Below are positions 1 through 64,000 of a DNA stretch of 64,000 nt, one piece after another; within the stretch, counting starts at the first letter, position 1, and the number at the start of each line of letters is the position of its first letter. Origin of the DNA: Stenotrophomonas maltophilia. Its GTDB lineage: Bacteria > Pseudomonadota > Gammaproteobacteria > Xanthomonadales > Xanthomonadaceae. The stretch covers positions 412,358 through 476,357 of the forward strand of contig FOZF01000001.1 of NCBI GenBank assembly GCA_900113425.1, in the 5' to 3' direction. The position numbers were made by a program, and so were the translations under genes. Under the pieces are notes generated by a model that saw nothing but the letters and a program-made list of their open reading frames with translations, was not told the origin of the DNA and did not search any database.

Positions 1-254
1 GCGCCGACGGTTTCGTGCAGCGTTCCGCCTGCTGCGCTGCCCACCGTGCCAACTACGCCGTGCACTACGCCGCCCACCGCACCGCCGACCGTACCGGCAG
101 CTCCGTGCAGCGTGCCGCCTACTGCGCCCACGGTGTTGTGCAGCGTGCCACTCACTGCGCTACCTACTGCGCCGACGGTTTCGTGCAGCGTTCCGCCTGC
201 TGCGCTGCCCACCGTGCCAACTACGCCGTGGACTACGCCACCCACCGCACCGCC
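1..254. repeat. 168-bp period direct repeat inside the ESPR gene
   Basis: Bases 1-62 recur without mismatch at 169-230, and similarity continues to about 254 with a few substitutions. The 168-bp period equals 56 codons, so the repeat keeps the frame and encodes the Gly/Val/His tail. The array continues past the left edge. Confidence 0.85.
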
Positions 255-1232
255 AAGATCGCCCAGGGCGCCGTGGTGCAGGCCTCCAAGGCCGAGCGTG
301 CTGGCCTGCGCGCTCGCGACGGTCCGGCCCGCGAGCTTCAGGTTGCGATCGGCCACCACGTCCTGGCCGCCCGGGCCCTGCACGCGCACCTTGCCGGCGA
401 CGCCCGCATCGAACGCCGCCGTGATCGCGCGATCATCGGTCTCGCCCGGCAGTTCTTCCTTGGCGGGCAAGCTCACCGCTGCGGTTGCGGAGGCTCTGCC
501 CTGGCCCTCGATTCGATGTCCGGCGATGGCCAGATGCGAGTCGGCGTTGCCGTCGATGCCGGCCTTCAGCCCGGACAATCCCTGCGAGGAGCTCGTGATG
601 CCCGCTGCCGCCTTGGCGCCGGCACCCATCGATGCCACCGGGGCACCTGCGATGCCGACCCTGGCCTTTGCCTTCGTATCGGCCGTCAGCCCCAGCGGCG
701 AAGCGGGGCCGGAGGAAACGTTCGCTGCCAGTGAGGTATCGACCTGGGTACCTGCTCCGATGCCGAGCTGGGCCCGCACATCAGCGGCCAGCGCTGGCGT
801 GGGCACATGCTGCGGCGATGCGTTCGCACCCAGCTTCACCTGCACGACGGCCGGCAGGACATCGCGCACCAGCGGCAGCGAGGTCGTGCTCAACTGCAGG
901 CCCACACGCGTATCGGCACTGATCGCAGGCGTCGCCTGCGCCTGTCGCGCGGCTGCGGCCAGGGCGACTTCGGCGTCGACCTTCACCGGCAACGTCTGGG
1001 TGTACTTGGCCGCCAGTGCCTGCAGATCGCGCAGCGACTGGTTGGATTCGGTTGCTGATGCCGGCCCGCTGGCCAGCACGCACAGCAGTGCAAGCGCAAG
1101 GGCGCTGGGCGTCAGCAGGGAGGTGCGCGGATCGCGTGATGCGGTGCCGCCGCTATCGCCGGTGGCCAGTTCCGAGGCCACAACCAGAGCATTGAGCTGG
1201 CGGTTCCATACACGCCGGTAGATGCGGTTCAT
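1..1232 (-). CDS. ESPR-type exported protein with Gly/Val/His repeats (3' end outside window)
   Basis: The start at 1232 (minus strand) has a GGGGGA ribosome site just upstream. The N-terminus reads MNRIYRRVWNRQLNALVVAS, an ESPR extended signal peptide of the kind carried by type V secretion proteins. A second hydrophobic segment ends near ALALALLCVLASGPASA. The middle is Ala/Val-rich with no family I recognise. From about base 260 leftward the protein becomes a low-complexity tail of units such as GGAVGGVVHGVVG and GSAAGGTLHETVG. No stop codon is reached before base 1, so the C-terminus and any translocator domain lie outside the window. ESPR implies export across the inner membrane and often a surface fate; the actual function is unknown. 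The AraC regulator upstream on the same strand may control it. Confidence 0.8.
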   Translation of the reverse strand, partial: MNRIYRRVWNRQLNALVVASELATGDSGGTASRDPRTSLLTPSALALALLCVLASGPASATESNQSLRDLQALAAKYTQTLPVKVDAEVALAAAARQAQATPAISADTRVGLQLSTTSLPLVRDVLPAVVQVKLGANASPQHVPTPALAADVRAQLGIGAGTQVDTSLAANVSSGPASPLGLTADTKAKARVGIAGAPVASMGAGAKAAAGITSSSQGLSGLKAGIDGNADSHLAIAGHRIEGQGRASATAAVSLPAKEELPGETDDRAITAAFDAGVAGKVRVQGPGGQDVVADRNLKLAGRTVASAQASTLGLGGLHHGALGDLGGAVGGVVHGVVGTVGSAAGGTLHETVGAVGSAVSGTLHNTVGAVGGTLHGAAGTVGGAVGGVVHGVVGTVGSAAGGTLHETVG

Positions 1233-1330
1233 GAGCATTTCCCCCGTAGGCGAACAACTTGAATGACAGTGGACTTGCCGCTAGGCAGGTGACTGACATT
1301 TCAACGGTTCGCGGAGGCGTGGCGCACTTC

Positions 1331-1389
1331 AATCCGGCAGGGCAATCGCGCAATCCGGCAAATCCACGGCCGGATTCGGCAGCCGGATA
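1331..1389. promoter_or_regulatory. Cluster of four AATCCGGC-type boxes
   Basis: AATCCGGC occurs at 1331-1338 and 1352-1359, 21 bp apart (two helical turns). The inverted form GCCGGATT is at 1369-1376 and GCCGGATA at 1382-1389. Boxes 2 and 3 form an inverted repeat with 8-bp arms and a 9-bp spacer. The cluster lies between the AraC-type gene and the ESPR gene, about 100-160 bp upstream of the ESPR start. This suggests an operator; the binding protein is unknown. Confidence 0.4.
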
Positions 1390-1434
1390 TGCAAAACCGG
1401 CAGCAATGCCGTGAAAGCCCCTGTGGGGCGAGAC

Positions 1435-2415
1435 TCAGGCCGGTTGGCCCAACTGCGCGGGTGCACGCATCAGGGTATCCCGCGGAAGTTCACCGAACAC
1501 CTTCCGGTAATTGTCAGCGAAGCGCGAGAGATCCCACAGGCCGCAGCTCAGCGCGATCGCCTTGACCGAACGCCTGCTGGAGTCGGCCATCGACAGGCTG
1601 CGGCAGGCTGCACAGAGGCGCAGCATGGACAGATAACGGTTGGGCGACGTACCGAACAGATCTTCGAATGCATAGCGCAGGCCACGCTCGCTGACACCGG
1701 CGGCGTCGCAGATTTCATTCATATATATATTGCGACGCAGGTTGAGCCGCATGAAATTCTCGGCGCGCTGGGCGATCAGGTAATGCGTACGCCGTGCGCG
1801 GCTGCACCCCGGACGATCGACGGCACCGGCACCCAGCAGGGCCTGGATGTGCTCGTGCAGCAGCCGCTCGGTTTCCTCCGGCTGCAGGCTGGCACCCTGC
1901 CCCAGCTGCTTGTGCAGCTGCTGGTAATGCAGCGCCAGCGGGGCATCATCACCGGACAGATTGAACAGCGAGAGCGCCTGTCCCGCCGGCGGTGTGCTGC
2001 GCAGGCTCAGTTCGGTCAGCTTGCGCTGCACGCGGGCTACCGGCACCAGCATCAGGGTCAAGCGGGTACCTGGGCTGAGGGTGAATTCACTGATGCCTTC
2101 GGGAAGCACGGTCAACGCCATCCCCGCCGCCAGCGGCACACCATGGCACCAGCTCACCGCCTCGTCGGTGGCCTGCAGATACCCCAGCATCGCCCAGTCC
2201 GGCGGCAGCATGAAGCGGCCACGGCAATGGAATCCGCAGCTGATGCTGCAGAACAGGGCTTCCTCATGCACGCGCGAAGCGAACGCCGCGCGCGGACCAT
2301 TGCCGTCGAGCAGCAACAGTTCCACATCGCATACGCGAAGCACGCCGCTAAGCGTGGCCAGGTCGATCGACCGGAGCTCGCCGTCGTCGCTGTCAACCAC
2401 CCCACCATCAACCAT
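1435..2415 (-). CDS. AraC-family transcriptional regulator
   Basis: A 326-residue protein. The C-terminal third (about 220-320) carries the two helix-turn-helix motifs of the AraC/XylS family, including NEICDAAGVSERGLRYAFEDLFG and the family-typical ending SRFADNYRKVFGELP. The N-terminal half is an unrecognised sensing domain. The ATG at 2415 has a GGGGGA element about 10 bases upstream. It is transcribed toward the ESPR gene, with about 200 bp between them, and divergently from the Tad pilus operon, so either could be its target. The ligand is unknown. Confidence 0.85.
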   Translation of the reverse strand: MVDGGVVDSDDGELRSIDLATLSGVLRVCDVELLLLDGNGPRAAFASRVHEEALFCSISCGFHCRGRFMLPPDWAMLGYLQATDEAVSWCHGVPLAAGMALTVLPEGISEFTLSPGTRLTLMLVPVARVQRKLTELSLRSTPPAGQALSLFNLSGDDAPLALHYQQLHKQLGQGASLQPEETERLLHEHIQALLGAGAVDRPGCSRARRTHYLIAQRAENFMRLNLRRNIYMNEICDAAGVSERGLRYAFEDLFGTSPNRYLSMLRLCAACRSLSMADSSRRSVKAIALSCGLWDLSRFADNYRKVFGELPRDTLMRAPAQLGQPA

Positions 2416-2645
2416 GACAGTGTCGTCCCCCGTTGGTCAGCTGCCCGCCGCAACCCCCACTGCCCTACAGGTGCGCGCGGTTTCCAAGAGCATCATCCGT
2501 TGCCGTGATGGATGCGGCCACTGGCCGGGTCCACCTTGAAAGTACCAAAGCTTGAATACGAGTATGCCCGATAATCCGCGCAGGTAAACAGGTCGTGCGG
2601 GAATACAGCAACCCGCGCTTGGCGTGAAGGAAATGTGGGCGCCAG

Positions 2646-2661
2646 TGGCATGATTTTCGCA
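2646..2661 (+). promoter_or_regulatory. Candidate sigma-54 promoter upstream of the Tad operon
   Basis: TGGCATGATTTTCGCA matches the -24/-12 consensus TGGCAYRNNNNTTGCW at all positions but one and keeps the invariant GG and GC at correct spacing. It points toward the pilin gene and would give an untranslated leader of roughly 430 bases. Single-site match only, not tested. Confidence 0.4.
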
Positions 2662-2675
2662 TGCGTTAATCCATG

Positions 2676-2692
2676 TCACATTATTCATGTGA
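2676..2692. promoter_or_regulatory. 17-bp palindrome TCACA-N7-TGTGA
   Basis: The half-sites TCACA and TGTGA flank TTATTCA. The arrangement is inside-out relative to the CRP/Clp consensus (TGTGA-N6-TCACA). It sits where transcription from the sigma-54-like site would begin, so an operator is plausible but unproven. Confidence 0.3.
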
Positions 2693-3105
2693 GGATGAAT
2701 CGTTTTGCTTGGGAACGGCGCTTCATCACAGAATAAGCAAGCGATTATCAGGAATAAGAGATTCCTGCCGAATTTGCATATAGGTTCCGGTTGCACCCGG
2801 CCGCCATTCAGGCAAAGTCGGTATCACGGTGATCGAACCGCTCCGATGCGGTTGCACCCAGGGGACAGCATGACGATGCACGCGCTGCTCGATGACGTTG
2901 CGACCACCGGCCTGGTGCCGCGCGGTCGCACGTGCGCGGTCGCTGCACTCCCTGGCGGAGATCACCCTGCTTGAGCGATGCGGGACAGTCCCGCATTGCC
3001 ACCTCCGCCAGGATGGCAGAGGTCCATGGACGGTCCCGACGGAGTCGGGCAACCGGCCGATGCAGGTGTCTTGTTGCCATTGACAGGTAGAGGGAGACAA
3101 CCGTC

Positions 3106-3285
3106 ATGAACGCTTCCATCCGCAAGTTCCTGAAAGAAGAAGATGGCGTGACCGCACTCGAATACGGGCTGCTGGCCGCTGTGATCGCCGGCATCCTGAT
3201 TGCAGTGGGCCGCACCCAGATCACGGCGTTCTTCACCACGCTGTTCGCCCGTCTTTCGGCAATCGCCACCGAAGCAACCACCTGA
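3106..3285 (+). CDS. flp: Flp-type pilin (type IVb pilin)
   Basis: A 59-residue prepilin. The leader MNASIRKFLKEEDG is followed by VTALEYGLLAAVIAG, the hallmark Flp processing site (cleavage after Gly14, then the EY pair) and the hydrophobic assembly helix. The ribosome site AGGGAG lies just upstream of the ATG at 3106. It is the major subunit of the Tad pilus, cut by the prepilin peptidase encoded next and assembled by the downstream machinery. Length is normal for Flp pilins, and its place as first gene matches other tad loci. Only this one pilin copy is seen. Confidence 0.93.
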   Translation: MNASIRKFLKEEDGVTALEYGLLAAVIAGILIAVGRTQITAFFTTLFARLSAIATEATT

Positions 3286-3389
3286 GCGACCTGCGGACAC
3301 ACCACCGCTGGTCGCGTCATCCGCGACCACGGTGGCCGCAGGCCGGGATGCGGTTGCAGACGGTCCAGTGACGGACGATGGGGAGTGCG

Positions 3390-3935
3390 ATGACACTGCT
3401 GGGACTATTGGCCATCGGTGTGTGCCTGCGGATCGCGATCAGCGATCTGTATGCCCGCCGGGTGCCCAATGCCTGGCTGCTGGCTGCGTGCGCGCTCGCG
3501 ATACCTCTGCTGGTCGCCGGGCAATTTGCTGAGCCACGGCTGCCATGGCCAGCGCACCTGCTCGGTGCCATCGCCGGGTTGCTCGCCCTGCTGCCCTTCT
3601 ACGCAGTGCGCTGGATGGGCGCGGGTGACGTGAAATTCTTCGCCGTGCTTGGCCTGCTGCTGGGATGGCATGCCCTGCTGCCGGTATGGGTGGTGGCCAG
3701 CCTTGCCGCCGGCGCCCACGCGATGGCGATCCTGCTCGGGCGCCAGCTCGGCACGCACCTGCCGATGCGCGTGCAGCTGCAGGTGTCGCGCGCCAGCGAG
3801 CAATGGCAGACACACCCCGCATTGCGTGGAATGGAGGCTGCCCGCCAAGGGCGCCGCGGCATTCCCTATGCGGCCTACCTCGCATTGGCGGCGATCGGCT
3901 GGCTCCTGGCCACGACCTACGGAGGTCTCGCATGA
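3390..3935 (+). CDS. cpaA: Prepilin peptidase TadV/CpaA (A24 family)
   Basis: An integral membrane aspartyl peptidase of 181 residues that removes the leader of the Flp prepilin and pseudopilins. The two catalytic aspartates are visible: Asp19 in ISDLYARRVPN and Asp80 in GAGDVKFF. Several hydrophobic helices surround them. I chose the ATG at 3390 because GGGGAG lies right before it; an ATG at 3378 in the same frame has no comparable site. The stop overlaps the start of tadE (ATGA), indicating translational coupling. It is the short A24 form without the methylase domain, as usual for Tad systems. Confidence 0.93.
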   Translation: MTLLGLLAIGVCLRIAISDLYARRVPNAWLLAACALAIPLLVAGQFAEPRLPWPAHLLGAIAGLLALLPFYAVRWMGAGDVKFFAVLGLLLGWHALLPVWVVASLAAGAHAMAILLGRQLGTHLPMRVQLQVSRASEQWQTHPALRGMEAARQGRRGIPYAAYLALAAIGWLLATTYGGLA

Positions 3936-4408
3936 ACACCCTCGGTCCGCGGCGCCAGCGTGGCGTGGTCGCCGTCGAGTACGCGCTGATGATGATTCTC
4001 GGCCTGGTGCCGCTGCTGCTGTTCACTTTTTCCGGCGTGCTGATCATGGCTGCCCAGCAGACGCTTGCAACGGCCGCTGCCGAAGGGGCACGCGCATCGC
4101 TGCGCTTCGGAACCGCCAACGAACGACGCACCGCCGCGTGCGTCGCAGCACGCCAGTCGATGCAATGGCTGCTGCAGTTCTCCGGGCAGAACCCTGACTG
4201 CAGCGCCGGCGGCACCGGTCCGATCCAGGTCTCGGCGCAGGCACCCTGCGCGGGCATGGCAACCGCGCAGTGCATGACGGTCACCGTCCGCTACGACTAT
4301 GCCGCCCACCCTTTCTTCCCCGGCACCGCCACGCTTTACGGCTGGGTGATGCGGGCCCCCATCCGCAGCGTCGCGGTCGCCCAGCTCGACCTCGGCTCCG
4401 GCAACTGA
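3932..4408 (+). CDS. tadE: TadE-like minor pseudopilin
   Basis: A 158-residue protein starting with a short basic leader, then RGVVAVEYALMMILG and a single hydrophobic helix, the TadE/TadF signature. It is expected to be processed by the TadV peptidase and to sit in the inner membrane or pilus base. The remainder is a small periplasmic domain with four Cys residues that could pair. The start overlaps the previous stop by four bases (ATGA). A separate tadF was not found; the TadG-like protein further downstream may serve alongside it. Confidence 0.88.
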   Translation: MNTLGPRRQRGVVAVEYALMMILGLVPLLLFTFSGVLIMAAQQTLATAAAEGARASLRFGTANERRTAACVAARQSMQWLLQFSGQNPDCSAGGTGPIQVSAQAPCAGMATAQCMTVTVRYDYAAHPFFPGTATLYGWVMRAPIRSVAVAQLDLGSGN

Positions 4409-4427
4409 CGGTACAGGAGACGGTTCC

Positions 4428-5471
4428 ATGCTCAAGTTGACCCGCATCGCCGCCATCGCTCTGATCGCACTCGCGGTGCTGCTGGCGCTGATCGCATTCG
4501 TGATCGGCCGCAGACCCGCCCCTACGACGGAAAGCGCGGCTCCGGTCGTTCACGCCGACGCACAGGCCATTACGGTGGTCGAGGCCATTGCCCGGCTGCC
4601 GGCCGGTGAACCGATCACTGCCAATGGCGTGCGCCTGGCCCGTCGAAGCGCAGCCGTGCCGGGGGCCGCCGCCGACCTGGCCGCCGTGGTCGGCAAGGTA
4701 CCGGTGCAGGACATCGCCGAAGGCAGCACCATCAGCGACGCGGTGCTGGCCCAGGGCTTCTCACTGCAGCTGCGACCCGGCGAGCGTGCCCTGGCAGTGC
4801 CGGTCGACGAACTGGTCGGTGCCGGCAACCGCATCCTGCCGGGCGATTTCGTCGATGTGTTCCTCAACCTGCGCAGCGAACCTGCCAGCTACAACGCGGC
4901 GCCCGACGCCGCACAGACCCGCCTTCTGCTGTCGCGCCTGCGCGTGCTCAGCTATGGCCAGCAGGACATCGCCCCGAACGCGGGCAGCGCCAATGCCAGC
5001 GCCGATACCAGCAACCGTACAGACCCGCGCGCGGCAGATATCACCAGCAACGCCAGCAGCGGTGGCGGCAGTAGCGGTGACGCGGCCCAGCCGGCCCGCA
5101 GCGCCGTGCTGGCGGTGCCGGTGGCCGACGCCAACCGGCTGCTGCTGGGCGCGCAGCAGGGCAAGCTCTATCTCGCACTGCGCAATCCCGCCGACGCCGG
5201 CCAGCCCGACCTGGCCCTGTTCCCGCAGGCGCGGGGTGTGATCGACCCGCTGCGTGGCCTGGACGCGGAACAGCAGCTGGCCCTGCAGCGCCCCGAGAAC
5301 CACGCCTTCGCCGGCATCGATGGCGATGCCCTGGCCGGTCGCAGCAACGCACGCGCACGCACCGTGAACGACGCCCCGGCACAGCCCCCCGCCGCCCGCC
5401 GCAGCGCGCCGCGCGCATCCGGAATCGAGATCATCCGCGGCGATGGTTCTGCGCCTCGCGGCTCCCTTTGA
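4428..5471 (+). CDS. cpaB: Flp pilus assembly protein CpaB/RcpC
   Basis: A 347-residue periplasmic assembly protein anchored by one N-terminal hydrophobic helix (about 5-27). The segment from about 45 to 110 is an SAF-type domain, followed by the CpaB core VPVDELVGAGNRILPGDFVDVFL. The tail is Ala/Ser/Gly-rich and low in complexity. CpaB/RcpC proteins work with the CpaC secretin at the outer membrane. The gene lies 19 bp after tadE, and GGAGACGG precedes the ATG. Confidence 0.92.
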   Translation: MLKLTRIAAIALIALAVLLALIAFVIGRRPAPTTESAAPVVHADAQAITVVEAIARLPAGEPITANGVRLARRSAAVPGAAADLAAVVGKVPVQDIAEGSTISDAVLAQGFSLQLRPGERALAVPVDELVGAGNRILPGDFVDVFLNLRSEPASYNAAPDAAQTRLLLSRLRVLSYGQQDIAPNAGSANASADTSNRTDPRAADITSNASSGGGSSGDAAQPARSAVLAVPVADANRLLLGAQQGKLYLALRNPADAGQPDLALFPQARGVIDPLRGLDAEQQLALQRPENHAFAGIDGDALAGRSNARARTVNDAPAQPPAARRSAPRASGIEIIRGDGSAPRGSL

Positions 5472-5489
5472 CCTGCACCGAGAGCTTCC

Positions 5490-6848
5490 ATGACCGAACG
5501 TCGCCAGAGTCCACGCCCCTCCTCCCGCCAGCGCTGGCTCGCTCTGCTGCTGGTGCTGCTGGCGCCTGCGACCAGCGTGGCTGCCGACGACCTGGTGCTG
5601 CAGGCCCGCGAACAGCGGCCCTGGACGCTGCCCGCCGACCTGGAACGGGTGGCCATCGCCGATCCGGGCGTGGCCGATATCGTGATGCTGCGTGGCCAGC
5701 GCCAGGCGCTGCTGGTCGGCAAGGCCCCCGGCACCACCACCCTGCTGCTGTGGCACCGTAAACAGCCGGAGCCACAGCGCGTGCAGGTCCGCGTGCAGAG
5801 CGCGGTGCAGGGGGCGGCCGATTCGGGCTCCAGCGGTCTGGTGTTCACCCAGCAGGACCAGCAGGGCCTGCTGCAGGGAAGCACCGACAGCGCCCTCTCG
5901 CACATGCAGGAACAGAAGGCTGCCGCGATGGCGTTGGGGAAGGATGGCCAGCTGGCCGATGCCTCCACCATCGCCAGCGGCGGCGTGGTCCAGGTCGAGG
6001 TGAAGGTGGTCGAGTTCAACAAGACCGCACTGAAACAGGTCGGCATCAGCTTCCAGAACCGCAACGGCGGTTTTGCCTATGGCTTCGCTCGTCCGGGCGG
6101 CATCCTGCCGGGCAACACCGGCGTGCTGCCCGGCATGCAGGAGGGCAATTCCAGCAACGAATCGGAATCGCCCATCTCGTCGGCCTTCCGCCTGGTGTTC
6201 GGCTCGACGAAGGGCCTGTGGAACGCGGACATCGATCTGCTGCAGTCCAACGGCATGGCCCGGGTGCTGGCCGAGCCGACCCTGGTCGCGCTGTCCGGCC
6301 AGAGCGCCAGCTTCCTCGCCGGTGGCGAACTGCCGATCCTCGAACCCCAGGGCCTTGGGACCACCACCATCACCTACAAGCCGTTCGGCATCGGCCTGAC
6401 CGTCACCCCGACCGTGCTCGCGCCCAATCGCATCGCCCTGAAGGTGGCTCCGGAAGCCAGCGACCTCGACTACACCAATGCCATTTCCCTCAATGGCGTG
6501 CAGATTCCGTCGATCAGCACCCGCCGCGCCGATACCACGGTGGAACTGGGCGATGGCGAGAGCTTCGTGATCGGCGGTCTCGTCAGTTCGACGGTGGCCT
6601 CCACGGTGAACAAGATCCCGCTGCTGGGCGACCTGCCGATCATCGGCTCGTTCTTCCGCGATTTCGACTACAAGCGCCAGGACAAGGAACTGGTGATCAT
6701 CGTCACGCCACGGCTGGTGCAGCCCCTCGCCCGCAATGCCGAGCTGGCACTGCCAGGCGAGCGCGAGGCCCGGCCCAACCTGCCTGAGTGGGGCTCCTGG
6801 CTGCTGGGTCCGGTCAGCCAGGACCCGGTGCCCGGTTTTTCACGTTGA
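5490..6848 (+). CDS. cpaC: Secretin CpaC/RcpA of the Tad pilus
   Basis: The outer-membrane channel through which the Flp pilus emerges. The 452-residue protein has a signal peptide ending near TSVAA, an N-terminal domain (VAIADPGVADIVMLRGQ) typical of pilus secretins, and a C-terminal secretin domain. In the secretin domain GQSASFLAGGELPI and GIGLTVTPTVL are characteristic; GLVSS and PLLGDLPIIGSFFR mark the end of the domain. It follows cpaB by 18 bp and belongs to the same operon. Confidence 0.93.
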   Translation: MTERRQSPRPSSRQRWLALLLVLLAPATSVAADDLVLQAREQRPWTLPADLERVAIADPGVADIVMLRGQRQALLVGKAPGTTTLLLWHRKQPEPQRVQVRVQSAVQGAADSGSSGLVFTQQDQQGLLQGSTDSALSHMQEQKAAAMALGKDGQLADASTIASGGVVQVEVKVVEFNKTALKQVGISFQNRNGGFAYGFARPGGILPGNTGVLPGMQEGNSSNESESPISSAFRLVFGSTKGLWNADIDLLQSNGMARVLAEPTLVALSGQSASFLAGGELPILEPQGLGTTTITYKPFGIGLTVTPTVLAPNRIALKVAPEASDLDYTNAISLNGVQIPSISTRRADTTVELGDGESFVIGGLVSSTVASTVNKIPLLGDLPIIGSFFRDFDYKRQDKELVIIVTPRLVQPLARNAELALPGEREARPNLPEWGSWLLGPVSQDPVPGFSR

Positions 6849-6920
6849 ATCCATGATGCCTGCGATATCACGCCCATGCCCTACGCCACTGCCCAGCCGC
6901 TGCATCCGCAAGGACCGCCG

Positions 6921-8132
6921 ATGAACCTGGTCCTGTACGGGATGGATCGCGAACTGCTGCCGCGGCTGGCGGCCAAGCTGCCGCCTGCCACCACCCTGCA
7001 CTGGCAGGACAGCGGTGAGCCGACATCCGCGCAGGACCTGCAACGCGGCCCGCAGAACCTGGTACTGCTCGACTTCCGTCCCGAGCATGCCGCCGCCTCG
7101 ACCGTGCTGGCGCAGCAGCTGCAGCAGACCCAGCCGGACCTTGCACTGGTCGCCGTTGGCGCCACCAGTGCCGGGCAGGTCGAAGGCGTGGTGATGGCGC
7201 TGCGCGCCGGCCTGCGCGATGTGCTCGACCTGGACAGCGACAACACCGGCATCGAGGCCGCACTGCGCCGCGCGCTCTCGCCGCGGCCCGCCGTCGCCGC
7301 ACAACAGCCGCACAAGGCGCGCTTGATCCTGCTGCTGGGCGTACGTGCCGGGGTCGGCACCAGCACATTGGCCGCGCATCTGGCCGTACTTGCACAACAG
7401 ACCCATGCACTGGCGCAGGGCGAGGCCAGCACCCAGGACGGCCTGCTGCTGGAACTGGCGCAGCCGGCGGGCGACCTGGCGCTCTACCTCAATCTGGACA
7501 GCCGCTTCCACTACGAAGACGCACTGCGCAATGCCAGCCGCATCGACGCCACCCTGGCGCGCACTGCGATGGCGCGCCATGACAGCGGACTGGTCCTGCT
7601 CGACCGCGCCAGCGGCAGCGATGCGCTGCCACCGTCCGATCCGGGCGCCCTGCTGCAGCGGCTGCGCGGCGTGTTTGCCAGCGTGCTGTGCGACGCCGGC
7701 GGCTGCCCGCTGCGTCAACTGCCCCCGCTGCTGCTGGACCAGGCCGACGAGATCTGGCTGGTAGCGGACGCCTCGATCGCCACCCTGGTCTCGCTTGACC
7801 ATGCCCTCAAGCATCTTTCCGGCCAGCGCGAACGGGAGAAGCGCCTGCAACTGGTGATCAACCGCCATGACGACAGCAGCGGCATGAGCCCGGAGCAGAT
7901 CGCCCGCCGGTTCGAGCTTCCACTGCTGACCACGCTCCCCGAACGACCACGCGTACGTGCCTCCGCCAGCCACGGCCACCTGCTGCTGCAGGACGCGCCG
8001 CGTGATCCGTACCTGCGTGCCCTCGCCCCGCTCGTCCAACGCCTGGATCCGGCTGCATGCCCGGTCCAGACGCACGGCCTGCGGGAAAGACTTGCCCTTG
8101 CCCTGGGTGGATCGCAATGGAAGACAAAGTAA
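6921..8132 (+). CDS. cpaE: Pilus localisation ATPase-like protein TadZ/CpaE
   Basis: A 403-residue protein with a receiver-like N-terminal half, without clear phosphorylation-site conservation, and a ParA/MinD-like C-terminal half. The deviant Walker A region reads LLGVRAGVGTSTLAAHLA, where the canonical GKT lysine is replaced. TadZ/CpaE proteins mark the pole or assembly site and recruit the CpaF ATPase. I chose the ATG at 6921 after CAAGGACC over the ATG at 6876, which lacks a ribosome site; this is uncertain. The 3' end overlaps cpaF by 16 bases. Confidence 0.88.
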   Translation: MNLVLYGMDRELLPRLAAKLPPATTLHWQDSGEPTSAQDLQRGPQNLVLLDFRPEHAAASTVLAQQLQQTQPDLALVAVGATSAGQVEGVVMALRAGLRDVLDLDSDNTGIEAALRRALSPRPAVAAQQPHKARLILLLGVRAGVGTSTLAAHLAVLAQQTHALAQGEASTQDGLLLELAQPAGDLALYLNLDSRFHYEDALRNASRIDATLARTAMARHDSGLVLLDRASGSDALPPSDPGALLQRLRGVFASVLCDAGGCPLRQLPPLLLDQADEIWLVADASIATLVSLDHALKHLSGQREREKRLQLVINRHDDSSGMSPEQIARRFELPLLTTLPERPRVRASASHGHLLLQDAPRDPYLRALAPLVQRLDPAACPVQTHGLRERLALALGGSQWKTK

Positions 8133-9466
8133 CCCCGTTTCCGCACGCCGTCGCCCGCCACACCGTGCCTGACAACGGGCCCGGCACCCTGCCGTTCGCG
8201 CAGACCGAGCAGTACCAGAAGGTACTGTCCGCGGCGCATGAGCACCTGCTCAACAGCATCGAGGACGAGCGCATCGATATCGATTCCTGGGCACCGGACA
8301 CGATCGCGCGCTGGGTGCAGGTGCAGACCGTGGGTTTCATCCAGGAATGGCGCATCCCGATCAACGAAGAGGAGATGCAGGTGGTGGCCGAGGGCCTGGT
8401 CAAGGAGCTGACCGGCTTCGGCCCGCTGGACGACCTGCTGCATGATCCCACCATCGAAGACATCCTGATCAATGGCTTCAAGGATGTGCATGTCTCGCAG
8501 GGCGGGCAGCTCAAGCGCGCAACCCAGCGCTTCACCGACGACACCCATCTGCTGCGCATCCTGCGCCGCATCCTCGCGCCGCTTGGCCGGCGCCTGGATG
8601 ACTCCAACCCGATGGTGGACGCGCGCCTGCCCAACGGCGGTCGCCTCAATGCGATCATCTCGCCGCTGGCGGTGGACGGCCCGATGGTCTCCATCCGCAA
8701 GTTCCGCAAGGACCCGTTCACGCCCGATGAACTGCTGGCCAAGGGCACCTTCGATGCGCCGATGCAGGCACTGCTGAAGGCGATGGTTCTGGGTCGCTGC
8801 AACATCCTCGTATCCGGTGGCACCAGCTCGGGCAAGACATCGCTGCTGAACGCCCTGGCCAGCTACGTGCCTCCCACCGAGCGCGTGATCACGGTCGAGG
8901 ACACCGCCGAGCTCTCGCTCAACCATCCGCACGTGGTGCGCCTGGAGAGCCGCATCGGTGGCGCGGAGGGACAAGGCGCCGTCAGCATCCGTGACCTGGT
9001 GCGCAACAGCCTGCGCATGCGCCCCGACCGCATCGTGGTTGGCGAGGTGCGCGGCGCGGAAGTGCTGGAGATGCTGCAGGCGATGAACACCGGCCACGAC
9101 GGCTCGATGGCCACCATCCATGCCAACTCGCCGCGCGACTGTCTCTATCGCATCGAGATGCTGGCCGGCTTCGCCGGGTTCCAGGGCAGCGAAGACAGCC
9201 TGCGCCGGCAGATCGCCAGCGCGATCGATTTCATCGTGCAGATCTCGCGCCTCGGCAGTGGCCGGCGCGTGCTGGTATCGATCACCGAAATCACCGGCGT
9301 CAGCGACAACCTGATCACCACCCAGGAGATGTTCCGCCACGAAGTGCAGATCGACGGCAGCGGCAAGGAGACCGATCGCTGGATCGGCCTCGGCTTCCAG
9401 CCGCACTCGCACAAGCTCGAGCCGTTCCGCCAACTGTTGCGCGAATCCCTCTACGGAGACTACTGA
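8117..9466 (+). CDS. cpaF: Tad pilus assembly ATPase CpaF/TadA
   Basis: A cytoplasmic hexameric secretion ATPase that powers Flp pilus assembly. The 449-residue protein has the N-terminal domain of the VirB11/CpaF family and a Walker A GGTSSGKT at about residues 234-241. It also has an Asp box region ([10 protein letters not shown]), a Walker B-like segment ([12 protein letters not shown]) and a His box ([11 protein letters not shown]). The start at 8117 lies inside the end of cpaE and has GGTGGAT upstream. tadB starts two bases after the stop. Confidence 0.95.
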
Positions 9467-9468
9467 AC

Positions 9469-10419
9469 ATGGGGACCGGCCTGCTGCTGGGCGTATTGAG
9501 CATCGTGTCGGTGCTGCTGGCGCTGGCGGTATGGCTGTGGGGCACCGCCAACAGCCGCGAACAGCGGCAGGCCTCCCTGCAGCATGCCGAACAGCAGCTG
9601 GCGCGTGGCAGCGCGGGCCCGGGCGGCAACGCGGCTGCGGCCAACGATGCGTCGCGGCCACCGCCGGCAGCAGCTGACCGCCGCGCGCTGCCTTGGAATG
9701 GCCTGCTGCAACGCGCGGGCCTTGCTACCGGCTGGAAGGTGCCGCTGATGCTGCTCGTGCCCGGCCTGGCCCTCTCGCTGTTCGCGATGCTGCGCCTGGG
9801 AACGGCATGGATGCTGCCGTTGACGCTGCTGCTGTACCTGCTGGGCTGCTGGTTGTGGATCATGCGCCGCACCGCCAAGCTGCAGGCCAAGCTGCTGCAT
9901 CAGCTGCCGGACTTCCTCGACAACCTGGTCCGCCTGACCGCGCTCGGCAACAGCCTGCAGTCGGCCTTCCAGGTCGCGTCGCAGCAGGCGACGCCGCCGC
10001 TGCGTGAGCTGCTGGACACCACGGTGCGGTACGCGCGGGGCGGCATGGACCTGGACCGCGCACTGAACCTCGCCGCGCAGCCCTATCGGATGGATGTGCT
10101 GAAGGTGCTGGCCGTGGTGATGGGCGTCAGCGTCCGCATCGGCGGCCGCGCCGATCAGATCCTGCAGCGCATGGGCGATTTCATGCGCGATCTGGAGCAG
10201 GCCCAGCAGGAGCTGTCAGCCACCACGTCCGAGACCCGCATGTCGGCCTGGGTGCTGGGACTGCTTCCGCCCGCCAGCGCGGTACTGATGGCGATCTCCA
10301 GCCCCGAGTTCTTCCAGCCCGTCCTGCACGATCCGCTCGGTCACAAGATCCTGCTGATCGCCCTGGGCCTGGAACTGCTCGGTGGTTTCCTGCTGTATCG
10401 CCTGGCCAAGTCGCTATGA
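9469..10419 (+). CDS. tadB: Inner-membrane platform protein TadB
   Basis: A 316-residue GspF-like membrane protein. It has one N-terminal helix, a Gln/Ala-rich linker, two hydrophobic segments around 85-130 and a C-terminal GspF domain (FLDNLVRLTALGNSLQSAF ... GGRADQILQRMGDFMRDL) ending in two helices. It forms the inner-membrane platform with TadC, on which CpaF acts. The gene follows cpaF by two bases and precedes tadC by 22. Confidence 0.92.
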   Translation: MGTGLLLGVLSIVSVLLALAVWLWGTANSREQRQASLQHAEQQLARGSAGPGGNAAAANDASRPPPAAADRRALPWNGLLQRAGLATGWKVPLMLLVPGLALSLFAMLRLGTAWMLPLTLLLYLLGCWLWIMRRTAKLQAKLLHQLPDFLDNLVRLTALGNSLQSAFQVASQQATPPLRELLDTTVRYARGGMDLDRALNLAAQPYRMDVLKVLAVVMGVSVRIGGRADQILQRMGDFMRDLEQAQQELSATTSETRMSAWVLGLLPPASAVLMAISSPEFFQPVLHDPLGHKILLIALGLELLGGFLLYRLAKSL

Positions 10420-10441
10420 GCATCCGCAGCGGAGGTTCCCG

Positions 10442-11368
10442 ATGAGCGCAACTGCCTGGTTCGCACTCGCCCTGCTGGTCCTGGCCGCCGGCGTCGCCCT
10501 GCTCGGTGTGGGCGGCTGGGTCCGCAGCCATCGCGAGGACCGCAGTGCGGCAACGCTGAAGACCGCATTGCAGCCACGTGACCCGGTCGCCGATGACGCA
10601 GCCCGCAGGGATTCACTGGGCTGGCTGGAGCGGCTCGGCCGGACGCTCAGCGGCGGGCGCCTGGAAGCCGCACTGCTGGCAGGCGAGGATCGCCTGCTGC
10701 TCGATCTGGCCGGCTGGAACACCCGCCGCGGCACGGCGATCTATCTGGGCCTGCGCCTGCTGCTGGCGGTACTGGTGCTCGCGCTGACCCTGGCCGTGAG
10801 CGATGCCACCGGCCTGGCGCGCATCATGGTGATCGTCGGCGCCCTCGCCGCCGGCCTGCTGCTGCCCAAGTTCGTGCTGGCCGCGTGGGTCAAACGGCGG
10901 CGGCGTGCCGTCAACAACGAGTTGCCGCTGTTGATCGACCTGCTGCGCCTGCTGCAGGGGGTTGGCTTCAGCATGGATCAGAGCCTGCAGACCCTGGGTG
11001 ACAAGCTGCGCGACGCACTGCCGGTCCTCGGTGGCGAGATACAGGAGGCGAACATCGCCTACACCCATGGACGCACTCGCGCCCAGTCGCTGCGCCGACT
11101 CAGCGATGTCTACGGCGATGACGACCTGTCCAGCCTGGTGCAGTTGATCCTGCAGGTGCACGCCCACGGCGGCGCGGTGCAGGAGCCGCTGCGCCAGTTC
11201 AGCATCCGGTTGCGCGAACAGCGCCGCAATGCGCTGAAAGAGAAGGTCGGCAAGCTCTCGGTGAAGATGACCGTGGTGATGATGCTGACCCTGCTGCCTG
11301 CACTGATGCTGGTGCTGGCCGGGCCCGCGCTGGTCGCGCTGGCCAAAACCCTGTCGAACATGGGATGA
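10442..11368 (+). CDS. tadC: Inner-membrane platform protein TadC
   Basis: A 308-residue GspF-family protein with an N-terminal helix, a paired hydrophobic region (about 100-150) and a C-terminal domain. Motifs include NELPLLIDLLRLLQGVGFSM and HAHGGAVQEPLRQFSIRLREQR, ending in a final helix. It is the partner of TadB in the pilus platform. The ATG at 10442 has GGAGG six bases upstream; an in-frame extension to 10382 would run into tadB and is rejected. The stop overlaps the start of tadD (ATGA). Confidence 0.92.
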   Translation: MSATAWFALALLVLAAGVALLGVGGWVRSHREDRSAATLKTALQPRDPVADDAARRDSLGWLERLGRTLSGGRLEAALLAGEDRLLLDLAGWNTRRGTAIYLGLRLLLAVLVLALTLAVSDATGLARIMVIVGALAAGLLLPKFVLAAWVKRRRRAVNNELPLLIDLLRLLQGVGFSMDQSLQTLGDKLRDALPVLGGEIQEANIAYTHGRTRAQSLRRLSDVYGDDDLSSLVQLILQVHAHGGAVQEPLRQFSIRLREQRRNALKEKVGKLSVKMTVVMMLTLLPALMLVLAGPALVALAKTLSNMG

Positions 11369-12249
11369 CCGTCATGCCTGCTCTGCGCCACGCCTGTCTG
11401 TTGTTTGCTCTTGCCACTGCAGTCGCAGGATGCGCCTCGTCCACCCCGAAGTACCTGCGCGCGCCCACCCTGGCCGAGCCAGGGCCCGCGCCGCAGGACA
11501 GCCGCAACGCCTACCTTGAGCTGATCGAACGCATGCAGCTGCAAGGCGCCTGGTACGCCTCGCTGGCGCACGTGGATGCATTCCGCCAGCGCTACGGCGA
11601 TCCTCCGGCGCTGCGCCTGCTGCAGGCCAATGCACTGCGCGAGACCGGCCAGACCGACGCCGCGGCGGCGCTGTACCGCGAACTCACCAGCGGGCCGCAG
11701 GCCGCCGCTGCCGCACATGGCCTGGGTCTGATCGCCGCGCATCGCGATGACGAGGCCGGCAGTGAACTGTCGCTGGCCCGTGCCACCCAGCTGCAGCCGT
11801 TGAATACCGATTATCTGGGTGACCTGGGGTATGCGCGTCTGCGTGCCGGCCGCTTCGACCAGGCCCGCGAGCCGCTGGCCAAAGCGCTGGAGCTGTCTCC
11901 GGGCAACGCCAAGGCGACCGCCAACCTGGCGCTGTGGGCGGTCCTGCGCGGCGACAACGCCACGGCCGAACGCCTGGCCGCGCAGGCCAACCTCAACGAA
12001 GACACCCGGCGCAGCATCCAGCAGCAGGCCCAGCAGATCCGCAGCCGGCTGCAGCAGCGCCAGGCGCAGGCGGCGGCCAGCAGCGCGGCACGGATCGCCA
12101 CCGCGCCGACCAACGCCACTGCCCCGGCCAGCAGCCGGCTGGCGGCCGAAACACGCCGTGACGCCCGGGATCGCGATCCCTCCCGTCTGCCGCCGTCGAT
12201 GCTGGAACGCTTCGGCACGTCCGACCACCCGACCGAGAACACGCCATGA
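11365..12249 (+). CDS. tadD: TadD-like tetratricopeptide lipoprotein
   Basis: A 294-residue lipoprotein: a short signal ends in a lipobox (VAGC, Cys23), and tetratricopeptide-type helices span roughly residues 45-220. Examples are RLLQANALRETGQTDAAAAL and LGDLGYARLRAGRFDQARE. The C-terminal 70 residues are Gln/Ala-rich and probably unstructured. TadD family members help the secretin assemble at the outer membrane. It overlaps tadC by four bases, and its own stop overlaps the next start. Confidence 0.9.
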   Translation: MTVMPALRHACLLFALATAVAGCASSTPKYLRAPTLAEPGPAPQDSRNAYLELIERMQLQGAWYASLAHVDAFRQRYGDPPALRLLQANALRETGQTDAAAALYRELTSGPQAAAAAHGLGLIAAHRDDEAGSELSLARATQLQPLNTDYLGDLGYARLRAGRFDQAREPLAKALELSPGNAKATANLALWAVLRGDNATAERLAAQANLNEDTRRSIQQQAQQIRSRLQQRQAQAAASSAARIATAPTNATAPASSRLAAETRRDARDRDPSRLPPSMLERFGTSDHPTENTP

Positions 12250-12701
12250 CCGCGATGACCCTGATCCGATGCCTGCTGCCTGCGGTCACCTGCTGCCTGC
12301 TTGCCGCGGGAGCTCACGCACAGTCGCCACAGGCGCCGCTGACCGGCCAGATGCTGGGAGGCAGCCCGGCCGCCGGCCCGGCCGTCGCCCCGCAGCAGGC
12401 CGAAGCACTGGCAACCGTCGACCTCGCGGCGCCTGCGCCGCCCCCGGCGATGCCACCCGCGCCTCCTGCCCCGGCGGCCGCTGCACCGGCTGCGCCACGG
12501 CGCAACGAGGTCGGTGATGCCACGCGCCAGCTGTTCCAGCTGCAGGCGTCCGGGCAACAGGCGGGCGCGCGGCTGCCGATCCTCGGTGACCAGGCCACCG
12601 CCAGCTACGCGCGCTACCTGAAGAGTTTCGAGCAGGACATCCCCGCCTTCTTCGACACGGATGTCGGCAGTTCCAAGAGCACCTCCAACTCCGGACGCTG
12701 A
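12246..12701 (+). CDS. DUF3613 protein of the Tad locus
   Basis: A 151-residue protein with a signal peptide (cut near AHAQ), a long Pro/Ala linker, and a C-terminal block GDATRQLFQLQASGQQAG ... YARYLKSFEQDIP that matches DUF3613. That domain is known mainly from Flp/Tad pilus loci of Burkholderia and relatives; its function is not established. The start overlaps tadD (ATGA) and tadG begins eight bases later, so it is co-expressed with pilus genes. Likely a periplasmic accessory factor. Confidence 0.85.
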   Translation: MTAMTLIRCLLPAVTCCLLAAGAHAQSPQAPLTGQMLGGSPAAGPAVAPQQAEALATVDLAAPAPPPAMPPAPPAPAAAAPAAPRRNEVGDATRQLFQLQASGQQAGARLPILGDQATASYARYLKSFEQDIPAFFDTDVGSSKSTSNSGR

Positions 12702-12709
12702 GGCATGCC

Positions 12710-14857
12710 ATGAACCGCTCCCACCAGCCCCGTTTCCACCGCCCGCGCGGCGGCATGTCCGTCACCATGATGCTGGTGATGCTGGCACTGGTGGCCATGC
12801 TGGGTCTGATCGAGGTCGGTTTCCTGTTCTGGGCCAAGCGCGATGCGCAGAAGGTCGTAGACCTGGCGGCGCTGGCAGGTGCGCAGCGACTTGAGCTGTG
12901 TACATCGAACAATGGCGACAACAGCGCCGCGCGGCAGAGCGCACTCACGCAGAACCAGTTCCCGGGCACGGTGCAGGTCCGCTGCGGCAACTGGAGCGCC
13001 GCACGTGGAGGCAACCGCTTCAGCGAGACGGTCGACGCCAGCAATCCACGCAACGCGGTCCGGGTGGTCGCGACCCGCAGCGTGCTGCCGTTCTTCGGCC
13101 AGAGCGAGAGCCTGCCGACCATCACCGTGCAGGCCGTGGCGCGGCGCTCGGAACCGACGGCGGTGTTCGCGGTGGGTTCGCAGCTGCTGCGCACGAACGG
13201 CAACTCGCCCTTGATGGGCACCCTGCGCCTGGTGGGGCTGGACGTCACCAACGCCACGGTGCTGTCGTATGACGGACTGGCGCAGGCCAACATCACGCCG
13301 TCAGGCCTGCTCAACGCGCTCGGCATTCCGGTCACCGCCAATCTCAGCGTGGCCGACTTCAATCGCCTGCTGTCGGTGAACCAGGTTTCACTGGCACGGC
13401 TGGTGGACGCCACCGCCACGGTGGTCGGCCGCAGCACCACCGCGGGCGTGCAGCTGCGCGCGCTGTCAGACCTGGTGGCCACCCGCCTTGACATCAATCA
13501 GGTCAATATCGCGCTGGGCAGCCAGAACGGCGGCGGCGGACTGTTCGCCGAGGTGATCTCTCCCGACGGCACGGTGGGCAGTGCGCTGCAGTCGCAGATC
13601 AACGTGCTTGACCTGGTCAATGCAGCCATCTCCATCGCCAATGATGGCAATGGCGTGGCGGTGCCGAACCTCAACCTGCTCGGCATGGATATCAAGGCAG
13701 GTGTTGTCGAACCGCCGTCGATCGCCATCGGCGGTGTCGGCTCTCGCGCCTACAACGCACAGGTCCGGCTGATGGTCGACGTCGACAGCGACCGCCTGTT
13801 CGGGGTGGGGCCACTGCTCAACCTGCTGGGCACCCGCCTGCACCTGCCATTGCATGTGGATGTGGCCAATGCGATGGGAACACTGACCAGCATCCAATGC
13901 AGCGCAGCACCGCCCACGGCCACCATCCAGGTGGACTCCTCGGTGCTGCGCGCGTGCGTCGGCAAGGTCAATGCCGCCGACCGTTTCTCCAAGAGCAATG
14001 TCTGCGACGCCACCTTGCAGAACGAACAACTGCTGACACTGCTGGGACGGCCGCTGATCAACGACAAGATCACCCTGCCGGCGCTGACCGGCACGCAGAG
14101 CCTGACCCTGGCCGCCGGCCAGACCGGCACCACCCGGATCAATCCCCTGGCCGTCGGGGACGCCGTCTCGCACCTGGTCAACGAGCTGCTGCGCGTGCTG
14201 TCGGGCATGCTGAGCTCGCCGGCGCAGGGCATGAATGCCAACGACACGGCCAAGGCACTGGCCGACCGCTACCTGCAGGCAGCGTTCCCCTCGGGCGGCC
14301 GCTACAACGTCGACCAGCTCATTCCCCTGCTGCGCGACGGCGACCCGTCGCGCAACCTGGCACCACTGGGCAACTGGACGGTCAAGAAGGGCGTGCCCAA
14401 ACCCTGCCTGATCGGACTGGGCACCTGCTGGGAAGACGGCTCGGTCTGGACAGGCTACCGCGCCACCGTGACGGGACAGGGCCTGGGTCTGCTCGACGGG
14501 CTGCTCGGCTCACTGGTCGGCGGACTGCTCATCAACCGCTGCGACAGCCTGCTGGGCAACTTGATCGACTACAACGGCTGCGTCCGCACCAACCTGGCCT
14601 CGTACATCCAGACCGCCCCGGACGGCTTCCTCGACGCGGCGGCCGGCGGCGGTGTCACCACACCCGGCAACAACGTGACCTGCAGCGGTGTGCTGTGCAC
14701 GGTACTGAACCCGGTGCTGGCCGCGCTCAAGCCGGTGCTGAACACCGTCGGCTCCCTGCTGAGCACCACCCTGGCCAGCCTGCTGGGGCTGGAACTGGGC
14801 CGCACCGATGTCAACGTCCAGTCCATCCAGTGCAATGGCGCACAGCTTGTGTTCTGA
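12710..14857 (+). CDS. tadG: TadG-like Flp pilus assembly protein
   Basis: A 715-residue protein with one N-terminal helix preceded by a basic stretch (RPRGGMSVTMMLVMLALVAMLGLIEVG) and then FWAKRDAQKVVDLAALAGAQ. This is the DUF2134-type start of TadG-family pseudopilin-like proteins. The large remainder is periplasmic with scattered Cys residues, and no VWA metal-binding motif is visible. It is longer than many TadG proteins (commonly about 400-600 residues). Role: probably anchoring or initiating the pilus from the inner membrane. It follows the DUF3613 gene by eight bases. Confidence 0.85.
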   Translation: MNRSHQPRFHRPRGGMSVTMMLVMLALVAMLGLIEVGFLFWAKRDAQKVVDLAALAGAQRLELCTSNNGDNSAARQSALTQNQFPGTVQVRCGNWSAARGGNRFSETVDASNPRNAVRVVATRSVLPFFGQSESLPTITVQAVARRSEPTAVFAVGSQLLRTNGNSPLMGTLRLVGLDVTNATVLSYDGLAQANITPSGLLNALGIPVTANLSVADFNRLLSVNQVSLARLVDATATVVGRSTTAGVQLRALSDLVATRLDINQVNIALGSQNGGGGLFAEVISPDGTVGSALQSQINVLDLVNAAISIANDGNGVAVPNLNLLGMDIKAGVVEPPSIAIGGVGSRAYNAQVRLMVDVDSDRLFGVGPLLNLLGTRLHLPLHVDVANAMGTLTSIQCSAAPPTATIQVDSSVLRACVGKVNAADRFSKSNVCDATLQNEQLLTLLGRPLINDKITLPALTGTQSLTLAAGQTGTTRINPLAVGDAVSHLVNELLRVLSGMLSSPAQGMNANDTAKALADRYLQAAFPSGGRYNVDQLIPLLRDGDPSRNLAPLGNWTVKKGVPKPCLIGLGTCWEDGSVWTGYRATVTGQGLGLLDGLLGSLVGGLLINRCDSLLGNLIDYNGCVRTNLASYIQTAPDGFLDAAAGGGVTTPGNNVTCSGVLCTVLNPVLAALKPVLNTVGSLLSTTLASLLGLELGRTDVNVQSIQCNGAQLVF

Positions 14858-14872
14858 GCCGTGCCGGCGCCC

Positions 14873-14900
14873 TTGGCGCCGCCGCCGCGCATGCTAGACT
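14873..14900 (+). promoter_or_regulatory. Candidate sigma-70 promoter before the DUF2968 gene
   Basis: TTGGCG, a 16-bp spacer and TAGACT lie about 55 bp before the DUF2968 start. This would let that gene be transcribed apart from the pilus operon. Confidence 0.4.
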
Positions 14901-14955
14901 CCCGGGCGGGGAACACTTCCATCTCAACCCACACTCATCCGTGGATGGTCCAGAC

Positions 14956-15663
14956 ATGCGAGAAACTTCAGGGGGCACCGTCTTCGCCCGCCGCGCGCGC
15001 GGCGCGGCACTGCTGGCCGTGGCCATGCTGCTGGCGGCACCGTCCGCACTGGCGGCACGCAGCAGCCGCGAAGCCGCAGCCGAACCGGTACGCAGCAGCG
15101 CACCCGTGGTACGCAACACGGTAGACGAGCTCAAGCAGTTGATGGACGCACGCCAGCTGACCGAACTGCGTACCACGTACAACGGCAACTACGGCGCCAG
15201 CCTGCTTTTCAATGCCAGTACCCTGACCTACTACGTCGCCCTGTTCCAGGAAAAGAACTTCTGGCGCGTCATCAAGACCGATGCCGTCGACAACGCCGAG
15301 CGCGTCTATCGCACGTTCGTGCAGCAGACCGAACAGCTCGCGCAGGTCTACATCGATACCACCCGCCTGGAAGCCGGCAAGCGCTATACCGAGCGCCTGG
15401 TGGCGTACAACGAAGAGCGCCTGCGTACCCTGCAGCAGGAAATGGAGCAGCAGCAGGCGCAGTCGGCCCAGGTCAGCGCGTCACTGCAGCAGGCCCAGCA
15501 GCAGGCCGTCAGCCTGAGCACCGATGTGCAGAGCACCAACAGCCAGCTGGACGCCCTGCAGCGCCGCATCCAGATCCTGCAGGCCGAACAGGGCAACCCC
15601 GAATTGAGCCTGCCGAAGCCGGACAGCACAGCCACGCCGGCGGCGGCCAGCGACGTTCGCTGA
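14956..15663 (+). CDS. DUF2968 exported coiled-coil protein
   Basis: A 235-residue protein with an N-terminal signal segment (ALLAVAMLLAAPSALA), then the DUF2968 core VDELKQLMDARQLTELRTTYNGNYGASLLF. A Gln/Glu-rich coiled coil spans roughly 135-215. The family has no assigned function. It sits about 100 bp behind tadG with its own promoter-like sequence and ends at a strong terminator. It may be the last gene of the Tad operon or an independent unit. The start at 14956 has only a weak ribosome site (GTGGA). Confidence 0.82.
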   Translation: MRETSGGTVFARRARGAALLAVAMLLAAPSALAARSSREAAAEPVRSSAPVVRNTVDELKQLMDARQLTELRTTYNGNYGASLLFNASTLTYYVALFQEKNFWRVIKTDAVDNAERVYRTFVQQTEQLAQVYIDTTRLEAGKRYTERLVAYNEERLRTLQQEMEQQQAQSAQVSASLQQAQQQAVSLSTDVQSTNSQLDALQRRIQILQAEQGNPELSLPKPDSTATPAAASDVR

Positions 15664-15680
15664 ATCCCGCGACAGAACCC

Positions 15681-15714
15681 GACAACGGCGCCGCATGGCG
15701 CCGTTGTCGTTTTT
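15681..15714 (+). terminator. Rho-independent terminator after the Tad/DUF2968 unit
   Basis: GACAACGGCGCC and GGCGCCGTTGTC form a perfect 12-bp stem around GCAT, followed by GTTTTT. It also separates the unit from the convergent gene that ends at 15734. Confidence 0.93.
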
Positions 15715-15733
15715 GGCCTGATTGCGACCCGTT

Positions 15734-16132
15734 TCAGCGGCAGGCCTCGAACACGGCATCGTCCCACTGCCGGCGCAGGACGAAATCCGCCCGGCGCGTT
15801 CTGGCCAGCGCCGCCGTGCGCATCCTGCGCGCCCGTGCGCAGGCCGCAGCGTCCGCACTGATCGGAATCGACGCCCCCTGCGCACCGCCCGATCGCCGCA
15901 CCGGCCTGCGCCCACGGGTACCCGTGCGGGTCGCCTCGGCGTTGAGCGGCGCACTGCCGCGCGGCAGCGACTGCTCGGCGGGGATTTCCCAGCGCCACTC
16001 CGCCTGCCCCTGGCAAGGCGTCTGCTGGTACAGCGCACGCCCGCCGTCCGTGCACTTGTAGACCTGGGTCTGCGCCGCTGCGGATGTCGCCAGCAGCATT
16101 GCCAGCACCCCCCATCCCGGCAGAGTTCTCAT
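15734..16132 (-). CDS. DUF4124-like exported protein
   Basis: A 132-residue protein with a signal peptide ([11 protein letters not shown]) followed by [18 protein letters not shown], the start of a DUF4124-type domain common in exported proteins of Xanthomonadaceae. The rest is Arg/Ala-rich with two more Cys residues. Two ATGs, at 16138 and 16132, follow GGGAGGGG; the second has the better spacing. Function unknown. Confidence 0.75.
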
Positions 16133-16319
16133 CTTCATCCCCTCCCACGACCAGCACTCATGGTCGGTACGACGAGCGCCGCGCGCCAGAGCGATCCGCG
16201 TCACATCCGTGCTCATCCAGCACAGCCGTGCAAGCCACTGCATCACCTCTGCGCTGTACTGCCACAGGCGACGGCCATTGTCGCCGCCGCCGTCCTTCCC
16301 TTCCGCCAAGGAAATTGCA

Positions 16320-17144
16320 ATGAGCAACTACATCACCGTCAACGACGGCGCCCGCATCTTCTACAAGGACTGGGGCACCGGGCAACCGGTCGTGTTCGCG
16401 CACGGCTGGCCACTCTCCTCCGATGCCTGGGACCCGCAGATGCTGTTCATGGGCCAGAACGGCTTCCGTGTGATCGCGCACGACCGGCGCAGCCACGGCC
16501 GTTCCAGCCAGACCTGGGACGGCAACAACATGGACACCTACGCCGACGACCTGGCCGCGGTGATCGACGCATTGGACCTGAAGGACGCCATCCTGGTCGG
16601 CCACTCCACCGGCGGTGGCGAGGTGGCCCACTACATCGGCCGCCATGGCAGCGCGCGCGTGGCGAAGGTGGTGCTGGTCGGTGCCGTACCGCCCCTGATG
16701 CTGAAGACCGCGGGCAACCCGGCCGGCACGCCCCTGGAGGTCTTCGACGGCATCCGCAAGGGCACCGGCGGTGATCGTTCGCAGTTCTTCCAGGACCTGG
16801 CCACGCCGTTCTTCGGCGCCAACCGCGACGGCAACACGGTCACCCAGGGCATGCGCGATTCGTTCTGGCTGCAGGGCATGCTGGGCGGCGTGAAGGGCCA
16901 GTACGACTGCATCCATGAATTCTCGGAAGTCGACTACACCGCAGATCTGCAGAAGATCGACGTGCCGGCATGGGTGGTGCACGGTGACGACGACCAGATC
17001 GTCCCCTTCGATGCGTCGGCCAAGCTGTCCTCGCAGATCATCAAGGACGCCGAACTGACGGTCTATCCCGGCGCGCCGCACGGCCTGACCGTGACCCATG
17101 CCGATCGCTTCAACGCCGACCTGCTGGCGTTCGCCCGCAAATGA
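16320..17144 (+). CDS. Alpha/beta hydrolase, non-heme chloroperoxidase/arylesterase type
   Basis: A 274-residue serine hydrolase. The nucleophile elbow GHSTGG places Ser96 as catalytic, the oxyanion region is AHGWPLS, Asp is likely in [10 protein letters not shown], and His is in GAPHGLT near the end. Sequence and length fit the cofactor-free chloroperoxidase/arylesterase group, so the enzyme probably hydrolyses small esters and may show perhydrolase activity. No signal peptide, hence cytoplasmic. AAGGAAATTGCA precedes the ATG. It converges on the MFS exporter gene with large hairpins between them. Confidence 0.9.
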
Positions 17145-17150
17145 TGTCCC

Positions 17151-17176
17151 GCGGCGGCGCCCCACTGCGCCGCCGC
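17151..17176. terminator. GC-rich hairpin after the hydrolase gene
   Basis: GCGGCGGCGC and GCGCCGCCGC form a perfect 10-bp stem around CCCACT, seven bases after the hydrolase stop. There is no T-tract, so termination is plausible but not certain. Confidence 0.5.
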
Positions 17177-17191
17177 TCCTGCAGGGCAGCA

Positions 17192-17240
17192 CCGGGCCAT
17201 GCCCGGCGGCCGTATGCAGCATCCGCCGGGCATGGCCCGG
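17192..17240. repeat. 18-bp-arm inverted repeat between convergent genes
   Basis: CCGGGCCATGCCCGGCGG and its exact reverse complement enclose a 13-base loop. It ends ten bases before the stop of the convergent MFS gene. It could be a bidirectional terminator or a REP-like element. Stenotrophomonas genomes carry many REP-type hairpins (SMAG), but the GTAG head of that family was not seen here. Confidence 0.6.
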
Positions 17241-17249
17241 CGCCACCTG

Positions 17250-18896
17250 TCAGATATCGCTGTGGTGATGAGGCACGGCGGCAGGCAGCGGGTCGTGGCC
17301 ACCCACAAAGTGACGTACCACCGGCGCACGTTCACCACGGTGCAGGGCACGCAGCACTTCCTGGATCGCCTTGTCGTCGGCCGTGATGCGCTCGTGCTGG
17401 CGCAGGTGCTCCAGCCATGACGGGGTCACGAAATACTCCAGATGGATGCCCGGACTGGCCACATCTTCAACCACGCCCCATACCACCGCACCGTCGCGGC
17501 GCCGGATCGTGCCCAGCGCGCGCATCTGCGCCTGGAACGATGCGCGGTCGGCGGCATCTATCCGGTATTCGATCGTCACCAGCACCGGCCCGCGATCGTT
17601 GGAGACCGGCACCGACAGTTCCGGCGCCGGCCAATGACCCGCAGGGCGCAGGTTGAGATCTTCGGTGCCAGCGATACGCACCCTCCACACCAGCAGCCCA
17701 CCGATCACCGCGCCTGCTGCCGCCACCAGCAGCGCCAGTTCCGGCGATGTCCGCTGCGCCAGCGCGCCCCAGCTCAGGCCACCGGCAGCCATCCCCGCCG
17801 AGAACACCATGATGTACAGCGCCAGCGCCCGCGCCCTCACCCACGCCGGAACCGCCGTCTGTGCGGCGATCTGCAACGAGGACAGCACCGTGATCCAGGC
17901 AAAGCCGTTCACCAGCATCACCACCGGCAGCAGGTACCAGCTGCGGGTCAGCGCCAGTCCAACCAGGCTCAGCGCCAGCGCCAGCGTCGCCAGCAGCACC
18001 AGCAGATCGCGGTCCAGCTGTGCGCGCAGCCTCGGCAGCAGCAGCGCCCCGGCAACCGCGCCGATGCCGATGCATCCCAGCAGCATGCCGTACTGCCCTG
18101 CACCGCCATGCATCTGCCCTCGCACCACCACCGGCAGCAATGCGTTCATCGCCGCAGCGAAGAAGAAGAAGCCGACCGATTTGATCAGCACCGCCTGCAG
18201 ACGCCCCGCGCGGCTCGCATAGCGCAGTCCGGCCCTCAGTCCGGCACCGAAGCCTTCCGGCGGCAGGCTCGATGCCTTCGGATCACGCTTCCAGCCCCAG
18301 ACCACGAACAGCATCGCAGCGAAGGTGATGGCATTGAAGCCGAAGGCCCACACGGCTCCCAGCTGGGCGACGATCAGGCCACCGACAGCGGGCCCGATCG
18401 AACGGGCGATGTTGATGCCGATCGAATTCAGCGCCACTGCCGACGGCAGCATCGGCTGCGGCACCAGCTCGGAGACGATCGCCGCCTGCGCCGGCATCGC
18501 CATCGCCGCGCCACAGCCCATGCAGAATGTGAGCAGCACGAGCAGCTGCGGCGTCAGCATGCCGAGCGAGGTCAGCACCGCCATCAAGGCCGCCACTGCC
18601 AGCATCCATCCCTGGGTGGCCAGCAGGTACGTGCGGCGATCGACGATGTCGGCCAGGGTTCCTGCGGCCAGTGCCAGCAGCACGATCGGAACGGTCGTGG
18701 CTGACTGCACCAGGGCCACCATCAGCGGTGATCCGGTGCGTTCGGCCATCACCCAGGCCGCGGCCACGTCATTGACCCACGTACCGATGTTGCTGGCCAG
18801 GATCGCCAGCCAGATCGAACGGAACATGCGGATCTTCAGCGGGGACCAGGCACCTGCGGCCGGTGCGGGAGGTTGCGATGTACGTGCATTCACCAT
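17250..18896 (-). CDS. MFS exporter with C-terminal antibiotic-monooxygenase-like domain
   Basis: A 548-residue protein. Residues about 10-410 form twelve hydrophobic helices of the MFS_3 (EntS-like) type, with ASNIGTWVNDVAAAWVM and the loop ADIVDRRTYL. The last 120 residues (VLVTIEYRIDAADRASFQAQ and onward) look like a ferredoxin-like ABM/Dabb fold, common in this MFS group. I chose the ATG at 18896 because GGAG is seven bases upstream; an ATG at 18902 is also possible. It follows the porin gene, whose stop lies inside the same ATGGTGAATG stretch. The substrate is unknown; export of a small molecule is likely. Confidence 0.85.
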   Translation of the reverse strand: MVNARTSQPPAPAAGAWSPLKIRMFRSIWLAILASNIGTWVNDVAAAWVMAERTGSPLMVALVQSATTVPIVLLALAAGTLADIVDRRTYLLATQGWMLAVAALMAVLTSLGMLTPQLLVLLTFCMGCGAAMAMPAQAAIVSELVPQPMLPSAVALNSIGINIARSIGPAVGGLIVAQLGAVWAFGFNAITFAAMLFVVWGWKRDPKASSLPPEGFGAGLRAGLRYASRAGRLQAVLIKSVGFFFFAAAMNALLPVVVRGQMHGGAGQYGMLLGCIGIGAVAGALLLPRLRAQLDRDLLVLLATLALALSLVGLALTRSWYLLPVVMLVNGFAWITVLSSLQIAAQTAVPAWVRARALALYIMVFSAGMAAGGLSWGALAQRTSPELALLVAAAGAVIGGLLVWRVRIAGTEDLNLRPAGHWPAPELSVPVSNDRGPVLVTIEYRIDAADRASFQAQMRALGTIRRRDGAVVWGVVEDVASPGIHLEYFVTPSWLEHLRQHERITADDKAIQEVLRALHRGERAPVVRHFVGGHDPLPAAVPHHHSDI

Positions 18897-20173
18897 TGCC
18901 ATGCTCCAACGATCGAGGCGAACAACGTGTCCTGTCCACCGGCCTGCGTCAGCGCAGGACCGGCGTCGAGCCAGGCCAGCTGCAGCTGCCACTGCCAGTG
19001 TGCGCTGGCCTGCCAGCGGGTTTCGGATTTGTACTGGCGGCCGATCCTGCGCGCGCCACCGGCGCTGCCGGGCAGCGCCACCAGCGGTGCGGGCGTCGTG
19101 TAGACCGCATCGGCGCGGCGGTGCTTCCAGGCCATCTGCATGCCCAGTTCAGTGGTGACGGATTCGTGCAGCCGCAGGGTGAGGGTCGGCTGCACGTCCA
19201 TCAGGTTCGCCGGCGCCAGCAGGCTGGCTTCGCTGAAGTAGGCCGATTTCGGGAACAGGGCATTGAAGGTGCCCAGCCGAGCGTCGTTCGGGCGGCCATC
19301 ACCACTGGCGATGTCGGCCTTCAGTCCCAGCCGTGGCTGCAAGGGCAGTTGCGGCCAACGCCAACCGGTATCGGTGGCCAGCGTCCAGGCGCGGATATCA
19401 AGCTGCTGGTGGGTGGTCCGCAGCTCACCGCCCTGCACGACCAGCTCGCTGTTCCAGTCCAACGATGCGGCCTGGCCGAACCAGCGCGCCCCGAGGGTCT
19501 GCCGGCGCTCGATGCCGGCGCCTGCGGCGAAGCGGGCGTCCTCCCGGCGATAGTCCAGCAGATAGAGGTCCCACTGGCCCGGACCATGGCCTGGCGCCGT
19601 GGTTGCATAGGCACCCCACAGATGCGCACCGCGTTCGCCACGGTCATCGAACGCACCCGGCCGGTTCTCCACCGGACGCAGTGCCATCAGTTCCAGCACG
19701 CCCAGGCCGCCCTGCCATCCGACCCTGGCACCATCGAAGGCAAGGCGAATGTTCGGTCCGTCGCGTACCGACAGCAGGCGCGAGCTGCCATGGCCCGCCT
19801 CCTGCCGCCCGAGCTGCACATGCAGGCCGCCGCGCTGCCAGCGCCAGTACGCCTGCTGCACGTCCAGCGCACCCCGATCGGTCCTGCCAGGTCCACCGGC
19901 CCTCCCACGCTCGCCGTGCACGCCCAGCTGCAGCATCGCCTTCCAGTCGCGTTCGCTGTAGGTGGCCGACGCCAATGCGCGAAGCAGGCCGTAGCCATCC
20001 TCGCCGCCGCCGATACCGAAGCGGGTCGGGTCGTAGTACATGCCGCGCAGACGCATCGAGGCATCCCACTGCAACGTGCCATCAGCGGCATCGCTGCAGT
20101 AGCCCCCCTCGCAGGCGAGCGCAAGGGACGGCACGGCCAGCAGGGCGAGGCTCAGAACGCGAAGCACGAGCAT
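18890..20173 (-). CDS. Alginate-export-family outer-membrane porin
   Basis: A 427-residue protein with a signal peptide ending near LALA. The mature part alternates short aromatic strands and ends in the aromatic residue expected of an outer-membrane beta barrel (GAWQW). Segments such as GLHVQLGRQEAGHGSSRLLS and the middle repeats fit the alginate_exp family (AlgE-like barrels). Most family members are general porins rather than alginate exporters, and no alginate genes are nearby. Its start overlaps the end of the amidohydrolase gene by 22 bases, and its end touches the MFS start. Confidence 0.8.
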   Translation of the reverse strand: MLVLRVLSLALLAVPSLALACEGGYCSDAADGTLQWDASMRLRGMYYDPTRFGIGGGEDGYGLLRALASATYSERDWKAMLQLGVHGERGRAGGPGRTDRGALDVQQAYWRWQRGGLHVQLGRQEAGHGSSRLLSVRDGPNIRLAFDGARVGWQGGLGVLELMALRPVENRPGAFDDRGERGAHLWGAYATTAPGHGPGQWDLYLLDYRREDARFAAGAGIERRQTLGARWFGQAASLDWNSELVVQGGELRTTHQQLDIRAWTLATDTGWRWPQLPLQPRLGLKADIASGDGRPNDARLGTFNALFPKSAYFSEASLLAPANLMDVQPTLTLRLHESVTTELGMQMAWKHRRADAVYTTPAPLVALPGSAGGARRIGRQYKSETRWQASAHWQWQLQLAWLDAGPALTQAGGQDTLFASIVGAWQW

Positions 20174-22383
20174 CCCATCGCACCCCAGAATGCGGTCAGA
20201 TCATTGCTGGGGGCTGCGTGGCGCGCGGCATGGTCGTGTACACCGTGGGTCCTGCAGGCCGCACCAGGGTGATGGTGATGCGCCATCGCCAGGCCGGTGG
20301 CCGCGCCGCCCACGTGATACCCCCCGAACCGGTTGACCGGCGACCAGTCCGGCATCGCCGGCGGCAGCTGCGGCGCCAGTCCGGCATAGTCTTCGTCGGC
20401 ATGCACGATGCGGCCACCGACCACGGTAAGCACGCTGGTGATGTCGGCGATGCGGGCATCTTCGACGCGGAAGAAATCGGCCGAGAGCAGGATGAAGTCG
20501 GCCAGCTGGCCTTCCCTCAAGGTGCCCTTCACCGCTTCATCGCCGGAGAACCATGCGCTGCCCTGCGTCCACAGGCGCAAGGCCTGCTCGCGCTCCAGCA
20601 GGTTCTCCTCGCCATACAGCGCCAGGCCGCCGACGGTGCGCCCGGTGACCAGCCACGACAGCGCGACCCAGGGGTTGTAGCTGGCCACGCGGGTGGCGTC
20701 GGTGCCGGCGCCGACCGGCACGCCTTCGGCCAGCATCCGCTTCACCGGCGGCGTGTGCCGTGCCGCCTGCACGCCATAGCGTTCGACGAACGCTTCGCCC
20801 TGGTAGGCCATGCGGTGCTGTACCGCAATGCCTCCGCCCAGTGCCCGGATCCGCTCGATGTTGCGCGGGGTGATGGTCTCGGCGTGATCGATGAACCAGT
20901 GCAGTCCATCGAACGGTACTTCGCGGTTGACCTGCTCATAGACATCGAGGATGCGGCCGATGCTTTCGTCATAGGTCGCGTGGATGCGGAACGGCCAGCG
21001 CTTCTGCACCAGCAGCTTCACCACATCATGCAGCTCCGGCTCCAGCTCCGGCGGCAGCTCCGGGCGCGGTTCGCTGAACAGCTCGAAGTCCGCTGCCGAG
21101 AACACCAGCATCTCGCCGGCACCGTTGTGGCGCAGCAGATCATCGCCCTGGCGGGGCTGCAGGATCTCACTCCAGCCACGAAAGTCATCCACTTCCTTGC
21201 CCTTGTTCTGCGTGAACAGGTTGTAGGCGATACGCACGGTCAGCTGGTCGTCGCGGTGCAGCTGCTCGATGACCTGGTAGTCCTCGGGATAGTTCTGGAA
21301 GCCTCCCCCGGCATCGATCACCGAGGTGATGCCCAGCCGGTTCAACTCGCGCATGAAGTGACGGGTGGAGTTGGCCTGGTATTCAATCGGCAGGCGTGGC
21401 CCCTTGGCCAGCGTCGCGTACAGGATCAACGCATTGGGCTTGGCCAGCAGCAGGCCGGTGGGATTGCCCAGCGAATCGCGCACGATCTGGCCACCTGGCG
21501 GGTCCGGCGTTTCGCGGGTGTAGCCGCATGCACGCAGCGCCGCCCCGTCGAGCAGCGCGCGGTCATACAGGTGCAGCAGGAACACCGGCGTATCCGGTGC
21601 GATCTGGTTGAGCTCCTGCAGGGTCGGCAGACGCTTCTCGTGGAACTGCGCGGCGGTGAAGCCACCCACCACGCGCACCCACTGCGGCGCCGGGGTGCGA
21701 TCGACCTGTGCCTTGAGCATGGCCATTGCGTCGGCCAGCGAACGCAGCCCGTCCCAGCGCAGCTCCAGGTTGTAGTTCAGGCCACCGCGGATGAGGTGGG
21801 TGTGGCTGTCGTTGAGGCCAGGCACCAGTCGCCTGCCCTGTCCGTCGATGAGCGTCGCTTCGCTTCCCCAGCCACGCATGATCTCCTCATCGCTGCCCAC
21901 GGCGACGATGCGCCCTTCCTGTACGGCCAGCGCCTGTGCATGCGGACGGTGTGGATCGAGCGTGGTGATGCGGGCATTGCGGATGACCAGTGTGTGCATG
22001 CGGCGCTCCTTGGGGGTGGAATCGAGGGCGGCGCCGGCCTGTCCGGCAAGGCCCAGCGCCACGGCAGCGCCGGCACGCATCCAGAACCAGCCCTTGGGCA
22101 CGGCCAGCAGCACGGTGAAGCCAATGAACGCCGCTGCCGCCAGCGCAGCGATGCGTGTCTGCCAGCCCAGCAGTACGGCGATTCCGGACAGCACCTGCAT
22201 GCCGGCCAGCAGCAATGGCAGGGGCGCCGCCGACGGCAGGCCGAAGCCACGCAGTTCGGCCGCGAAACCGCCCAGGCCAGGGCCACCGAACCAGCCGAAC
22301 AGCTTGCCCAGCGCGTGGGGCAGCAGGAAGCCGCCCGCCGCCACGCGCAGGATCAGCAGCGCCAGGTCGAGCCCCGGATCCAT
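20152..22383 (-). CDS. DoxX-amidohydrolase fusion protein
   Basis: A 743-residue frame with two parts. Residues 1-128 are a DoxX-type membrane domain of four hydrophobic helices. From about 129 on it is a YtcJ-like amidohydrolase (family 3): MHTLVIRNARITTLD, LVPGLNDSHTHL with the metal-binding His pair, a further HATYDESIGR His, FIDHAET, and GAGTDATR with the catalytic Asp. A strong ribosome site (AAGGAG, 22006-22011) sits six bases before the in-frame ATG at 21999. The hydrolase may thus also be made alone. Two bases separate it from the isochorismatase gene. Substrate unknown. Confidence 0.82.
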   Translation of the reverse strand: MDPGLDLALLILRVAAGGFLLPHALGKLFGWFGGPGLGGFAAELRGFGLPSAAPLPLLLAGMQVLSGIAVLLGWQTRIAALAAAAFIGFTVLLAVPKGWFWMRAGAAVALGLAGQAGAALDSTPKERRMHTLVIRNARITTLDPHRPHAQALAVQEGRIVAVGSDEEIMRGWGSEATLIDGQGRRLVPGLNDSHTHLIRGGLNYNLELRWDGLRSLADAMAMLKAQVDRTPAPQWVRVVGGFTAAQFHEKRLPTLQELNQIAPDTPVFLLHLYDRALLDGAALRACGYTRETPDPPGGQIVRDSLGNPTGLLLAKPNALILYATLAKGPRLPIEYQANSTRHFMRELNRLGITSVIDAGGGFQNYPEDYQVIEQLHRDDQLTVRIAYNLFTQNKGKEVDDFRGWSEILQPRQGDDLLRHNGAGEMLVFSAADFELFSEPRPELPPELEPELHDVVKLLVQKRWPFRIHATYDESIGRILDVYEQVNREVPFDGLHWFIDHAETITPRNIERIRALGGGIAVQHRMAYQGEAFVERYGVQAARHTPPVKRMLAEGVPVGAGTDATRVASYNPWVALSWLVTGRTVGGLALYGEENLLEREQALRLWTQGSAWFSGDEAVKGTLREGQLADFILLSADFFRVEDARIADITSVLTVVGGRIVHADEDYAGLAPQLPPAMPDWSPVNRFGGYHVGGAATGLAMAHHHHPGAACRTHGVHDHAARHAAPSNDLTAFWGAMGCSCFAF
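22006..22011 (-). promoter_or_regulatory. Internal Shine-Dalgarno AAGGAG before the amidohydrolase domain
   Basis: AAGGAG with a six-base spacer precedes an in-frame ATG at 21999, exactly at the boundary between the DoxX and amidohydrolase parts. This suggests a second product or a recent fusion. Confidence 0.55.
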
Positions 22384-22385
22384 GG

Positions 22386-23042
22386 TCAGTGCCCGCCTTC
22401 CTGCGCGCCGAACATGGTCTTGGCGTACTGGATGCCGATGCCGTAACCGCCCGCGTGGTCACGGGCGATGCCCGTGGTCAGGCCATAGGTCTCGCCGCGC
22501 GCCCAGTCGCGCTGCAGCTCCAGCAGGTACTGCACGCTGGTCATCGGCACCGCACCGGCCTGCACCATGCGGGCGACCGCGCGCTCGTGTGCTTCCACGC
22601 TGACATCGCCGCAGGCGTCGGTGATCACGTACACCTCGAAACCCTGCTCCAGCGCCGACAGCGCAGGCCCCACGATGCATACGCTGGTCCACAGCCCGGC
22701 CATCACCAGGCGACGCCTGCCGATGTGGTTGATCTCATCGATCACCGGCTGGTCTTCCCAGGTGTTCATCGAGGTGCGATCGAACACCTTCTGGCCGGGG
22801 AAGATCGCCGGCAGCTCCGGAAACATCGGGCCGGAGAACGAGGTCTCCGCGACCGTGGTCAGCACCACGGGCACATTGAAACCCTGCGCGCCCTTGCTGA
22901 TCAGCGCGACGTTGTTGCGCAGCGCCGAGATGTCGATCGTGTGGGTTGCGAACGCCATCTGCGACTGGAAATCGATCAGCACCAGTGCATGATCGGTGGG
23001 CGAAAGCAGGCCGTTGGCAGGAATTGCGGTAGCGAGGCTCAT
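22386..23042 (-). CDS. Isochorismatase-family hydrolase (YcaC-like)
   Basis: A 218-residue cysteine hydrolase of the isochorismatase fold. The catalytic Asp is in ALVLIDFQSQM, and the nucleophilic Cys is in MAGLWTSVCIVGPAL with the family cis-peptide region before it. Length and motifs fit the YcaC branch, whose natural substrate is uncertain. No signal peptide. It overlaps the AraC regulator by four bases and precedes the DoxX-amidohydrolase gene by two, so it is second in a five-gene operon. Confidence 0.88.
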   Translation of the reverse strand: MSLATAIPANGLLSPTDHALVLIDFQSQMAFATHTIDISALRNNVALISKGAQGFNVPVVLTTVAETSFSGPMFPELPAIFPGQKVFDRTSMNTWEDQPVIDEINHIGRRRLVMAGLWTSVCIVGPALSALEQGFEVYVITDACGDVSVEAHERAVARMVQAGAVPMTSVQYLLELQRDWARGETYGLTTGIARDHAGGYGIGIQYAKTMFGAQEGGH

Positions 23043-23455
23043 GGATGGACTCCGTTGCGTACAGGGGCAGGGGGAAGGGACAGGGCTGCATCGCCCGCCA
23101 GGTACTGGCCGGGGCTGCAGCCGGTCTCCGCGCGGAAGCTGCGGACGAAATGGCTCTGGTCGAAGAAGCCCAGCTGCTGCGCCAGGCAGGACATCGGCAG
23201 TTGCACGACGGGCAGCAGCTGGCGGGCACGCTCGATACGGCGGCGGCGCACGTAGCGCAGCGGGCTCGCGCCGGTTCCGGTGCGGAACAGCCGCACCAGA
23301 TGGAAGCGGCTCACGCAGGCGGCAGCAGCCAGCTCGGTGACCCGCATCGGCTGTGACAGATGTTCATCGATGTAATGCAGCGCACGCTGCAGAGCGGCAG
23401 CCTGCCGCGGCGGCAGCGCCGCGACGGTCGGAACAGGACGGGATACGGTAGCCAT
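23039..23455 (-). CDS. Short AraC-family regulator
   Basis: A 138-residue protein that is almost only the AraC DNA-binding domain: LHYIDEHLSQPMRVTELAAAACVSRFHLVRLF and LGFFDQSHFVRSFRAETGCSP. There is little room for an effector domain. The ATG at 23455 lacks a clear ribosome site; a GTG at 23533 would add 26 residues but is no better. It overlaps the isochorismatase start (ATGA) and so probably autoregulates the operon. Confidence 0.8.
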   Translation of the reverse strand: MATVSRPVPTVAALPPRQAAALQRALHYIDEHLSQPMRVTELAAAACVSRFHLVRLFRTGTGASPLRYVRRRRIERARQLLPVVQLPMSCLAQQLGFFDQSHFVRSFRAETGCSPGQYLAGDAALSLPPAPVRNGVHP

Positions 23456-23533
23456 GGAGGGGTGCCACGACGGGGTGCCCCATGGTGCGGGGCGCCGGCA
23501 CGATGCCCTACCCCCGACGGACGAGGGCAGCAC

Positions 23534-23866
23534 CTACCCGAATGGGGGAGACCGTCGCTCCAGCACACGTCGTCCGAACAGCCGCGCGTCCAGCGAATAG
23601 GCACCCGGTCCGAGTGCCAGCAGGGCCAACGGCAGCAACGCCAGTGCCCACGGCACGGACTGCCAGAGCAGGCACGGCACGGCCAGCAGCGCCGACAGCG
23701 GCGTCAGCGCCCCCAGCAGCAGCGACAGTGCAACCAGCAGGCAGGCGGCCGTCAGCCAGCCCGCGTCGGACGGGCGCACGCACAGCGCTGCGACCACGCA
23801 CAGCCGCAGCCACAACAGGCCGGCTCCGGGACCGCGGTCAGGGAACATCACGAACAGGCGCTGCAT
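23534..23866 (-). CDS. Small DoxX-like membrane protein
   Basis: A 110-residue protein with three to four hydrophobic helices and the ending LGPGAYSLDARLFGRR, which is typical of DoxX-family proteins. GGAGA lies six bases before the ATG at 23866. It is divergent from the sensor kinase gene with about 100 bp between starts, and upstream of the AraC operon on the same strand. It may be part of that operon or a target of the kinase. Function unknown. Confidence 0.65.
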   Translation of the reverse strand: MQRLFVMFPDRGPGAGLLWLRLCVVAALCVRPSDAGWLTAACLLVALSLLLGALTPLSALLAVPCLLWQSVPWALALLPLALLALGPGAYSLDARLFGRRVLERRSPPFG

Positions 23867-23962
23867 GGAGAGTCTCCGCGGTCCATGCCGGCGTGATAGC
23901 CCAGTGCTGCGGCAGGCGCCTACCCCGTTCGGGTCACCCCGCACTGCCCCGCACCTGCGAGA

Positions 23963-26900
23963 ATGCGCTGCATGCATGGCCGCCCCTTCCCTTCCCTGCG
24001 TCGCCTGACGGCGTTGCTGATGTGCCTTCTGCTGTGCATCGCCCTGCCCGCCCACGCCGTGCAGCGCCCGGCAGTGAGCAGCGGGCTGCCCGGCTACGAG
24101 CACACCGCCTGGCGGGTGGGACAGGGCGCACCCGGCGACATCTGGGACATTGCCCAGGATCGCGACGGCCTGCTCTGGCTGGCGACCGGCTCCGGGCTGT
24201 ACCGCTTCGACGGGCGTCGCTTCGAGCGGCAGCCCGCACCGCCCGGCAGCCGCTTCCCCTCCACCAACATGGTCACCCTGGTGCCCGGCGATGGCGATGC
24301 GCTCTGGATCGGCTATTTCCAGGCGGGCATCAGCCAGTTCGCCAATGGCCAGCTGCGCAACTTCGGGCGCGCGGAAGGGGTTCCGGTCGGCGTGGTGCCG
24401 CACTTCAGCCGCGACCACCAAGGGCGCCGCTGGGCCGCAATCAACGGCGGGCTGCGCTGGTTCGACGGCAAGCGCTGGCAGCCACCACCGGCCAGCGCAG
24501 GCCTGCCCGAGCGGCGCGTGCAGTGGGTCCTGCAGGACAGCCGCAATACCTTCTGGGTGCTGGCCGACCTGAAGATCTGGAAACGCGCGCCGGGTGCCGT
24601 CCGCTTCGAGGACACCGGCATCGCTGTCTCGCAGATGGCCACGTTGGTGGAGAGCCCGCTGGGTGAGGTGTGGCTGGCCGACCGCGTGCGCGGCACCTCG
24701 CCGCTGGCCAACGCGGAGGGTGTGCTGCCACAGCACGAGCGCGAGGCACGCCGCCTGCCGGAGCTGGTTGCTGCGCGGCTGCAGTTCACTGCTGATGGCG
24801 CGCTGTGGGCGACGATGAGCCCGCACGGTGGGGTCGCCCGGATCACGTTCGATGGCAAGCGCGCCGTACGCATGGAACGTTTCGATTCACCGGATGGCCT
24901 GACCGCAACGTCGGCAGTGCCGATCATGGCCGACCGCGAAGGCAATATCTGGGTCGGCACCAATCTCGGCCTCAACCGCTTCCGCGCGCGCAGCGTGAGG
25001 ACGCTTTCGGCCGGTCCTGCCGATCCGTATCGCTCGCTGGTCCGTGCCAGCGATGGCCGCGTGTATGGCTACGGCGAGGATCTGGCGCCTTATGACCTGC
25101 GCCGGGAACTGCTCGACGGCAGTGGCGCTCAACTGAAAGCCGCTGCACGCGGCGCGCCCACGCCGATCTGGCAGTTCGACTGGGTCAATCTCGCGCGCAC
25201 GCGTGACGGCAGGGCAATCCGGATCGCACTGCCGGCGCCGTTCACCGGCCAGCCACTGCACGCGCTGCTGTTTCCCGATGACGAGCAGGCCTGGGTCTGT
25301 ACCGGCGAGCGCGGCGTGCTGCGTTACACGGAGGGCCGTTGGCAGCGCGAAACGCGCCTGCCCGAGCAGGCCTGTTCCTCCCTGGCAATGGACGACAACG
25401 GCCAGCTGCTGCTGGGGTATGCCGATGGGCGCCTGCGCCATCTGGGCGATCGCACGATCGAGACCTTCGGTGCCGCGCAGGGGCTGTCGGTGGGGCCGGT
25501 GACCGCCCTGCTGCAGCAGCGCGATCTGTTGCTGGTCGCCGGCGAATCGGGCCTGGCCGCACGCCTGGGCGGCGGACGTTTCATGCCGGTACGCACTGAC
25601 CTGGCGGGCGTGCTCGAAGGCATCACCGGCATGGTGGCCGATGCACAGGGCCGGCTCTGGCTCAACGGCAGCCGCGGCCTGGTGCGTCTGGACAGCGCGC
25701 ATCTGCGGCACGCGCTGCGCGCCGGCCTGCCGGTGACGCCGCGCCTGTTCGATGCCGTGGACGGCATGCCGGGCGTCGCCCTGCAGAGCGGTCCGATCTC
25801 CACGGCGGTGCTGGCCGGTGACGGGCTGCTCTGGCTGGCCACCAACCAGGGCCTGGCATGGCTGGACACGACCCACGCGCACGTCAACAGCATGGCGCCG
25901 AGCGTCCGCATCGGCGATGTGCTGTACGGCAACGTGCACGAACCATTGCGTGACAATCTGCGCCTGCCCGCCGGTACCACCCAGCTGCAGATCGACTACG
26001 TGGCCCTTTCTCTGGCCCGGCCCGAGCGCAACCGCTACCGCTATCGACTGTCGGGTGTCGACGAGGACTGGCAGGATGCCGGCAGCAGCACCCGCGCCTA
26101 CTACACGAACCTGGCCCCCGGCAGCTACCGCTTCGAGGTGGAGGCCGCCAACGAAGACGGCATCTGGAGCCGGGTGCCGGCGCATCGCAGCTTCCGCATC
26201 GCACCGACCTTCATGCAGACCGTCTGGTTCAAGCTGCTGTGCGCGCTGCTGGTGCTGGCGGTGCTGGTGATGGCCGTACGGATCCGCAGCGGACAGCTGG
26301 CCGCGCTGTTCCGGGCCCGGCTGCAGGAGCGCAACGGCGAACGCGAGCGCATCGCCCGTGACCTGCATGACACGCTGCTGCAGGGCAGCCAGGGCCTGAT
26401 CCTGCGCCTGCACGCGATCAGCCAGTCACCACAGACGCCGGAAACCGTGCGCAGCCAGCTGGAATCGGCGATGCAGCTGGCCGAACGCAATCTGGCCGAG
26501 GGCCGCGAACGGGTCAGCGCCCTGCGCGACGGTCCCTTCGCGGGTCGTGATCTGGCCTCGGCCCTGGCCGATGTGCACGCCGAGTACGCCGGCCAGGGCA
26601 CCAACCCACTGCGCCTGACCGTGGAAGGCACCCCGCCCCGCCTGCAGCCGGATGCCGCCGAGGAAGTGTTCCTGATCGGCCGCGAGGCGATCCGCAATGC
26701 ATTGCGGCATGCGCAGGCCAGCGCCATCGAGGTCGAGCTGTCCTACGGTGCCCGCTGCTTCCTGCTGCATGTCCGCGATGACGGCGTTGGCATCGCCGAC
26801 GACCATGCCGGTGCCGGCCACTGGGGGCTGCAGGGCATGCGCGAGCGCGCGCAGCGGCTGGGCGCGGCGCTGAAGCTGTGGACGCGGCCCGGCCTGGGCA

Positions 26901-26992
26901 CCGAAGTGGCGCTGTCGGTCCCCGCGCGCCGCCTCTATCACCGACGGCCGTCGCGCTGGCGCTGGCCCTGGAGCAGACCTGACCATGACTGA
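23963..26992 (+). CDS. Hybrid-type periplasmic-propeller sensor histidine kinase
   Basis: A 1009-residue membrane sensor. Order: signal/anchor helix (about 10-32); two-component regulator propeller repeats, for example DIAQDRDGLLWLATGSGLYRFDG; a Y_Y_Y domain (about 665-740); a transmembrane helix (FKLLCALLVLAVLVMAVRI); and a HisKA_3 box RERIARDLHDTLLQG with phospho-acceptor His802. The HATPase domain follows, with N box REAIRNALRHA and G boxes DDGVGIADDHAG and GLQGMRERA. It phosphorylates the response regulator encoded next, with eight bases of overlap. Related sensors detect extracellular carbohydrates or other nutrients; the signal here is unknown. No receiver domain is attached. Confidence 0.92.
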   Translation: MRCMHGRPFPSLRRLTALLMCLLLCIALPAHAVQRPAVSSGLPGYEHTAWRVGQGAPGDIWDIAQDRDGLLWLATGSGLYRFDGRRFERQPAPPGSRFPSTNMVTLVPGDGDALWIGYFQAGISQFANGQLRNFGRAEGVPVGVVPHFSRDHQGRRWAAINGGLRWFDGKRWQPPPASAGLPERRVQWVLQDSRNTFWVLADLKIWKRAPGAVRFEDTGIAVSQMATLVESPLGEVWLADRVRGTSPLANAEGVLPQHEREARRLPELVAARLQFTADGALWATMSPHGGVARITFDGKRAVRMERFDSPDGLTATSAVPIMADREGNIWVGTNLGLNRFRARSVRTLSAGPADPYRSLVRASDGRVYGYGEDLAPYDLRRELLDGSGAQLKAAARGAPTPIWQFDWVNLARTRDGRAIRIALPAPFTGQPLHALLFPDDEQAWVCTGERGVLRYTEGRWQRETRLPEQACSSLAMDDNGQLLLGYADGRLRHLGDRTIETFGAAQGLSVGPVTALLQQRDLLLVAGESGLAARLGGGRFMPVRTDLAGVLEGITGMVADAQGRLWLNGSRGLVRLDSAHLRHALRAGLPVTPRLFDAVDGMPGVALQSGPISTAVLAGDGLLWLATNQGLAWLDTTHAHVNSMAPSVRIGDVLYGNVHEPLRDNLRLPAGTTQLQIDYVALSLARPERNRYRYRLSGVDEDWQDAGSSTRAYYTNLAPGSYRFEVEAANEDGIWSRVPAHRSFRIAPTFMQTVWFKLLCALLVLAVLVMAVRIRSGQLAALFRARLQERNGERERIARDLHDTLLQGSQGLILRLHAISQSPQTPETVRSQLESAMQLAERNLAEGRERVSALRDGPFAGRDLASALADVHAEYAGQGTNPLRLTVEGTPPRLQPDAAEEVFLIGREAIRNALRHAQASAIEVELSYGARCFLLHVRDDGVGIADDHAGAGHWGLQGMRERAQRLGAALKLWTRPGLGTEVALSVPARRLYHRRPSRWRWPWSRPDHD

Positions 26993-27638
26993 GCTCTCCC
27001 CTCCCATCGGCGTGCTGGTGGTCGATGACCACCCGCTGCTGCGCGACGGCCTGGCGGCCCTGCTCGGCGCCCAGCCGGATCTGCGGCTGCTGGGCGAAGC
27101 TGCCGACGGCGAAGAAGCCATCGCGCAGTACCAGCATCTGCAACCGGACGTGGTGCTGATGGACCTGCAGATGCCCCGGCTGGACGGTGTCGAGGCCATC
27201 ATGCGGATCCGCGCGCTCGACCCGCGTGCCCGCATCATTGTGCTGACCACCTACCGCGGCGACGTACGAGCGGTGCGCGCCCTGCAGGCCGGTGCCAGCG
27301 CCTACCTGCTCAAGGACATGCTGCGCCATGAACTGATCGATACCATCCGCATGGTGGCCGGTGGTCGACGTGCACCGATTCCACCCGCGGTGGCCGCCAG
27401 CATCGCCGCGCACGTGGTCGAGGACCGGCTCTCGCCGCGCGAAACCGAGGTGCTGCGGCATGTTGCCGGCGGCCTCTCGAACAAGCGCATTGGCGAACGC
27501 ATGCAGATCTCGGAGCAGACGGTGAAAGCGCACATGAAGAGCCTGATGGACAAGCTCGGCGTCGGCGACCGCACCCATGCGGTCACCCAGGCCCTGCGCC
27601 GCGGCATCATCAGCCTGGACGACAGCGGCCACGATTGA
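26985..27638 (+). CDS. NarL/LuxR-family response regulator
   Basis: A 217-residue protein. The receiver has acidic residues Asp14/Asp15, phospho-acceptor Asp60 in VVLMDLQMP, the switch Thr in IIVLTTYRG and Lys in YLLKDM. The C-terminal LuxR domain reads LSPRETEVLRHVAGGLSNK with the recognition helix EQTVKAHMKSLMDKLG. It is partner of the overlapping upstream kinase. Candidate targets are the adjacent small DoxX-like gene and the porin/MFS operon, by position only. Confidence 0.93.
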   Translation: MTELSPPIGVLVVDDHPLLRDGLAALLGAQPDLRLLGEAADGEEAIAQYQHLQPDVVLMDLQMPRLDGVEAIMRIRALDPRARIIVLTTYRGDVRAVRALQAGASAYLLKDMLRHELIDTIRMVAGGRRAPIPPAVAASIAAHVVEDRLSPRETEVLRHVAGGLSNKRIGERMQISEQTVKAHMKSLMDKLGVGDRTHAVTQALRRGIISLDDSGHD

Positions 27639-27660
27639 CGCGCGGCTGCGCGCGTACCGC

Positions 27661-28854
27661 TCAGCGCAGGCGGATCAGCAGGCTGCCACCGGCACAGAGC
27701 GTCGCCAGCCATGCCACCCCATGCCACCCCCACTGCGCCAATGCCAGGCTGCCAAGTGCTCCTCCGGCTGCCATGCCGATGAACATGCCGGTGAACAGCA
27801 CTGCATTGAGACGGCTGCGTGCGGCGGGCGCCAGGCCATACACCAGTGTCTGGTGGGCGACCAGGGCCGACTGGAAGCCGAAATCGAACAGCAGTGCGCT
27901 GGCCACCAGCAGCGGCAGCAGTGCCGCTGCGGGCAGCCACGATTCGGCGAGCAGCAGTGCAAAGCCAAGCAGTGCCACCATGATCCCCAGGCGTGCCACT
28001 GCGGGGCTGCCCAGCCTGTCGGCGAAGCGACCGGCGAACGGCGCCGCCAGCGCGCCCGCCGCACCGGCGATACCGAAGGCGCCCGCGGCAGCACTGCCCA
28101 GCCCCAGACGCGCATGCAGCATCAGCGCCAGGGTTGACCAGAACGCGCTGAAACCCACCGCCAGCAACGACTGGCTCGCCACCGCCCGGCGCAGCTGCGG
28201 CTGCTCCCGCCACAGCGACAGCAACGAGCCCAGCAGCGCCGGATAGCGCAGGGTGCTGGTGGGTGCGAAACGAGGCAGTGCACGCGCCATCACCGCCCCC
28301 ATCGCCGCCACGGACACGGCCGCCAGTACGAACTGGGTGCGCCAGCCCCAGGCCTCGGCCACCATGCCGCTGACCACGCGCGACAGCAGGATGCCCAGCA
28401 GCAGACCGGTCATCACCCGTCCGACCACCTGCCCGCGTTGCGCATCCGGCGCCAGCGCCGCAGCGGCAGGCACGATGTCCTGGGCCAGCGTTGCCATCAA
28501 CCCGACCAGCAGGCTGGCCATCAGCAGGCCCGGCAGGTGCCCCGCCCCGGCCGCTGCGGCGAGTGCAAGCGACAGCAGCGCGGACTTCAGCAGGATGAGC
28601 GACCGGCGGTCGAAACGATCCCCCAAGGGCGCCAGCAGCAGGATGCCCAGCGCATAGCCGAGCTGGGTCAGGGTCGGCACCAGACCTGCCGCGCGCTCGC
28701 CCGCGGACAGGTCCTGGGCGATCAGTCCCAGCATCGGCTGGCTGTAATAGAGCGATGCCACCGAAAACCCGGCACCGGCCGCCATCGCCAGTACCAGGGA
28801 GGTGGAAGGTGCCACGACCGGTGCGCCGGTCACGGAAAGCGTGGGGGTGGACAT
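27661..28854 (-). CDS. MFS transporter (drug/metabolite efflux type)
   Basis: A 397-residue protein with twelve hydrophobic helices. The loop 2-3 motif reads LAPLGDRFDRRSLI, and helix 5 holds GRVMTGLLLGILLSRVVSG, a motif-C-like stretch of proton-driven exporters. It resembles YnfM-type carriers. I chose the ATG at 28854 because GGAG lies six bases upstream; TTG codons just before it are unlikely starts. It is divergent from a LysR gene across 84 bp, a common pairing in which the LysR protein controls the exporter. Confidence 0.87.
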   Translation of the reverse strand: MSTPTLSVTGAPVVAPSTSLVLAMAAGAGFSVASLYYSQPMLGLIAQDLSAGERAAGLVPTLTQLGYALGILLLAPLGDRFDRRSLILLKSALLSLALAAAAGAGHLPGLLMASLLVGLMATLAQDIVPAAAALAPDAQRGQVVGRVMTGLLLGILLSRVVSGMVAEAWGWRTQFVLAAVSVAAMGAVMARALPRFAPTSTLRYPALLGSLLSLWREQPQLRRAVASQSLLAVGFSAFWSTLALMLHARLGLGSAAAGAFGIAGAAGALAAPFAGRFADRLGSPAVARLGIMVALLGFALLLAESWLPAAALLPLLVASALLFDFGFQSALVAHQTLVYGLAPAARSRLNAVLFTGMFIGMAAGGALGSLALAQWGWHGVAWLATLCAGGSLLIRLR

Positions 28855-28916
28855 CAGCAACTCCAGTCAGGGGACGGGAGGTAGCCTGCGCTTATTCGCA
28901 TCACGTCTGTAGTAGG

Positions 28917-28936
28917 ATGAAATGAATACTTTTCAT
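28917..28936. promoter_or_regulatory. ATGAAA-N8-TTTCAT inverted repeat
   Basis: This 20-bp AT-rich inverted repeat ends two bases before the LysR start, between the divergent MFS and LysR genes. It is a good candidate for the LysR autoregulatory site or an overlapping promoter; no consensus is known for this regulator. Confidence 0.4.
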
Positions 28937-28938
28937 AC

Positions 28939-29895
28939 ATGGTACGCATGATGGAGATGGCCCCGGGCGCCGACCGGCTCGACCTGCTGCGCACCTTCCT
29001 GCGCATCGTCGACGCCGGCAGCCTGTCTGCCGCCGCCGCGCAGCTGGGTACCACCCAGCCCACCGTGAGCCGCCGCCTGCAGGCACTGGAACGGCAACTG
29101 GGCCTGCGACTGCTGCACCGGTCCACGCATGGTCTGCAGCTGACCGAGGAGGGCATGCGCTGCCAGCGGCACGCGCAGCGGGTGGTGGAGGAATGGGAAA
29201 CGCTCCAGGCCGAACTGCAGGGACAACCCGACGTGCTGCGTGGACGCCTGCGGGTGATGGTGCCGCATGCGTTTGGACAGGCGCAGCTGCTGCCGACCAT
29301 GCTCGCCTTCCTGGCCCGGCATCCACAGTTGAGCCTGGAGTGGATCCTCGAAGACCGGCGCCCGGACTTCATTGCCGAGGGCGTCGACTGTGCGGTGCGG
29401 GTCGGCCCGGTGGACGAGCCACGCATGGTCGCGCTGCCGCTGGCCGAAGTCCCACGCATCGTGGTCGCCGCGCCTTCGCTGGTCGATCCGGATGCGGTGA
29501 CCACCGCTGCACAGGCGCAGGCATTGCCCTGGATCTCCCTCGTCACCTACTACCGCGAGCGCCTGCAGCTGCATGACGCGCGCGGCCGTCCGCACACACT
29601 GTCGATCACGCCGCGCCTGCTCAGTGACAACCTGTTCGTGGTCCAGCAGGCGGCGCGTGCGGGCCTGGGTGCGGCGGTGGTATCCGCCTGGCTGGTCGCC
29701 GAGGATCTGGCGCACGGCCGCCTGGTCCAGTTGCTGCCGGGCTGGGAAGCGCCGCCCCTGCCGGTGCATGTGGTGTTCCCCGCCGCGCGCCAGCAGCCGG
29801 CGCGGCTGCGCGCCTTCATCGATGCGATGAAAGCCGCCCTGCCGCAGCTACATGGCATGCGGCCGACCCCCGGTCTCAGTTCAACCGCGCCTTGA
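28939..29895 (+). CDS. LysR-family transcriptional regulator
   Basis: A 318-residue regulator with an N-terminal winged helix (LDLLRTFLRIVDAGSLSAAAAQLGTTQPTVSRRLQ split across about 10-45) and a LysR substrate domain from about 95. Several ATGs lie close together (28939, 28948, 28951 and 28957) and none has a strong ribosome site, so the exact start is uncertain. It probably controls the divergent MFS exporter. Its 3' end overlaps the convergent HlyD gene by 20 bp. Confidence 0.9.
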   Translation: MVRMMEMAPGADRLDLLRTFLRIVDAGSLSAAAAQLGTTQPTVSRRLQALERQLGLRLLHRSTHGLQLTEEGMRCQRHAQRVVEEWETLQAELQGQPDVLRGRLRVMVPHAFGQAQLLPTMLAFLARHPQLSLEWILEDRRPDFIAEGVDCAVRVGPVDEPRMVALPLAEVPRIVVAAPSLVDPDAVTTAAQAQALPWISLVTYYRERLQLHDARGRPHTLSITPRLLSDNLFVVQQAARAGLGAAVVSAWLVAEDLAHGRLVQLLPGWEAPPLPVHVVFPAARQQPARLRAFIDAMKAALPQLHGMRPTPGLSSTAP

Positions 29896-31066
29896 TCAAC
29901 GGTCGCAGCAGGTAGTTCAGGACGCTGCGCTTGCCGGTCAGGATGTCCACATCCGCCACCATGCCGGGAATGATCGGCAGCGCCTCGCCGTGCCGCCGCA
30001 GCTGGCTGCCATCGGTGCGGATCAGCACCTGGTAGAACGATTCCTTGCCCCGCGGCGTATCCTCCTCGATGGTATCGGCACTGATCTGCTCGACGGTGCC
30101 GCTGAGTTCGCCGTAGATGGTGTAGTCATAGGCGGTGATCTTGACCTTGGCCGGCATGCCCGGCACCAGGAACGCGACGTCGCGCGGCTTGACGCGGGCT
30201 TCCACCAGCAGCCGTTCCTCCACCGGAATCACCTCCATGATCGGCTCGCCGGGAGGAATCACGCCACCGCGGGTATTGATCAGCACCGTGTTGACCCGCC
30301 CACGCACGGGCGACAGGATCTCGGTGCGCCGCAGCTGGTCCTGCCGCTGGTGCACGATCGGCTCCAGTGCGGACAGCTCCGCCTTCAGCTTGGAGCGTTC
30401 GGTATAGGCTTCTTGGAAATACGTGTTGCGCAGCTCGCTGAGCTTGCCGGTCAACGTGGCGATTTCCTGGGTCAGCTTCAACTCTTCCATCTGGCTGACG
30501 GCGTTGCGCGCGACCAGCGGCCGCACGATGCGCAGCTGGTCGCGCGCGATCGACAGCTGCTGGCCGATGGCTGCCGAACTCTGCTGCAATGTCGCACGCC
30601 TCGACTGGTACAGCTCCCGCTCCGAACGTGCGAGCGCGCTCGCGGCCGGAATGTCGTCCGGGAACTCGATGGCACCTTTGCCCAGCACCTCTGCATCCAG
30701 TCGCGCGATTGCGGCCCGCAGCACCTGCGACTGGTTGGCCGATTCCTCGTAGTTGGTACGGAAGTGGGTTTCCTCCAGCCGCACCAGCGGCTGGCCCACT
30801 TCGACCAGATCCCCTTCCTTCACCAGCAGGCGATCGAGGATGCCGCCTTCCAGGCTCTGGATCTTCTGCATGCGGCTGTACGGCACCACCCTGCCCTCGC
30901 CACGGGTCACCTGGTCCAGCTGCGCAAGCGCGGCCCAGCCCACGGCGACGGCCACCGTCGCCAGCAGCACCCACAACAGCGGCCGGTACACGGGATGGGT
31001 GGACGCCAGCAGTGGATCCGCAAGCTCGCGCCGCAGGCGCTGCGAACGCTTCTGCCGCTCAACCAT
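29876..31066 (-). CDS. Type I secretion adaptor, HlyD/LapC type
   Basis: A 396-residue membrane fusion protein linking the ABC exporter to the TolC-type channel. One transmembrane helix lies at about 28-50. A biotinyl-lipoyl-like half (GGILDRLLVKEGDLVEVGQPLVRLE) follows, then a long coiled-coil hairpin (about 105-250), the second half-lipoyl segment and the HlyD C-terminal signature (PGMPAKVKITAYDYTIYGELSGTVE). It overlaps the ABC gene by eight bases. It is the last gene of the adhesin operon. Confidence 0.93.
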   Translation of the reverse strand: MVERQKRSQRLRRELADPLLASTHPVYRPLLWVLLATVAVAVGWAALAQLDQVTRGEGRVVPYSRMQKIQSLEGGILDRLLVKEGDLVEVGQPLVRLEETHFRTNYEESANQSQVLRAAIARLDAEVLGKGAIEFPDDIPAASALARSERELYQSRRATLQQSSAAIGQQLSIARDQLRIVRPLVARNAVSQMEELKLTQEIATLTGKLSELRNTYFQEAYTERSKLKAELSALEPIVHQRQDQLRRTEILSPVRGRVNTVLINTRGGVIPPGEPIMEVIPVEERLLVEARVKPRDVAFLVPGMPAKVKITAYDYTIYGELSGTVEQISADTIEEDTPRGKESFYQVLIRTDGSQLRRHGEALPIIPGMVADVDILTGKRSVLNYLLRPLIKARLN

Positions 31067-33224
31067 GATGCCCCCCTGCGACCGCGGCGATCGGCTGCAC
31101 CTGGTTGCCCTGCACCACCTGCTCCAATGGACCGTCCATGATGATCCTGCCGTTGCGCATCACCACGGCACGCTCGACGAGGGCCAGCATGCTGCGCTTG
31201 TGGGTGGTCAGTACCAGCGTGCGCTGGCCGAGCCAACGCTGCAGGAACTGGATGACATGGGTCTCGCTCTGCTGGTCGAAGGCGGCGGTGGGCTCATCCA
31301 GCAGCACGACAGACGGATCCTGCAGGATCACCCGGGCCAGGCCGATGGCCTGGCGCTGGCCACCGGACAGGCTGCCGTTGCCCATCACCAGCTGGTCCAG
31401 CCCCAACGGATTGCCGCGCACGAAAGGCCCCATGCCCACCGCATCCAGCGCCTCCAGCAGTTCCTCGTCCCGCCAGGCGGCACCTTCCAGATTGAGGTTG
31501 TCGCGCAGGCTGCCATGGAACAGCGCCACATCCTGCGGCAGATAACCGATGTTGCGTGCGCGGTCACCGGGATCGATCTGTGCCAGCGCCACGTCGTCCA
31601 GCAGCAGGCGTCCCTGCTGCGGCGTCACCAGTCCGGACAGCACGCGCAGCAGGCTGGACTTGCCGGCACCGTTGCCGCCCAGCAGCGCCACCCGCTGCGC
31701 AGGTGCGATGGACAGCGCCTGCACGTCGACCACCCACGGCCCTTCGCCCAGCGCCAGGCGGACATCGTGCAGCTGGTAGGCACCTTGCAGGCGCGGCCGG
31801 TGCACGAAGCGGGCGCCCTGTGGGCGCTCCTGCTCGGCGCCCATCAACTGGTCCAGCCCCTCCATGGCGACGCGGGTGTGCTGCCAGCGCCCCAGCACCG
31901 CCGCAACCTGCGCCAGCGGCGCGATCGCCCGCGATGACAGGATCGAGCACGCCACCAGTGCGCCCACGGTCATCGCACCGTCATTGATGCGGTAGACACC
32001 GAAGGCAACCACACCCACATACGCAAGCTGCTGCACCACGGCCGCGCCATGACTGAGGCTGGCGGTGAGCGTACTTGTCTTCAATGCCGTTCCCGCCAGC
32101 TGCGCCGTCAGGCTTTCCCAGTGCTTCAGGCTGCGGCCTTCGGCACGCGTGGCCTTCACTGATTCCAGGTGTTCAAAGGCCTCCAGCAGCACGCTGTTCT
32201 TCATCGCCCCTTCGCGCAGATTCTGCCGCGACAGCTCACCCAGCCGGCGCTGCGCGAGCACGCCCGGCAGCACCATCAGGACACAGGCCACTACCGGCAC
32301 CCAGACCACATGCCCACCGATCAGCGCGATCAGCAGCAGGAACACGAACACGAACGGCAGGTCGCTGAGCAGCGCGGCGGTGGACGAGGTGAAGAAATCG
32401 CGCACGCCTTCAAACTCGCGCACCTGGGTACTGAATGCCCCCATCGACGCCGGCTTGGCGTTGATCCGGGTGCCCAGCACGCGGGCGAACAGCAGCGTTC
32501 CCAGCTGCAGGTCCATGCGCTTGCCGAGCACATGCAGCAGCTGTCCGCGCAGGACACGCAGCACCCCTTCGATGATGACCGCCAGGGCAACGCCACTGGC
32601 AAGCACCCACAGCGTGTCGAACGCTGCCACCGGCACCACCCGGTCATAGACCTGCATGGCGAAGATCGCCGTCGCGATGGCCAGCAGGTTGGCCACGAAT
32701 GCGGCGGCTCCCACCTCGACATAGGAGCGCCATAGCTGCCGCAGTGGCCCGTAGAACCAGTGCTCGGCCCGGCCCGCGGCGAAATCGCCGACCCGGCCAT
32801 CCGAGCGGAAGCGCGGTTTGGCGAACACCGCCGTACCACTGTACAGCGCCTGCAGTGCCTGCAGCGGCATGGCCTGTGTGCCACCCTCGGCCTGTGGCAC
32901 CTCCACCTGCGCCTGGTCATCGGTGATCGCCGTCAACAACAGCGTGTTGCCATTGTTCAGCAGCAGCAGGACCGGCAGCAGATAGGCGTCGATGTCGGTC
33001 AGCTCGAAGGCCTCCACGCGGGCGTTCAGGTCCGCCCGCCGCAGCGCGCGTGGTACCCGCTGCAATGGCAGCCGCCCCTGCTCCAGAGCGATGCCGTCAA
33101 CCAGCTCGGCAGCACCCAGCGGCCGGCCCAGCCGCTCGCACAGCAGCAGCAGGCCATCCTGCAGAGGGTCGCGCGGCGTGTTGCCGCTGCCGGTGGTGGT
33201 CGATTCAATGCGCGGCGTCTGCAT
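31059..33224 (-). CDS. Type I secretion ABC transporter, LapB type
   Basis: A 721-residue ABC exporter. Residues about 20-150 are a C39-like domain without the catalytic Cys, typical of exporters of RTX or giant adhesins. A six-helix membrane domain spans about 170-460, and the ATPase domain follows with Walker A LLGGNGAGKSS, signature LSGGQRQAIGLAR and Walker B VVLLDEPTAAFD. The ATG at 33224 has GGGAGG five bases upstream; longer in-frame extensions run into the TolC gene. It overlaps TolC by 20 bases and HlyD by eight, so translation is likely coupled. Confidence 0.94.
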   Translation of the reverse strand: MQTPRIESTTTGSGNTPRDPLQDGLLLLCERLGRPLGAAELVDGIALEQGRLPLQRVPRALRRADLNARVEAFELTDIDAYLLPVLLLLNNGNTLLLTAITDDQAQVEVPQAEGGTQAMPLQALQALYSGTAVFAKPRFRSDGRVGDFAAGRAEHWFYGPLRQLWRSYVEVGAAAFVANLLAIATAIFAMQVYDRVVPVAAFDTLWVLASGVALAVIIEGVLRVLRGQLLHVLGKRMDLQLGTLLFARVLGTRINAKPASMGAFSTQVREFEGVRDFFTSSTAALLSDLPFVFVFLLLIALIGGHVVWVPVVACVLMVLPGVLAQRRLGELSRQNLREGAMKNSVLLEAFEHLESVKATRAEGRSLKHWESLTAQLAGTALKTSTLTASLSHGAAVVQQLAYVGVVAFGVYRINDGAMTVGALVACSILSSRAIAPLAQVAAVLGRWQHTRVAMEGLDQLMGAEQERPQGARFVHRPRLQGAYQLHDVRLALGEGPWVVDVQALSIAPAQRVALLGGNGAGKSSLLRVLSGLVTPQQGRLLLDDVALAQIDPGDRARNIGYLPQDVALFHGSLRDNLNLEGAAWRDEELLEALDAVGMGPFVRGNPLGLDQLVMGNGSLSGGQRQAIGLARVILQDPSVVLLDEPTAAFDQQSETHVIQFLQRWLGQRTLVLTTHKRSMLALVERAVVMRNGRIIMDGPLEQVVQGNQVQPIAAVAGGHHG

Positions 33225-34479
33225 GTGTCCTCCCTCCAAGCAACTCACCCAGCTGCCCGATCTGGGCGGCAGCGCGATAATCGATGCGGACCCGCTCCAT
33301 GCGCAGAGTTGCCAGCTGGCGTTCGGCCTCCATCCGCTCGCGCTGCACGCTGAGCAGATCGATGATGTCGCGGCGTCCGACCTGGAACTGGTCGTGATAC
33401 AGGCCGCCGACGTGCGTGGACTCCTCCACCTGTTGCTGCAGCGCCTGCTCACGCAGTACCAGCGCATCGGCGTTGTCGAACAAGGTGCGCATCTTGCGCC
33501 GCAGATCACGACGGGTGGCGTCGGCACTCCACTGCGCCGCCTCCAGTCGCTGCCGGGCTGCCGCCGGCCGCTGGAAATTGCTGAAGCCGCGCAGGACATC
33601 CATGCGCAGGCGCAGCGAAACCACCGAGTCGTTCTCCATCTGCCCGCCGATCTCGCGGCGCAGCGCCGATGCCTCCACGTTGAGCTGTGGCTTCAATGCC
33701 GCGCGCGATTCGGCCAGCTCCGCTTCGGCTGCAGCGGCATCCTCACGCGATTCCCGCAGCAGCGGCGCGGCCTCGATCGCTGCATCCAGGCCGTCACGCT
33801 GCCACGCCCGCTGTCCGGCAGGCAGGTCCGGCGCCTGCAGCGGGCCAGGATCCCGGCCCAGCAGCAGGGCCAGCTGGTTGTTGGCATCGCGCAACGCGCC
33901 TTCCTCGAACGCCAGCTGGTCCTGTCCGCGCGCGAACTCCAGCTGCGCGCGATCCAGCTCGGTGCGGTCTGCGTAGCCGCTGCCGCTGCGGTCGCGGGCC
34001 ATGCCGCGGACGCCCTCGATCCGTTGCAGGAAGTCACGCACGGCCACCACCCTTTCGCGGGCGACCAGCACGTCCAGATAGGTCTCGATGATGTCCAGCG
34101 CCGCGTCGTCCCGGGCGACCTCCAGCGCTGCCAGATAGCGGCGCTGGGTCGCACTGGCGGCCTCGACCTGGCTGCGCGTCCGGCCCCAGTCGAACAGCAT
34201 CTGCGACAGCGTGACGTCGTACACCATCTCGGACATGTGTCCGGCCTGCGGCCCGCCGGAGACCTGCAGCGCGGGAAAGTAGCCCCCCCGTGCGATTTTC
34301 ACGTCGGTGCCTGCCCGTTCCGCTTCGCTCAGCGCCGCACGCACCCGGGGATGGATCGCCAGTCCGGTCTGCACAGCCTGCTCCACACTCATCGCACTGG
34401 CCCCTGCCGGCAGGCCGCACAGCAGGAGGAGCGCGAACGCTCCTCCTGCCCACCGCCTTCGGCTCCGCCGTTGCGGCAT
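33205..34479 (-). CDS. TolC-family outer-membrane channel, LapE type
   Basis: A 424-residue protein with a signal peptide (ALLLLCGLPAGASA) and two copies of the outer-membrane efflux repeat, with typical motifs PRVRAALSEAERAG and YLDVLVARERV. It provides the outer-membrane duct for the adhesin. Its ATG overlaps the adhesin stop by one base (TGATG), a classic reinitiation arrangement that ties channel synthesis to adhesin translation. Confidence 0.92.
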   Translation of the reverse strand: MPQRRSRRRWAGGAFALLLLCGLPAGASAMSVEQAVQTGLAIHPRVRAALSEAERAGTDVKIARGGYFPALQVSGGPQAGHMSEMVYDVTLSQMLFDWGRTRSQVEAASATQRRYLAALEVARDDAALDIIETYLDVLVARERVVAVRDFLQRIEGVRGMARDRSGSGYADRTELDRAQLEFARGQDQLAFEEGALRDANNQLALLLGRDPGPLQAPDLPAGQRAWQRDGLDAAIEAAPLLRESREDAAAAEAELAESRAALKPQLNVEASALRREIGGQMENDSVVSLRLRMDVLRGFSNFQRPAAARQRLEAAQWSADATRRDLRRKMRTLFDNADALVLREQALQQQVEESTHVGGLYHDQFQVGRRDIIDLLSVQRERMEAERQLATLRMERVRIDYRAAAQIGQLGELLGGRTHADAAH

Positions 34480-37400
34480 CAGGCCACCACCTGCACCGAG
34501 TTGTCCTCCACCAGCAGCGTGGTGCTGCCAAAGGTGTACACGTCGTAGGTCACGCCATTGATCAGCTGCGTGGTCCCGGTGTTGACCGCACCGATGACGT
34601 TCAGCACATCGTTGCTCTCGCCGGTGATCTGCAGCGTGTCATTGCCATCGGTGATCGCCGCCACCTCCGCCGCAGTGAGGGTGAGCACGCTGCCCGAATC
34701 TCCCGTGCCCAGATCGATGCGCTCGATGTTGCTGAGCGTGCCCACGCCGGCCGAGTTGTAGTCCAGGTCGATGCCATTGGCCAGGATCAGCGTGTCGAAA
34801 CCAGCCCCGCCGTCGATGCTGACGAAGTTGGTGGCGGTGATCTGGATCGCGTCGTCGCCGTTGCCTGCGACCACGTGATCGCCGCTGCCGACGTTGAAGA
34901 TCAGATCGCTGCCATCGCCGCCGTTGATGTGCTCGGAACTGCCGTTGGCGCCGGAGAGCACGTCGTTTCCAGACGTTCCGTTGACATCGATCTGGCCGAT
35001 GTTCAACGACAGTCCGTTCGGACTCAGCGTGACGCCATAGGCGGCGCTGTCGTTGCCGTTGGAATCGGTGGCCACCAGGTTGAACGAGATCTGTGCGCCC
35101 AGGTTGAGGATATCGGTGATGTTCAACCCGAGCTGGCTGAGGATGGTCGGGCTCAGCAGGTTCAGCGAGAAGTTGCCGGAGGGATCGGCCTGGATCGGTG
35201 ACAGTTCGACATTCAGTGCCGGCGTGATCACCCGGATCACCACGCTCGAATCCGGCTCGGTTTGGCCACTGAAGCCAAAGCGCGGGCTGAGAGGATTGAG
35301 GCTGACGTCCACGCCGAAGTTGCCGATGGTGACCGGCTGTTCGATGCTGGTGCCGATGCCGATGCTGGCCACGTTGCTCGGATTGCCAGCCGGATCACTG
35401 CCCACGACCGACACCTGTGCGTTGAGCAGCTGGTCCCAGGTGAAGTCGATATCCAGATCGGTGAGCAGGTTCAGCGATGCCAGGCCACTGTTGTCGGCGG
35501 TGACCGTCGCCGTGGCCGTCACACCTCCTACCGTGAGCGTGACCGTCAACTCGGTGCCGGGTTGGGCGGAAATGGTCAGCAGATTGCCGACCAGCGACAA
35601 CACCGGGGTTGCTGGCGGAACCGTATCGATGGTGAAGGCTTCCGGCGCCGATGCGGTGCCACCGGCGACTTCGGCGGTGATGGTCGATGCGCCTTCCGGG
35701 AACGGCCCCATGCCAGCGGGCGGCGTCAAGGTCACGGTCACCGAACCGGCCGCGATGTCCGCAGCGGTCAGGGTGTGGCTGACATCGGCCTCATAGCCGT
35801 TCTGGCCCGCAAACCTGACGGTGATGACCTGCCCGACCTGCATCGTCGGGCGAACGGTCACGTCGACCTGGATGCCGTCGCCGATTTCCGCAGCATTGAT
35901 CCACGTGTCGGCGGCCTCCGGCACGCTGATGTCCGGCGGTGCAAGGTCGGGGGCATTGATCGTCGCCGGACCGCTGGTATTGCCCGCAAGATCGATCGCC
36001 ACCGCAGAGATCAGCTCGCCGGCAATCAACGCCGGTGCGAACGGCAGGCTGAAGTTGCCGCTGCCATCCACATTGACGGTGATCGGGTTCGCGGTGTCTC
36101 CATTGACCACGATCCGGACCTGGCTGTTGGGCTCGGCCGTGCCGCTCAGCAGCGTACCGTCAGCACTCACGCTGAGCAGCGGCGCCGGCGGCGCCACCGC
36201 ATCGACGGTGGTGGTGGCCGGGCCGCTGGTATTGCCCGCCGCATCCTGCGCGAGGGCATTGATCACCGTGCCGTCGGGCAGCGGTGTGCCCGGAGTGAAG
36301 CTCCAGTTGCCGCTGCCATCGGCGGTGGTCTGCCCGATCGGATCGCCGTTGCCATCCGTGAGGATCACCGTGGCGCCGGCTTCGGCGGTGCCATTGATGA
36401 CGCTGCCGTTGCTCGGGTCGATCACCGGGGTCGGCGGCGCCACCGCGTCCACCGTGGTGGTGGCCGGGCCGCTGTTGTTGCCCGCCGCATCCTGCGCGAT
36501 GGCATTGATCACCGTGCCGTCGGGCAGCGGCGTGGCCGGGCTGAAACTCCAGTTGCCACTGCCATCGGCGATGGCTTCGCCGATGGGATCGCCGTTGCCA
36601 TCGGTCAGGATCACCGTGGCGCCGGCTTCAGCGGTGCCAGCGATGACGCTGCCGTTGCTCGGGTCGATCACCGGGGCCGGCGGCGCCACCGCGTCCACCG
36701 TGGTGGTGGCCGGGCCGCTGTTGTTGCCCGCCGCATCCTGCGCGATGGCATTGATCACCGTGCCGTCGGGCAGCGGCGCACCGGGAGTGAAGCTCCAGTT
36801 GCCACTGCCATCGGCGATAGCCTGCCCGATCGGATCGCCATTGCCATCGGTGAGGATCACCGTGGCGCCGGCTTCGGCGGTGCCAGCGATGACGCTGCCG
36901 TTGCTCGGGTCGATCACCGGGGCCGGCGGCGCCACCGCGTCCACCGTGGTGGTAGCCGGGCCACTGCTATTGCCCGCCGCATCCTGGGCCACCGCATTGA
37001 TCACGGTGCCATCGGGCAGCGGCGTGCCGGGAGTGAAGCTCCAGTTGCCGCTGCCATCGGCGATGGCCTGCCCGATCGGATCGCCATTGCCATCGGTGAG
37101 GATCACCGTGGCACCGGCTTCAGCCGTACCGCTGATGACGCTGCCGTTGCTCGGGTCGATCACCGGTGCCGGCGGCGCCACAGCGTCCACCGTGGTCGTG
37201 GCCGGGCCGCTGGTATTGCCTGCCGCATCCTGGGCCACCGCGTTGATCACGGTGCCATCCGGCAGCGGCGCACCGGGAGTGAAGCTCCAGTTGCCGCTGC
37301 CATCAGCGACAGCCTGCCCGATCGGATCGCCATTGCCATCGGTGAGGATCACCGTGGCACCGGCTTCGGCCGTACCGCTCACCACACTGCCGTTGCTCGG

Positions 37401-40400
37401 GTCGATCACCGGGGCCGGCGGCGCCACCGCGTCCACCGTGGTGGTGGCCGGGCCACTGCTATTGCCCGCCGCATCCTGGGCCACCGCGTTGATCACGGTG
37501 CCGTCGGGCAGCGGCGTGGCCGGGCTGAAGCTCCAGTTGCCGCTGCCATCGGCGGTGGCCTGCCCGATCGGGTTGCCACTGCCATCGGTGAGGATCACCG
37601 TGGCACCGGCTTCAGCCGTACCGCTGATGACGCTGCCGTTGCTCGGGTCGATCACCGGGGCCGGCGGCGCCACCGCGTCCACCGTGGTGGTGGCCGGGCC
37701 GCTGGTATTGCCTGCGGCATCCTGGGCCACCGCGTTGATCACGGTGCCATCGGGCAGCGGCGCACCGGGAGTGAAGCTCCAGTTGCCGCTGCCATCGGCG
37801 GTGGTCTGCCCGATCGGATCGCCATTGCCATCGGTGAGGATCACCGTGGCACCGGCTTCAGCCGTACCGCTGATGACGCTGCCGTTGCTCGGGTCGATCA
37901 CCGGTGCCGGCGGCGCCACCGCATCGACGGTGGTGCTGACCGGGCCGCTGTTGTTGCCCGCCGCATCCTGCGCGATGGCATTGATCACGGTGCCGTCGGG
38001 CAGCGGCGTAGCCGGGGTGAAGCTCCAGTTGCCGCTGCCATCGGCGATGGCTTCGCCGATGGGATCGCCGTTGCCGTCGGTCAGGATCACCTTCACGCCG
38101 GGCTCGACGGTGCCGGTGATCACCGTGCCGTTGCTGGCATCAAGCGTCGGCGCCGACGGCGCGACCGCATCGACGGTCGTGCTGACCGGGCTGCTGTTGT
38201 TGCCGGCCGCGTCGCGCGCCAGTGCATTGATGACGGTGCCATCGGGCAGCGGCGTGCCGGGCGTGAACGACCAGTTGCCACTGCCATCGGCGATGGTCTG
38301 CCCAATCGGAATGCCGTTGCCGTCAGTGAGGATCACTGTCGCACCGGCTTCGGCGGTGCCGCTGATGACGCTGCCGTTGCTCGCGTCGATCGTCGGTGCC
38401 GGCGGCGCGACCGAATCGACCGTGGTACTGGCCGGGCCGCTGCCGTTGCCCGCCGCATCCTGCGCCACCGCAGTGATCACCGTGCCATTCGGCAACGGTG
38501 TGGCCGGCGTGTAGCTCCAGTTGCCGGCGCCATCGGCGGTGGTCTGCCCGATCGGGTTGCCGCTGCCATCGGTCAGGATCACCGTGGCACCAGCTTCGGC
38601 TGTACCGCTCACCACACTGCCGTTGCTCGGGTCGATCACCGGGGCCGGCGGCGCCACCGTATCCACGGTGGTCGTGGCCGGGCCACTCGCGTTGCCTGCC
38701 GCATCCTGGGCCACCGCAGTAATCACGGTGCCATCGGGCAGCGGCGTGCCGGGCGTGAACGACCAGTTGCCACTGCCATCGGCGGTGGTCTGCCCGATCG
38801 GATCGCCATTGCCATCGGTCAGGACCACCGTCGCGCCGGCTTCGGCGGTGCCGCTGATCACCGCACCATTGCTGGCGTTGATCACCGGCGCCGGCGGCGC
38901 CACCGCATCGACGGTGGTACTGGCGGGGCCGCTGCTGTTGCCGGCCGGGTCCATCGCGATGGCGTTGACCACCGTGCCATCGGGCAATGGCGTGGCCGGA
39001 GTGAAGCTCCAGTTGCCACTGCCATCGGCGGTGGTCTGCCCGATCGGGTTGCCACTGCCATCGGTGAGGATCACCGTGGCACTGGCTTCAGCCGTGCCGC
39101 TGATGATGCTGCCGTTGCTAGCGTCGATGACCGGCGCCGGCGGTGCGACTGCATCCACGGTGGTGCTGGCCGGGCCACTGGTGTTGCCTGCCGCATCCTG
39201 GGCGACCGCGGTGATCACCGTGCCGTCCGGCAGCGCCGTGGCGGGGGTGAAGCTCCAGTTGCCGCTGCCATCGGCCGTGGTCTGCCCGATCGGGTTGCCG
39301 TTGCCATCGGTGAGAATCACTATCGCACCGGCTTCGGCGGTGCCGCTGATCACCACGCCGTTGCTGGCGTTGATGACCGGTGCCGACGGTGCCAGCGCAT
39401 CCACGGTGATGCTGGCCGGGCCACTGCTGTTGCCGGCCGGGTCCGTCGCGATGGCGTTGACCACTGTGCCATCGGGCAATGGCGTAGCCGGGGTGAAGCT
39501 CCAGTTGCCGCTGCCATCGGCCGTGGTCTGCCCGATCGGAGTGCCGCTGCCGTCGGTCAGCACGATGGTTGCATTGGCCTCAGCAGTGCCGCTGATCTCG
39601 GCACCATTGCTGGGATCGATCACGGGCGCGGGCGGCGCAACGCCATCGATGGTGATCGCCGCCGGCGCACTGTCGACACCGGAAGGACTGCGCGCGATCA
39701 CATTGACCACGGTCCCATCGGGCAGCGGTACGCCCGGGGTGAACGACCAGTTGCCACTGCCGTCAGCCGTGACCTGGCCGATCGGGTTGCCGCTGCCATC
39801 GGTGATGATGACCGTATTGCCCGGATCTGCAGTACCGCTGATCACCGAGCCATTGCTGGGATCGATCAGCGGAATCGAGGGCAACGAGCTGTCGACGGTG
39901 GTGCTTGCCGGTGCGCTGGTGTTGCCTGCGGCATCGGTCGCGGTGACGTTGACCACCGTGCCATCGGGCAGCGGCGTGGCGGGGCTGAAGCTCCAGTTGC
40001 CACTGCCATCAACAGTGGCCTGCCCGATCGGATTGCCGTCGCCGTCGGTCAGCGTCACGGTGCTGTTCGGTTCGGCCGTGCCGGTGAGGACGTTGCCATT
40101 GCTGGCGTTGACGACCGGCGTTGGCGGCGCCACCGCATCGACCGTGGTGCTGCCCTGCGGGCCGGTGTTGCCGGCCGCATCCTGCGCGACCGCGTTGACC
40201 ACCGTGCCGTCAGGCAGTGCCGTGGCCGGGGTGAAGCTCCAGTTGCCACTGCCATCGGCGGTGGTCTGCCCGATGGGGTTGCCATTGCCATCGGTGAGGA
40301 TCACCGTGGCGCCGGCCTCGGCGGTGCCGGTGATCGTCGTGCCATTGCTCGGGTCGACCACAGGGGCCGGCGGCGGCAGCGCATCAACGGTGATGGCCGC

Positions 40401-43400
40401 CTGCGGGCCGGTATTGCCGGTGGCATCGGTGGCGGTCGCCACGATCACCGTCCCGTCCGGCAGCGGCGTGCCGGGAGTGAAGCTCCAGTTGCCACTGCCA
40501 TCGGCGGTGACCTGGCCGATCGGATTGCCGCTGCCGTCAGTCAGGATGACCGTGCTGCCAGCTTCGGCAGTACCACTGACGGTGGTGCCGTTGCTTGGAT
40601 AGATGACCGGCGCCGGCGGCGCACTGGCATCGACAGAGACGGTAGCCGGCGGACTGGTATTGCCAGCCGCGTCCACCGCCACGGCCGTGACGACGGTGCC
40701 ATCCGGCAGCGGCGTGGCCGGCGTGTAGCTCCAGTTGCCGCTGCCATCGACGGTGACCTCCGCGATCAGGCCACCGTTGCCGTCAGTGAGGATGATCTTG
40801 CTGTTGGGCTCGGCGGTACCGCTGACCGTGTTGCCGTTGCTGGGATTCAGCACCGGCGTCGCCGGTGGCAGCGCGTCCACGGTGATGCTGGTCGCGCCGC
40901 TGGTATTGCCAGAGGCATCGGTGGCGGTCGCGCTGACGACGCTGCCATCGGGCAGCGGCGTAGCGAGCGGGAACGACCAGTTGCCGTTGCTGTCGACCGG
41001 GGCCTGACCGAAGGGATTACCGCTGCCATCAATCAACGTGACGACACTGCCCGGCTCGGCCGTGCCACTGAGGGTGATGCCATTGCTCGGGTTGACCACG
41101 GGTGCGGCAGGTGCAACGGCATCGACCGTGATCGACGAAGGCGCACTGGTGTTGCCGGTGGCATCGGTGGCCGTGGCGTTGATCACGGTGCCATCGGGAA
41201 GCGGCGTCGCCGGAGTGAAGATCCAGTCGCCAGAGCCATCGGCGGTGACCTGCGCAATGAGATTGCCATTGCCATCGGTGAGCGTCACCGTGCTTCCCGG
41301 CTCGGCGGTGCCCAGGATCAGGGTGCCATTGCTGACGTCGAGCATGGGCGCCGCCGGCGCCTGCGAGTCGATGGTGACGCTGCTGCCGACGCTGGCATTG
41401 CCGGAGCCATCCACTGCCACGGCGTTGACCACCGTGCCGTTGGGCAGGGGCGTAGCGGGCGTGTAGCTCCAGTTGCCGCTGCCATCGACCGTTACGCTGG
41501 CAATCGGATCACCATTGCCATCGGTGAGGATCACCGTGCTGCCGGGCTCGGCGGTGCCACTGACTGCGCTGCCGTTGCTCAGATTCAGCACAGGCGCGGC
41601 CGGTGGCACCGCATCCACCGTGGTGCCGCCCTGCCCGCCGGTGTTGCCTGCCGCGTCGGTGGCGGTGGCATTGATCACGGTGCCGTCCGGCAGTGGCGTG
41701 GCCGGGGTGAAGCTCCAGTTGCCATTGCCGTCGGTGGTGGTCTGGCCTATCGGAGTGCCGCTGCCGTCAGTCAGCGTCACGGTACTGCCGGGCTCGGCGG
41801 TACCGCTGATGCTCGTGCCGTTGCTGGGGAGCACGACCGGGGCGGCCGGAGCGACCGCGTCAACGATGATGCTGGCGCCGGGGCCGGTGTTGCCGGTGGC
41901 GTCCGTGGCACTGGCGTTGACCACGGTGCCGTTCGGAAGCGGCGTGGCCGGGGTGAAGCTCCAGTCACCGTTGCCGTCGGCGGTGACCTGCCCGATCGGA
42001 TTACCGTTGCCATCGGTCAACGTGACCGTGCTGCCGGGCTCGGCGGTTCCGCTGAGCGCGGTGCCGTTGCTGGCCTCGAGTACGGGCGCGGCAGGCGGCT
42101 GCGAATCCACGGTGACCGTTGCCGGCGGGCTGCTGTTGCCTGCGGCATCCTCGGCAACCACCGTGACCACCGTGCCATCGGGCAGCGGCGTGCCGGGGGT
42201 GTAGCTCCAGTTGCCGCTGCCATCGACGGCGACTTCCGCAATCGGATTGCCGTTGCCGTCGGTCAGCACCACCGTGCTTCCGGGCTCGGCGGTGCCCGTG
42301 AGCGTGCCACCATTGCTGGGCTGCACGGTCGGCGTGGACGGCGCGACTGCATCGACCGTGGTGCTGCCCTGGCCGCTGGTGTTGCCGGCCGGATCAGTTG
42401 CGGTGGCATTCACCACCGTGCCGTCCGGCAACGGCGTGCCCGGGGTGAAACTCCAGTGGCCATCGCCATCGGTGGTGACCTGGCCGATCGGGTTGCCATT
42501 GCCGTCGGTGAGGGTCACCGTGCTCCCGGCCTCGGCGGTACCACTGATCGCCGTGCCGTTGCTTGGATCGATGACCGGTGCGGCAGGCGCAACGCCATCG
42601 ATGGTGATCGACGTGGCGGGGCTGGTATTGCCGGCCGTATTCTGGGCCACGGCAGTGACCACGGTTCCATCAGCAAGCGCCGCAGGCGGCGTGAAGCTCC
42701 AGTTGCCGCTCGCATCCGCCACCGTCTGGCCGATCGGATTGCCATCGCCATCCGTAAGCAGGATGGTCAGGCCCGCGCCCGCCGTTCCGGAAATCACACT
42801 GCCATTGCTGGCATTCACCAGTGGCGCGTCGGGATAGTCGGGCGCCTGCACCGTGACCGGTGGACTGCTGTTGCCGGCCGGATCGGTCACCACCACGCTG
42901 ATCGTCTCGCCTTGGGTCAGCGGTGGGTCCAGTGGCACCGTGAACTGGCCGTCGCCGCCGATCACCACGGTGGCATCGGGCTGGCCATCGCCATCGGTAT
43001 CCACGCCCACCGTCGCTCCCGGCTCACCGCTGCCGCTGATGCTGCTGCCGTCGTCAGCCACCACCACGTTGCTGGCCGCTGCAGGCGGTGTGGTATCGGG
43101 AGCCGTCGCCTGCCCCGGTCCGCTCACGTTGCCGGCGGCATCGACCAACGTCACGCTGACTTTCTCGCCGTTGGTCAACGGCGGCGACAGGGTGACACTG
43201 AATCGCCCATCGGCGCCCACCGTTCCGGTCGCATCAGGCTGACCGTCAGCATTGGTATCGACCCGCACCGTGGCACCGACTTCACCGCTGCCGGTAAGCG
43301 TCCGGCCGTCTGCACTGAATGCCAGCCCGGTGGGTGCGGCCGGCGGCGTGGTATCGGGTACCGGGGGATTCTGCGGTGGATTCGGCGATCCGCCACCGCC

Positions 43401-43859
43401 ACCGCCGCCGCTGTCCGCCAGCGCCACCGCTGCGCCGACCGCCGCCAGCCCGCCAAGCACCATCGCGCCGCTGATGCCACTGCCTGCGCCCGCGCCCGCT
43501 GCAGTCAGCGAGTCAAACCCAGCCAGCGTCTCCTGCGGCAGATAGCTCGCTGCCAGCGGCCCATCGCTGGCCACCGCCGGCAGATCGACGGCCACGAGCT
43601 TCTTGTCATCCACCAGGAACAGATGGCTGGGCGATTGTCCTTCAGCATAGAAGTTGACGATGCGGACGTTCTCGCCGGTTTTCAGCTGCACCACGAGATC
43701 CTGGCCGTCCTTCACGTAGCCGGCGACCTGGTCTGGATCGATGTCCAGTGCGACGTTGCTGCTCTGCTGCAGCGTCACGACATCATTGCGGACGGTGGTG
43801 GCGGCGGTATCGGAGGTGATCGATTCGCTTGCCGGGACAACCTTGACGCGGATGGCCAT
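34479..43859 (-). CDS. Giant BapA/LapA-like Ig-repeat adhesin secreted by type I system
   Basis: A 3126-residue surface adhesin. Residues 1-118 form a BapA-prefix-like domain; TAAG at 119-122 resembles a LapG processing site. A short hydrophobic stretch (VLGGLAAVGAAVALAD) and a Gly/Pro linker follow. Then come two divergent Ig-like units, about 27 near-canonical 82-residue repeats (core ADGSGNWSFTPATPLPDG) and one divergent unit. The C-terminus has RTX-like Gly/Asp repeats (GTSGNDVLSGANG, INGGDGSDLI) and a type I secretion-type tail. The ATG at 43859 has GAGGA seven bases upstream. It heads the four-gene secretion operon and is expected to promote biofilm formation; the binding partner is unknown. 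Confidence 0.93.
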   Translation of the reverse strand: MAIRVKVVPASESITSDTAATTVRNDVVTLQQSSNVALDIDPDQVAGYVKDGQDLVVQLKTGENVRIVNFYAEGQSPSHLFLVDDKKLVAVDLPAVASDGPLAASYLPQETLAGFDSLTAAGAGAGSGISGAMVLGGLAAVGAAVALADSGGGGGGGSPNPPQNPPVPDTTPPAAPTGLAFSADGRTLTGSGEVGATVRVDTNADGQPDATGTVGADGRFSVTLSPPLTNGEKVSVTLVDAAGNVSGPGQATAPDTTPPAAASNVVVADDGSSISGSGEPGATVGVDTDGDGQPDATVVIGGDGQFTVPLDPPLTQGETISVVVTDPAGNSSPPVTVQAPDYPDAPLVNASNGSVISGTAGAGLTILLTDGDGNPIGQTVADASGNWSFTPPAALADGTVVTAVAQNTAGNTSPATSITIDGVAPAAPVIDPSNGTAISGTAEAGSTVTLTDGNGNPIGQVTTDGDGHWSFTPGTPLPDGTVVNATATDPAGNTSGQGSTTVDAVAPSTPTVQPSNGGTLTGTAEPGSTVVLTDGNGNPIAEVAVDGSGNWSYTPGTPLPDGTVVTVVAEDAAGNSSPPATVTVDSQPPAAPVLEASNGTALSGTAEPGSTVTLTDGNGNPIGQVTADGNGDWSFTPATPLPNGTVVNASATDATGNTGPGASIIVDAVAPAAPVVLPSNGTSISGTAEPGSTVTLTDGSGTPIGQTTTDGNGNWSFTPATPLPDGTVINATATDAAGNTGGQGGTTVDAVPPAAPVLNLSNGSAVSGTAEPGSTVILTDGNGDPIASVTVDGSGNWSYTPATPLPNGTVVNAVAVDGSGNASVGSSVTIDSQAPAAPMLDVSNGTLILGTAEPGSTVTLTDGNGNLIAQVTADGSGDWIFTPATPLPDGTVINATATDATGNTSAPSSITVDAVAPAAPVVNPSNGITLSGTAEPGSVVTLIDGSGNPFGQAPVDSNGNWSFPLATPLPDGSVVSATATDASGNTSGATSITVDALPPATPVLNPSNGNTVSGTAEPNSKIILTDGNGGLIAEVTVDGSGNWSYTPATPLPDGTVVTAVAVDAAGNTSPPATVSVDASAPPAPVIYPSNGTTVSGTAEAGSTVILTDGSGNPIGQVTADGSGNWSFTPGTPLPDGTVIVATATDATGNTGPQAAITVDALPPPAPVVDPSNGTTITGTAEAGATVILTDGNGNPIGQTTADGSGNWSFTPATALPDGTVVNAVAQDAAGNTGPQGSTTVDAVAPPTPVVNASNGNVLTGTAEPNSTVTLTDGDGNPIGQATVDGSGNWSFSPATPLPDGTVVNVTATDAAGNTSAPASTTVDSSLPSIPLIDPSNGSVISGTADPGNTVIITDGSGNPIGQVTADGSGNWSFTPGVPLPDGTVVNVIARSPSGVDSAPAAITIDGVAPPAPVIDPSNGAEISGTAEANATIVLTDGSGTPIGQTTADGSGNWSFTPATPLPDGTVVNAIATDPAGNSSGPASITVDALAPSAPVINASNGVVISGTAEAGAIVILTDGNGNPIGQTTADGSGNWSFTPATALPDGTVITAVAQDAAGNTSGPASTTVDAVAPPAPVIDASNGSIISGTAEASATVILTDGSGNPIGQTTADGSGNWSFTPATPLPDGTVVNAIAMDPAGNSSGPASTTVDAVAPPAPVINASNGAVISGTAEAGATVVLTDGNGDPIGQTTADGSGNWSFTPGTPLPDGTVITAVAQDAAGNASGPATTTVDTVAPPAPVIDPSNGSVVSGTAEAGATVILTDGSGNPIGQTTADGAGNWSYTPATPLPNGTVITAVAQDAAGNGSGPASTTVDSVAPPAPTIDASNGSVISGTAEAGATVILTDGNGIPIGQTIADGSGNWSFTPGTPLPDGTVINALARDAAGNNSSPVSTTVDAVAPSAPTLDASNGTVITGTVEPGVKVILTDGNGDPIGEAIADGSGNWSFTPATPLPDGTVINAIAQDAAGNNSGPVSTTVDAVAPPAPVIDPSNGSVISGTAEAGATVILTDGNGDPIGQTTADGSGNWSFTPGAPLPDGTVINAVAQDAAGNTSGPATTTVDAVAPPAPVIDPSNGSVISGTAEAGATVILTDGSGNPIGQATADGSGNWSFSPATPLPDGTVINAVAQDAAGNSSGPATTTVDAVAPPAPVIDPSNGSVVSGTAEAGATVILTDGNGDPIGQAVADGSGNWSFTPGAPLPDGTVINAVAQDAAGNTSGPATTTVDAVAPPAPVIDPSNGSVISGTAEAGATVILTDGNGDPIGQAIADGSGNWSFTPGTPLPDGTVINAVAQDAAGNSSGPATTTVDAVAPPAPVIDPSNGSVIAGTAEAGATVILTDGNGDPIGQAIADGSGNWSFTPGAPLPDGTVINAIAQDAAGNNSGPATTTVDAVAPPAPVIDPSNGSVIAGTAEAGATVILTDGNGDPIGEAIADGSGNWSFSPATPLPDGTVINAIAQDAAGNNSGPATTTVDAVAPPTPVIDPSNGSVINGTAEAGATVILTDGNGDPIGQTTADGSGNWSFTPGTPLPDGTVINALAQDAAGNTSGPATTTVDAVAPPAPLLSVSADGTLLSGTAEPNSQVRIVVNGDTANPITVNVDGSGNFSLPFAPALIAGELISAVAIDLAGNTSGPATINAPDLAPPDISVPEAADTWINAAEIGDGIQVDVTVRPTMQVGQVITVRFAGQNGYEADVSHTLTAADIAAGSVTVTLTPPAGMGPFPEGASTITAEVAGGTASAPEAFTIDTVPPATPVLSLVGNLLTISAQPGTELTVTLTVGGVTATATVTADNSGLASLNLLTDLDIDFTWDQLLNAQVSVVGSDPAGNPSNVASIGIGTSIEQPVTIGNFGVDVSLNPLSPRFGFSGQTEPDSSVVIRVITPALNVELSPIQADPSGNFSLNLLSPTILSQLGLNITDILNLGAQISFNLVATDSNGNDSAAYGVTLSPNGLSLNIGQIDVNGTSGNDVLSGANGSSEHINGGDGSDLIFNVGSGDHVVAGNGDDAIQITATNFVSIDGGAGFDTLILANGIDLDYNSAGVGTLSNIERIDLGTGDSGSVLTLTAAEVAAITDGNDTLQITGESNDVLNVIGAVNTGTTQLINGVTYDVYTFGSTTLLVEDNSVQVVA
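36180..42830. repeat. About 27 tandem 246-bp repeats within the adhesin gene
   Basis: The period is 246 bp (82 codons). Copies between about 36.2 and 38.0 kb are almost identical at DNA level, while those from about 39.5 to 42.8 kb differ much more. The pattern suggests recent duplication or gene conversion toward the C-terminal end, and copy number may vary between strains or be mis-assembled. Confidence 0.93.
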
Positions 43860-44453
43860 GGGACATTCCTCTCTTCTACAGGCGCACCGCCATGCGCGCA
43901 ACGACGTCATGCACAGCGATCACGCTGGCACGGCGGCACGGAATGGATGTTTTCGCGCGAAGCCACCGCCAACAGGCAAAACGCCTGCTGCCGGATACGT
44001 GCTTCGGATTCTTCAGGCGACCGGATGCAGCGATGCGACGCGCCCGGTCGTGGTGCGATGCAGCGCTACAGCGTGGGCGCGAGATGCAGATGCATGAACG
44101 ACAATCCTCTTGTCTGGAATCGCCGACGCGCGTTCAGCGACGCGGTCAGGGCCGTCGGACGTCGGCCATTGCTCCCCCGTCCGCTGCGGGAGGGTATACA
44201 CCGCGTCGAAGTGAACGTTCCATGCAGATCGCGTGCATGCGGCCTTCATCGCGCAGGTCGTTGAAAGCTCTGTGACGCATCTGGCACGTCATTACGCTGG
44301 AACACCCGTTTTCACGGGGAAAAAATGCGATCCCAATTGACGCTTCGGGCTCGTTTTGCGCAGCGCAAAACGAACGAAGGAACGGTCGGGAGTGCCCGCA
44401 GCAACGCGTGGCGACTCCCCCGTTCCCCCTCATCACTACAACGATGACTGCGT
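43860..44453. other. 594-bp non-coding region upstream of the adhesin operon
   Basis: No gene is supported. It must contain the adhesin promoter (minus strand) and the end of the amidohydrolase transcript. Visible elements are a 23-bp perfect palindrome (44351-44373), CATGCA-N7-TGCATG at 44221-44239, and an AT-rich patch with six consecutive A at about 44320-44326. No confident -35/-10 pair was found. Confidence 0.6.
44351..44373. promoter_or_regulatory. 23-bp perfect palindrome with 11-bp arms
   Basis: TCGTTTTGCGC and GCGCAAAACGA flank a single A. No T-tract follows on either strand, and the one-base centre is too small for a normal terminator loop. A dimeric regulator site is therefore as likely as a terminator for the amidohydrolase gene. 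It lies about 490 bp upstream of the adhesin start. Confidence 0.5.
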
Positions 44454-45920
44454 TCAGTCCGCTGATCGGGCCTTGTCTGCTTCATCGTTCCACGCGGCCA
44501 CACGGGCCCGGGTGTCGGCCAGCATCCGGTCCAGCGCTGCACGATCATGTACGTGGCCGCGCAGGATCACGCTGTCGATCTTCCCGGTGGCGGCGATGTC
44601 CTGCAGCGGATTGGCGGTGAGCAATACCAGGTCCGCGGCCTTGCCCTTGGCCACGCTGCCGTAGCGATCCATCTGCCCGAACCAGGCCGGGCCAGACCGC
44701 GTGGCCGCCGACAAGGCCTGCGGGGGCGTCAGCCCTTCCTTCACGAACAGCTGCAGTTCCTGGTGCAGTCCAATACCGGGATAGTTGAACGAATTGAGGA
44801 AACCGGCATCGGTGCCGGCAATGATCGTCACGCCCGCTTCCTGGAGCATCGGCAGCACCGCAGCCACCTGCCGGTACTGCGCATGCCGTGCCTGGATCTG
44901 CGCCGGCGTGGCCTTGGCCGCACGCTCCACGCGCCACTGGTAGGTGGCACGCAGGCCTGGGCCGATGTAGGCCAGATACGGGTCGTGGGCATGATCGTCC
45001 TGGTCGAGGAAGTCGAGAATGCGTCCGCCGTTGAGTGTGGGCGTCACGAACACGCCTCGGCGGGCGAAATCGCGATACGCGCGCATCGCGGTGTCACGGT
45101 CGAAACTGGCATCGAGCTGCCGGTTGGCTTCCGCACGGTCGATACGCCCGGCGCCGAAATCGGCTGCAATCCGCGCCTCATCCCTGCTGCCCGCCTTGAA
45201 CGCATAGTCCAGGTGCTCGATCGACGCCAGGCCGGCATCGACGGCCTGCTCCACGGTCAGTGCCATCGGGATATGGCCCGAGGCCCTGAGCCCTGCCTTG
45301 CGCGCGGCGGCGGCCGAGTACAGGAACAGTTCCGGTGTCAGCGTACTGTCCGTGATCTTGACGAAGTCGACCTTGTCGCGCTGCAGGCGCGTGATCGCCT
45401 GATCGGCATCGGCGCGGCTGCCGACTTCGATCGTCCCCTTCCATACCGGCTTGATGCCTTCGATCTTGGCGCCGGAGCTGAGCAGGCGTGGACCGAACAA
45501 TGTGCCGGCGGCGATCTCGCCACGCCATTGCAGCACCTGCTGCGGCAGATCACCCGAGCAGTCGCGCACGGTGGTGATGCCATGGGCGATGTACAGCGGC
45601 AGCAGTGCCTTGTTCTCTTCGATCAGCGCAGGGCCTCCGCCGAAGTGCACGTGCATGTCCCACAGTCCCGGAATCAGGTACTTCCCCTGCGCATCCAGCT
45701 GCCGGTCCGTGCGCCACTGGCCCTCCAGCCCTGCATCAGGGCCGACCGCAACAATCGTCTCGCCGCGGATCACCACACTCTGCCCCGGCAGGGTGCGGGC
45801 GTGCTCCACATCGACCACGGTGGCATTGCGGATCAGCAGATCGGCACGTTCGGCCGCGGCTGCGGACAGCGGTGCGCAGGCGAACAGCAGAGCAAGGGAC
45901 AACGGATGGAAACAGAACAT
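44454..45920 (-). CDS. Exported amidohydrolase (imidazolonepropionase-like)
   Basis: A 488-residue metal-dependent hydrolase with a signal peptide (LSLALLFACAPLSAAAA). Metal ligands are visible: HVHFG after LIPGLWDM, Lys in VDFVKITDS, His in SGHIP, His in IEHLDYAF and the catalytic Asp in IAGTDAGF. The family includes periplasmic peptidase- or prolidase-like enzymes; the substrate is not evident. I chose the ATG at 45920 because AGG lies nine bases before it; the ATG at 45929 is possible. It lies 50 bp behind the ankyrin gene and may be co-transcribed. Confidence 0.87.
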   Translation of the reverse strand: MFCFHPLSLALLFACAPLSAAAAERADLLIRNATVVDVEHARTLPGQSVVIRGETIVAVGPDAGLEGQWRTDRQLDAQGKYLIPGLWDMHVHFGGGPALIEENKALLPLYIAHGITTVRDCSGDLPQQVLQWRGEIAAGTLFGPRLLSSGAKIEGIKPVWKGTIEVGSRADADQAITRLQRDKVDFVKITDSTLTPELFLYSAAAARKAGLRASGHIPMALTVEQAVDAGLASIEHLDYAFKAGSRDEARIAADFGAGRIDRAEANRQLDASFDRDTAMRAYRDFARRGVFVTPTLNGGRILDFLDQDDHAHDPYLAYIGPGLRATYQWRVERAAKATPAQIQARHAQYRQVAAVLPMLQEAGVTIIAGTDAGFLNSFNYPGIGLHQELQLFVKEGLTPPQALSAATRSGPAWFGQMDRYGSVAKGKAADLVLLTANPLQDIAATGKIDSVILRGHVHDRAALDRMLADTRARVAAWNDEADKARSAD

Positions 45921-45972
45921 GGACAGCATCCTGATGGGCACGGCCAGCGTGCGGAATGGAAGGGAGCAGATA

Positions 45973-46677
45973 TCAGCGTGTCGCGCCATGCTGGCGCAGC
46001 AGGGTTTCGATCGCAGCCTGGCCGCGCTGGCGCGCGTGAGCCAGCGGCGTCACGCCCTCGCCGTCGGCCAGCTCCGGATCGGCGCCCGCTTCGAGCAGCA
46101 GCTGCACGATCTGCGTGTGGCGCGGCCCTCCGTCGCCGAGCAGGATCGCCTCCAGCAGCGCCGTCCACTGCAGTCGATTGACGTGGTCCACTGCCACGCC
46201 CGCACGCAGCAGCATGCGCACCGTGGCGACGTGGCCACGCTCGGCGGCGGGAATCAGGGCGGTGCCGCCATAGCGGTTGGTGCTGCGCAGGTCGGCACCA
46301 TGGCTCAGGGTCAAGGCCAGGATCCCGTCCAGTCCGCGCGCACCGGCGTACAGGTAGGCACTGTCCTGCAGCCTGTCCTTGGCGTTGACATCGGCCCCCG
46401 CCTCGATCAGCACGCGCGCCGCGTCCACGCGGTTGCCATGGGTCGCCAGCAGCAGCGCGGTGCGGCCCTGCGCGTCGCGCGCTTCCAAGGCCGCGCCATC
46501 GGCCAGTGCCTGGCGCACCGCTCCGGCATCGCCGCGGCTGGCGACCTCCCGCAACCGCGCGTCGGCCTGGCCGGACGGGTCCGCGGCACAGGCCGGAAGT
46601 GCCACGGCCAGCAGGCACAGCAGAAGCGCGCGCCGTGAGGGCGCAGCCCAGCGCAGACAGCGGTGTTGCAGGTACAT
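45973..46677 (-). CDS. Exported ankyrin-repeat protein
   Basis: A 234-residue protein with a signal ending in LPAC (possible lipobox). About five ankyrin repeats follow, for example AQGRTALLLATHGNRVDAARVLIEAGADVNAKD and YGGTALIPAAERGHVATVRMLLRAG, each split here by several residues. Ankyrin repeats bind other proteins; such periplasmic forms often accompany enzymes encoded next door. GGAGGG lies seven bases before the ATG at 46677. It is divergent from the broken LysR gene and upstream of the amidohydrolase. Confidence 0.87.
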   Translation of the reverse strand: MYLQHRCLRWAAPSRRALLLCLLAVALPACAADPSGQADARLREVASRGDAGAVRQALADGAALEARDAQGRTALLLATHGNRVDAARVLIEAGADVNAKDRLQDSAYLYAGARGLDGILALTLSHGADLRSTNRYGGTALIPAAERGHVATVRMLLRAGVAVDHVNRLQWTALLEAILLGDGGPRHTQIVQLLLEAGADPELADGEGVTPLAHARQRGQAAIETLLRQHGATR

Positions 46678-46770
46678 GATGAACCCTCCGGAATCAGTCG
46701 GCCGGACGTTTGCCGGTACCTTGGCCGCATGGTAGAAGTCGCCACGGGTATCCAGAAATGAAATGTTCAA

Positions 46771-47651
46771 ATGCAAGAAAGTTCGAAATCGAATAGGTCA
46801 CTGTTCGAACTGGACCTGCTGCGGGCCCTGGTGATGGTGGCCGACTGCGGCAGCTTCACCACTGCGGCCACCCGCCTGCACTCGACCCAGTCCACGGTCA
46901 GCCAGAAGGTGCGTCGTCTGGAAGAGCTGGCCGGTCATCGCCTGCTCGAGCGTGGCCATCGCGATGTGCAGCCCACCGACGCCGGCCACACGCTGCTGGG
47001 CTATGCCCGGCGCATGCTCGACCTGAACGAGGAAATGGCGCAGGCATTGGCAGGCGCCACGGTCGAGACAGCGGTCCGCATCGGCGTGCCCGAGGACTTC
47101 GTTAACGCGCAGACCACGCGCATGCTGGCCGCTTTCAGCCGCCGCCATCCGCAGGTGAAGCTGGAGATCAGCAGCGGCCTCAGCCGCGATCTGGCCCATG
47201 GCTTCGACCATGGCGAACTGGATCTGGTCCTGGTCAAGCAGCGCCGCAACAGCCGCCAGGCCGTGCATTGCCGGCGTGAACCCATGCACTGGATCGACAG
47301 CCTGCGCAGTGGCTGCCTGCTGCAGGAGCCCCTGCCGCTGGTGACCTTCCCGCCGCGCGGACTGTACCGCGACGAAATGATCCAGGCGGTCGAAGCACTC
47401 GGCCTGCGCTGGCGCATCGCCTTCACCAGTTCATCGCTCAGCGGCATCAAGGGGCGGTTGCCGATGGCATCGGCATCAGCCTGCTGCCGCGCCGGGCAGT
47501 GGGCCGCGGACACCGCATCATCGACGGCGAACGGAACCTGCCGGTGATCGACAACTACGAGATCGGGCTGCTGCACCGTGGCGACGCCGATGATGCCGTG
47601 CGTGCGCTGGCCAGCGAGCTGTGGCAGCAGGTGCAGCGCGAGCCGGTATGA
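46771..47651 (+). pseudogene. Frameshifted LysR-family regulator
   Basis: The first 228 codons encode a clear LysR protein (winged helix ADCGSFTTAATRLHSTQSTVSQK). At the four-G run 47451-47454 the frame leaves the family. Adding one G restores AVADGIGISLLPRRAV and a continuation to a stop at 47649-47651, giving about 293 residues, the normal LysR length. As read, the product would end at 47547 with an unrelated tail. Either the gene is inactivated or the base run is a sequencing error. It is divergent from the ankyrin gene. Confidence 0.85.
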
Positions 47652-47750
47652 GCCCGTTCGATGAATATCGCCGGGTGCAGGGGCGCGGCGGGTGCGCCGT
47701 ACACAGCGCTGAACGGGTACCATAGACACCTGTTTCCGCTGTGATGCCGC

Positions 47751-48392
47751 ATGGGCCCGTCCGACCGCCACGATCGTATCCGCCGCTGGCAGGCCGCTTC
47801 ACTGCTTGCCGCCGCGCCGATCGCCAGCCTGTCCGCCAGCGATGCCGTCGGCGCTCCGCCGCCGCAGGCACCGCCTGGCCAGCAGCGGATCGCCCCGGCG
47901 GCGCTGGTCGAACGGCTGCATCAGCGGGTGCTGTCCGGGCAGAGCGCCACGGCCACGCTGGAAAGCTGGTGTGCCGAACACGGCCTGGCCCAGCAGGCCC
48001 GCGTCCGCGCGGTGCGCATCCATGGCGATGACAAGCAGGCACCGGCCGAGGTACTGCAGGCACTGGGCGCCGACTCCAGCGCCGCGCTGCGCTACCGCCG
48101 CGTGCAGCTGGTGTGCGGGAACCGCGTGCTGTCCGAGGCAGACAACTGGTACCTGCCCGGCCATCTCAGTGCGGCGATGAACCAGGTGCTGGACAGCACC
48201 GACGAGCCTTTCGGCCGCGTGGTCGGGCCGCTGGGCTTCCAGCGCGAGACCGAAACCGACCAGACCTTCTGGCCCCCCCGTGGCGAGGGCGACCACGGCA
48301 TCATCCTGGAGGTACGCGCCTTGCTGCGCGACCGCCAGCAGCAACCTTTCAGCTACGTCATCGAATCCTATCTGGTGCAGGCGTTGCCGTAA
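47751..48392 (+). CDS. Exported protein, possibly chorismate-lyase-like
   Basis: A 213-residue protein. An N-terminal signal-like segment (ASLLAAAPIASLSA) is followed by a Pro-rich stretch. The C-terminal half contains VLSEADNWYLPGHLSAAMNQ and DEPFGRVVGPLGFQR, which recall the chorismate lyase/UTRA fold (ligand-binding Arg and Glu residues in that region). The similarity is judged by eye, and enzymatic function is unproven. It stands alone, about 100 bp after the LysR pseudogene. Confidence 0.65.
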   Translation: MGPSDRHDRIRRWQAASLLAAAPIASLSASDAVGAPPPQAPPGQQRIAPAALVERLHQRVLSGQSATATLESWCAEHGLAQQARVRAVRIHGDDKQAPAEVLQALGADSSAALRYRRVQLVCGNRVLSEADNWYLPGHLSAAMNQVLDSTDEPFGRVVGPLGFQRETETDQTFWPPRGEGDHGIILEVRALLRDRQQQPFSYVIESYLVQALP

Positions 48393-48400
48393 GCGTGATT

Positions 48401-48490
48401 GGGGGCGGCTGTGACGACTGTCCGCGCGTGGTGAAGGCATCAAGCGACGCCTCTCCGCTCGCCGCAGATGCGAGTCGAAGAGGCGCCCCC
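48401..48490. terminator. Nested inverted repeats between convergent genes
   Basis: GGGGGCG (48401-48407) pairs with CGCCCCC (48484-48490), and within it CGCCTCT (48448-48454) pairs with AGAGGCG (48479-48485). The two pairings overlap by two bases, so they would be alternatives. The stretch lies between the stops at 48392 and 48502 and could serve as a terminator. No T-tract is present. Confidence 0.3.
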
Positions 48491-48501
48491 ACCTGCGCTG
48501 C

Positions 48502-51228
48502 TCAGTTGAAGCGGTAATCCATCTCCACCCAGAACTGGCGGCCATAGGGGTCGTAGTTGCCGACCGGATAGAACGGCCAGCCCCCCCCGTTGCGGTCCGC
48601 CGGCGGCCGGCTGTTGCGCAGGTTGTTGACGATGACACCCAGCGACAGGTTGTCGCCGAAGCTGCGGAACACGCTCGCGTTGTACGTCATGTACGGTCCG
48701 ATGCGGCCGCTGCCGTCGCTCTTCGGCAGCGAGCCATAACGGTTGCCGTACACCGTCGCGGTCCAGTCACCGCGGTTCCAGGTCACGCTGCCGTTGACCT
48801 TGCTGCGCCACTGCCAGTCGTCGAGGGAATTGCGGATGTCACGCACCTCGTCATCGGCGAACTGCCGGTACTCATGCTCGAGCACGACGGTGTAGGCCAG
48901 ACGCGTGGTGAAGCGCCCCGCCCGCCCGGCATCGAAACGCCAGTTGCCCTTCAGATCGATGCCGCGCACGGATTCGGATGCCGCGTTGATCGGATTGATC
49001 AGCACCCGGGTGACCTGGTCCGGCTGCACCGCCGCAGTGGAAGGATTGCGGATCACGCGGGCCAGCGCGTCCTGGCACAGCGGCGAACCGATATCGCGCA
49101 CTTCACCGCCCAGGGTGCGGCCGAGGCGGCAATCGGCTTCGTCGCGCAGGATGCGGCTGCTGTCGAGATTGGTCACCTCGTTGTCGATGCGGATGTCGTA
49201 GTAGTCCGCACTGAAGTCCAGGCTTGCCAGCGGCGACCAGACCACACCGAAGCCGTACGACTTGGCGGTTTCCGGTTGCAGCTGCGGATTGGCGCGGTTG
49301 CTGAAGTCGATGGACAGCCCGTTGAAGTCGCAGTCGTCATACGGCTGACCGGCGGTACGGCAACGCCAGTAATCGGTCATGCCCGGGTTGTAGCCGCGGG
49401 TTTCAGTGGCGAACACGTAGTTCATGTCCGGCGCACGGAAACTGGTGGCGGCCGTGCCACGGATCAACAGGCTGTCCAGCGGGCGGAACTCCACGCCGAA
49501 GCTCCACGTCGCCTTGCCGATGTGTTCGCCTGCGGCCCGGTACTGATCGTAGCGGCCCGCCAGCGTGGTGGTCAGGCGCGGCAGCAACGGCAGCTGCAGT
49601 TCGGCGCCCACCGCATAGCGATCACGCTCTCCTCCTGCGCCGACGCCGGCACTGGTGTTCCAGAACTCTCCGGTTCCCAGCCGCGGGTCTGGTCGGTTGC
49701 GATACCCCTGGCTGCCGGCCTCGACCACGGCCGCCAGCGCCGCGTCTCCTCCGGGCAGTTCGAACAGGCGGCCGTTGACGCTGGCGCTGAAGGTCTGCAG
49801 CCACGCCGCATTGCGGCTTTCCTGGTAACCGGACAACTGCCCGTACTCGTCCGGCGTCAGCGGCTGGTAAAGCCGTGCCGGATCCGGCGCGTAGACCTCC
49901 ACCCCGTCGCGCACGCCCAGCGTGGGGCCGAGCAGGTATTCGTTGATTCCCGCCAGCAGCACCGGCCGCCGCGTCCGGTTCTCGTAGCGCGAGCGGCTGT
50001 AGACGGCCTCGTAGTCCCAGTCGCTGTCACCCAGCTGGCCGCGTACACCGACGTTGAACGACCACGACTTTTCCAGGAAGCGATTGGCGTTGCGCGGCAG
50101 GCCGCCCACCTCTTCCGGTGCGAACCGGCGATACCAGCTTTCCAGTTCACCACTGTTCTGGTTGTAGAAGTAATTGCGTGCGGACGTCCACGTCGGGGCA
50201 CGGGTGTTGTTGTAGATGGTGGCACTGCCCACGGCCAGGTCGGCGAACAGATCGGTCCGTTCGTCCAGGTGGAAGGTCAGCAGGCCATAGCCATCGAGGT
50301 TGCGCTTTTCAGTCTGCACGGTCCAGTAGCTGGCGGCGGCCTCGTTGCTGCCGCAGTAACTGCCCAGGCGCGGATTGGTAGCGCGGAACACGCTCCCGCC
50401 GTAGATCCCGGAAGCGGCATCGCAGCCCTCACTGCCCGGGTCGATGTTCCTGCCGGTGGCTGCATTGCGCCGATAGGCGATGGCCGTGGCCTGCGGGACC
50501 GTGCCACGCGGATCATCGTCCAGCGAGTCCATGAAATCGCGCTGGCGTGCGTGGATGGCCTTGCGGATTCCCAGCTCGAAGCCGAACACGCCTTCCCATC
50601 GCTCACCGGCGCCACCTCCCACCACCTGCACGCGCTGGTTGTCTCCCCCGCCCTGCTCGGTACCGCCGGCACGAACGTTGATGTCCACGCCGTCGTAGCG
50701 CTCCTTGAGAATGATGTTGACCACGCCGGCGATGGCGTCGGAACCGTACACCGCCGAAGCACCGCCGGCGAGCACTTCGATGCGTTCGATGAGCGCACTG
50801 GGAATGTTGGCCAGGTTCACCACGTTGACCGAGCCTTCGTAGGCCAGCGGGTAGTCGGACTGGCGACGACCGTTGACCAGCACCAGCGTGCGGTTCGGCC
50901 CCAACCCGCGCAGATTGATGGTGTTGGCGGCCGGAGTGAAGGTATTGCCGTAATCCTCGCCCTGCACGTTGCCGGTGTTCTCGGTCAGCGCACTCAGTGC
51001 GTCGAATGCATTGCGGTAGCCCTGTGCGTCGATCTGCTCCCGGCTGATCACGGTCACCGGCGACGGCCCTTCAACGCTGGCGCGCGGGATGCGCGAACCG
51101 GTGACCTTCACTTCCTGCAGCGATGTAGGTGCGCTTTCCTGCGCGAAGGCGGGCAACGAGGCCAGCATCAGGGACGACAGCGCGAGCACCAGCGGACGAT
51201 GGCGCAGCGCCTGGGGAGAGGCGGACAT
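48502..51228 (-). CDS. TonB-dependent outer-membrane receptor
   Basis: A 908-residue receptor with a signal peptide (ALSSLMLASLPAFA), then a TonB-box-like/plug start (LQEVKVTGSRIPRASVEGPSP). The plug domain has INLRGLGPNRTLVLVNGRR and SDAIAGVVNIILK, and the long beta-barrel ends in an aromatic-flanked C-terminus (FWVEMDYRFN). The substrate is unknown; the SRIPR-type plug is common in Xanthomonadaceae receptors for carbohydrates or peptides. AGGAAGCC precedes the ATG at 51228. No regulatory sigma/anti-sigma pair is adjacent. Confidence 0.93.
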   Translation of the reverse strand: MSASPQALRHRPLVLALSSLMLASLPAFAQESAPTSLQEVKVTGSRIPRASVEGPSPVTVISREQIDAQGYRNAFDALSALTENTGNVQGEDYGNTFTPAANTINLRGLGPNRTLVLVNGRRQSDYPLAYEGSVNVVNLANIPSALIERIEVLAGGASAVYGSDAIAGVVNIILKERYDGVDINVRAGGTEQGGGDNQRVQVVGGGAGERWEGVFGFELGIRKAIHARQRDFMDSLDDDPRGTVPQATAIAYRRNAATGRNIDPGSEGCDAASGIYGGSVFRATNPRLGSYCGSNEAAASYWTVQTEKRNLDGYGLLTFHLDERTDLFADLAVGSATIYNNTRAPTWTSARNYFYNQNSGELESWYRRFAPEEVGGLPRNANRFLEKSWSFNVGVRGQLGDSDWDYEAVYSRSRYENRTRRPVLLAGINEYLLGPTLGVRDGVEVYAPDPARLYQPLTPDEYGQLSGYQESRNAAWLQTFSASVNGRLFELPGGDAALAAVVEAGSQGYRNRPDPRLGTGEFWNTSAGVGAGGERDRYAVGAELQLPLLPRLTTTLAGRYDQYRAAGEHIGKATWSFGVEFRPLDSLLIRGTAATSFRAPDMNYVFATETRGYNPGMTDYWRCRTAGQPYDDCDFNGLSIDFSNRANPQLQPETAKSYGFGVVWSPLASLDFSADYYDIRIDNEVTNLDSSRILRDEADCRLGRTLGGEVRDIGSPLCQDALARVIRNPSTAAVQPDQVTRVLINPINAASESVRGIDLKGNWRFDAGRAGRFTTRLAYTVVLEHEYRQFADDEVRDIRNSLDDWQWRSKVNGSVTWNRGDWTATVYGNRYGSLPKSDGSGRIGPYMTYNASVFRSFGDNLSLGVIVNNLRNSRPPADRNGGGWPFYPVGNYDPYGRQFWVEMDYRFN

Positions 51229-51300
51229 GGGCTTCCTGGGGGAGTTGGACGGTTGGACGGGACGCGGCGGCCTGTGCACGCATAACGATCCCGTAACGAA

Positions 51301-51344
51301 AGTGTCCCGAACGGACAGTTTCAGCGGAAATGATCAGGCCTGAT
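51301..51344. promoter_or_regulatory. Two palindromes upstream of the TonB receptor
   Basis: On the minus strand ACTGTCCGTTCGGGACACT (51301-51319) is an imperfect inverted repeat. ATCAGGCCTGAT (51333-51344) is a perfect 12-bp palindrome. Both lie 70-120 bp before the receptor start and may be operators. Confidence 0.35.
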
Positions 51345-51445
51345 GGGCTTATGCCGGAACCTGATAAGTCGCGCCGGGTACCCCCAAAGCGCCTTTTACA
51401 ACATTCTTGATGGTGTGGCGGCGCATGTACGGGCATCGTCAAGCC

Positions 51446-52042
51446 ATGACGACCTGTTCCTTCGGCCTTCCGATTCCGCCGCTCCGCCCCGTGCTGCGCC
51501 AACACCTTGTTCAGCTGCAGGCGGCCCCGATCACCCTGCGCCTGTTCAACCGCGCCGATCTGCCACGCTGGCGCGCCTTCGACGATCGAAGGAGCCGCGG
51601 CATCCTCCGCCAGTCCGGAGTGGACGAGGAAGCCCGCTTCCTGGCGGGCGTCCACCGTTCGCGCCTGCAGCAGGACAACGACCAGCTGCTGCTGGGCGTG
51701 TTCGATGACCGGCACGGCATGCTGCATGATCAACTGCAGATCCAGCTGCACTCCGCCCACGCCCGTTGCGCCGAGCTGCGTTCGATGCAGCACAGCCACG
51801 AGCATCCCGCCCAGGCGTTGCAGGCGCTGTGCCCCTTCCTGTTCGACCAGGTCGGACTGCATCGCGTGTTCACCCTGCTTCCAGTGGCCAGCAACACGCC
51901 TTTCGTCGATGCACTGCGCGCGGTGGGATTCGAGCACGAAGGCCTGCTGCGTGATCACCATCTGGATATCGATGGCTGGCAGGACCGCCAACTGCTGGCC
52001 TTGACCGCCCCACGATGGCGGCAACAGGTCCGCCCGGACTAG
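51446..52042 (+). CDS. GNAT-family N-acetyltransferase
   Basis: A 198-residue protein matching the RimJ/RimL-like acetyltransferase pattern: ITLRLFNRADLPRWRAF near the N-terminus and FDQVGLHRVFTLLPVASNTPFVDALRAVGFEHEGLLRDH near the C-terminus, split here over several conserved blocks. The usual acetyl-CoA loop (Q/RxxGxG/A) is not obvious, so activity is uncertain. Start choice is difficult: no strong ribosome site precedes 51446, and ATGs at 51410 and 51425 also exist in frame. It is convergent with the next gene, overlapping by four bases. Confidence 0.7.
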   Translation: MTTCSFGLPIPPLRPVLRQHLVQLQAAPITLRLFNRADLPRWRAFDDRRSRGILRQSGVDEEARFLAGVHRSRLQQDNDQLLLGVFDDRHGMLHDQLQIQLHSAHARCAELRSMQHSHEHPAQALQALCPFLFDQVGLHRVFTLLPVASNTPFVDALRAVGFEHEGLLRDHHLDIDGWQDRQLLALTAPRWRQQVRPD

Positions 52043-52824
52043 CGGACCCGCTCCAGCGCCGCATCCGCCCCGGTCAGTACCGAGCATGCATGGTCCTGCA
52101 GCTCCTCGCCACTGGCCTCGTTGCCGGTCGCCGGATCCAGGCGGGTCGCCAGCAGAATGAAGCCGGGGCCCCCCAGCACATTCTCGCGGCCTGCCACCAC
52201 CAGGCTCCACTGGCCGACGTCAGGCAGCCCGCTCAGGTCATAGGCGAGCAGATTCAATGGATTGGCACGCAGTTCTGCTCCCGGCAGCATGCGCGCAAGG
52301 TAACGATGGCCACGCAGCGGCACGGGCAACGCCGCCCATTGCATTCCGACCGCCGGGGCGTGTGCGTCCAGCGCCTGCAGCACATCCGCCCGCAGGCAGT
52401 CGATGTGGATGTGAAGCTGATGCTGGGAACGGCCGTGCGGCGAGTTCAGTGCAAGGCTTGCGACACCGCGCGGCAGGGGGCGGCCCAGCGCCTGTTCGGT
52501 ATGCTCGCGGGCCTGCCAGGCGGCCGCGAAGTAGTTCGGCGCACCGCGCTGGTACAGCGCAGCGCTCTCGATGCCACTGACCTTGTCCAGTGGCATCAGC
52601 AGGAACTGGTAGTCGCCATGGGCGTCCTTGATCAGCACATCGCGGCGGGCTGCGGTGGCGTCTCGCTGCAGGCAGGCGCCACGCGGCGCATCGGCACCAC
52701 GGCAATCGCGCTCGATCAGCCTCCACAGCGCATCCGACGGGACGGGAGCAGGCGCAGGCGCGCTGGCGCAGGCCGCCAGCAGCGAACAGGACAACAACAG
52801 GATCAGGCGGGTCACGGGTCTCAC
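52039..52824 (-). CDS. cdh: CDP-diacylglycerol diphosphatase-like lipoprotein
   Basis: A 261-residue protein with a lipobox-like signal (LLAAC). Conserved blocks are DVLIKDAHGDYQFLLMPLDK, APNYFAAAWQAREH and LNSPHGRSQHQLHIHIDC, the HIT-like His motif of CDP-diacylglycerol pyrophosphatases, which hydrolyse CDP-diacylglycerol to phosphatidate and CMP. The start must be non-ATG; GTG at 52824 or 52815 fits the signal peptide. It lies about 50 bp downstream of the Tle1-type gene on the same strand, though a functional link is only suggested by position. Confidence 0.82.
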   Translation of the reverse strand: MRPVTRLILLLSCSLLAACASAPAPAPVPSDALWRLIERDCRGADAPRGACLQRDATAARRDVLIKDAHGDYQFLLMPLDKVSGIESAALYQRGAPNYFAAAWQAREHTEQALGRPLPRGVASLALNSPHGRSQHQLHIHIDCLRADVLQALDAHAPAVGMQWAALPVPLRGHRYLARMLPGAELRANPLNLLAYDLSGLPDVGQWSLVVAGRENVLGGPGFILLATRLDPATGNEASGEELQDHACSVLTGADAALERVR

Positions 52825-52872
52825 AATCGACGGCACGGCCAAGGGCCGCGCCGGCCAGTGTACCCTGCCCCC

Positions 52873-54570
52873 TCAGCCGGGCACGGCCTCTCGCGTATCC
52901 GCCGTCTCCTCGACCTTGCCGGGCGTGTACTTGGTCGCGCCGAAGTACAGCACCCGCCATTGGCTCAGGTTGCCGATGAACCAGTGCGCCACCGAGTCAT
53001 GACCGTACCCGTCGAAGAAGGTCTCCACCTCCGGCGGCAGCAGGGTCGTATTGTCCCAGGATTCCAGAGTGACCCGCTCGGCCATGGTCAGCGTTCTACC
53101 CCGCTCCCGGCGCCGTCGCAGGCTGACGATCTTGTCCAGCAGCGTGTCGTTCTCCTTCTCCAGCCCCCGGCGCTGCTTGCGCACCGCAGAGAGCTCATCA
53201 TCACGCGCCTTCAGCTCGTCTGACACCCGGTTCCATTCGGCGGTCTTCTCCGCATTGCCCTGGTCGGCCAGATGCAGGTTGTCGTTGTCCCAGGGCGAGG
53301 GCAGCTGCGACTGCCGTCGGCGCAGGGTGCGCACCTGTTCCCGCAGGGCCTCTTCGCGTGCAGCAAGCCGCTGCATCGACGGCAACTGGTCGCCGCGTGC
53401 CACGCGCACGCGCAGCCAGCGATACAGCAGCTCCATATGCGATGCCTGCACGTCCTCCATCCGCCCGCGCTTGACCCGTACCGCCTGCAGATAGGCATTG
53501 AACACCGCCTGCAGTTCCGGATCCTGCTTGTCGAACTCGGCTTTCACGAAGGGCTCCAGTTCGCTCACGGGGTTGAGCAGCACCCCGCCGGCCTGCGCCA
53601 TGTCGTACATCTCGTTCAAGGAGAACCGCGCGATGCTGTTCCGGCGCCCCTGGTGCTGGGGATCATAGCCACCGCCCACGTCCGAGTGCACACCCGGGAA
53701 CCATATTTCCACCGTGTTGGCGGGGTACTGGGCATGCTCGCGGGTGGAATCCAGCGGGAACTGGCCACGCAGCTCATGGGCGGCGGTCATGTGCACCGAC
53801 TGCTCCACGATCTCCGGGACGGCCATGCCTTCGGCCCAGCCGGTATGTCCATTGCGGTAGTTCACCGCCGCCGCCGTCAGGCTGGGCCACACCGAGCACA
53901 CCGTGTCGAACACGCCCATGAATCCGATCCGCAGCGGAATACGCTCGCGGTACAGCCAGGTGCCATCGGCCTGGCGTCGGCAGCGCGCGGCCAGATCGCG
54001 GGCGAACGCGCGTGCCGAAGCCGCTCCGCGCGAAAAGCCCAATACCGACACGCTGACCACCAGGATGCGCATCGGCTCGGGCTGGCTGTCTATCAGCTCG
54101 TCCAGCGCCTGCAGCGCGAAGTCGATGCGCTCGCGCCCGCCCTTGCCGATGGACAGGCCCAGCAGCCCCCCCGAATCACCGACCTCCGGGCACGGTGTCC
54201 CTACGCCGGACAGGTACTGCCGTTTTATGTTCCGTGTGTCGTCCTTGTGCGCGATGAACAAGCGGGCGATGTTCGACAATGCGCGCTCATCTTCGGCCTT
54301 GTTCAGCTCCTCATCGCGATTGTTGCCGGTGCCATCGAAGAATACGGCCAGGTGCAGGCTCTGCGTGCATCCCGTAGTGGCCGCTTCCTTGTCGGGCACG
54401 GTGCCACACATCGCCTCCTGGCGACGGCGGCGCTCGGCATCGCTCAACGGACGCGTGCCGCGGGCCAGTCGCGCGGTGCGTGCAGTGCCCTCTGCCTGGG
54501 CGACCGGATCCGGGGTGCCCGGTTCAAGATCCACCTGCCCGGGAATCGCGGTCGGATCAATACTGGTCAT
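52873..54570 (-). CDS. T6SS phospholipase effector, Tle1 type (DUF2235)
   Basis: A 565-residue protein. The DUF2235/Tle1 hydrolase core begins with LHLAVFFDGTGNN (about 73-84). The nucleophile elbow is LGFSRGAA (Ser180), Asp222 sits in GVFDTV, and His295 in FPGVHSDVGGGY, giving a complete catalytic triad. The C-terminal part (about 400-500) is Arg/Glu-rich and probably coiled coil. Tle1 effectors degrade membrane phospholipids in rival cells after T6SS delivery. It overlaps the DUF3304 gene by 14 bases and ends the vgrG cassette. No MIX motif was seen. Confidence 0.9.
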   Translation of the reverse strand: MTSIDPTAIPGQVDLEPGTPDPVAQAEGTARTARLARGTRPLSDAERRRRQEAMCGTVPDKEAATTGCTQSLHLAVFFDGTGNNRDEELNKAEDERALSNIARLFIAHKDDTRNIKRQYLSGVGTPCPEVGDSGGLLGLSIGKGGRERIDFALQALDELIDSQPEPMRILVVSVSVLGFSRGAASARAFARDLAARCRRQADGTWLYRERIPLRIGFMGVFDTVCSVWPSLTAAAVNYRNGHTGWAEGMAVPEIVEQSVHMTAAHELRGQFPLDSTREHAQYPANTVEIWFPGVHSDVGGGYDPQHQGRRNSIARFSLNEMYDMAQAGGVLLNPVSELEPFVKAEFDKQDPELQAVFNAYLQAVRVKRGRMEDVQASHMELLYRWLRVRVARGDQLPSMQRLAAREEALREQVRTLRRRQSQLPSPWDNDNLHLADQGNAEKTAEWNRVSDELKARDDELSAVRKQRRGLEKENDTLLDKIVSLRRRRERGRTLTMAERVTLESWDNTTLLPPEVETFFDGYGHDSVAHWFIGNLSQWRVLYFGATKYTPGKVEETADTREAVPG

Positions 54571-55057
54571 GGTCCTTGTGCTCCTTCGGCACCGGCATAC
54601 GCCGTACGTCCCACTTGTTCACGCCCTTGTCCAGCAGCTCGGCCTCGACATGGCCGTCCGCATAGAAGTGCAGCAGCAAGGTGGTCGGGTTGGGCGGATA
54701 GGGCGTCTTCAGCGGTACCACGGCTTCACGCGGCACGCGGTGCCCTTCATCCAGATAGCGGTTGGTGGCCAGATCGTATCGGTTGGCCTCGATCCAGCGC
54801 ACGCGCACGCTGTGCGGCCCCTTGCCTCGGGGCGCACGCGGGGCCATGCCGGAGCCACCGTTGGTGTATCCACCGACTCCGCCCAGAAACTGCCCATCGA
54901 CCCTTACATCGTCGAGGTAATACGGGCTGTAGTTGAACGCAAACAACGACATGATCGGCGTCTTGCCGCGTGCCATCGCGCGGCTGCAGCCGACGCCCAC
55001 CACCAGCAGCGCGATCACTGCCAGCGCGCTCCACCACAGGTACTTGTTGCCCATCAT
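54557..55057 (-). CDS. DUF3304 putative immunity protein
   Basis: A 166-residue protein with one N-terminal hydrophobic segment (LWWSALAVIALLVVGVGC; the Cys may be lipidated, though the lipobox is imperfect). The core, MSLFAFNYSPYYLDDVRVDGQ, matches DUF3304. That family is repeatedly found beside Tle1-type effectors and is thought to protect the producer. It lies directly between the DUF4123 adaptor and the phospholipase, overlapping the latter. Two adjacent ATGs (55057, 55054) could start it. Confidence 0.82.
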   Translation of the reverse strand: MMGNKYLWWSALAVIALLVVGVGCSRAMARGKTPIMSLFAFNYSPYYLDDVRVDGQFLGGVGGYTNGGSGMAPRAPRGKGPHSVRVRWIEANRYDLATNRYLDEGHRVPREAVVPLKTPYPPNPTTLLLHFYADGHVEAELLDKGVNKWDVRRMPVPKEHKDHDQY

Positions 55058-55073
55058 TCCGATCGCGCTCCGT

Positions 55074-55937
55074 TCAGTCCCAGCTTTCTTCAAGCGGCCA
55101 CACTTCGTCACCGATATCGGCAGCGCTGCGCCGCCCCGCCGCGAAGTCCTGCAGGCGAAGACGCCATGCGGGATCCTCGCCAAGATCGACACCGGCCAGC
55201 AGCGCCCAGGTCGACACCATCACCAGCCGTCGGCTGTCCTCGATGCCGACGTCCGCGGCCGTGGCCACCACCCGTCGGAAGAAGGTATACCAGCGCGCCC
55301 GGGGAAGCCGCGCCAGCAGCTCCGGGTCGGAAAGCTGGAAGTGATCGATCAGCGTGTAGGGGTAGCTGGCATCGATCAGGGCGTGCCGCTGAGGCGCCTC
55401 CAGTACCCAGGGAGGATCGTGCGGATCCTGCACGCTGTCCTGCAGTTCCAGGTACGCCCATTTCAGATCGTGGCGCAGGTACCACCAGCGCTCTCCCAGC
55501 GCCAGGAAGGCCCGGCACTGTGCTGCGTCCAGCACCTGCACCCACCACGGCAGCACCCGGGCGTCGAAGAAGCGGGCCAGGAACAGCTTGCCGTTCGGGT
55601 AGCTGGCGTCCAGCCGTCGCTGCAGCCGCTGCTGCAGCTCTTCCGCAGGCAGTGCCGTGTCGATCAGGCTGAGCAGGCCCGGAGAACGCGCGTACGACGC
55701 CGCACGCTGCAGGAAGCGGTCAAGCTCCAGGCCACGCGGCAGGCGTGCGAGGAACACGCTGGCGTCATCCGTGCCATCGGCCAGCAGGCCGTCGAACAGG
55801 GGCAGCGGCGCCCAGGGCAGCGCGCGCAGCAGCTGCAGGGGCTGCTCGCACTGCGCGCCGTCGAGCAGAACGTAACGCTGGGTGCCCTCATCCAGCGGCG
55901 GTGGCGAGAACGATGGGAACTGCCAGTCGTTGGCCAC
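55074..55937 (-). CDS. T6SS adaptor, DUF4123 (Tap/Tec-like)
   Basis: A 287-residue protein of the DUF4123 family. N-terminal block: RYVLLDGAQCEQ; centre: DRFLQRAASYARSPGLLSLIDTALPAEELQQRL, of which several residues are conserved in the family; WVQVLDAAQCRAFLA is followed by the conserved aromatic segment. DUF4123 proteins load effectors onto their VgrG. I chose the GTG at 55937 because GGGAGG lies six bases before it. The GTG falls right after the vgrG stop, so translation is coupled. Confidence 0.88.
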   Translation of the reverse strand: MANDWQFPSFSPPPLDEGTQRYVLLDGAQCEQPLQLLRALPWAPLPLFDGLLADGTDDASVFLARLPRGLELDRFLQRAASYARSPGLLSLIDTALPAEELQQRLQRRLDASYPNGKLFLARFFDARVLPWWVQVLDAAQCRAFLALGERWWYLRHDLKWAYLELQDSVQDPHDPPWVLEAPQRHALIDASYPYTLIDHFQLSDPELLARLPRARWYTFFRRVVATAADVGIEDSRRLVMVSTWALLAGVDLGEDPAWRLRLQDFAAGRRSAADIGDEVWPLEESWD

Positions 55938-55939
55938 GC

Positions 55940-58714
55940 TCAGCCTCCCTTCGGTGTCAGCGGGGCTGCACGCTGTGCGGCCAGCAGCAGGCATTCCTTG
56001 CAGACCGACTGCGGGAAGACCGGCAACGGGTAACGACCGCGATCGCCGGGCAGGAACGACTTGCGTCCGGCGTGCACGCTGATCCTGCCGGGCGCGTTGA
56101 ACACGATGTTGCCGCCACTGAGGGTGATGCTGGCCCCGCCTGCGGTAGCCACCTGCACCGTCCGGCCCGCAGCCACCTCCACGGCGCCCTGTGCGCTCGT
56201 GCCCCGCAGCGACTGCCGCGACTGCACGCGCACCTCGTCCTGCTGCGCCTTGACGTCCAGCACCTGTTCGCCGCTGGCCAGGGTCAGCGCCGGCTCGCCC
56301 GGATCAGCCCCCTCCAGCGTTGCGGCCAGTACACCGATGGCCTGCCGTCCATGCCAGCGCGCCTGCCCCATCACCACGGCCTCGCCGTGCTGGCCACTGC
56401 CCAGTGCCAGTGTCTCGCCCGGCGCCCAGAGCAGCCCCTGTCCGGCCACCATCAGCGCACCATCAGGTGCAGCCAGGCCCAGCAGCGCATCGCCGGTATG
56501 TGGAACGCGGCCCTCGCCGGCATCACCGCTGCGTTCCGGCGCCGAGCCGGCCGCATCCTGCAACGCACTACCGGGCACCGTGCTGCGTACGCTGGCCAGC
56601 AGCACCGGCAGCGGAGACTGCGAACCGTCCAAACGCGAGCGCTGCGGCGATTGCACGCCGACATGCGCGGCCGGCCGCACTGTCAGATGCGTACCCGCCG
56701 CCGTAGTTTGGCTGCGGGCCAACGTGGACAGCTGCTGCAGCAGCGCAGCGGGCTGTGCCGCCGCACCCGCCGGTTCGGCGCTGCGGCGGGCATAGGCACT
56801 CAACCAGAGCCCGCCTTGCCCGCGCACGCTGCCCCAGGCGTCGCTGCGCAACTCGAATCCACTGCCGCGGAAGCTGCCTCGATGGTTGTCCGCCTGATGG
56901 CGCAGATGCCCCAGCGTCAATGCCGAAGCCTGCTGGCTGCTGGCCAGCTGGGCCCGCAGCTGCTGGTCGCTGTCGTCGAACAGCAGCCGGTTCCAGCCGC
57001 CCCCCTGCCATTCCCGTGATTGCACGCCCCACAGCGCACCGGCGTTGCGGTGTGCCTGCTCTCCGGCCGCCGCCGCGTGCCAGGCAGGCGCTTGGCCGCC
57101 TCCGAGGTTGGCCTGGGCACTGCCGGTGCCATCCCTCGCCTGTGCGTACATGGACGTATCGGCTTCAGCGCTGGCGCCCGCCGGTGTCGGCGCGACGCCG
57201 GCTTCGCCGCGCCCGTTGTACAGCGCGCCCAGCACCAGCGGCCGGTCGATGTCGCCCTCGAGGAAGCCCACCAGGACTTCCTGGCCGATGCGGGGCAGGA
57301 ACTGGCTGCCCACGCCCGGCCCCGCATAGCGCTGCGCGACGCGCAGCCACGCGCTGTCCGTGCTGCCCTCTTCCTGCTGGAAGTGGAACCGCACGCGGAT
57401 CCGTCCCAGTGCATCGGCGTGCAGCTCGGCGCCGTCGGCGCCCTGCGCCGCCACCACGACCGCTGTCTGGTAGCCCGGCGCCAGCGGCCGCGGATTGCGT
57501 CGAGCGCCGGTGCCGTCCCATAGCGTCGGACGCCAACGCCGGTCGCGGGGAAGCGCGATGAATGTCTGTGCGTAGCCCTGTGTCTGGGCAGCCACCTGCA
57601 GCGTGTCCGCGGTCGCGGCGGCATCGTCCATCGCTGCCAGCGCCTGGCGCAGGTCCACCGGCAGGTTGTTGACCCCGGCGTGCTCGACGTCCACCAGCAG
57701 CAGTTCGGTCGGCACCGCCCCCGGCGTTCCGCTCAATGACCAGACCTGGCCGGCATCACCGCTGCGCACGCTGCCACGACCGTGCCATTGCAGTGCCTGC
57801 GCCTCCAGTGCCTCGGCGACCAGCCGTGCGTGGTGCTGCAGCTCGGCCGCGTCGGCAAAGGCATGCGCGCCAACCGGGTCGTAGTCCTCGCGCCGCGCCT
57901 GCCCGCTGCCCTGCACCGGCAACTGGCCGGCCAGCGAGCGCGCGCTGCGATAGTCGCTGCTGTGCAGCTGCACGTGCGTGCTCTGCAGACGGCGCAGCTG
58001 CCCCAGCTGCTGCACACCATCGCTCTGCTCGGTGCCATCGGCGCGATGGAAGCGGATCCCGCCCGCCGACTGCGACACAGCGGCTTCCGGCAAGAGGGTC
58101 GAATCGGCGAACACCAGCACGCCGTGGCCCACCGGGGCATCGGGAACCTCCTCCACGCACCAGCCCAGCCCCTCTTCAGCGAGCAGACGCTGCACGAACG
58201 CCAGGTCGGACTCGCGATACTGCACGCAGTAGCTGCGTTGGCGGGACGCCGCCAGCACGCTGTCAACCTCTTCGCTCCAACGCCACTGCGCATGCGGCGC
58301 ATGTGACTGGAACACCGCATCCACGATCGCCCGCACGGTCTGCTCCTGGAACACGCGGCTACGTCGGGCCTGGTCGAGCCACCACGTCCAGTCGCGCAGG
58401 GTCACGCGGTAGCGCGCCAGCCCACCGTCCGACTGCAGGCACTCGGCCGCGGCGATCACACCATGGCGCAGCCAATCCTCGCCATTGGCCTGCCGCACAT
58501 GCAGGCAGGCGGGTTGCCCCGGCCACTCAGCGAGCGGCAATGCAGCATCCATCGCGAGCAGATCGATCTGCAGCTGCCTGCCCTGCGACAGCGCATCATG
58601 TCCACGCCAGCGGTCGACGACGACCTCGGGCGTGCCTGGCAGATCCAACCGGTACAGGCGGCTTCCAGCGTCGAGGCCCGCTGCCTGCACCATGAGGTTG
58701 CGAATCGCTTCCAT
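55940..58714 (-). CDS. vgrG: VgrG spike protein of the type VI secretion system
   Basis: A 924-residue spike protein. The gp27-like part (about 1-380) has RVTLRDWTWWLDQARRSRVFQ and CVQYRESDLAFVQRLLAEEGL. The gp5-like OB region holds GRIRVRFHF, followed by SQFLPRIGQEVLVGFLEGDIDRP. A DUF2345 domain covers roughly 660-860 and has LTLASGEQVLDVKAQQDEV. It ends with Cys-containing LPVFPQSVCKEC and no enzymatic extension. It should deliver the Tle1-type effector via the DUF4123 adaptor encoded next. No other T6SS structural gene is in the window. Confidence 0.93.
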   Translation of the reverse strand: MEAIRNLMVQAAGLDAGSRLYRLDLPGTPEVVVDRWRGHDALSQGRQLQIDLLAMDAALPLAEWPGQPACLHVRQANGEDWLRHGVIAAAECLQSDGGLARYRVTLRDWTWWLDQARRSRVFQEQTVRAIVDAVFQSHAPHAQWRWSEEVDSVLAASRQRSYCVQYRESDLAFVQRLLAEEGLGWCVEEVPDAPVGHGVLVFADSTLLPEAAVSQSAGGIRFHRADGTEQSDGVQQLGQLRRLQSTHVQLHSSDYRSARSLAGQLPVQGSGQARREDYDPVGAHAFADAAELQHHARLVAEALEAQALQWHGRGSVRSGDAGQVWSLSGTPGAVPTELLLVDVEHAGVNNLPVDLRQALAAMDDAAATADTLQVAAQTQGYAQTFIALPRDRRWRPTLWDGTGARRNPRPLAPGYQTAVVVAAQGADGAELHADALGRIRVRFHFQQEEGSTDSAWLRVAQRYAGPGVGSQFLPRIGQEVLVGFLEGDIDRPLVLGALYNGRGEAGVAPTPAGASAEADTSMYAQARDGTGSAQANLGGGQAPAWHAAAAGEQAHRNAGALWGVQSREWQGGGWNRLLFDDSDQQLRAQLASSQQASALTLGHLRHQADNHRGSFRGSGFELRSDAWGSVRGQGGLWLSAYARRSAEPAGAAAQPAALLQQLSTLARSQTTAAGTHLTVRPAAHVGVQSPQRSRLDGSQSPLPVLLASVRSTVPGSALQDAAGSAPERSGDAGEGRVPHTGDALLGLAAPDGALMVAGQGLLWAPGETLALGSGQHGEAVVMGQARWHGRQAIGVLAATLEGADPGEPALTLASGEQVLDVKAQQDEVRVQSRQSLRGTSAQGAVEVAAGRTVQVATAGGASITLSGGNIVFNAPGRISVHAGRKSFLPGDRGRYPLPVFPQSVCKECLLLAAQRAAPLTPKGG

Positions 58715-58788
58715 GGCGTTCCCACCGTTGCTGCCAACCGGCGACCGGATGGCACGTCCTTCCCCTGTAGGCCGACGTTAGCAGATGG

Positions 58789-58811
58789 AAAAGCGCGGCG
58801 CACGCCCGCGC
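58789..58811 (-). terminator. Short terminator-like hairpin before vgrG
   Basis: On the minus strand GCGCGG and CCGCGC form a six-bp stem with a seven-base loop, followed by TTTT. It lies between the exported-protein gene ending at 58837 and the vgrG start at 58714, suggesting that vgrG has its own promoter. Confidence 0.45.
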
Positions 58812-58836
58812 CATCACACCAGATTAACTTTACGGA

Positions 58837-59466
58837 TCAATAGGTTCCGTAGGAGACTTCCACCACCACCGGCTTGCCCCCGTCCTGCAGTGGCTGCAGG
58901 GTGAAGCGGTCCAGTGCGCTGCTGTCGTCGCCCAGCTGCGTGCTGCGGAACTGCAGGCGATAGGAAGATGCACCGGCCTGCACGCTGCCGTCGGGCATCA
59001 ACCGTGCGTCGGCCGGCAGCAGCAATCCTCCAAGATCGCTGTAGGCCTCCGGCGCTTCGTTGAAGCCATAGTCCACCAGCTCGTCCGTGCGACGCATTTC
59101 GTACACCCGGGTCGGCCACGGGCGCTGGCCGCTGTGGCTGTTGCGCAGATCGGCCACCCATTGTTCCGGCAGCTGGTAGACCTTGCGCAGTGCGCCATCA
59201 TCGAGCTCGGCACTGGCCACCTGCAGGCAGCAGACCAGCCGCTTGCTCTCCCGGTCATAGATGCTGAAGCGTGCATCGCGTGCGACCGCCACCGGCAGCA
59301 GGGCGAACGGCACGTCACGCAGCGCCGGTTCGGCGCCATCACGCGAATCAAGGTTGCGCCAGCCACCGAAAACGGGTTCGGCTGCCAGCGCCGGCGGTGC
59401 CACCAGGCACAGTGCCACCGCAAGCCCACCGGTCACGCGGCCGATCCAGTTCTGCATGTCGTTCAT
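58837..59466 (-). CDS. Exported protein of unknown function in the T6SS island
   Basis: A 209-residue protein with a signal peptide (GGLAVALCLVAPPALAA). The mature part has a Cys pair (LVCCLQVA) and no family I can name. It sits between the peptidoglycan effector unit and vgrG, on the same strand. By position it may be a second immunity protein or an accessory factor. Start ATGs at 59466 and 59457 are both possible. Confidence 0.72.
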   Translation of the reverse strand: MNDMQNWIGRVTGGLAVALCLVAPPALAAEPVFGGWRNLDSRDGAEPALRDVPFALLPVAVARDARFSIYDRESKRLVCCLQVASAELDDGALRKVYQLPEQWVADLRNSHSGQRPWPTRVYEMRRTDELVDYGFNEAPEAYSDLGGLLLPADARLMPDGSVQAGASSYRLQFRSTQLGDDSSALDRFTLQPLQDGGKPVVVEVSYGTY

Positions 59467-59583
59467 CCGTCGATGGCCGGCGGCCAATCAGTTGCGTGAG
59501 GATGCCATGAAGGTGAGGCGTCCGCCACGTCGGGCAGCCCGGCTCGTTCAGCCGGGCCCGGCGATCGCGGGGGAACGCGGCCG

Positions 59584-60183
59584 CTACTGCATGTACTGCG
59601 TGGTGTGGCCGGTGAATCTGACACCATCGAATCCGAAGCAGAAGCGGCCCTCTTCGAATGCCCGGTAGACGAGCAGTGCGCCGTTCACGCAGAACGTGTC
59701 GCTCTCAACGGATGTCTCCACCGTGCCATAGGTACGCGCGCCATCCTTGCCCACCAACGGGCCCGAGAACGCATCGATGGGCAACGGATACACGGTGCCG
59801 TCGCGGCTGTCGATCAGCACGATGGAGCGCTGGAAGTACTCCTTGCGCTCATCCAGCTGGGCCAGGATGTAATGCCGGTTGAAGTTCGGCACCTGGGTAA
59901 GGATGGCCTGGTCGATCTGCGCGCGATGCTGCGCATCACAGAAGTCCACCGGGCTGTATTCGTACGCGCAGCCGGAGTGTGGATAGCTCATCACAACGCC
60001 TGCGTAGGGCGCGTTGTGGGTCGCAGCAGGTGCAGGTGCGGCTGCGGGCGCCGTGACGGGGGCCGTTGCAACCGGCGCGGGCGCCGCGCTGGATGCGCCG
60101 GACCCGGTACAGGCTACCGACAGGCACAGCAGGCCCGACAAGGCGGCCACGAGTACGCTCCTGGCAATCTTCACACGCGTCAC
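59584..60183 (-). CDS. Putative periplasmic immunity lipoprotein for the upstream effector
   Basis: A 199-residue protein. A signal ends at LSVAC (lipobox-like), and a long Ala/Pro linker (about 30-55) leads to a small domain with four Cys (PHSGCAYEYSPVDFCD; ESDTFCVNG; EGRFCFGFDG). The GTG start overlaps the effector stop (GTGA), so both are made together. Placement, small size and periplasmic location are what an immunity protein against a cell-wall effector would need. No family was recognised. Confidence 0.72.
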   Translation of the reverse strand: MTRVKIARSVLVAALSGLLCLSVACTGSGASSAAPAPVATAPVTAPAAAPAPAATHNAPYAGVVMSYPHSGCAYEYSPVDFCDAQHRAQIDQAILTQVPNFNRHYILAQLDERKEYFQRSIVLIDSRDGTVYPLPIDAFSGPLVGKDGARTYGTVETSVESDTFCVNGALLVYRAFEEGRFCFGFDGVRFTGHTTQYMQ

Positions 60184-63100
60184 TTCCGACTCTCCGCAAT
60201 TTCCATCAGTAGTTCCCTCAATCCACGTGTCGAACCAGCGTTGGCACTGTTGGCCGCCCCTTCATGGTAGGACAGGTTGCCATCGGACACGTTGTCCTTC
60301 TTGGTCTTGTAGCCCTTGGGTGCCGCAATCGATGCCCATTCCTTGGCGGCCGCGTACTGTGCATCGTCAACGCTGCCGGTGCCATTGCGCACGAAGTTCG
60401 CCAGCGCGCCACCGCCCGCCTTGCCCAGCAGGTACTCGGCGAACACCCGCTCCTGCAGCTCCGCATCATATTTTTCCGCACCGGTCAGGCCCATCGCCTC
60501 CTTGGCTGCACGCAGCGTCTTGATGATGGTCTGGTATTTGCCGGTGGCGAACATGCGGTTGCGATCGGTGCCGTCCAGCGCATCGGTCGCGAGGATCTGA
60601 TCGACGGTCTTGCCGGTCACCGTGCCCGCCGGTGCATGCACGAAACTGAAACCGACCTTGTCACCCGGCACATTCTTAGTGCCGGTGTTGTACGACTCAT
60701 AGCCACCCTCACCGTGGGCAATGATGTCGCCCAGCCGGCGGATGAAGTCGCCGCCGCTGACCTTGATGCCCAGCCCCATGAAGTTGCTGATCATCGCCAG
60801 CGGGTGGAAATGGAACATCTCAAGCGAGGTCGGGAAGTCCTTCACGCCCTTGACCGCGTCCCACCATTGCAGGTTGCGGATGCGGACCTTCTCGCCAGCC
60901 CACTCATTGCCCTGCGCACGCAGCATCATGGCGTCCAGTTCATCCCACTTCTGCATGCCGCCGCCCCACTCGCTTTCGTAGCGCACGATCAGCCTCTGCA
61001 GGTAACGGGCCAGCAATGGGTTCTGCTGCGCCTGTTTCAGTTCTGCCGGGCTCAGGTCGCCATCTTTGTTGGCGTCCAGCAACTGGTAGATCTTGCGGTG
61101 CAGCGAGCTGCCTCTTACGCGGTCGGCGCGCATCTTGTGATCGGCCTTTTCGGCAGGCTGCGAGCGCGCCATCTGGAACAGCTTCCACGCCATCAGGTCC
61201 ATCGGCGTCAGCTGCCCTTCCTCGACATATTCAAAGCAGGGCCACGCCCACGGGGACTCCCATCGCGTCAACGGGTGGTCCTTCTGGCAAACCCAGCCGC
61301 TCGCCTGGTCGGTGGAAACCCACCACCACCGGATACCTTTGCTGTCGGTTGCCACCGACTTGCTTTCCAGCGCATCCAGCTCGACCCGCGCCATCACACG
61401 GGCCAGTTTGCTCGGCGCGGTGGTCAGGTTGTCAATCCGCAGGGGATAGGCGTTCCATGCCGGGACATCGGACGGCAATGCGATTCCCGCCGACGCCGTG
61501 GCCAGGCGCGCACGCTCGGCCCACAGCTCGTCGGCAAGCTGGACCAGCACCTCGCGATCAGGCCAGCTTCCGCCAGTCTTGGCATCCTGGGTGCGCTCGC
61601 CCGTGCTGCTGATGTACCACCCGGTGAACTGCTCGCCACCGGCATAGCGCCGGGTCTTCTCGTTGAATTTTCCCAACGCCTTGCGTGAGGCCTGGCGGAC
61701 GACGCACTTGTGCACTTTCGCCCACGGTCCCTTCGGGCTGTCAGCAGCCACCACCACCATCGAACCCGCCGCGAGCATGGCGTCGCTGGCCACCGGCGTG
61801 ACCAGCTTCACCCCCACCTCCAGCACCAGCATGTTGCGCTCGTTCTCGGGCCGCGTGGCCGCATACGCACGGCTGCGCCCGATGAAACCGGGCACATCAC
61901 CGCCGCTGAACACCTCCAGATGCAGCATGCTGCGCATACCCGGCGAAGGCGATGCGCGCGCCACACCAAAGGTCTGGTATTCGCCGATCTGGCCGATGAT
62001 GTCGCCAGCCTTCACCGGGAACGGCTTGTCCAGCACCACGACCTGATCCACCGGATCGGGCTTGTCAAACACCGCTTCCATGCGCGACAGATAAACCCAG
62101 CCCGTTTCTGCTCCAGGCTTGACCTGCCCATCGACAGCTTCAGCGGCAATGATCTCGCCTTCCAGCAGCTCACCGATGTGGCCCCATACTCCCTTGCCCA
62201 CTGCCTTGGTTTCGGTGAAGCGCACGCGAGCGCCCTGCGCCAGCATGCCCAGCAGCTTTCCATTCGGTTCGGACCGGATGTTCAGGCCCTTGCGCCCCTT
62301 GATGGCGGGTGCCACTGGTGCGCTCGCCGCCGTCGCGCTGGCAGCTGCAGGGGCCGTCGTTGCAGCCGTGGCACCCGGTGTCGGCAAGCTGCCGTACGGC
62401 ACCCGCTGTGGCGTCGCATGCTCCGCAGCCGCCTCCAGCCCGAAACCACGCTGCCCGATGCCGGCCTGGTCACCGACGGGCGACTGGCCCCAGCCACCGC
62501 CCAGTGGCGACTGGCCCAGGCCAAAGCCGCGGTCGACGGAAAACGGAGAGCGCGGCAAAGCGAACGGATCGGCCGCCGGCGCTTCCTGCGGAGGCGGCGG
62601 GGGCGGCGGCACCTTCTGCGTGTCTTCGGCAGCAGAGGCGGTTACCCGGTAGGTGCTGTCGCCCTTCCAGTACTTCGCACGCGGAATCTTGTCATCCTGC
62701 CGATAGCCACGCCAATCCATCAGGTGCATGTAGAGACTGAACAGCACCAGGGTTTCAGGCTTGCTTTCCGTCCGCTCCGGCGTGGCGGCGACCTTGGGCA
62801 CTTCGGTTTTTATGCCCTTCTTCTTGTCCTTGGCCGCCTCGACGGCCGCCGCCTTCTGCGCCTCCTTGGCGTCCGCAGCCGCCTTCTTGTCCTCGGCCTG
62901 CATCTTCACCGCGATCGCCGAGCGCATCTGCGCGGTGCGGGTCTGCTCCTCAAGGTCAGCCGCCTCGCTTTCAGGCTGGCAGGCTTTCAGCTGGGTGCTT
63001 TCAGGCAGCACCAGGGTGTGCCGCACCAGTGTGAAGCCGGTGGAGTACAGCGCCTTGAGCTGGTTTTCGCGGAACTGAACCGCCGGATAGGTCGAATCAA

Positions 63101-63788
63101 GCTTGTAGGCCACCACCTCGCCATCCGCGATGCAGCGCACGCCACTCTTCTCGCCCAGCTGTGTCGGGCCCTGCGCCAGCTCGTTCGCTGTCCCATCGCC
63201 GAAGTGGATGCCGCCATGCCAGAGGCTGTTGCCGCCGACCGGATAGAACCCATCTTCCGCACCGCGCATGGCATGCATGTACGCCGCCACGCTGCTCGCC
63301 GGCTCGCCGTCCTTCAGCAGGAATGGGTACCCGAACGCGCCGGACACGGCCTCTCCGTCCGGGAAATCGAAGGTCGCCGGATCAACCGTCTTGTGCAGCA
63401 CCAGCTTCCCGGACTCGGCGAACGGATGCACCTCGAAATGCAGGTGATTGCCCGAACTCACCCCGCCCGTCATCCCGACCGGCCCGAGCGGATCGCCCTT
63501 CTTGACCTTGTCCTTCACCTTCAGCGGCGACGCAGCCGACATGTGTGCATACATCGTATGCACCACCTGCCCACGGATCATGTGCTCGACGGCAATCGTG
63601 TTGCCGTAGCCGTTCATCCATCCGGTATAGATCACATGCCCGTCTGCTGCAGCGGGAATGGGGGTACCTGCCGGTGCGGCCCAGTCCTGCCCTTCGTGGC
63701 GCTTCACCGTACCCAGCGTCGGATGCTTGCGGGCCTGCGACCAGTTGCTGCTCACCCGGAACGGCGGGCCAGGGTTATACGTCGGCAT
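60180..63788 (-). CDS. Bifunctional peptidoglycan hydrolase, M23 endopeptidase plus lysozyme-like domain (likely T6SS effector)
   Basis: A 1202-residue protein without signal peptide. The N-terminal M23/LytM domain has complete zinc ligands: His31 and Asp35 (RHEGQDW) and HLH at 115-117, with His82 in YAHMS. A second, split LytM-like copy follows (HGGIHFGD at 191-198, later LFSLYMHL and MLHLEVFSG). After an Ala/Lys coiled segment and a Pro/Gly linker, an SH3-like segment has KGLNIRSEPNGKLLGML. An EF-hand (DANKDGDLSPAE, about 905-916) and a C-terminal lysozyme-like domain follow, with GEGGYESYN (Glu about 1027) and FATGKYQ. Lack of a signal and proximity to vgrG point to T6SS delivery into rival periplasm. 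Confidence 0.85.
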   Translation of the reverse strand: MPTYNPGPPFRVSSNWSQARKHPTLGTVKRHEGQDWAAPAGTPIPAAADGHVIYTGWMNGYGNTIAVEHMIRGQVVHTMYAHMSAASPLKVKDKVKKGDPLGPVGMTGGVSSGNHLHFEVHPFAESGKLVLHKTVDPATFDFPDGEAVSGAFGYPFLLKDGEPASSVAAYMHAMRGAEDGFYPVGGNSLWHGGIHFGDGTANELAQGPTQLGEKSGVRCIADGEVVAYKLDSTYPAVQFRENQLKALYSTGFTLVRHTLVLPESTQLKACQPESEAADLEEQTRTAQMRSAIAVKMQAEDKKAAADAKEAQKAAAVEAAKDKKKGIKTEVPKVAATPERTESKPETLVLFSLYMHLMDWRGYRQDDKIPRAKYWKGDSTYRVTASAAEDTQKVPPPPPPPQEAPAADPFALPRSPFSVDRGFGLGQSPLGGGWGQSPVGDQAGIGQRGFGLEAAAEHATPQRVPYGSLPTPGATAATTAPAAASATAASAPVAPAIKGRKGLNIRSEPNGKLLGMLAQGARVRFTETKAVGKGVWGHIGELLEGEIIAAEAVDGQVKPGAETGWVYLSRMEAVFDKPDPVDQVVVLDKPFPVKAGDIIGQIGEYQTFGVARASPSPGMRSMLHLEVFSGGDVPGFIGRSRAYAATRPENERNMLVLEVGVKLVTPVASDAMLAAGSMVVVAADSPKGPWAKVHKCVVRQASRKALGKFNEKTRRYAGGEQFTGWYISSTGERTQDAKTGGSWPDREVLVQLADELWAERARLATASAGIALPSDVPAWNAYPLRIDNLTTAPSKLARVMARVELDALESKSVATDSKGIRWWWVSTDQASGWVCQKDHPLTRWESPWAWPCFEYVEEGQLTPMDLMAWKLFQMARSQPAEKADHKMRADRVRGSSLHRKIYQLLDANKDGDLSPAELKQAQQNPLLARYLQRLIVRYESEWGGGMQKWDELDAMMLRAQGNEWAGEKVRIRNLQWWDAVKGVKDFPTSLEMFHFHPLAMISNFMGLGIKVSGGDFIRRLGDIIAHGEGGYESYNTGTKNVPGDKVGFSFVHAPAGTVTGKTVDQILATDALDGTDRNRMFATGKYQTIIKTLRAAKEAMGLTGAEKYDAELQERVFAEYLLGKAGGGALANFVRNGTGSVDDAQYAAAKEWASIAAPKGYKTKKDNVSDGNLSYHEGAANSANAGSTRGLRELLMEIAESRK

Positions 63789-63809
63789 CGTGCTGCTCTC
63801 TATCCTTGA

Positions 63810-64000
63810 TCAAGCCCAATCGGGCGTGCACATCAACTGCGACTTCTGCGTGTTGTCACCCTGGGGGCCCAGCTTCGGCCTTTCGCCGCGTTGGCTGCGC
63901 TCATCATCGGGAAAATCCGACCCCAACGACTTGCGCGCGCGCGCGCGCGCCTGCTCCAGCGGCAGGTCGATCAGGATGCCGATCGGGGTGGGCGCGGTTC
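63810..64000 (-). CDS. 3' end of an unrecognised gene (start outside window)
   Basis: The last 62 or so codons of a minus-strand gene, ending LMCTPDWA and a TGA at 63810-63812, 21 bp before the effector start. The visible part is charged and hydrophilic (ARARARKSLGSDFPDDERSQ). No family recognised. Being immediately upstream of the effector, it may be a chaperone, adaptor or another effector-immunity component. Confidence 0.65.
   Translation of the reverse strand, partial: TAPTPIGILIDLPLEQARARARKSLGSDFPDDERSQRGERPKLGPQGDNTQKSQLMCTPDWA
63933..63950. repeat. (GC)9 dinucleotide tract within the partial gene
   Basis: Nine GC units in a row encode an Ala-Arg alternation. Slippage by one unit would shift the frame, so the tract could switch the gene on and off. 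Confidence 0.85.

What the first reader, a model, noticed from the sequence alone, without database searches (positions are those of the whole stretch)
60180..63788. Large candidate T6SS effector combining endopeptidase and lysozyme-like domains
One 1202-residue protein carries a complete M23 zinc site at the N-terminus and a lysozyme-like domain (GEGGYESYN ... FATGKYQ) at the C-terminus. An SH3-like segment and an EF-hand lie between. Such a protein could cut both the peptide cross-links and the glycan strands of peptidoglycan. The closest concept I know is TseP of Aeromonas, an amidase plus lysozyme; this M23 plus lysozyme-like layout would be distinct. The lack of a signal peptide and a vgrG cassette 1.5 kb downstream support T6SS export; this is inference.
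Basis: partly seen in the sequence, partly recalled or inferred. Interest (0 to 1): 0.75.

Follow-up and report, generated by a model that had tools for sequence, protein, structure and literature searches.

The report
Two-bladed cell-wall-cutting T6SS effector
[quoted passage not shown] it is a new member of a known effector class, and the spike proteins encoded beside such effectors mostly end in the same three residues, which likely form the hook that carries them.

Summary
In detail: one 1202-aa ORF, a complete M23 site at the N-terminus, an inserted SH3, a phage-lysozyme-like C-terminus and no signal peptide. The EF-hand is below Pfam's cut-off. The interpretation needs correcting. M23 + lysozyme is not distinct from TseP, whose 'amidase' domain was itself superimposed on an M23 structure. 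The likely cognate VgrG lies upstream, beyond the window edge; the downstream vgrG heads another (Tle1) operon. Two lipoprotein genes flank the effector as candidate immunities; their homologues recur side by side without this effector in four related loci. New here: (1) VgrGs next to WHIX genes end in Phe-Ser-Gly in 16 of 20 cases, against 0 of 57 other VgrGs of the same genus; (2) the modelled WHIX core best matches LytM/M23 peptidases but lacks one catalytic histidine in all 258 aligned sequences; (3) in 8 of 91 same-genus genomes WHIX is split over two overlapping genes, apparently V2a and V2b of Stenotrophomonas rhizophila. Enzyme activity, secretion and immunity are inferred, not shown.

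The parts
60180..63788 (-). Subclass II WHIX ('double-blade') T6SS effector gene, 1202 aa
   Evidence: ORF; WHGGIH motif and core conservation; WHIX definition PMC12135965
63354..63788 (-). N-terminal blade: canonical M23/LytM domain, residues 1-145 (H31, D35, H82, H115, H117)
   Evidence: Pfam; PDB sequence matches to M23 peptidases; site conservation
60777..63353 (-). WHIX domain, residues 146-1004, predicted LytM-like fold with a coiled segment, a low-confidence linker and an SH3b inserted
   Evidence: model pLDDT 83.7, pTM 0.78; VIA rows
63204..63221 (-). WHxxxH signature WHGGIH, residues 190-195
62064..62291 (-). Inserted SH3b-like segment, about residues 500-575
   Evidence: SH3b rows within core-model residues 230-430; several relatives carry PF08239
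61029..61097 (-). Sub-threshold EF-hand-like loop, residues 898-920
   Evidence: E 0.04-0.057, below cut-off
60183..60776 (-). C-terminal blade: lambda-lysozyme-like domain, residues 1005-1202, invariant E1027 and GKYQ motif
   Evidence: A3 invariant columns; model; fold matches
59584..60183 (-). 199-aa lipoprotein, overlaps the effector's stop codon by 4 bases; candidate immunity to the C-terminal blade (AwiD position)
   Evidence: homologue directly downstream in 7 of 9 distinct loci where this C-terminal domain sits on a WHIX gene, and in 0 of 3 loci with an ORF matching this domain only
63810..64000 (-). 3' part of a 226-aa lipoprotein gene that continues past the window (L001:10168-10848); candidate immunity to the N-terminal M23 blade (AwiU position)
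   Evidence: no Pfam match
58837..59487 (-). 216-aa signal-peptide protein, homologous to the genes directly behind split WHIX effectors; likely an orphan immunity gene
   Evidence: 31-35% to the first such gene in the split loci, 52-64% to the second where there is one
55940..58714 (-). Second VgrG, tail ...LTPKGG, head of the neighbouring operon; probably not the cognate spike
55074..55994 (-). DUF4123 adaptor of the neighbouring vgrG operon
52873..54570 (-). Tle1-like phospholipase effector of the neighbouring vgrG operon

Best explanation
The gene encodes a subclass II WHIX protein, predicted to be a T6SS cargo effector in which an N-terminal M23 domain would cut peptide cross-links and a C-terminal lambda-lysozyme-like domain would cut the glycan strands of a rival's peptidoglycan. 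The WHIX domain between them likely loads the protein, without an adaptor, onto the C-terminal ...WRLTGFSG tail of the VgrG encoded two genes upstream; that VgrG lies just beyond the window. The lipoprotein genes on either side would each protect the producer against one blade: the upstream one against M23, the downstream one against the lysozyme-like domain. Shown directly: the gene order, the domain matches, the conserved sites, the conserved VgrG tail, and the recurrence of the two lipoprotein genes together. Inferred: secretion, catalysis, loading on this VgrG, and the pairing of each immunity with a blade.
Against: No activity, secretion or immunity was tested on this protein. The C-terminal fold match to PDB is weak by Foldseek (best E 0.61) and by profile comparison with lambda lysozyme (Prob 1.3). 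The window's W190 is not universal (170 of 258 rows; 70 have P). In the published Awe1 work the N-terminal blade was silent against Aeromonas kin, so both blades need not act on every target. Of 12 loci with a copy of this C-terminal domain, 5 lack a recognisable homologue of the downstream lipoprotein: L034 and L037 (domain on a WHIX gene) and L039, L040, L042 (ORF matching this domain only). Four of 20 WHIX-adjacent VgrGs do not end in FSG.
Confidence: 0.87

Rival explanations
1. WHIX is itself an active zinc amidase, so the protein is a three-blade enzyme (M23, WHIX/LytM, lysozyme) with a TseP-type core.
For: TsePN, probably the same domain because its required H19 and H23 are spaced like H191 and H195, is a zinc-dependent amidase in vitro and was superimposed on the M23 structure 3SLU. 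The WHIX core model matches LytM/lysostaphin best. H257 and H355 are present in 258 of 258 aligned sequences.
Against: The first His of the HxH pair (position 621) is absent in all 258 rows, and the metal-ligand position 623 is Q in 33 of 258. Awe1 WHIX alone was not toxic in the E. coli periplasm. No TseP sequence could be fetched, so the residue correspondence is by spacing only.
Confidence: 0.25
2. The M23 domain is a degenerate localisation or activator module (as in EnvC or NlpD) and only the C-terminal domain kills.
For: Several weaker NCBIfam matches, all under their cut-offs, are to activators such as EnvC and NlpD. Awe1's N-blade was inactive in kin competition.
Against: All five LytM active-site residues are intact and the best PDB sequence matches are M23 peptidase structures. 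A homologue of the upstream lipoprotein accompanies the M23 N-terminus in 4 of 4 same-genus loci that have it.
Confidence: 0.12
3. A housekeeping or phage-lysis peptidoglycan hydrolase, not a T6SS effector.
For: The C-terminal domain resembles phage lysins.
Against: No signal peptide; vgrG on both sides and the tss cluster adjacent. More than 98% of genomes with WHIX homologues hold a T6SS (PMC12135965).
Confidence: 0.02

Closest known systems
Awe1 of Aeromonas jandaei (double-blade WHIX effector, PMC12135965)
   Same: M23 in the first ~147 residues, then WHIX, then a glycan-targeting C-terminus; vgrG upstream; immunity genes on both sides; spike tail containing FSG
   Different: 862 aa against 1202; the window WHIX is longer (about 860 against 552 residues); the C-terminal domain belongs to another class (lambda-lysozyme-like against predicted glucosaminidase); Awe1 is tested, this protein is not
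TseP of Aeromonas dhakensis (PMC11893102)
   Same: N-terminal zinc site superimposed on an M23 structure, EF-hand reported, C-terminal lysozyme, carried by a VgrG
   Different: judging by its residue numbers TseP lacks the extra canonical M23 domain ahead of WHIX; a single immunity TsiP inhibits both activities, whereas here two candidate immunities flank the gene
1,200-aa NlpD/M23 protein in the vgrG2 slot of S. maltophilia S377 (PMC13055248)
   Same: length, N-terminal annotation, vgrG2 position, upstream immunity candidate
   Different: described there only as an M23 endopeptidase; WHIX, the lysozyme-like end and a downstream immunity are not mentioned in the section read
V2a and V2b of S. 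rhizophila CFBP13503 (PMC13340143)
   Same: vgrG2 operon; the L052 and L053 proteins match the published masses (50.0 and 79.9 against 50 and 79.8 kDa) and together cover the WHIX domain
   Different: two genes instead of one, split inside WHIX; other blades (lysozyme-like N-terminus; C-terminus described in the paper as a Zn-dependent DD-peptidase)
Tse4 of Acinetobacter baumannii
   Same: two peptidoglycan-cutting activities in one T6SS effector (named in the papers read)
   Different: not described as a WHIX protein in the passages read; one immunity appears to suffice (PMC12135965 discussion)

Membership tests
WHIX effectors | WHxxxH motif in the first part of a bipartite domain | tested here: met
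   WHGGIH at residues 190-195; both parts align to homologues with exchangeable peptidoglycan-hydrolase ends
WHIX effectors | T6SS in the same genome and gene beside a tube/spike component | tested here: met
   vgrG upstream and downstream; tssA, tagF, tssM adjacent
WHIX effectors | T6SS-dependent secretion mediated by WHIX and the VgrG C-terminus | not testable with these tools
   published for Awe1; here only the FSG tail is shown
WHIX subclass II / double-blade | N-terminal extension over 99 aa carrying a toxic domain, plus a C-terminal toxic domain | tested here: met
   about 145-aa M23 domain and lysozyme-fold C-terminus; toxicity itself untested
WHIX subclass II / double-blade | two cognate immunity proteins, one per blade | tested here: inconclusive
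   two flanking lipoprotein genes whose homologues recur together without this effector in 4 of 8 split loci; protection not testable
TseP family | zinc amidase N-domain and lysozyme C-domain under one immunity protein | tested here: inconclusive
   WHIX core resembles LytM, but no TseP sequence could be fetched and two immunity candidates flank this gene
Peptidase family M23 | H...xxxD...YxH...HxH metal and catalytic site in a Pfam-level domain | tested here: met
   PF01551 96.3 bits against 28.7; H31, D35, H82, H115, H117
Lambda-lysozyme-like (GH104) domain | fold and catalytic glutamate of the lambda lysozyme group | tested here: inconclusive
Peptidase family M23 (for the WHIX core) | LytM fold with the complete HxxxD / YxH / HxH site | tested here: not met

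The most novel reading that the evidence does not exclude
WHIX is a retired LytM/M23 peptidase turned into a cargo hook: its former active-site cleft, kept as a His cluster but stripped of the catalytic HxH histidine, grips the -Phe-Ser-Gly end of its own VgrG like a bound product. F-S-G at the spike tail is then the address label that predicts, from sequence alone, which VgrG carries a WHIX toxin. In several Stenotrophomonas species the hook is split across two genes (V2a and V2b) that would have to reassemble on the spike.
Probability: 0.4. Interest if true: 0.75.

Novelty: new member of a known kind. Interest (0 to 1): 0.5.

Why it matters
The protein itself adds a Stenotrophomonas member to the double-blade WHIX class, pairing M23 with a lambda-lysozyme-like blade around a longer WHIX. 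The wider point is that the authors of the WHIX paper left open how WHIX holds the spike, what the sequences between its two parts are, and whether WHIX itself acts on peptidoglycan. The FSG tail and the LytM-like core make these questions directly testable with short peptides and point mutants, and would let VgrG-cargo pairing be read from genomes. The split loci suggest that two published 'amidases' of a biocontrol bacterium may be halves of one machine.

Tried and rejected
Distinct from TseP: rejected. Downstream VgrG as the cognate spike: set aside, because it precedes DUF4123 and Tle1 genes and its tail is LTPKGG. EF-hand as a functional site: not supported in the window protein; below cut-off, and position 911 is variable. 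Relatives score higher but still under the cut-off (P0038 19.9 bits, a V2b-type protein 21 bits, against 25).

Looking for TseP itself: a class-wide search (2 of 369 genomes matched at 1e-20), a search with a Salinisphaera WHIX-GH19 protein (best 120 of 1160 matches listed) and a residue-number fingerprint over 293 proteins showed no Aeromonas sequence, so TseP residues are matched by spacing only. Phmmer of the C-terminal 306 residues against PDB gave one chance hit.

Against the split-WHIX idea: the S. rhizophila paper reports strong loss of killing for the V5V2b double mutant, and in the sections read does not report it for V5V2a, so V2b may be delivered without V2a. Against the tail code: one locus has no FS (Lysobacter L037), three end in FSD, FSE or FSV (L048, L038, L057), A. 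jandaei VgrG4 has an Arg after FSG, and the same-genus cases are mostly orthologues, so a Fisher p of 4e-11 (11 of 13 against 0 of 56) overstates independence. Closest paralogues still split cleanly: 11 of 11 WHIX-linked VgrGs at 58% or more identity to the window's upstream VgrG (itself included) end in FSG, against 0 of 12 non-WHIX paralogues at 54-61%.
Full report

The middle is a WHIX domain. Homologue searches returned proteins that share residues ~150-1005 but swap their ends. C-termini include GH19 (P0005), GH24 (P0049), GH108 (P0041) and pesticin-type (P0052) domains. N-termini are M23, NlpC/P60 (P0046, 21.9 bits against a cut-off of 23) or absent. The motif WHGGIH sits at residues 190-195. 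This is the signature of WHIX as defined by Fridman et al. (PMC12135965; abstract, sections 6, 10, 11 and 12 and passages read): a T6SS secretion domain, bipartite in sequence, whose subclass II carries a toxic domain on each side. They list 162 subclass II proteins with an N-terminal M23, and name lambda-lysozyme-like C-termini among the classes. Their Awe1 is M23-WHIX-toxin, needs two immunity proteins, and loads onto the C-terminal tail of the VgrG encoded upstream. The window protein fits the sequence features of this class that could be tested. A 1,200-aa NlpD/M23 protein in a vgrG2 slot was noted in S. maltophilia S377 (PMC13055248, section 26 and passages read). The kind is therefore known.

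Neighbourhood. The window stops 212 bases upstream of the effector's start. The genome beyond it (L001) shows a 226-aa lipoprotein gene and then a 920-aa VgrG, followed by tssA (opposite strand), an OmpA-family gene, tagF and tssM. Downstream, a 199-aa lipoprotein overlaps the effector's stop codon, followed by a 216-aa exported protein and then another vgrG with DUF4123 and Tle1 genes; lipoprotein and signal-peptide calls are by eye. The order vgrG - lipoprotein - effector - lipoprotein is the Awe1 order. Homologues of the upstream lipoprotein sit between vgrG and effector in 4 of 4 same-genus loci with an M23 N-terminus (G000, G476, G473, G003; the last at 32% identity) and were found at that position in 0 of 8 split loci. 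Homologues of the downstream lipoprotein lie directly behind the effector in 7 of 9 distinct loci whose WHIX gene carries this C-terminal domain (missing in L034 and L037); three further loci with an ORF matching this domain only (L039, L040, L042) have none, so 7 of 12 in all. In 4 of 8 loci with split effectors, homologues of both lipoproteins lie side by side behind the effector's own likely immunity gene, as retained antidotes would; a fifth keeps only the downstream one. The 216-aa protein is related to the genes directly behind the split effectors (31-35%, and 52-64% to a second copy in four of them) and is probably an orphan immunity.

VgrG tails. The upstream VgrG ends in ...SSWRLTGFSG. 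I read the C-termini of every VgrG that BLAST found next to a WHIX gene in the fetched loci (20). In the window's genus, 11 of 13 end in FSG, one in FSD (L048) and one fragment beside a weakly matching WHIX gene in FSV (L057). Outside it, Burkholderia L034, Xanthomonas L035, Pseudomonas L036, Paraburkholderia L041 and the Salinisphaera-type L059 end in FSG, Atopomonas L038 in FSE and Lysobacter L037 in neither. In all, 16 of 20 end in FSG and 19 of 20 have F-S before the last residue. As control, 60 non-WHIX VgrG loci of the same 12 genomes were fetched; 57 gave a complete C-terminus (56 distinct), and none ends in FSG or in F-S-any. In PMC12135965 the VgrG4 residues predicted to contact the WHIX cavity include Val689-Ser690-Phe691-Ser692-Gly693-Arg694, and loss of the last 14 residues abolished binding and delivery. 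I found no paper stating this tail as a general label (searches; open-licence library only; of the papers listed I looked into PMC12135965, PMC11925235 and PMC13323088, the last two by passages).

Split WHIX. In 8 of 91 genomes of the genus the domain is divided between two genes; 4 have it in one gene and 2 more match only weakly. In the two loci mapped against the query, the first gene covers residues up to about 405 (with H191, H195, H257 and H355) and the second begins at the SH3, about residue 494 (with position 623 and the rest). In L052 the two genes overlap by 8 bases, and all eight pairs sit behind an FSG-tailed VgrG. In L052 and L053 the masses are 50.0 and 79.9 kDa, and 97.1 and 97.5 kDa for the VgrG, against V2a 50, V2b 79.8 and VgrG2 97 kDa in S. 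rhizophila CFBP13503 (PMC13340143; abstract, sections 5, 6, 9, 10 and 12 and passages read). The paper's double-mutant data do not require this, and partly speak against an obligate pair. A search for 'split effector' with type VI secretion found no paper.

Verdict. The protein is a new member of the WHIX double-blade effectors. The VgrG tail label, the LytM-like nature of WHIX and its natural split are the parts worth following.

Noticed in passing
L049-L056 (eight same-genus genomes): WHIX domain split between two genes, apparently the V2a/V2b pair of S. rhizophila; all eight upstream VgrGs end in RIIGFSG.
   Followed up: partly
L037:7959-11749: Lysobacter changpingensis also has a split WHIX, with a lipoprotein-like gene between the halves and the window-type lysozyme domain on the second half; its VgrG tail lacks FSG.
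   Followed up: no
L051, L054, L055, L056 (downstream of the split effectors): Side-by-side homologues of both candidate immunity genes without the M23-lysozyme effector: perhaps a retained two-gene antidote cassette.
   Followed up: partly
L041:940-11370: Paraburkholderia dinghuensis carries two WHIX genes in tandem behind one FSG-tailed VgrG, with different C-termini; the second reads as two overlapping ORFs.
   Followed up: no
P0071 (854 aa): A protein with a signal-peptide-like N-terminus and, by eye, an M23-like segment that carries a 38%-identical copy of the C-terminal lysozyme-like domain without a BLAST match to WHIX, so the domain may also travel outside WHIX effectors.
   Followed up: no
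window 34479-43910 (-) and 31059-33599 (-): 3143-aa giant protein with 30 Big_6 repeat matches and a BapA-type N-terminus, likely an adhesin, with an ABC transporter gene nearby that may be its type I exporter.
   Followed up: no
L123, L140, L148: A third group of close VgrG paralogues ends in ...TPGVLV, which may be another cargo-specific tail.
   Followed up: no
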